Origin: a virus
Direction: 5' to 3' (one strand)
Length of the DNA stretch: 21,949 nucleotides
Virus record (IMG/VR): IMGVR_UViG_3300023198_001055
Location: 1-21,949 of that record
The notes below the pieces were generated by a model. It was not told the DNA's origin and ran no database searches. It worked only from the letters and a program-made list of their open reading frames with translations. Position numbers and translations under genes: made by a program. Below are positions 1 to 21,949 of this stretch, piece after piece (within the stretch, counting starts at the first letter, position 1; each line of letters starts with the position of its first letter).

Positions 1-3000
1 GTGTGATAATCTCTTCGGCTTTCTCTTGGGCATCAAATGGGTTCTCTTCAGCGTATTTAGAGAGCGTAGAGGCACGATGATAGTATTCCTGACCCACAAT
101 ATACATTTCTTTGTTTTCATCAAAGAATGGATCCATTGCAGGCGTAGCCATGTTCTTTATAACTGTCTGGCCGGTGATTGTCTGGGCATTGATTTTATCT
201 TGATTGTTCCATAAGCTTTCAGCCATGGCGTCAACGAGCTCTTGCTGATTATATACTCCAAAGAATTGTTTAACTGTTCTCCAGAACTTCTTCAACAGAC
301 TTTTAAACTTCTCCAGGAATGTTCCTGAGAATCCGGTTTCGGCAAGATTGAAAGCACTTCTACCAATAGCTATGATTACCTGCTCTTCAATCTGGTCCTC
401 GGGGAGATTTGCAAATTCAGGATTATTCCTGAATAATCTCATAAGTTGAGCTTTCACATAATGATCAGCCGGCAGAGCATCCCAATAGATGTGAGCATGT
501 TCATGAAGCGTTGAGGATTGTACAGCTTTCTCCGGATCAATCCATACTGCATTACCGAAAGCATGACCAATAGCTGTCATCGAGACATTACGTAACCGAC
601 CGCCCTGCTTCCTTACGAAATCAAAAAAGGCTTCTTTGTCTGTAAAGAATACTACATTCGGATAAAGCTCGCTTAATCTTTCAAAGATGTGTTGCTGGAT
701 AGCAGGATCCTCCGTCATTAAAGCTTCACCCACTGCATCGACAGCAAGCATATTATGAATGTCCTCTGGAGATGTTTGCTGGTCCTGACGAACAAAGAAT
801 TTTGAATCTTGCTTTCTCCACTGAACAATCTTTTTCGCCCAGGGAAGGAAGTCTCTGGCGAAACTTACTTTTCCTTTAAACCCTCTCTCTACTGATTCCC
901 TTAATCCCGGGAAACCGTATTCCTTTGTCCAGGCTGTTGTGGATTCTTTATCATGTACCGACTCGACAGCTTCAAGAGCATCATAATCAAGCGGGATGTT
1001 TGTTCCGGTAGCAGCTATATTGATATCATAGTTAAGAGCCGGGTACTGGCCTTCAGCCCAAAGTTCTTTAATCTTAGCATCATTGGATGCATTGATAATG
1101 AAATTAGCAATATTAAGCTGTTCCTCCGGAGTAAGTTTACCATCCATCCAATCATCAATCTCCCACTGTACTTGATCGGAAATAATGACTTTTTGCTTAT
1201 CACTCATCAATGAATAGAAACTACCGTTAAACCGGCTCGAAGATGTTCCAAACTTATGAAATACGTACTTTTTCAATTGGATGTGAAACTCAGCTGGAAG
1301 CTTATCAAAATCTTCATGGATCTCCTTCAGGGTGTTCTCATCAAAGTTTGTGAACTTGAATTCAGGAATAACTTCAAGGCTCTGACCATACTTACCATCA
1401 ACGACTTTAAGTTTGTTGAGGAACTTATTATCCTTCTTAATATCAAGTGCATTGAAAGCTGCAATAACTTCATCTCTCACTTTGTAGAAAGGCTTATCCT
1501 TATTCAAAGCTCTGACTGCGACAATATTATTTAGCAGATATGATATTGACTGAAGCTGGGAATCCTGTAATGTATAAAGGTGACCTGCTTTCTTTGCTTT
1601 CTTACTCGTAAGCCTATTGGCAATATAACTGGATATGGATTGCCCTATGTTGGAAAACTCAACGGCATCATAATAGATCCTGTTCTGCATGAATTCCAGC
1701 ATCTTTGGAACGATCCTGAACTCCATCTTAAACTCTATTCCATTTCTTCCTTTTATAAAGAAATTCCTGGAATCAAACAGGTTGTATTGATTGTTATAGA
1801 ACTTACTCAACATCCCATTGGCAGACTGTAATTCATCTACGGAATTAGGAACGGTCTGAGTGAATCTATAAAGCCTTCTTATCTCCGGCAGATCTTGGGC
1901 TTGAGTGAAGAATTTTTTCAGAGCATCAACTTCTTCTTTACTGTGATCCTCCAGCAGGGCTGCCCATATAGCTTTAGCATCCTTACGAACAAGGCCTCCA
2001 TTATGCTTTCTGCTTAATGATGTAAAATCTCTCATTAATGGAGATGTGAAATAATTCACCTGAGAATCAATCGCTTTATAAATAAGATTATAATGCTGAT
2101 CAGCAGTCATTCCTTCTTTCACCTCCAGCTCTGGATCAGTCATGATCGAAAGCATCCACATATTGACAGTAACCTCGTTCAGGCCCATCAATTCTATCTG
2201 AGGATCCTTGGCATTATCAAATGCCATGTTCAGTAAATTGGTAATATGCCTCTTGATCTGGCCATGCCGGTCGTTTACAAAGCCCGTGAGCTTCTTTCCT
2301 TCTCCCATTGGAACAACTATACCTTCCTTCAATTGTATCTGATACATCGAGGCGATATTAAATAAGGTATTGATATCAGAAAGGATTCCCTTCATATCTA
2401 CACCCACCTTGTTTTGCTCCCATCCTTGCATATAAGCCTGGAAATCCATATCACTGAATTTATCCATGCCAGCCCTTAAACGCTTGACAATACTCTCGTA
2501 AGCATTTGTGTCGATAGGTGTGAGGATCTTCTCAGTCATAGCTGGATCCATATACCCATATACGATTTGCATCGTCATCTGATTAGATAAACCGTAACGA
2601 GTATTTCCTTCTATGATATTACCTTGATCGCTTCTAAAGAGGACCTGATTGTATCGGGCATCTCCATCGAAGTCAGAACCGGAATTCCGTTGGCTCTCCT
2701 GATCGAGCATTGTGATATTACCATGCGGCAGGTTAACAGCAAGTCTGGCGACTGTGTGTGAATGTAAATCATCTGCCGGCACTCTTGTTGAAATAACAGG
2801 CTCTCCCGGGATGATACCATTCCTTTCTGTTATCTCCCATTCCATCAAATTACCATCCTGGTCGAACAGGTCCGGATATTTTCTTTTATTCTTTTTAACG
2901 TACTTTATAGCTTCCTCTGACTTACCCTTGAATCGATCATCATGAGCTCTTGCTCCACCGATATTAGCCATGATCTCAGGAAGGATGACCCGCGTTACAC

Positions 3001-6000
3001 CATCCTTGTCTACAATTTCTTTTCTTCCTTCCAGAATATTATCAAGATCAGGAACCTCCTGTGCCGTTACCCTGTTGATTGCAATCTCCATCACATTCTT
3101 GGAGACATGATTGGCAACCTTATTACGAAGCATTGTCCGGATAGATGGTTCATTGAAACCAATGCCGGACTTGATCATCCGGTATAGCTCCGGATCATTG
3201 AGTGGATTAATATTCTGGGTAACCCATTCCATCCGAAGCTTGTCATTAGCTTCATTATTCAGCATATCCTCAAACTGCTTCATGATTTGATGCTGAGACT
3301 GGAATACAGCTCTGGCTACCTCAATGCCATTAGGTAAGAAGAACATATTTGAAAGGAGCTGTGAAGGCATCTTAGCTTCTTTCGGATTAGTATCATGCCT
3401 GAGGTCCTGCTGGATAAATAAATCTTCCGTATTTCTTTCAATGATATTGTCCTCAGTAATGGTGAACTTCTCTTTCACCTTACCCAATGCATCAAATATC
3501 TCAGCCGGCTTCTTCGTGGGATCCTCGGTGTGCTTATTTCCAGAAGTGAATGTGATCATATCAATATTATGATCCTTCATAATTTTCTTCAGGACTTCAA
3601 ACTTGCTGCCCTTATACTCCATGTCAAATACTTCGATACTGATTGTATTGACTTTGTTCAGACCGCGATTACCATCCTTGAGATTTGAGTGTAATCCTTT
3701 GAATGATGTGAGAAACTGATTCCCGGTAAGTTTATTGTAAATACTCCCCATGGAAGTAGCTACTTTTTTAAAGAACCCAGAACTTCCAATTGAAAGCCCG
3801 TCAGCTATCTCACGACCACCAAGGATCTCATCGCTGAGAATCAGTGTCCGATATGTTTTCCCTACTCCACCTTCGATATTTGAATTCAATCGGTAACCAG
3901 GTGAATTTGTAGAACCACCTCGTTTCATCAACCCAACTAATCCGTCTTTATATTGAGAAGTCTTTCCGTGAAACTGCTCGTTGATCTCGGATATGTTCAT
4001 TGCATAATTATAGACAAACTCCATAGCAAGACGCTTGCCTTTATCATTCCTTGTATCACCATCAATATTTGACCCAGGACCTGATAACTGGCCATTCTCC
4101 TGATAGATTAACGAGCCGAAGTTTGGAACAATAATATTCTTATAGAACCATTCTGAAGTTTTATTGAAGTCCGGAAACCGCTTCCTTATTTCTTCATAAT
4201 CCTTATTCGTTGGCTTATGCTTCTTGGAGTCTATCAGTAATAGAGATGCTTTATCTCCGAACTGGCCCATGTGCTGAAAATAAGTATCCACTCCATTGAG
4301 ATATGTATGAAGGAGAGAGAACATGATATCATGCACACTCATCTTATTTGATGGAGTTCCTTTCTTATCTGGATTCCGGTCTTTATTATGGATCCCGTTC
4401 AGCTCGATAACCTCCCGGCCTTGTCTTTCAGCCTCAGCTAAAACATGGGACATTTGCTTGAATGAGTTGATCCTGTCGCCTTTGATATCCGTTCCGGACA
4501 TACCGATCGATTCCCGGTCCTCAATGGCTGTAGAGAGCTTATAAAGGTTTGCCGTGATCTGGCGGCCCCCGACAATCTCCCCGGTGCTGAAATAAGCATC
4601 AAGCATCTCTTTAAAGGTATCCAGGTTCTTAGTCTTGGCAGACTTGATCATAAGCACTCCAAGGATTGTAGAGTGGACTTTAGGATAGATCCCGACAAAG
4701 GTATCTTTCTCAAGCATCTCCTGGTACGTAGCAAACTCTGTCTTCGTTGTGCTTCCCTGCTTCGTTGAGGCTACAGTCTCCCTTGTCTGTGGTTTAAAGT
4801 ACTGTCTCCACACTTCGGTATCAATCCCGGTAATCTCCATAAGGACTTTAAGATCCTCTTCAAACATGGCTTTGCGAGCCGCTGTACGCTCGGCTAAAGG
4901 CATATCTTCAAGAGTATTCTGTAAAGCAACACCATTACTTCGGTGTAAGCTCAACCTTCTCTTTACAGCATCATAGCCAGTATAAGTTTTACCTGTACGC
5001 TGATCAAAGAACTTGTAATTCTTAACTGTATCGTGATATGAATCAAGAAACTCCTGAAACTTGTTAGCTGGATTAAGCAGTTCTATTTTTATTTTTTCAT
5101 CTTTCTCTATAACCATCCCATATTGACGGGTCAGCTGGACATTAGAATAGAAATTGAACATGCTTATTACCTCAGAGAAATCTCTTTGAGAAAGAAGCAA
5201 AAGGAGATTACTTGTCAGGATATCATCGGCTTTGATTGATTCCAGAAATGCCTGAAAGGAATTCTCATCTGTTACAGAATCAAATTCTTCCATCTTAGCA
5301 AGTTCATAGAACTTTCTCTCGACAGCCGATTGAGATGTTTCAGAAACCCTGGCTACTTCCTGCCATACCGGTCTGAAAGTTTTTAGATTAGACATGAGCT
5401 TCTGGGCCCCACTCTGAAACGCTACCTCTGGATTCTCAAATACGATATCAAAAGCTTCAGGATCGAACAGCATCCCTTCTTCTTCATAATAATCCTCGAA
5501 AGTCTTTTTGATCTTGTCGATGTTGGCATCAATGAATGTCAGCCAGTATTGCTTCTGATCAATCGTTAGATCATCTTTCCTCCGGATGAAGTTCTTCAGT
5601 TTCTGGATAACGATACGAATATCAGTAACGCCTTTCTTTAATATGCTCCGTATCATCCGGTCAAGAGCTTCATATGCTCTCGGATCCGTTGGGATTGGAA
5701 CCCCAGAATACATATTGCCTTTGGTGTACCTGCGGAAGTTCTTCCACTCTGCAGCGATGACATTGTTCAGCTCCTGGGATTTATCCTGGAGTTCTGCCAT
5801 GGCTTCGTGATTAGAATCCTCAACGATACCAATCTGATCTTTACCAACCATGACAGCGATACTGTTACCATAAACCTCTCCTGTACGTGCATTCTTTCGA
5901 GGCTTGGCACGATCCTTAGCTACCGGCTTTAAAGAAATGGTCTGCTTCTTTGAAATCGCTTCTTTTAATCTCTTAGAAGATTTTGGATCCGTTGATCCGA

Positions 6001-9000
6001 AAATAGTTATCGAGCGGCCATCATTAAGTTGTACGCGATAACGATTGCCCTCTTTCTCATATACCTTACCGGTGATCTTCTGGCCTTCTTTTAGCTCAGT
6101 GTATAGCTTATCATGCTTCTCAGTAGGCAACTGGTACTTAAACGGTACTCCTTCGGTATCAGCTCTCTTATTGATCTCCTTATTTAGAACACCAAGTTGT
6201 TTAAGCATAAGCGCTGCTTCCGGATGAGATATTATCATCTGGCCAAACTGATCTCTTTCGGTAAGCTGGGAAAGTTCTGAAGATATACCTTCTACATATT
6301 CAAGTAACTGCTCATAGGAAGGAACTTCAAGCTGTCCTCCCGGCAATTGAACCAACAATCCAGCTTCGGCTAATTCTGGGTGGGCCTCAGCTATTTTCTT
6401 GTTGTGAGCATCAATATCTTTCTGTTCACCTTTATTCACCTCTATCTCACCTTCGACCTCGCTTGTTCCTTCGGTAACCTCAGTGGAGAAAGCTTCCTCT
6501 CCCATCTGAATACCTTCGGCTTCCTTTTGGTTTAAGACTCTATGTTTCCGAATAGATTTCCCGGTTACTTTCTTGTATCGAGCTTCCAGACTATTTTGAA
6601 GTGGAGAAGTTCTGGCTGCTCTTCCACTGGGATATTTTAATATGATATCAAGAATTTGTTGAATAGTCACATCTTCTGATATTCCTTTCATACTTGCTGC
6701 TTCATCACGAAGATCATCAAGTGTTCGGCCTTTTTGTCGGAACCAACCTCTTTTTATTTCATCAGTTGTATTACTTGGATCTCCTTTATCATCCCAAGTA
6801 TCTTCTGTAATTTTTTGCCCAACAATAAACTCTTCAAGAGGATTAGCGTCTATTTCTTCAGATTGTGTACGCTCAGATTCCTCAACCCAGGCAGCATGGA
6901 TCTCTGCCGGGTTATTACTTTCCTCAGCGATCCAGTCATTCATCTGGTCAGGCTGGATACCTTCAGGGGGCTGGTTATACTTCTCTTCGTCAGGAGTAGC
7001 TTCTTGCTCAACTCCAAGCTTTTTTTCCTCTGTTCCTTTAAATTGCAATTCCCCGGATGCTGCTGGTTGAGTCTCCCCTTCAGTAGCTTTCTCAGCCATC
7101 TCGGAAAGTTCATCTTTCTTTTTCTCCGGAACAGTTTCCTTTACTTCTTTTGCAGCGCCAGCAGTATTGACTTGGCTTGTAACCTCGTCAATCATTTTTT
7201 GTCCGGTAAGGCCAATAATAAAGGCTATCTGCTTCTCACTTAATTCATCTTTATATTCTTCTAAAAGAGCTACTATTGGCTCCGCATAATCCTCACCTTC
7301 AAAAATCTCCTTGAGTTTACTATTAACAGTTTTGTCCAATAGAACTTTCTGTTTCTTACCTTTAGAATCTTTCCATGAATATTTGACATTATCCCCATAG
7401 ACAAGCTCTTGATATCTCTCGGGAACGTTTGCTCCTTTCATGGCTACACCGAAAATAGCTACCGTGGCCAAAGTTTCCAGTTGCTGTTTAAAGAAGTTTG
7501 GATCCTGACTGGTATCACCTTTGAGCCCACGAACCATAAAGTAGTTAGCCAGTTCTTCGTAATATTCTTCCGCTATACCATCCCAGCCTAATCCTTTCCG
7601 GATAAAATTACTTGCGGGTTTTCCAGGATTCTTGGCTGCTTTAACTCCAATGTACTTACTCAACAAATATCGCTTTGCAGCTCCTTCCGGATTAGTTATT
7701 GCTCCAGGAACCTTAAATCCTTTCATGATATACGCACCCATCCTCTCAGTGAATATCTCAGCAAAGGCTTCGTAATATCCTTCCTTTTTCCCTTTTTTTA
7801 TTTCTTCCGGAGACTTAGCTTCAAGCTTTGCATACATCTTATTGTACTCCGGCTCGAATGTAACCTGAATATTAGGCATTGTATTGGTAGCGATATTCTT
7901 CTGAATCATCTGCTGATTAGCCAAGGTCTGAATACTCGCACCGCCAAGACGGGAAAGATTAGCTGCTGCCAGCTCAGGAGCTGTGAAAGTAGCTTTACCA
8001 TAAATCTTAGCCATCCGTGGGGATAACTTATGGACGGTAGCATTCACAACAGAGTTCTTGACTTTAGAGCCAAGGATCTTTGGGGCTTTTTTTAAGGCTG
8101 CTTTTGTAGTTGCCTTGCCCAAGGCATAGAAAGGGTTAGTCGCAACAAAAGACATCACATATGGGATCATCTGCTGTACTGATTGGCCTACTTTATATGC
8201 ACTTGATACTTCCGGAGAGGAATTAGCCATATTCAGCAAACTGTACATCTCTAAAACCTTATTCTCCGACCAGGTGACCTCACCGGTCAAGGCTCTATCT
8301 GCAATATCACTTATACGGAGAGCTTGGTTCATCTCGCTGATACCAGCAGTCAGTAAATGCTTGGCAGATCCGGAAGATAAAGCAACCTGAAAATCATTGA
8401 TAGTCTCATTACGTGACCATCTGCGGAACTGACTTTCCTGGGGATTCATCTTTAGAATCTTATTGTTGAATTCCAAAGCATCATCCAGAAACTTTCTTTC
8501 ATTTTTCAGTTTCTCGATATAGAGATCAACATTCTTCTCTCCATAAGCATCAGCAAACCTTTTATGCTCTTCCGGCATATAGCCTACATTTCCCGGGTCA
8601 GCTTGATAGATAGCCTTATATTGATGCTCAAGATCCATCCTGCGATCAGTCAGATCACGGTGGGTGTACTCAGCGAACATCTGTAACCCGTTCAATGATA
8701 CATTCGATCCATCTTCAGTAAGGAACATTTTAAAAGCAAGAGGCCTGGTCAGCTTCTTCTGCATTGCTTTCCTTTGATCAGGATCCTCTACTGTTTCAGC
8801 TATATGATCACTGGCAGCTTTATTTACAATTGCTCTTCTGGATATATAATCACTATTAGCATACTCGTCTGTTTTGGAAATAGAATTAAATATGCTGTCA
8901 ACTGCATTATTCTCAGCTTCGGTAAGCTGGATATCTTCACCATGGATCAAATTCTCCATGCTTAACATACCCTGATAGTCTTTCCGCTTAGATTGGCTTT

Positions 9001-9955
9001 TGATATGATCTTTAGCCAACTGAGTATAACCATCACTCATGAATTCATTAACAGCCCTATTAACCTGATCTTCGTTGAAGGCATTTCGGATATCATCATC
9101 TTTAACATTTCCGGAAATGGATCCTGAGTTGACAATGATATCCCGCTTATCTGACTGCTTCATTGGATCAGCAGAATGCTCTAAAGATTTTCGCTGACTT
9201 CTAAGCTTACTGATCTTAGAATCTATAAATGCTTCCTCCTTATTAAGTTCAGATAATGTAGCTGGGTCAGTTTTTGTTTGTTTTGCCAAGTTGGAAGGAA
9301 TTCCATAACTGGTAGGAATAGAATATCCTTGGTCCTGAGCGAGAATATTTTTTTTCTCAGTAATAGTCTGTAATTCTGATTCAAGCTGTTCGATATGCCT
9401 ATCCATATCATCAGTATAGATAAGTTCATCAATATTTTCTCTGCGTTCCTGTTTTAACTCTCCAATACGCTTAACAAGGTCTTGAAGATATTTTTTATCT
9501 TCTTTCCTATCAGGATCCAGTCCAATAAGTCCACGCAAACTTAATTCTTTCTGAAGCTTAACCTTTGCATCTCTTTCTTTTTGCTCAAGATTAGCAATCT
9601 CAAAATCAATTAAGCCAATACGGGTCTTAGCATCTTCTGGCTTTACTCTAACACGCTCTCCAGGTAAACCTTCTTCTTCTTCGCTGATAGGATTATATGG
9701 GATAGCTTCAAGCGGATTGGCTCCTTTACTTCTGGCTTGGGCAAGTTTTTCCCAAGCTTCTAATTTTTCTTCTTCAGGATCTCCAGGAAGTTTCAAATTA
9801 GGATCGTCAAGATCACCGATCTCTTCCCATTGTGGATTTCTAAAATCAACAGGTTTTTCTTGGAGTGAATCTTTGGTCCCGGGTAACATCAGATTAGGAT
9901 CATTAAGATCGCCAACAACCTCCCAGGCTTTTTGATCAGAGACTTTTTTACCCAT
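1..9955 (-). CDS. Giant virion RNA polymerase polyprotein with C-terminal zincin motif (partial, C-terminus outside window)
   Basis: The frame is open from the ATG at 9955 to the left edge, giving at least 3318 residues. Visible parts in order: a duplicated motif WExxGDLxDPNLxLPG (residues 11-26 and 43-58); charged coiled coils (about 105-260); a membrane-like segment near 596-613; an acidic E..TE/EE-rich helical region (about 725-800); a hydrophobic stretch near 820-840; a low-complexity E/K/P-rich linker (about 925-1035); an OB/S1-like stretch (1289-1320). The polymerase core follows, with an upstream barrel candidate (K2141, K2192, K2195, SQ at 2198-2199) and a second barrel with RVP at 2391-2393, HS at 2398-2399 and DFDGD at 2428-2432. 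HEHAH lies at 3151-3155. In crAss-like phages such single-chain polymerases are packaged and transcribe early genes after injection. ATG 9955 is 2 bases past the upstream stop and has no Shine-Dalgarno. The polymerase call is strong; protease activity and processing are inferred. Confidence 0.88.
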   Translation of the reverse strand, partial: MGKKVSDQKAWEVVGDLNDPNLMLPGTKDSLQEKPVDFRNPQWEEIGDLDDPNLKLPGDPEEEKLEAWEKLAQARSKGANPLEAIPYNPISEEEEGLPGERVRVKPEDAKTRIGLIDFEIANLEQKERDAKVKLQKELSLRGLIGLDPDRKEDKKYLQDLVKRIGELKQERRENIDELIYTDDMDRHIEQLESELQTITEKKNILAQDQGYSIPTSYGIPSNLAKQTKTDPATLSELNKEEAFIDSKISKLRSQRKSLEHSADPMKQSDKRDIIVNSGSISGNVKDDDIRNAFNEDQVNRAVNEFMSDGYTQLAKDHIKSQSKRKDYQGMLSMENLIHGEDIQLTEAENNAVDSIFNSISKTDEYANSDYISRRAIVNKAASDHIAETVEDPDQRKAMQKKLTRPLAFKMFLTEDGSNVSLNGLQMFAEYTHRDLTDRRMDLEHQYKAIYQADPGNVGYMPEEHKRFADAYGEKNVDLYIEKLKNERKFLDDALEFNNKILKMNPQESQFRRWSRNETINDFQVALSSGSAKHLLTAGISEMNQALRISDIADRALTGEVTWSENKVLEMYSLLNMANSSPEVSSAYKVGQSVQQMIPYVMSFVATNPFYALGKATTKAALKKAPKILGSKVKNSVVNATVHKLSPRMAKIYGKATFTAPELAAANLSRLGGASIQTLANQQMIQKNIATNTMPNIQVTFEPEYNKMYAKLEAKSPEEIKKGKKEGYYEAFAEIFTERMGAYIMKGFKVPGAITNPEGAAKRYLLSKYIGVKAAKNPGKPASNFIRKGLGWDGIAEEYYEELANYFMVRGLKGDTSQDPNFFKQQLETLATVAIFGVAMKGANVPERYQELVYGDNVKYSWKDSKGKKQKVLLDKTVNSKLKEIFEGEDYAEPIVALLEEYKDELSEKQIAFIIGLTGQKMIDEVTSQVNTAGAAKEVKETVPEKKKDELSEMAEKATEGETQPAASGELQFKGTEEKKLGVEQEATPDEEKYNQPPEGIQPDQMNDWIAEESNNPAEIHAAWVEESERTQSEEIDANPLEEFIVGQKITEDTWDDKGDPSNTTDEIKRGWFRQKGRTLDDLRDEAASMKGISEDVTIQQILDIILKYPSGRAARTSPLQNSLEARYKKVTGKSIRKHRVLNQKEAEGIQMGEEAFSTEVTEGTSEVEGEIEVNKGEQKDIDAHNKKIAEAHPELAEAGLLVQLPGGQLEVPSYEQLLEYVEGISSELSQLTERDQFGQMIISHPEAALMLKQLGVLNKEINKRADTEGVPFKYQLPTEKHDKLYTELKEGQKITGKVYEKEGNRYRVQLNDGRSITIFGSTDPKSSKRLKEAISKKQTISLKPVAKDRAKPRKNARTGEVYGNSIAVMVGKDQIGIVEDSNHEAMAELQDKSQELNNVIAAEWKNFRRYTKGNMYSGVPIPTDPRAYEALDRMIRSILKKGVTDIRIVIQKLKNFIRRKDDLTIDQKQYWLTFIDANIDKIKKTFEDYYEEEGMLFDPEAFDIVFENPEVAFQSGAQKLMSNLKTFRPVWQEVARVSETSQSAVERKFYELAKMEEFDSVTDENSFQAFLESIKADDILTSNLLLLLSQRDFSEVISMFNFYSNVQLTRQYGMVIEKDEKIKIELLNPANKFQEFLDSYHDTVKNYKFFDQRTGKTYTGYDAVKRRLSLHRSNGVALQNTLEDMPLAERTAARKAMFEEDLKVLMEITGIDTEVWRQYFKPQTRETVASTKQGSTTKTEFATYQEMLEKDTFVGIYPKVHSTILGVLMIKSAKTKNLDTFKEMLDAYFSTGEIVGGRQITANLYKLSTAIEDRESIGMSGTDIKGDRINSFKQMSHVLAEAERQGREVIELNGIHNKDRNPDKKGTPSNKMSVHDIMFSLLHTYLNGVDTYFQHMGQFGDKASLLLIDSKKHKPTNKDYEEIRKRFPDFNKTSEWFYKNIIVPNFGSLIYQENGQLSGPGSNIDGDTRNDKGKRLAMEFVYNYAMNISEINEQFHGKTSQYKDGLVGLMKRGGSTNSPGYRLNSNIEGGVGKTYRTLILSDEILGGREIADGLSIGSSGFFKKVATSMGSIYNKLTGNQFLTSFKGLHSNLKDGNRGLNKVNTISIEVFDMEYKGSKFEVLKKIMKDHNIDMITFTSGNKHTEDPTKKPAEIFDALGKVKEKFTITEDNIIERNTEDLFIQQDLRHDTNPKEAKMPSQLLSNMFFLPNGIEVARAVFQSQHQIMKQFEDMLNNEANDKLRMEWVTQNINPLNDPELYRMIKSGIGFNEPSIRTMLRNKVANHVSKNVMEIAINRVTAQEVPDLDNILEGRKEIVDKDGVTRVILPEIMANIGGARAHDDRFKGKSEEAIKYVKKNKRKYPDLFDQDGNLMEWEITERNGIIPGEPVISTRVPADDLHSHTVARLAVNLPHGNITMLDQESQRNSGSDFDGDARYNQVLFRSDQGNIIEGNTRYGLSNQMTMQIVYGYMDPAMTEKILTPIDTNAYESIVKRLRAGMDKFSDMDFQAYMQGWEQNKVGVDMKGILSDINTLFNIASMYQIQLKEGIVVPMGEGKKLTGFVNDRHGQIKRHITNLLNMAFDNAKDPQIELMGLNEVTVNMWMLSIMTDPELEVKEGMTADQHYNLIYKAIDSQVNYFTSPLMRDFTSLSRKHNGGLVRKDAKAIWAALLEDHSKEEVDALKKFFTQAQDLPEIRRLYRFTQTVPNSVDELQSANGMLSKFYNNQYNLFDSRNFFIKGRNGIEFKMEFRIVPKMLEFMQNRIYYDAVEFSNIGQSISSYIANRLTSKKAKKAGHLYTLQDSQLQSISYLLNNIVAVRALNKDKPFYKVRDEVIAAFNALDIKKDNKFLNKLKVVDGKYGQSLEVIPEFKFTNFDENTLKEIHEDFDKLPAEFHIQLKKYVFHKFGTSSSRFNGSFYSLMSDKQKVIISDQVQWEIDDWMDGKLTPEEQLNIANFIINASNDAKIKELWAEGQYPALNYDINIAATGTNIPLDYDALEAVESVHDKESTTAWTKEYGFPGLRESVERGFKGKVSFARDFLPWAKKIVQWRKQDSKFFVRQDQQTSPEDIHNMLAVDAVGEALMTEDPAIQQHIFERLSELYPNVVFFTDKEAFFDFVRKQGGRLRNVSMTAIGHAFGNAVWIDPEKAVQSSTLHEHAHIYWDALPADHYVKAQLMRLFRNNPEFANLPEDQIEEQVIIAIGRSAFNLAETGFSGTFLEKFKSLLKKFWRTVKQFFGVYNQQELVDAMAESLWNNQDKINAQTITGQTVIKNMATPAMDPFFDENKEMYIVGQEYYHRASTLSKYAEENPFDAQEKAEEIIT
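491..505 (-). other. HEXXH zinc-metallopeptidase motif
   Basis: These bases encode HEHAH (residues 3151-3155), preceded by STL and followed by IYW. HEXXH is the zinc-binding and catalytic motif of zincins. A glutamate pair at 3190-3191, in QIEEQ before VIIAIG, is a plausible third ligand, as in glu-zincin-like domains of phage and prophage polyvalent proteins. About 30 residues further on, lysine- and aromatic-rich amphipathic helices follow. Motif and spacing are seen; activity and substrate are inferred. Confidence 0.7.
2660..2674 (-). other. RNA polymerase catalytic DFDGD motif (double-psi beta-barrel)
   Basis: These bases encode DFDGD, residues 2428-2432 of the giant protein, preceded by SGS. 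In all two-barrel RNA polymerases the three aspartates of DxDxD hold the catalytic magnesium. An upstream RVP (2391-2393) followed by HS matches the spacing of the RxP motif of bacterial beta-prime, about 35 residues before the aspartates. The GSDFD context is the form I associate with crAss-like and YonO-like single-chain enzymes. Confidence 0.9.
9782..9925 (-). repeat. Tandem 16-residue protein repeat at the giant protein N-terminus
   Basis: Residues 11-26 (WEVVGDLNDPNLMLPG) and 43-58 (WEEIGDLDDPNLKLPG) are near-identical copies with starts 32 residues apart. The DNA copies differ at several silent positions, so this is an old duplication kept at protein level rather than a recent DNA repeat. 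The position at the extreme N-terminus suggests a short binding or packaging motif, which is inference. Confidence 0.8.
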
Positions 9956-9957
9956 TA

Positions 9958-11487
9958 TTATTTTTTACTTTTTAAGAGCTTATTCCTATTAAGGTCGAAC
10001 TTGTAATAATAATCCTCATCTTCACCGCGAACTTCTCCATTCGCATAACCAAAGTTTGCATTTGGGAACCTGGTATTCAGCTCCGCTATTTTTGGAGAAA
10101 TATTCAAATTAAAATCCATTTGTTGTTGTATTCCGGATCCACGAATTTCTTTCATCTCTGCAGTTCCAAGTTGAGCCTCATCGAAAGCGTTTAAGGTAAT
10201 CTCATCAAGTTTCGCTTTCTCTGTAACCGTCCCGGTGTAATATGTAGTATTAACAGAATAAGCCTTTGTCATATTCCTGAATGTAGGATCTACATCCGCT
10301 TCATATATATTAAACCCACGTGCATTAAGTGTGGCAGCCATGGCCGGATCTTCTGGCCTTCCATCTTTATCAACAGCTACAGCAACAATAACATCCGATT
10401 CAACCATTGGAATACCCGTAGCTGGATCAAATGTAATCCTTCCACCACCAATAGCTTTCATTGGAGTTGAATAGGAGAATTCATTATTTGTTTCACCTTC
10501 TACTTTCTGAGCAAATTCAAGTTCATCTGATGCTGAAACATATCGCTGACCATTAAGCTTTCCAAATGAACTAAAAACGATATTATTTTGCCGATAAGCA
10601 GAAGCATAAGGAGTCCCATTATTCCGGGCATCTATCAAGGGATCATAAACTTTGCTTTTTGCATAACTGTAAGATGTTCCTCCTGTTAGATTTTTCTTTG
10701 CCCGGGCAACATCCATTTGATTCTTTCCAGCTTCCATCCGAGCGTAATTCTCACCACCAATGAGTTTGTTTTCGTAATACTGTTGAGCCGTCTCTGCTAT
10801 CTGAGTCCCACCGGCTTGCTCATAACTAGCCTCAATAGCCCTTCTGCTTTTAGGATCTCCAAAGGCAGTATCAACCTCATCTTGGATAGCTCCTTTGTTT
10901 GGAGCTTTTATAGTCCTGTAAGACTCGATTCCATCTTCATCAAGATATGTTTCTGTATATTGACTTGAACCTACATTTTGTAATGACGCTTGAAGCACAT
11001 CATTGAATTCTAATTTTGCAGGATTAACGTACACATAAGGATTACCTCCATTTTCATTGTAGTGGTTATACTTATCCATCTGACGTTCGATCTCCTCAGC
11101 ACCCATGGTTCCGCTGTTAACTTCAGCTTGCAGGACTTTGAACTGTTCAGCTACCTGAGTATCTTCCCGGATAATATCATTCTCAAGATACTGACTGGAT
11201 ATATCCGAGAACTGAGCAAACAGGCCCGGGTCGGTTTCCCAATTTGGATTATTGCTGACAAAATCCGCTAATTCATTATTGATCCGTTTATAATCCTCTT
11301 CAAGTCTTACTGTGTTATTCTTCCCCACAACATGACCTTGCTTCAGCATACTTCCGTATAGCTGTGCTTTTCTTTCCTTTTCGACTTGAATTTGAGAACG
11401 AAGATTTTCTCTTTGGTAAAGCCTTTGGATGTCAGCCCCAAAATCATGCTTTACTGCTAACCCTTTTGCTAATCCAGTTTGTGCCAT
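9958..11487 (-). CDS. Virion cargo-type protein, 509 aa
   Basis: I do not recognise a named domain. The N-terminal 150 residues are highly charged and look helical (KERKAQLYGSML, then RINNELADF). The remainder is richer in beta-type segments, with GGTSYSYAKSKVYDP and GGGRITFDPATGIP; the C-terminus is basic (LLKSKK). There is no signal peptide or membrane helix. The ATG overlaps the stop of the upstream cargo gene by one base (TAATG), and the stop is two bases before the ATG of the giant polymerase, so the three are probably translated together. In crAss-like phages one or more large 'cargo' proteins sit between the tail muzzle gene and the polymerase gene and are packed in the tail; position and size fit that role. 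Function beyond that is unknown. Confidence 0.65.
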   Translation of the reverse strand: MAQTGLAKGLAVKHDFGADIQRLYQRENLRSQIQVEKERKAQLYGSMLKQGHVVGKNNTVRLEEDYKRINNELADFVSNNPNWETDPGLFAQFSDISSQYLENDIIREDTQVAEQFKVLQAEVNSGTMGAEEIERQMDKYNHYNENGGNPYVYVNPAKLEFNDVLQASLQNVGSSQYTETYLDEDGIESYRTIKAPNKGAIQDEVDTAFGDPKSRRAIEASYEQAGGTQIAETAQQYYENKLIGGENYARMEAGKNQMDVARAKKNLTGGTSYSYAKSKVYDPLIDARNNGTPYASAYRQNNIVFSSFGKLNGQRYVSASDELEFAQKVEGETNNEFSYSTPMKAIGGGRITFDPATGIPMVESDVIVAVAVDKDGRPEDPAMAATLNARGFNIYEADVDPTFRNMTKAYSVNTTYYTGTVTEKAKLDEITLNAFDEAQLGTAEMKEIRGSGIQQQMDFNLNISPKIAELNTRFPNANFGYANGEVRGEDEDYYYKFDLNRNKLLKSKK

Positions 11488-13430
11488 TATCCAAGTGTAA
11501 TATTAGTTTCTTTTGCTTTCTGTAGGGCTTTTATAGCCTCTAGTTCCTTATTGTATTGCCCAGCCCCAATAATATGTTCAATACCAGTAGAAAGAAGATT
11601 GGCCCATAGATCTTGATCATTCTCCCAACTCGCTAATCCGATCTTGTTCACATCGTATTCCTGACCGGCAAGTTTAAGGTCGATTCCAATCGAGCGATCA
11701 ATCTTTTTCTCTTTAGCTTCATAGTCTGCGATCTCTATCTTACCTGACTCGGCAAGACCGGTTGAAAGAGCTCCGATCTGCTTCTTATAGATATCCTGAG
11801 CAGATCCTCCTTGCCCGGTAATAGAATTCATAACTTGACGCATCTTACGGGCACTCTGCTTTTTGTACTCATTCTTAACAGCCGGGGGTAATCCATAGCC
11901 AGCGGATTCTTTTGCTGCTCTTGATAAGCTTTCAAGTTTCTTACTGACATTTATATCGGGCCTTTGTCCGGAACTAGCCAACCCAGCCGCCCCTCCTGCT
12001 ACCTGTGCAGCCCCAGCAATTGTACCTACCGATTTCATGATCTTATCCATTATTGACTCCTTCTCAGGAAGATCAGCCTTAGCTACCTCTCTGAACGTTT
12101 CACCCTGGACCTGTCGATCTATTTTAGCCATCTCGTCTGAGACATATGTATTTAATCCACTGGTAGCATCCCTGTTGAGGTAATCCTGATTAGCTTGGTT
12201 TACAGAATCCACATCTTCATGAGGATGCTTATGAACACCACCACCATCATGAAACCCCTTTGTCTTTCCACCACGAGAGAAACCAGTCTTATTCTTTTCA
12301 GCATTTGGAGCTAAACCTTTAACATCTACTCCGTAATAATCAAGAAGATCATATTCCTCTGGAGTGTAAAACACCTCACCATTACTTACATTGATATCAA
12401 TATTGCCATAGTTACGACCGGCAACCTCTTGGTCTTTCCATCCAAGGTAATCCTTTCCATGCTGCATAGCGGCAGCAGCATTTTCCTTGGGAACGATAAA
12501 TGCATCTTCTGGAGCTTTCATACCTATGCTATCTGATTTTCCTGTTCCTTTTCCTTTTATCTTTCCTCCTTCAGCATATCCGGATTCATTAAGAGCATCC
12601 TGGGTTCTTCCTCCCCAAAACTCAGACCAGTCTGAAGTGGCCTCAGCTCGGTCATCTTGACGACCTTTTGCTCCAAAAATAGCTTTTACTCCTGATGTAA
12701 GAGCTCCTACTCCGGCACTGACCGCAGCAGTTATTGGTCCTCCTACAGCTCCAGCAGCAGCTCCTTTTGCTGTTGATGTGGCTATGTCTGCCGCAATAGT
12801 TCCTGCAGCTTGCTTTTTCATTGCATCAGCCGGATTAGTTCGATACTCTGCTATCTCATCTGAAAGAGTTTTATTGCGATCTCCGACAAGACTCATAAGT
12901 AGATCTGAAATTTGATCTGCTCCAAGGTTTGCTAATTCTCCAATATTATTTTTCCCAACTGGACCGCCCTCTTCGTAACCATCAGCTCCACTAATCGCAT
13001 CTACCTTATGTTTCCTACGATTCTTTTCTGCTGGGAATCTATGTTTAATATGATCCATAGGAAGATCCATTTGAGTATAAGCCTTTGTGAGTCTATACTT
13101 ATCATAATCTGTCTTAGCTTCATTTTCATATAGATCTAAATAATGCTTCCTGGCCTCCGGATTTGGAACTAATGCTTTCTCATTATATAAAGCAAACCCG
13201 TTTTCAATATAAGAATCATTAGTATACCTATTTGTTTCACTGGCATGCAACCAAGCAGCACGAGTCATATATGCAGGTGGTTCATAATCTGGCAGAGGTA
13301 TAGTATCTCCACCCATAGGAACCATTGGATTAAATGATTTTAAAGATTCATTTCGTGCGGTATTAGCGGCTAAGGCACGTTGGTCTTTTTTGCTTAACCC
13401 TTTTATCGGATCTTTTGTTTTTTTAGCCAT
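11487..13430 (-). CDS. Glycine-rich virion cargo-type protein, 647 aa
   Basis: No enzymatic domain is recognised. Residues about 205-253 form a glycine/alanine-rich hydrophobic stretch (AAAGAVGGPITAAVSAGVG) that could insert in or cross a membrane. Around it are three Gly-Gly hinge motifs (GYEEGG, GYAEGG, GFHDGG) and the block GKGTGKSDSIG near residue 293, followed by AFIVPKE and later GEVFYTPEE. Such GTGxSDSI...FVVP blocks recur in internal virion and tape-measure-like proteins of Bacteroidota phages. A His-rich patch (HKHPH) lies near residue 400. The start is placed at ATG 13430, two bases past the upstream stop, because a TTG two codons earlier is less likely. The gene lies between the large tail protein and the second cargo protein. 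Ejection with the genome is inferred from context. Confidence 0.65.
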   Translation of the reverse strand: MAKKTKDPIKGLSKKDQRALAANTARNESLKSFNPMVPMGGDTIPLPDYEPPAYMTRAAWLHASETNRYTNDSYIENGFALYNEKALVPNPEARKHYLDLYENEAKTDYDKYRLTKAYTQMDLPMDHIKHRFPAEKNRRKHKVDAISGADGYEEGGPVGKNNIGELANLGADQISDLLMSLVGDRNKTLSDEIAEYRTNPADAMKKQAAGTIAADIATSTAKGAAAGAVGGPITAAVSAGVGALTSGVKAIFGAKGRQDDRAEATSDWSEFWGGRTQDALNESGYAEGGKIKGKGTGKSDSIGMKAPEDAFIVPKENAAAAMQHGKDYLGWKDQEVAGRNYGNIDINVSNGEVFYTPEEYDLLDYYGVDVKGLAPNAEKNKTGFSRGGKTKGFHDGGGVHKHPHEDVDSVNQANQDYLNRDATSGLNTYVSDEMAKIDRQVQGETFREVAKADLPEKESIMDKIMKSVGTIAGAAQVAGGAAGLASSGQRPDINVSKKLESLSRAAKESAGYGLPPAVKNEYKKQSARKMRQVMNSITGQGGSAQDIYKKQIGALSTGLAESGKIEIADYEAKEKKIDRSIGIDLKLAGQEYDVNKIGLASWENDQDLWANLLSTGIEHIIGAGQYNKELEAIKALQKAKETNITLG

Positions 13431-13432
13431 GA

Positions 13433-16400
13433 TCAATCTGCTTTTCTTAATGTTGTTTTCATTTCAAGGAATTTAACATTCTTAGCACTTGTCCAGAACT
13501 TAACTCGCAAATACCCATCCACAAAGCGTTCTTTATTATTTACAGCAGACAGAGAAGATACTTGGTATTTAGGAAAGCTACCAAACCAACGCCTGTTCCT
13601 GTAAGTATAATCCCTTCCCATCATACGGAACTGTCCACCAATCAAACTCTGGATCTCTTCAATGATAAGCTGGTCAGAATTTTCAAGGGTTACCTGGTCA
13701 AAGAACAAATTACTTCCTATCAGCTCAAAGTTATCACAATATACAGCTTCTTTACCTTCCGACTTAACAACAACTTCTATCTCAGCTGTTCTTGCTATAC
13801 CGTAGATCACTCCGACATTACCTTTGCCATGAGCATAGATAGCATTACTATTCTGCTGAACAGAGAACGCTACATTGTGATATCGCATCCACCTACTTGC
13901 CGGGATCGTAAACTCACCAATGTATTTCTGTCTGCGGATATCATAACCCATTGTTTTGTAACCACCGGATGTGGGATTATAAAACGTGGTAAAGACAACC
14001 TTGTGATAAGGATCATATCCTCCTGTTATACCTGTCCCGTTTGTTTTGATCGGGTTATCATGATCTACAATAGCCGTGTCAACATTTTCCTCGAACCAGT
14101 TATTTAATCCCTTGGCAATTGAATCTTGAGAGAACTTCATTGAATCAGTCAGGGAAAGGTAAATCTTTCGCTTCGCATCATACCAATGGAAGCCCATATC
14201 CGACTCGACAAGGCCAAACTGATTGGAGTTACCTACTTTGTTAGTCATCTCGTCATGACGCTCAAACAAGCCTCCTGTGCCGAGCTGGACCGGATCCCCG
14301 AAAGCTGTCTGGGTTAAGGCTCTTTCATTAACCGGAACATAGCCGACAGCATCACGCTGCCAGAAGATAATCCGGTTGAACTTATTCTTGATATTGATCA
14401 GCTCTCCATACATCGAATCCAGGTCGATCTTATCATTTGTATTGAAGATCCTGAACTGGTCCTGTCTCTCTCCGATAGATTTTTGCGGAGAATGACGCAT
14501 CTGTACATCAAAGTCATTAATCAATGTAGCATTAAACGGAAGTGGTAAATAATAATCATTGATGTCATCACTTGAATAACCATCATTATAATTGTACTCT
14601 TCATATACATTACTTCCGGTTTCCATTCGGATACCAACCGTATTCAGTGTTGGGTTATAAGGCCTGTCCTTAGCAAAATGAACACCCTCTCTTAATGATA
14701 CATTTACCCGGGAAGATACAGGGAAGATAACTCCATGACCATTTTCTTCTTCTCCACTATCACGATGAGCGATAACTCGTTGCTCGTCATAAAGACATAT
14801 GTAATGATCTCCACCGAATACCTCTATCTCATTAAAGATATACTGACCACCTGATCCTATATCTGACTTAACGGTATCGTTGATTTCTTGGAAGTGCCCT
14901 ATAGCCATGTAATTTGAATTAGCTAAGGATGAATCACTCTGCCCTCCATATGGACTGGCTACTTCTCTTTTTACAGTACAAAGCAAGGCTCTCGCTCCCG
15001 TCCTGTTGTATTCGCCTTTGGGGTTATTCCCAGTTTCATCAATATCCAGAACAAGGATATTATGCCGACCACACTTACCATCTCTAGCCGGACCTTCAAA
15101 TTCATGTGTGGTTGCTTGATATCTCAAAGTTTCATTACGTGGATCGTAAGGTATATCAGATTCTAAAATTGTGTCGTATTTAGTTGAATAAAGAACGTCA
15201 TGACTTTCATCAATATCTGAATTATCTCCTCCTGGAGAAGATACTGTTTGAAGATTTAAAAACTTCTGATAAAAATCATAATGATCAAATCCACCAAAAC
15301 TTGATGTACGCATACTTGCCCGGCCATAACCGCTGGAAATAGCTTCGGAAACAAGATAAGGATCTATGTATTGCAGGTTTTCAATCTTATCACCAGCCTG
15401 TATATTAAAATTTTTCAGGTTAAATGTATCTTCCGGACAAAGGAAAGCATATGCTCCAGGATGCTGATCAGTATCGGATCCTGAGCTTCTATACCCAGCA
15501 GCCATCTTTATATCCAAATCATCCACACCAACAGCATAAGTGAAGGAAAGTAATCCTGAAGCAAGGTATTGGTGAACAATTGGAGTTCTTACAATCATAA
15601 AAGCACTTATATCGTCTATGATATCGGTCAGGTCCAGATTGGAAAACTTCATCCCCAGCGACCGGCCATTCAATTGATCATAATAAAATCCTTCTGCATT
15701 GGATTGATAATCATATCCACTGATAAGTTTTTCGCCATTCATCGTGCTGGCGTTTGTCCTTTTAGGGATTTCCGGATCCCCCGTCCCAAGGGTTGCATCC
15801 TGATTGTTCAGCCAACGGACAAAGAACGGCCTCCCGGTAAGGTCCAAGGCACAAAGCCCGTATCGGACAATCTCACCCCCGGGAAGGCTTTTCATCTTAT
15901 TGGAAATAATGGGAGATTTATAATCAAGAAACTCTCCATCAAGATCAGTAGACTCCCATACATAGTCAGACCATATAGGAGAGGGGCCGGCACTTGCTTT
16001 GCGATATTTCTTAAAAGCTACTGTTGGCACACACGTTCCGGATGTACGTGCCGCTCCGATGATCTCAGTAACCGGCAAGGTGAATATCTCATCCTCAACC
16101 CAGGTAATCGTTCCTCCACCATCAAGATTTGCTCCACCATTTGCCGTACCTCTGTATTGAATACCACAATACATCTTAGTATTTGCCGCGTTGACAACTG
16201 ATCCTGTTGGAGAATGGGTCAAGGCTTTCTCTCCGGCAGACCAGTCAGGAGGACTCCCGGTTAAGTCCACATAAGGATAACCGGTTACATCAAGGATAAC
16301 CTCTTTGCTTATCAACTCCATATCACAATCGATTTGGTTATTCTTCGATTGGACATTCATTCCTGTAACATCAAGCTCTGGTCTTGTCTCAACATTAGCA

Positions 16401-17380
16401 ATTACATTCTTCAGATTGATAGTCGTCAGATCCTTACACTTTTTGATAACAATAGAAACGTCCAGAAGATCATCCAGCGTTACAGTACCAGAGTTTTCAT
16501 TCCCATAATATATAACAGTCATATCCGCACTGGTCAGGTTACCGTCATAGAATATATTTCCTGGCTCTGCAGAATTGTAATCATTAGAATAGAAAGCAGC
16601 AATTTGAATCGAGCTGTAATCGGTATCCAGACCTTCAATGGATAATTGAATTGCCTTGGTAGTTATCTCGTCAGGGGCCCCTCCTTGAAACGCCTGGTAC
16701 TCATCCGGAGTAGTTCCTATGTTTCCTTTACCTACATTAACAGGATTAGACAGATAACTCCAGTCTGAATAATAATCTTCATTGATATATCTCCAGCAAA
16801 AGAAATAACTCCCGGCTTGCAGATAGCCACCGTCAATTACTCCTTCAAGTTTAAAGTCACCATACGCCTCAGTAATTTCAGGAGAAAATGGAAGAAATTT
16901 CTCTTCTACAATGACTTGTTTATTCAGCGGATCCTCATAACCTATATTCAGTGTCCATGGTGAATTGTTATCATCAGTCACATATAATCGCTGGATCTCC
17001 TGAGATTCATAAAAACCATACATAGCCCGAATAGGATAATCCATGGATAGATTCAATTCAGCATTTGATCCTGACCATAATGTTTCTATCGTACCAACCC
17101 CGGCAATACTAAAAGTAACTTCCAGGATATAGACTGAATTCAGAATTTCATCCAACGTTAACAGGATATGCCTTTCACGAAGATTGCACCATCCCAATAT
17201 CCTTGAGTTTGTAGATAACGTAAATGAGCCTATTGTACCCTTGATAAACTCCCAGATGTAATTACCTTCCTCAGCTTCCATGATAACACCATTCTTGCTG
17301 TAACGCATGGTGTGTTCAGGTTGGTAATTCGGATCGTTATCCGAATGTACTCCGTTGATTATCTTGTTGACTACTTTCAT
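13433..17380 (-). CDS. Large tail nozzle/'muzzle'-type structural protein, 1315 aa
   Basis: The protein is long and beta-rich, with no signal peptide, membrane helix or catalytic motif. The N-terminus, with NGVHSDNDPNYQP followed by RYSKNGVI, fits the opening pattern of phage tail nozzle proteins (G-x-x-x-D near the start, then an Asn-rich turn). Segments such as RLYVTDDNNSPWTLNI and VVFTTFYNPTSGG resemble blades of a beta-propeller. Size, and a position after the small adaptor genes and before the cargo genes, match the muzzle protein that closes the crAss-like tail and through which cargo is ejected. Its ATG overlaps the upstream stop by one base (TAATG). The assignment rests on layout and pattern, not alignment. 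A receptor-binding role is possible but not shown. Confidence 0.6.
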   Translation of the reverse strand: MKVVNKIINGVHSDNDPNYQPEHTMRYSKNGVIMEAEEGNYIWEFIKGTIGSFTLSTNSRILGWCNLRERHILLTLDEILNSVYILEVTFSIAGVGTIETLWSGSNAELNLSMDYPIRAMYGFYESQEIQRLYVTDDNNSPWTLNIGYEDPLNKQVIVEEKFLPFSPEITEAYGDFKLEGVIDGGYLQAGSYFFCWRYINEDYYSDWSYLSNPVNVGKGNIGTTPDEYQAFQGGAPDEITTKAIQLSIEGLDTDYSSIQIAAFYSNDYNSAEPGNIFYDGNLTSADMTVIYYGNENSGTVTLDDLLDVSIVIKKCKDLTTINLKNVIANVETRPELDVTGMNVQSKNNQIDCDMELISKEVILDVTGYPYVDLTGSPPDWSAGEKALTHSPTGSVVNAANTKMYCGIQYRGTANGGANLDGGGTITWVEDEIFTLPVTEIIGAARTSGTCVPTVAFKKYRKASAGPSPIWSDYVWESTDLDGEFLDYKSPIISNKMKSLPGGEIVRYGLCALDLTGRPFFVRWLNNQDATLGTGDPEIPKRTNASTMNGEKLISGYDYQSNAEGFYYDQLNGRSLGMKFSNLDLTDIIDDISAFMIVRTPIVHQYLASGLLSFTYAVGVDDLDIKMAAGYRSSGSDTDQHPGAYAFLCPEDTFNLKNFNIQAGDKIENLQYIDPYLVSEAISSGYGRASMRTSSFGGFDHYDFYQKFLNLQTVSSPGGDNSDIDESHDVLYSTKYDTILESDIPYDPRNETLRYQATTHEFEGPARDGKCGRHNILVLDIDETGNNPKGEYNRTGARALLCTVKREVASPYGGQSDSSLANSNYMAIGHFQEINDTVKSDIGSGGQYIFNEIEVFGGDHYICLYDEQRVIAHRDSGEEENGHGVIFPVSSRVNVSLREGVHFAKDRPYNPTLNTVGIRMETGSNVYEEYNYNDGYSSDDINDYYLPLPFNATLINDFDVQMRHSPQKSIGERQDQFRIFNTNDKIDLDSMYGELINIKNKFNRIIFWQRDAVGYVPVNERALTQTAFGDPVQLGTGGLFERHDEMTNKVGNSNQFGLVESDMGFHWYDAKRKIYLSLTDSMKFSQDSIAKGLNNWFEENVDTAIVDHDNPIKTNGTGITGGYDPYHKVVFTTFYNPTSGGYKTMGYDIRRQKYIGEFTIPASRWMRYHNVAFSVQQNSNAIYAHGKGNVGVIYGIARTAEIEVVVKSEGKEAVYCDNFELIGSNLFFDQVTLENSDQLIIEEIQSLIGGQFRMMGRDYTYRNRRWFGSFPKYQVSSLSAVNNKERFVDGYLRVKFWTSAKNVKFLEMKTTLRKAD

Positions 17381-18051
17381 TAATATTGTATAATTTCAAA
17401 TGATGAAGCTTCACCGTCTAATGCCCTTGCATGACGTACTGCTACATTGTAATCTCTCTCAAGATCCTTGGTGAACTGGATATGTCCGGAACGCATCATC
17501 TTATCGCTTTTGTTAAGCTTCCAATTATACTTACCGGCCATCTTGAATTTGATGAACTTTGTGATTGCATCCGAATGGTTCTGATTGATTACCCAGAAAC
17601 TATTCTCGTCAGTTTCGATATACTGATATATCAAAGTCATCTGCACGCTATCAAAACTATTCAGCAGATGCAGCTCTTCGGCTATTTCCTCCCAGAGATA
17701 AGGCAGGATGATCGTGCTTTCAGCCGGCCGCCATAACCAGCTGTAGTAATCATCCTCATGGGTATCATCTTGCCGTGTCGTAGCCCAATTGGAACTTAGA
17801 TACCGAGCGTTACATTGATCCTCATAATCCCCGGGGAGAACCATGGCTACCTTGTAGCAATCATCCGGAAGCTCAATAGTGCATCCGTCAACGGTAAACA
17901 GCTTGGCTTTGTACTTATAGGCATTTTTTGCTCCTATCTCCCGTTCTATGTATTTAGCCCATTTCATCATTTGATTTTGAAACCTCGCCAGTGAAGCATC
18001 CGTTTCGTCAATCGCGTCTATGATAGGCTGCTGAATTGATACCCGTTTCAT
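17380..18051 (-). CDS. Tail tubular/adaptor-type protein, 223 aa
   Basis: The N-terminus has two helices (IIDAIDETDASLARF, then MMKWAKYIEREIG) followed by a beta-rich part (KLFTVDGCTIELPDDCYKVA). The C-terminal part has a Trp/Tyr-rich helix and a basic stretch (KFIKFKMAGKYNWKLNK). Helical ends around a beta core are typical of T7 gp11-like tail tubular or head-tail adaptor proteins, which crAss-like phages also carry just before the muzzle gene. The start ATG overlaps the upstream stop by four bases (ATGA), and the stop overlaps the ATG of the large tail protein. Assignment is from gene order and fold-like pattern; moderate certainty. Confidence 0.6.
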   Translation of the reverse strand: MKRVSIQQPIIDAIDETDASLARFQNQMMKWAKYIEREIGAKNAYKYKAKLFTVDGCTIELPDDCYKVAMVLPGDYEDQCNARYLSSNWATTRQDDTHEDDYYSWLWRPAESTIILPYLWEEIAEELHLLNSFDSVQMTLIYQYIETDENSFWVINQNHSDAITKFIKFKMAGKYNWKLNKSDKMMRSGHIQFTKDLERDYNVAVRHARALDGEASSFEIIQY

Positions 18052-18443
18052 ATGATTAATTTATATGTTAAATCTGGATCTGCAAGACATTCTTCCATCT
18101 TCCTGCGTAAGTGAGTAGACGGCTTAAAATCAGCTTTGTATTCGTCTTGTATTTTACCTGTACATCTCATTGAAAAGAAAACTCCATGTATCGCTGCACT
18201 ACGAGCAAAACGAGCTTCTTTCTTTACCTCTTCCAAATCAGATGAATTTACATAGTAAGGAGTAAACCTCATTTGTCTTAGAATAACAACATCTAATCCA
18301 TGGCAAAGCATCTCTGCTGCATAGTGACAGAGCCGCTTCAAAATGAACAGAACATCCTGGTTCCTCATCCTTGGCTCTTTTTTACGAATCAATGCTCTTG
18401 CAGATCCTATGTAATCAATTGGCTTTCGGTGCAGCTTGCCCAT
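18048..18443 (-). CDS. HU/IHF-like small protein in the tail module, 131 aa
   Basis: Residues about 28-63 (DVLFILKRLCHYAAEMLCHG, then LDVVILRQMRFTPYY) match the HU/IHF pattern of a helix, a 'G-x-x-V-x-L' turn and a strand ending in F. Near the C-terminus ADFKPSTHLRRKM matches the 'F-x-x-S-x-x-L-K' end of that family. The region between them, where the DNA-binding arm would be, is longer and unlike HU. IHF-like subunits next to tail genes have been described in crAss-like phages, so this could be a ring or adaptor component built on that fold rather than a DNA-bending protein. The 5' end overlaps the upstream gene by 29 bases and the 3' end overlaps the next gene by four. Confidence 0.55.
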   Translation of the reverse strand: MGKLHRKPIDYIGSARALIRKKEPRMRNQDVLFILKRLCHYAAEMLCHGLDVVILRQMRFTPYYVNSSDLEEVKKEARFARSAAIHGVFFSMRCTGKIQDEYKADFKPSTHLRRKMEECLADPDLTYKLII

Positions 18444-19107
18444 CTTTCATTATTCTTAAATTGCTTTGTGCATCGTTTACAACATCAGTAATTGCCTGGT
18501 CGTTAAGTTTTAAATCCTTGGTTAATATTTGCATTATCACCGCTTGAGCCAGCCGAGCGTCCAGTGGGTATGGATCAGTAAATACCCGATCTCTAAATGC
18601 GGTTCCGTCAAGGACCTGTACATCCATTGGATTTTCCGCGATAATCACTGCTGCTCCTTCCATTATATACGGATAGGTATACAGGAATGTTCCTATCCGG
18701 GCATAGTACCCGAAGTTACGGTGGATCTCTTCCTTGACAAGAGCTTTCATTACCAGAGTGTCAAAATCGGTGGGCTCAAATCCTATGATACCCCCTGAAC
18801 CGGAAAGGCGGTTAAGTCCTAAATCTTCTGGAAGGGTGACAACTTCAGGCAATGAAGCTCTGCCAAGGGTAATGCTATTTACTACAATAGATGGATCATC
18901 AGCAGCATCGGTTTTGGTAAATGTAAATTTACCTGTTCGTTGCAACCATGCCGGTGAGATCTCGGGTTCAATACGGTAACTCTCTGAGATGAGTGATGCT
19001 CGATAATTATTTATCTTAAAAAGCAACCAAATATCTTCAAGATCGGTATCATCCTCCAAGGCTGACTTGATCTCTTTCACATCGTATATAATCTCTTCTA
19101 TCGACAT
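18415..19107 (-). CDS. Tail ring/stabilisation-type structural protein, 230 aa
   Basis: The protein starts with an acidic helix (SIEEIIYDVKEIKSALEDD), then WLLFKINNYRASLISESYR and beta-type segments. The C-terminal half, with DPYPLDARLAQAVIMQILT, resembles the helical end of phage adaptor or tail-completion proteins. There is no enzyme motif. It is the first virion-type gene after the homing endonuclease, and its ATG lies two bases past that gene's TAG stop. Position upstream of the HU-like and tubular proteins suggests a ring or tail-stabilisation role as in crAss-like phages. I see no motif that fixes the exact role. Confidence 0.5.
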   Translation of the reverse strand: MSIEEIIYDVKEIKSALEDDTDLEDIWLLFKINNYRASLISESYRIEPEISPAWLQRTGKFTFTKTDAADDPSIVVNSITLGRASLPEVVTLPEDLGLNRLSGSGGIIGFEPTDFDTLVMKALVKEEIHRNFGYYARIGTFLYTYPYIMEGAAVIIAENPMDVQVLDGTAFRDRVFTDPYPLDARLAQAVIMQILTKDLKLNDQAITDVVNDAQSNLRIMKDGQAAPKAN

Positions 19108-19109
19108 AG

Positions 19110-19727
19110 CTATGCTGTTTTTCTATATTTCCAAATAAAACCACCGGCAGACGCTCTAAGTCCATTTGCAACTCGATCAATGTTAAATATTTTCAACTTC
19201 TCTCGAGCCTGACTTGCAGAATCCCAATGCCTTATCAAATTTCCATTTTTGTCAAATTGACTGATAGGTATACTCCAATGATCAGACATTTTTTTACGAG
19301 CCTCTTTAGACATTTTTTTCCCAGTATGAGTTTTTGACATTTTTAATAATGTCTCTTTAGAACGAGGATTAAGTTGATGTCTTTTTTTCTGTGCAATACT
19401 CATCTTTACTTTTGTTTCTTTGCTTGCCTTATGCCCTACTCTACTATAAGCAGTTTTCAAGATATTAAACCAAGGATCCAATAAGTCGATAAAATATTGC
19501 TCAGATTCAATTAGATTATCTCTTGTGCATTTTTTTAAAACTGAAAATTCTAAATCTTCAATTCCGTATTTATTGAAATGGGCTTGCAATTTCGGATTAT
19601 CATGAACATTTCTATTCAATCGAGAAAGATGGAGACCCCATCTTGATCTCATATTGACCGTACTGCCAATATATATTCGATCAGAATTGATCTTAGATTG
19701 AATTTTATATATTCCGATTATCTTCAT
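19110..19727 (-). CDS. GIY-YIG homing endonuclease with NUMOD repeats, 205 aa
   Basis: The GIY-YIG domain is at the N-terminus: GIY at 5-7, YIG at 19-21, R27 and R29, H33, the metal-binding glutamate in ESEQYF (E76), and N88. It is followed by NUMOD3-like repeats (ETKVKMS near 104; ETLLKMSKTHTGKKMSKEA near 125) and a NUMOD1-like C-terminal helix-turn-helix (ISQFDKNGNLIRHW through GGFIWKYRK), which bind DNA. Such free-standing endonucleases cut a site in related phages and spread by repair. Sampled lines are 30-33% GC against 40-52% in the next gene, which fits late acquisition. It sits between two complete genes, not in an intron. The upstream sequence AGAAGAGAT is a possible ribosome binding site. 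Confidence 0.9.
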   Translation of the reverse strand: MKIIGIYKIQSKINSDRIYIGSTVNMRSRWGLHLSRLNRNVHDNPKLQAHFNKYGIEDLEFSVLKKCTRDNLIESEQYFIDLLDPWFNILKTAYSRVGHKASKETKVKMSIAQKKRHQLNPRSKETLLKMSKTHTGKKMSKEARKKMSDHWSIPISQFDKNGNLIRHWDSASQAREKLKIFNIDRVANGLRASAGGFIWKYRKTA

Positions 19728-19740
19728 ATCTCTTCTACCG

Positions 19741-20229
19741 TCATTTCCGTAAGATTAAGAATGCTATTGTGAATATGAAAAGTCCAAGGACAATCCAGAA
19801 TCCGTATCCAACGAAATCCTGGTATCTTGTCTTAACTGGAATCTCTTTGATATATGGCTGTTCAATTATATTCGTATCTGTAGAATTACGCACAGCACTA
19901 TCAAGATATATTGCTAATAGGCTGTCACGTTGTATAAGCTCTAATTTGAGCTTATTATTCTCAATGGATGCCGTGGCTTCTGAGAAGTCTGTCTCTGCGT
20001 ACAGGGAAGTATATGGCACGTTGACACGCCTTTCTATCAACTTCTCGACAATAACTGAATCCCTGATTGTTTTCCCGGGAAGATATTTATAGATTGTTGT
20101 GTCTTTCCATTCTACTGAATGACTGAATACAGTATCAGCTGGTGGTGGTGGGAATTTGAAAAGACATTTATTCTGAGTTACACACCCGGAAAATAATACG
20201 GCGATTAATATGAATAATAGATATTTCAT
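19741..20229 (-). CDS. Lipoprotein with C-terminal membrane helix; candidate unimolecular spanin, 162 aa
   Basis: Starting at ATG 20229 the protein has a classic lipoprotein signal: basic start (MKY), hydrophobic core and lipobox LFSGC with the lipidated Cys at 16, then Cys22 and a PPPP stretch. The last 24 residues are a hydrophobic helix (FWIVLGLFIFTIAFLIL) ending RK. An outer-membrane lipid anchor plus a C-terminal inner-membrane helix is the layout of unimolecular spanins such as phage T1 gp11, which fuse the two membranes in lysis. The start at 20229 is preferred over ATG 20292, which would put 21 residues ahead of the signal and cover a hairpin; CAGGAGAA lies just before 20229. It follows the holin candidate. 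The spanin role is inferred from topology. Confidence 0.7.
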   Translation of the reverse strand: MKYLLFILIAVLFSGCVTQNKCLFKFPPPPADTVFSHSVEWKDTTIYKYLPGKTIRDSVIVEKLIERRVNVPYTSLYAETDFSEATASIENNKLKLELIQRDSLLAIYLDSAVRNSTDTNIIEQPYIKEIPVKTRYQDFVGYGFWIVLGLFIFTIAFLILRK

Positions 20230-20258
20230 TTCTCCTGAATATTTAGACGTTGTTTTAA

Positions 20259-20283
20259 AGGGGAGACTTGTATGCCTCCCCCT
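20259..20283 (-). terminator. GC-rich hairpin between holin and lipoprotein genes
   Basis: On the minus strand GGGGAG-type and CTCCCC arms (20276-20281 and 20260-20265) pair around a 10-base loop and are followed by TTTAAAA. This is the only GC-rich stem in an intergenic gap here. The U-tract is short, so it may be a weak terminator, an RNA-processing site or a translation-controlling hairpin for the next gene. Confidence 0.35.
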
Positions 20284-20291
20284 AAAAATCA

Positions 20292-20522
20292 TTATACATC
20301 CCTCTTCAGATCTCCATCGGTATTCTCAAAGAGATTCTTTGACAGATACGCCAAGAGAGTAGTAATCGCTACCACTCCAATCGCTTTGAAGAATTCAGCA
20401 TCAAACGCTGTCCCTGCTTGAATCACTTGATAAAGAAAGGTGACAATTGATGAAAAAACGGCAAGCAGACCGCCTTTTAAAAAGTCCCTCCAATTCAATT
20501 TTAAAAAATTTGATCGTTCCAT
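20292..20522 (-). CDS. Holin-like two-helix membrane protein, 76 aa
   Basis: Two hydrophobic helices are visible: about 17-36 (GLLAVFSSIVTFLYQVI) and 45-60 (FKAIGVVAITTLLAYL). They are separated by a short loop and followed by a charged tail (DGDLKRDV). Size, topology, and position between the candidate endolysin and the spanin-like lipoprotein fit a class II holin, which makes holes in the inner membrane at lysis. No holin family is recognised by sequence. The gene starts 31 bases after the upstream stop with no clear Shine-Dalgarno. Confidence 0.55.
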   Translation of the reverse strand: MERSNFLKLNWRDFLKGGLLAVFSSIVTFLYQVIQAGTAFDAEFFKAIGVVAITTLLAYLSKNLFENTDGDLKRDV

Positions 20523-20553
20523 AGTAATTGGTTTTTATTAATACTGTAACAAG

Positions 20554-20985
20554 TTACGTAATTTCAATTGTCATTTCCTCATTATTCCGAATTGCTTTTA
20601 ACATCCTCTCTACAATAAGCAACTCATACTTCGTAGAATTCAACACCTTACCCTTCTCTTTATTCTCCCCGGGAAGGATGCACCCATGTGAATCCTTGGC
20701 TGTATTTCCTCTATGAACCCTGATTCCTGTAAAGTGAGGAACATTTAGAATTATAGGCAGCAACCGTTTAAATTTCGGTGACATGGTGAGATCCATATTA
20801 TACCTACCATAAGGAATAGCAGTCTCACCAAAAACCTTTTCTTCTCCCTCATCATCCAAATCACCATCAGTATTTGTATCCCTGACCTTATCTTCAATAG
20901 TCTGACATAAGAGGAGCCCATCAATGAATAAGTCTCCAATAGTATAATCGGGGGATAAATATTTCCTATGCAACCTTATTCTCAT
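20554..20985 (-). CDS. DUF5675-like protein with SHGC motif; candidate endolysin, 143 aa
   Basis: The layout FGETAIPYGRY, NVPHFTGIRVHRGN and DSHGCILPG matches the DUF5675 family common in Bacteroidota phages. H91 and S99-H100-G101-C102 mirror the H...(S/T)HGC signature of YkuD-type L,D-transpeptidases, whose cysteine attacks peptidoglycan cross-links, so C102 is a likely catalytic nucleophile. Residues 36-46 (DTNTDGDLDDE) look like a calcium-binding loop just before the core. There is no signal peptide, so holin-dependent access to the wall would be needed. It overlaps the upstream small gene by four bases (ATGA). The family match is by pattern; enzymatic activity is inferred. Confidence 0.7.
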   Translation of the reverse strand: MRIRLHRKYLSPDYTIGDLFIDGLLLCQTIEDKVRDTNTDGDLDDEGEEKVFGETAIPYGRYNMDLTMSPKFKRLLPIILNVPHFTGIRVHRGNTAKDSHGCILPGENKEKGKVLNSTKYELLIVERMLKAIRNNEEMTIEIT

Positions 20986-21194
20986 TTCTTTTTCTTCTCA
21001 ATTATTAAACTATCTAATTTAGACCTTGATGCTATCTGTTGGATATACAAGGTGTCAGCCGACCGTGTTGCTACCAAACGGGTACTGTCTATCGGTTCTC
21101 GTTTCTTAGGCGGATCCTGACTACTCAGAATCAAGCTCAAGAACAGTAACAATACGAGTGATATTCTCCGTATTCTTAATCCAGTACGTATCAT
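20982..21194 (-). CDS. Small secreted or membrane-anchored lysis-cassette protein, 70 aa
   Basis: A basic start (MIRTGLRIRR) is followed by a strongly hydrophobic run (VLLLFLSLIL) and then SSQDPPKKREP, a proline- and charge-rich tail ending KKKK. This is a signal peptide or a signal anchor. The gene begins inside the 3' end of the preceding membrane-protein gene (74 bases shared, another frame), as Rz1 does relative to Rz, but there is no lipobox cysteine, so it is not a canonical Rz1. The stop overlaps the candidate endolysin ATG by four bases. Not recognised as a family. Confidence 0.5.
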   Translation of the reverse strand: MIRTGLRIRRISLVLLLFLSLILSSQDPPKKREPIDSTRLVATRSADTLYIQQIASRSKLDSLIIEKKKK

Positions 21195-21372
21195 ATTTTT
21201 GAAATTTTACATTCTGTGCCGATTTGATTTCACTTACATCCTTTCGGACTTCCTCAAGGGTGACCTCCATAGTAGCCTTCTCTTTGGCTTCATCGCGGAA
21301 GTAGAACAACACCATCAGTATAATTGTGATGGCATATACATAGTCTTTTATGTTCTTCCAGGTTATCTTCAT
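21121..21372 (-). CDS. Small membrane protein with coiled coil, 83 aa
   Basis: There is one N-terminal membrane helix (YVYAITIILMVLFYF, about 11-25), then a charged helical part (EAKEKATMEVTLEEVRKD) and a short C-terminal segment. A single inner-membrane helix with a long periplasmic or cytoplasmic coil resembles i-spanins (Rz) or holin-associated proteins. It overlaps the preceding gene by four bases (ATGA) and the next by 74 bases. Role in lysis is inferred from position only. Confidence 0.5.
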   Translation of the reverse strand: MKITWKNIKDYVYAITIILMVLFYFRDEAKEKATMEVTLEEVRKDVSEIKSAQNVKFQKYDTYWIKNTENITRIVTVLELDSE

Positions 21373-21560
21373 CCTCCTGTTTTATTATGTAAAGATATAA
21401 TCGCTACTATCACAGCTGATAAAGCGATCACTATTCCTATCACCCCCCACGCTACCTTATTAGCTGTCTCTAGTTTTGTCATTCTTATATCATGCTCATG
21501 CAGCTGCTTTCTAACTGCTTCAGCAAACTTACTCAGAGGGTTATTATTGGAGTCTGGCAT
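21369..21560 (-). CDS. XhlA-like small membrane protein, 63 aa
   Basis: A charged helical N-terminal half (KQLHEHDIRMTKLETANK) leads into one C-terminal membrane helix (WGVIGIVIALSAVIVAII). This order, coil then helix, resembles haemolysin XhlA-type proteins that accompany phage holins. It starts one base after the cupin stop and overlaps the next gene by four bases. Family assignment is tentative. Confidence 0.45.
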   Translation of the reverse strand: MPDSNNNPLSKFAEAVRKQLHEHDIRMTKLETANKVAWGVIGIVIALSAVIVAIISLHNKTGG

Positions 21561-21561
21561 T

Positions 21562-21949
21562 TCATTTTACTATAAATATACGTTTCTTATTATCCGGTGG
21601 TATCAATACCACAATTAAGCGGCTTTCCTTTGACGACACAAGGCTGTGCATCTTTCCTGGCTGCACAGTATAAGGCTTATTCAGCACAAGCTCCTCTGTA
21701 GAATATGTCCCGTCCTTATCTTCTTCCCTGATCTGCATCTCCCCCTCATACAGTATCAATGTCTCAGCAGATATAGCATGCTCATGAAATGGCAGGACGG
21801 CATCAGGCGAACACAATGCTCTCATGATATGGACCGTGTTAGTTTGGTAAACTGACCAGCCCATAGCTGTCCCTCTTTCTAGCTTAAACTCTCGAAATCC
21901 ACCCTCCTCTCCTATCATTATATCTGAAAGGGCTTTCAGTTCATCGGTC
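21562..21949 (-). CDS. Cupin-domain protein (5' end outside window)
   Basis: Counting from the internal ATG at 21918, H45-x-H47, E52 and G59 match cupin motif 1 (HxH-x4-E-x6-G) exactly. PGKMH, with H91, supplies the fourth metal ligand of motif 2. All metal-binding residues are present, so it can bind a metal. The frame continues upstream of that ATG without a stop to the right edge (TDELKALSDI), so the true start and perhaps another domain are probably outside. Small cupins include metal-dependent dioxygenases, sugar isomerases and sensors; the substrate cannot be told from sequence. It is the first gene seen in the lysis-type cassette, and its stop is one base before the next ATG. Confidence 0.75.
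   Translation of the reverse strand, partial: TDELKALSDIMIGEEGGFREFKLERGTAMGWSVYQTNTVHIMRALCSPDAVLPFHEHAISAETLILYEGEMQIREEDKDGTYSTEELVLNKPYTVQPGKMHSLVSSKESRLIVVLIPPDNKKRIFIVK

Follow-up and report, generated by a model that had tools for sequence, protein, structure and literature searches.

The window, the whole 21,949-base stretch of DNA analyzed here, is an IMG/VR fragment without end repeats. Its genes for ring proteins, muzzle, two cargo proteins and one giant ORF follow each other in this order on the minus strand. Tail ring protein 2 (18415..19107; PF25702, above the cut-off) and a tail ring protein 1-like product (17380..18051; PF24228, below the cut-off) precede the muzzle protein (13433..17380; PF25731, 269 bits), whose family was detected in each of the six other records tested, in five of them above the cut-off. 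Between the muzzle gene and the giant ORF lie P3 (11487..13436, 649 aa) and P2 (9958..11487, 509 aa), the positional counterparts of crAss cargo proteins C1 and C2, respectively. Homologues of both, of about the same sizes, stand ahead of the giant ORF in four relatives, L012, L099, L101 and L102. The gene order of the relatives is that of the window and is also seen in crAss001 and the Suoliviridae, and muzzle, ring proteins and cargo block thus occupy the conserved positions of Crassvirales. The 22-kb fragment contains no TerL, MCP or portal gene, and the relatives gave a weak TerL match and no MCP match to Fpv3. At the other end of the window, also on the minus strand, a GIY-YIG homing endonuclease with a weak NUMOD3 motif (19110-19727) sits between the tail ring protein 2 gene and a likely lysis cassette (19741-20985). 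The cassette encodes a DUF5675 protein (101 bits) and two further products, one membrane-like (76 aa) and the other lipoprotein-like (183 aa), the latter with a hydrophobic C-terminal end. A small cupin-like protein (21562-21948) is truncated where the record ends.

The giant ORF (P1) starts with an ATG at position 9955, two bases past the stop codon of the preceding gene, and runs stop-free on the minus strand to position 2, giving at least 3,318 codons (residues 1-3318); the frame runs off the record, so that its 3′ end is lost. In 200 base-shuffled versions of the window DNA, the longest stop-free run was 203 codons (mean 100). L012, a contig from a different metagenome found by an alignment-based scan, has a giant ORF of at least 4,112 open codons that is collinear with that of the window over the whole length of the latter; the two proteins share 39% identity across the first ~970 aa and 47% across residues 1160-3308. 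Nucleotide identities at the three codon positions were 0.58, 0.72 and 0.36 over 3,039 aligned codons, indicating that the giant ORF is under coding selection. The window is one metagenome fragment and a near-identical copy of it was not found, which could be taken to favor an assembly or chance artefact. Such a reading is already contradicted by this conservation pattern and by the open, collinear frames of L012, L099, L101 and L102, which come from other metagenomes, and we give it practically no weight. The original prediction of one frame of more than 3300 residues uniting a virion RNA polymerase (RNAP) with other modules was therefore borne out.

Four further relatives (L099, L101, L102 and L103) came from a later scan and L098 from an earlier one. 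Their giant ORFs encode at least 4,611 aa in L099, 4,820 aa in L101, 4,729 aa in L102, 5,796 aa in L103 and 5,610 aa in L098, so that complete relatives span 4,729-5,796 aa. All relatives were recovered by alignment-based scans, and single-sequence peptide scans yielded none. No relative was present in the genome contigs searched, phmmer with the whole giant ORF found no match in the PDB, and PHROGs had no match to it. When 3,000-aa and 1,663-aa pieces of the giant ORF were compared with phages by tblastn, no match was found; crAss RNAPs did appear with a 667-aa tile, at E values of 2-3, and the negative results of the long tblastn queries are therefore uninformative. Judged by sequence, the window belongs to an undescribed crAss-like lineage without a match in the annotated phage collection searched.

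The central part of the giant ORF corresponds to a polymerase. An HMM built from eight crAss-like vRNAPs, with the window left out, matched P1 at 3e-10 (best shuffle, 0.19), and a long RNAP profile gave four ordered matches at residues 1978-2047, 2115-2195, 2386-2435 and 2537-2603. Profile-profile comparison of the window lineage with crAss-like RNAP reached 99.6% (E 1.5e-23). The catalytic DxDxD motif, DFDGD, lies at residues 2428-2432 (2660..2674, minus strand), with RxP upstream and D..K (AKDP region) downstream, and the residues invariant among ten crAss-like sequences are kept in the window (R2391, P2393, S2399, G2426, D2428/D2430/D2432, D2580 and K2583). When an AlphaFold2 model of residues 1520-2710, of modest quality (mean pLDDT 57), was compared by VIA with 891 chains, the phi14:2 virion RNAP (6VR4) ranked first (Z 13.5 over 553 residues, 18% identity) and QDE-1 second (Z 12.4); Foldseek placed QDE-1 entries at the top (E 5e-5). 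The polymerase is of this two-barrel type and not a T7-like polymerase domain of the N4 type. Profiles and predicted fold together indicate that the giant ORF holds a genuine crAss-like virion RNAP with the two-barrel, single-chain fold of the phi14:2/QDE-1 type. The match to 6VR4 covers residues 1730-2707 (1835..4768, minus strand), and the core of about 2120-2440 given originally was too small; ahead of the core supported by the fold stand about 1,700 residues rather than some 2000. At least 610 residues follow position 2707 inside the window, and complete relatives continue past the motif for 2,213 (L098), 2,514 (L102), 2,534 (L101) or 2,798 residues (L103); the original figure of at least 880 residues after the core was a large underestimate because the record ends inside the giant ORF. 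A FastTree phylogeny built on 73 RNAP cores placed the window together with L012 and L098 in a separate group (support 98-100).

The N-terminal module (residues 1-1160; 6476..9955, minus strand) includes, at residues 981-1159, a linker without counterpart in the local alignments with L012. Its ~1,160 residues showed no match to known cargo proteins except for a marginal LPD14 domain (PF18827) at residues 785-847 (7415..7603, minus strand), which scored 26.5 bits against a cut-off of 27 and 35.5 bits in L012. The possibility that this module is a fused gp47/g067 protein found no support; HHalign gave a probability of 0.7%, no HMM matched, and position alone agrees. A by-eye likeness of the region to Fpv3 gp32 was tested and was not significant. 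In L098, residues 2112-2361 of the giant ORF, ahead of the RNAP, gave a weak match below the cut-off to ART-PolyVal, an ADP-ribosyltransferase (E 0.0027).

Downstream of the polymerase, HExxH conservation and a profile match point to a zincin-like metallopeptidase region with a putative zincin fold at residues 3071-3256 (188..745, minus strand). HEHAH occupies residues 3151-3155 (window 491-505), and the E in EEQVIIAIG near residue 3191 is a candidate third zincin ligand. Six of the seven lineage members (the window, L012, L099, L101, L102 and L103) have HExxH past the RNAP, and an EEQ..AIG helix was also seen; L098 has HExxH before the RNAP only and none after it. HExxH ahead of the RNAP was seen in L098 (at 1873) and L103 (at 1264) and was absent from the window, L012, L099 and L102. 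A structure model of the zincin and nuclease region (pLDDT 38) was too poor to confirm a fold. In profile comparisons with other crAss-like phages, the zincin segment of the lineage matched the N-terminal part of their gene downstream of the RNAP (83%, E 9e-6), and a homologous zincin lies at the junction of RNAP and gp49 in L091 and L080.

The last codons of the giant ORF inside the window (2..88, minus strand) correspond, by comparison with relatives, to the start of a region that bears a PD-(D/E)XK nuclease-like domain. The pattern GxADL...FDFKTT...LQL is present in L099, L101 and L102, and the nuclease segment of the lineage also matched the N-terminal part of the gene after the RNAP in other crAss-like phages (94%, E 1e-7). 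At about residues 3210-3250 of the L012 giant ORF, the acidic residues of PD-(D/E)XK are replaced (AGTIN, AFKTS) where L099, L101 and L102 keep GxxDL and DFKT, and the nuclease of L012 may be dead. The C-terminal part of the chain resembles the gp49/g065 family of RNAP-associated proteins in profile-profile comparison (97.2%, E 4.6e-11). Single-profile matches of the gp49/g065 HMM were 6e-6 in L101 and 9e-6 in L099, with shuffles no better than 0.13. The nuclease-like and gp49/g065-type parts were seen in relatives only, the latter in relatives at about 30-34% identity, and both are missing from the window because it stops short of them. A profile search did not detect the gp49/g065-type part in L012, whose ORF extends over at least 4,112 codons, and no separate gp49-like gene was found in the records of the gp49-fused relatives (L099 and L101). 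The prediction that neighboring cargo genes were fused thus holds, in relatives, for the RNAP and the gp49/g065-type protein and is unsupported for the N-terminal part.

Giant polymerase proteins were also found elsewhere among crAss-like phages. The RNAP motif occurs in Suoliviridae proteins of 4,328 aa (cr113_1), 4,461 aa (cr56_1), 4,551 aa (cr1_1), 4,946 aa (cr118_1) and 6,386 aa (cr272_1) in RefSeq, and Flavobacterium phage Fpv3 has a giant of 4,287 aa. Previous studies reported sizes of up to ~6,000 aa for crAss-like RNAP genes (PMC10136315), that large multidomain proteins, in some cases with a PD-(D/E)XK domain, make up the transcription block (PMC7886860), and that vRNAPs are fused to large proteins in crAss-like and N4-related phages (PMC10770324). 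The assumption that such a fusion is unusual was not confirmed. Among 34 IMG/VR loci with a complete 5′ end, gathered with a Suoliviridae query and from earlier scans, at least 2,208 residues precede the motif in 23 and 1,348-1,894 in 11, proportions that are not population estimates since the sample is skewed to the query's own relatives. The phi14:2 polymerase, originally put at near 2200 residues, indeed measures 2,180 aa, and its split form was the rarer one in the sample examined. In the tree of RNAP cores, the split state was largely confined to the clade of phi14:2 and to crAss001; with long branches and no known root, this tree does not show a direction from fusion to split. The N-terminal module, RNAP and gp49-type protein are all fused in complete ORFs of L080 and L095, and RNAP and gp49 only in L091. 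All four arrangements occur (three genes, the first two fused, the last two fused, or all fused), and the order of modules is fixed. The window protein is therefore a new example of an arrangement usual in crAss-like phages and not a new kind.

Two observations on the annotation of these genes were made in passing. The giant RNAP genes of L006, L008 and L009 (NC_055872, NC_055896 and NC_055890) carry the misleading RefSeq names 'exonuclease V', 'DprA-like' and 'nuclear pore complex protein-like'. In IMG/VR loci such as L020-L022 and L027-L036, many giant RNAP ORFs stay open only when TAG codes for an amino acid, a reassignment already reported for crAss-like phages.

Comparison with known systems showed which features are shared. 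As in the window, Fpv3 gp32 (NC_031904) is a single giant ORF past the muzzle and two cargo genes, with a crAss-like RNAP in its second half (DYDID at 3116) and HExxH about 950 residues past the motif, just as the window's HEHAH follows its RNAP. Unlike the window lineage, it ends soon past the zincin and the next gene is separate; its RNAP core is about 18% identical to that of the window, and its N-terminal part is not detectably related. The Suoliviridae giants likewise fuse the RNAP to a long N-terminal module in the same position past the muzzle and cargo genes, but their gp47-type zincin lies in the N-terminal module ahead of the RNAP and the gp49-type gene is separate and downstream. 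In phi14:2 (g067/g066/g065) and crAss001 (gp47/gp50/gp49), where the cargo has been shown in virions, the RNAP (6VR4) and the RNAP-associated protein are homologous to those of the lineage, whereas the genes are separate and the RNAP polypeptide has only 2,180 or 2,412 aa. In L080 (5,677 aa) and L095 (5,547 aa), the N-terminal module, RNAP, zincin and gp49-type protein form one complete ORF; these differ from the window by an additional zincin ahead of the RNAP and are distant from it in the tree. Outside the crAss-like phages, N4 vRNAP gp50 (3,500 aa) has a similar plan of N-terminal ejection module, central RNAP, HExxH zincin and encapsidation region (PMC5512222, PMC4496689), although its RNAP is an unrelated T7 single-subunit enzyme, so that the plan is shared but not the membership. 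Thermus phage P23-45 gp96 (5,002 aa) also carries a two-barrel virion RNAP in a giant injected protein, which unlike that of the window is fused to the tail tape measure protein of a long-tailed phage and has its RNAP at the N-terminus (PMC10770324).

Taken together, these results suggest, with a probability of about 80%, that the giant ORF encodes the virion-packaged RNAP of an undescribed crAss-like lineage, made as one giant chain. Sequence and predicted fold place a two-barrel RNAP in mid-chain, followed by a conserved HExxH zincin-like segment, and in relatives the same frame continues through a PD-(D/E)XK nuclease-like part to a gp49/g065-type protein, ending at ~4,700-5,800 aa. Packaging, intactness and activity of the chain are inferred. 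The homologous proteins of crAss001 belong to the virion cargo. Their likely storage site is in the capsid, close to the portal, and cargo was proposed to exit N-terminus first and partly unfolded (PMC10172136). In N4, a 3,500-aa vRNAP passes a 25 Å tail tube (PMC4496689), and its chain consists of an ejection module, RNAP and a zincin-bearing encapsidation region (PMC5512222). By analogy with crAss001 and N4, the giant chain would be synthesized late, kept as cargo close to the portal and threaded through the tail at least partly unfolded, with the N-terminal module in the lead; the leading role would follow from the position of this module. The chain would then refold in the cell, where the RNAP would transcribe early genes, and the fused RNAP-associated part would travel with the RNAP in a fixed 1:1 ratio.

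Entry as a single chain, in which the order of domains may set the order of entry, would be the default expectation, and the conserved zincin-like motif may make self-cleavage possible. In a true polyprotein, cleavage by the zincin, either inside the capsid or once the chain has entered the cell, would release three products: an N-terminal ejection protein, the RNAP and a gp49-type protein. Retention of HExxH past the RNAP in every lineage member except L098 and the homologous zincin at the RNAP-gp49 junction of L091 and L080 are consistent with such cutting, which would restore the separate proteins that the same modules form in other crAss-like phages. In addition, zincins of polyvalent proteins were proposed to process their own chains, and DdrB of phage P1 is processed before packaging (PMC5512222). 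However, N4 vRNAP, with a zincin past its RNAP, was reported to be packaged unprocessed (PMC5512222), L098 dispenses with this HExxH, and cleavage site and product in the window's chain are hypothetical. We therefore consider processing of this kind unlikely. Slightly less probable again is that the chain acts mainly as a 'polyvalent' invasion effector, whose zincin and nuclease would attack host proteins or DNA and whose RNAP would be one of several cargos. LPD14, zincin and ART-like modules are parts of polyvalent proteins, and L099, L101 and L102 retain an intact PD-(D/E)XK core; against this, the acidic residues of this core are replaced in L012, and PD-(D/E)XK and zincin segments recur next to the RNAP genes of many crAss-like phages, a pattern that a function in transcription or delivery would explain just as well.

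The yardstick is hereby corrected: the phi14:2 polymerase of known structure represents the short, split form, and in most crAss-like phages sampled the enzyme resides inside a chain about twice the length of that of phi14:2 or more. We tentatively propose, at somewhat less than even odds, that fusion is the older, default state of crAss transcription cargo and that this lineage carries the whole cargo, from a unique N-terminal ejection module through RNAP, zincin and nuclease to the gp49-type partner, in a single thread of 4,700-5,800 residues. If so, separate genes of the phi14:2 type would be a derived breakup, and gene ends would shift freely while the order of modules stays fixed. Because all arrangements occur with one module order, the lineage would be useful for asking whether the cargo acts as one chain and whether the recurrent zincin cuts it.
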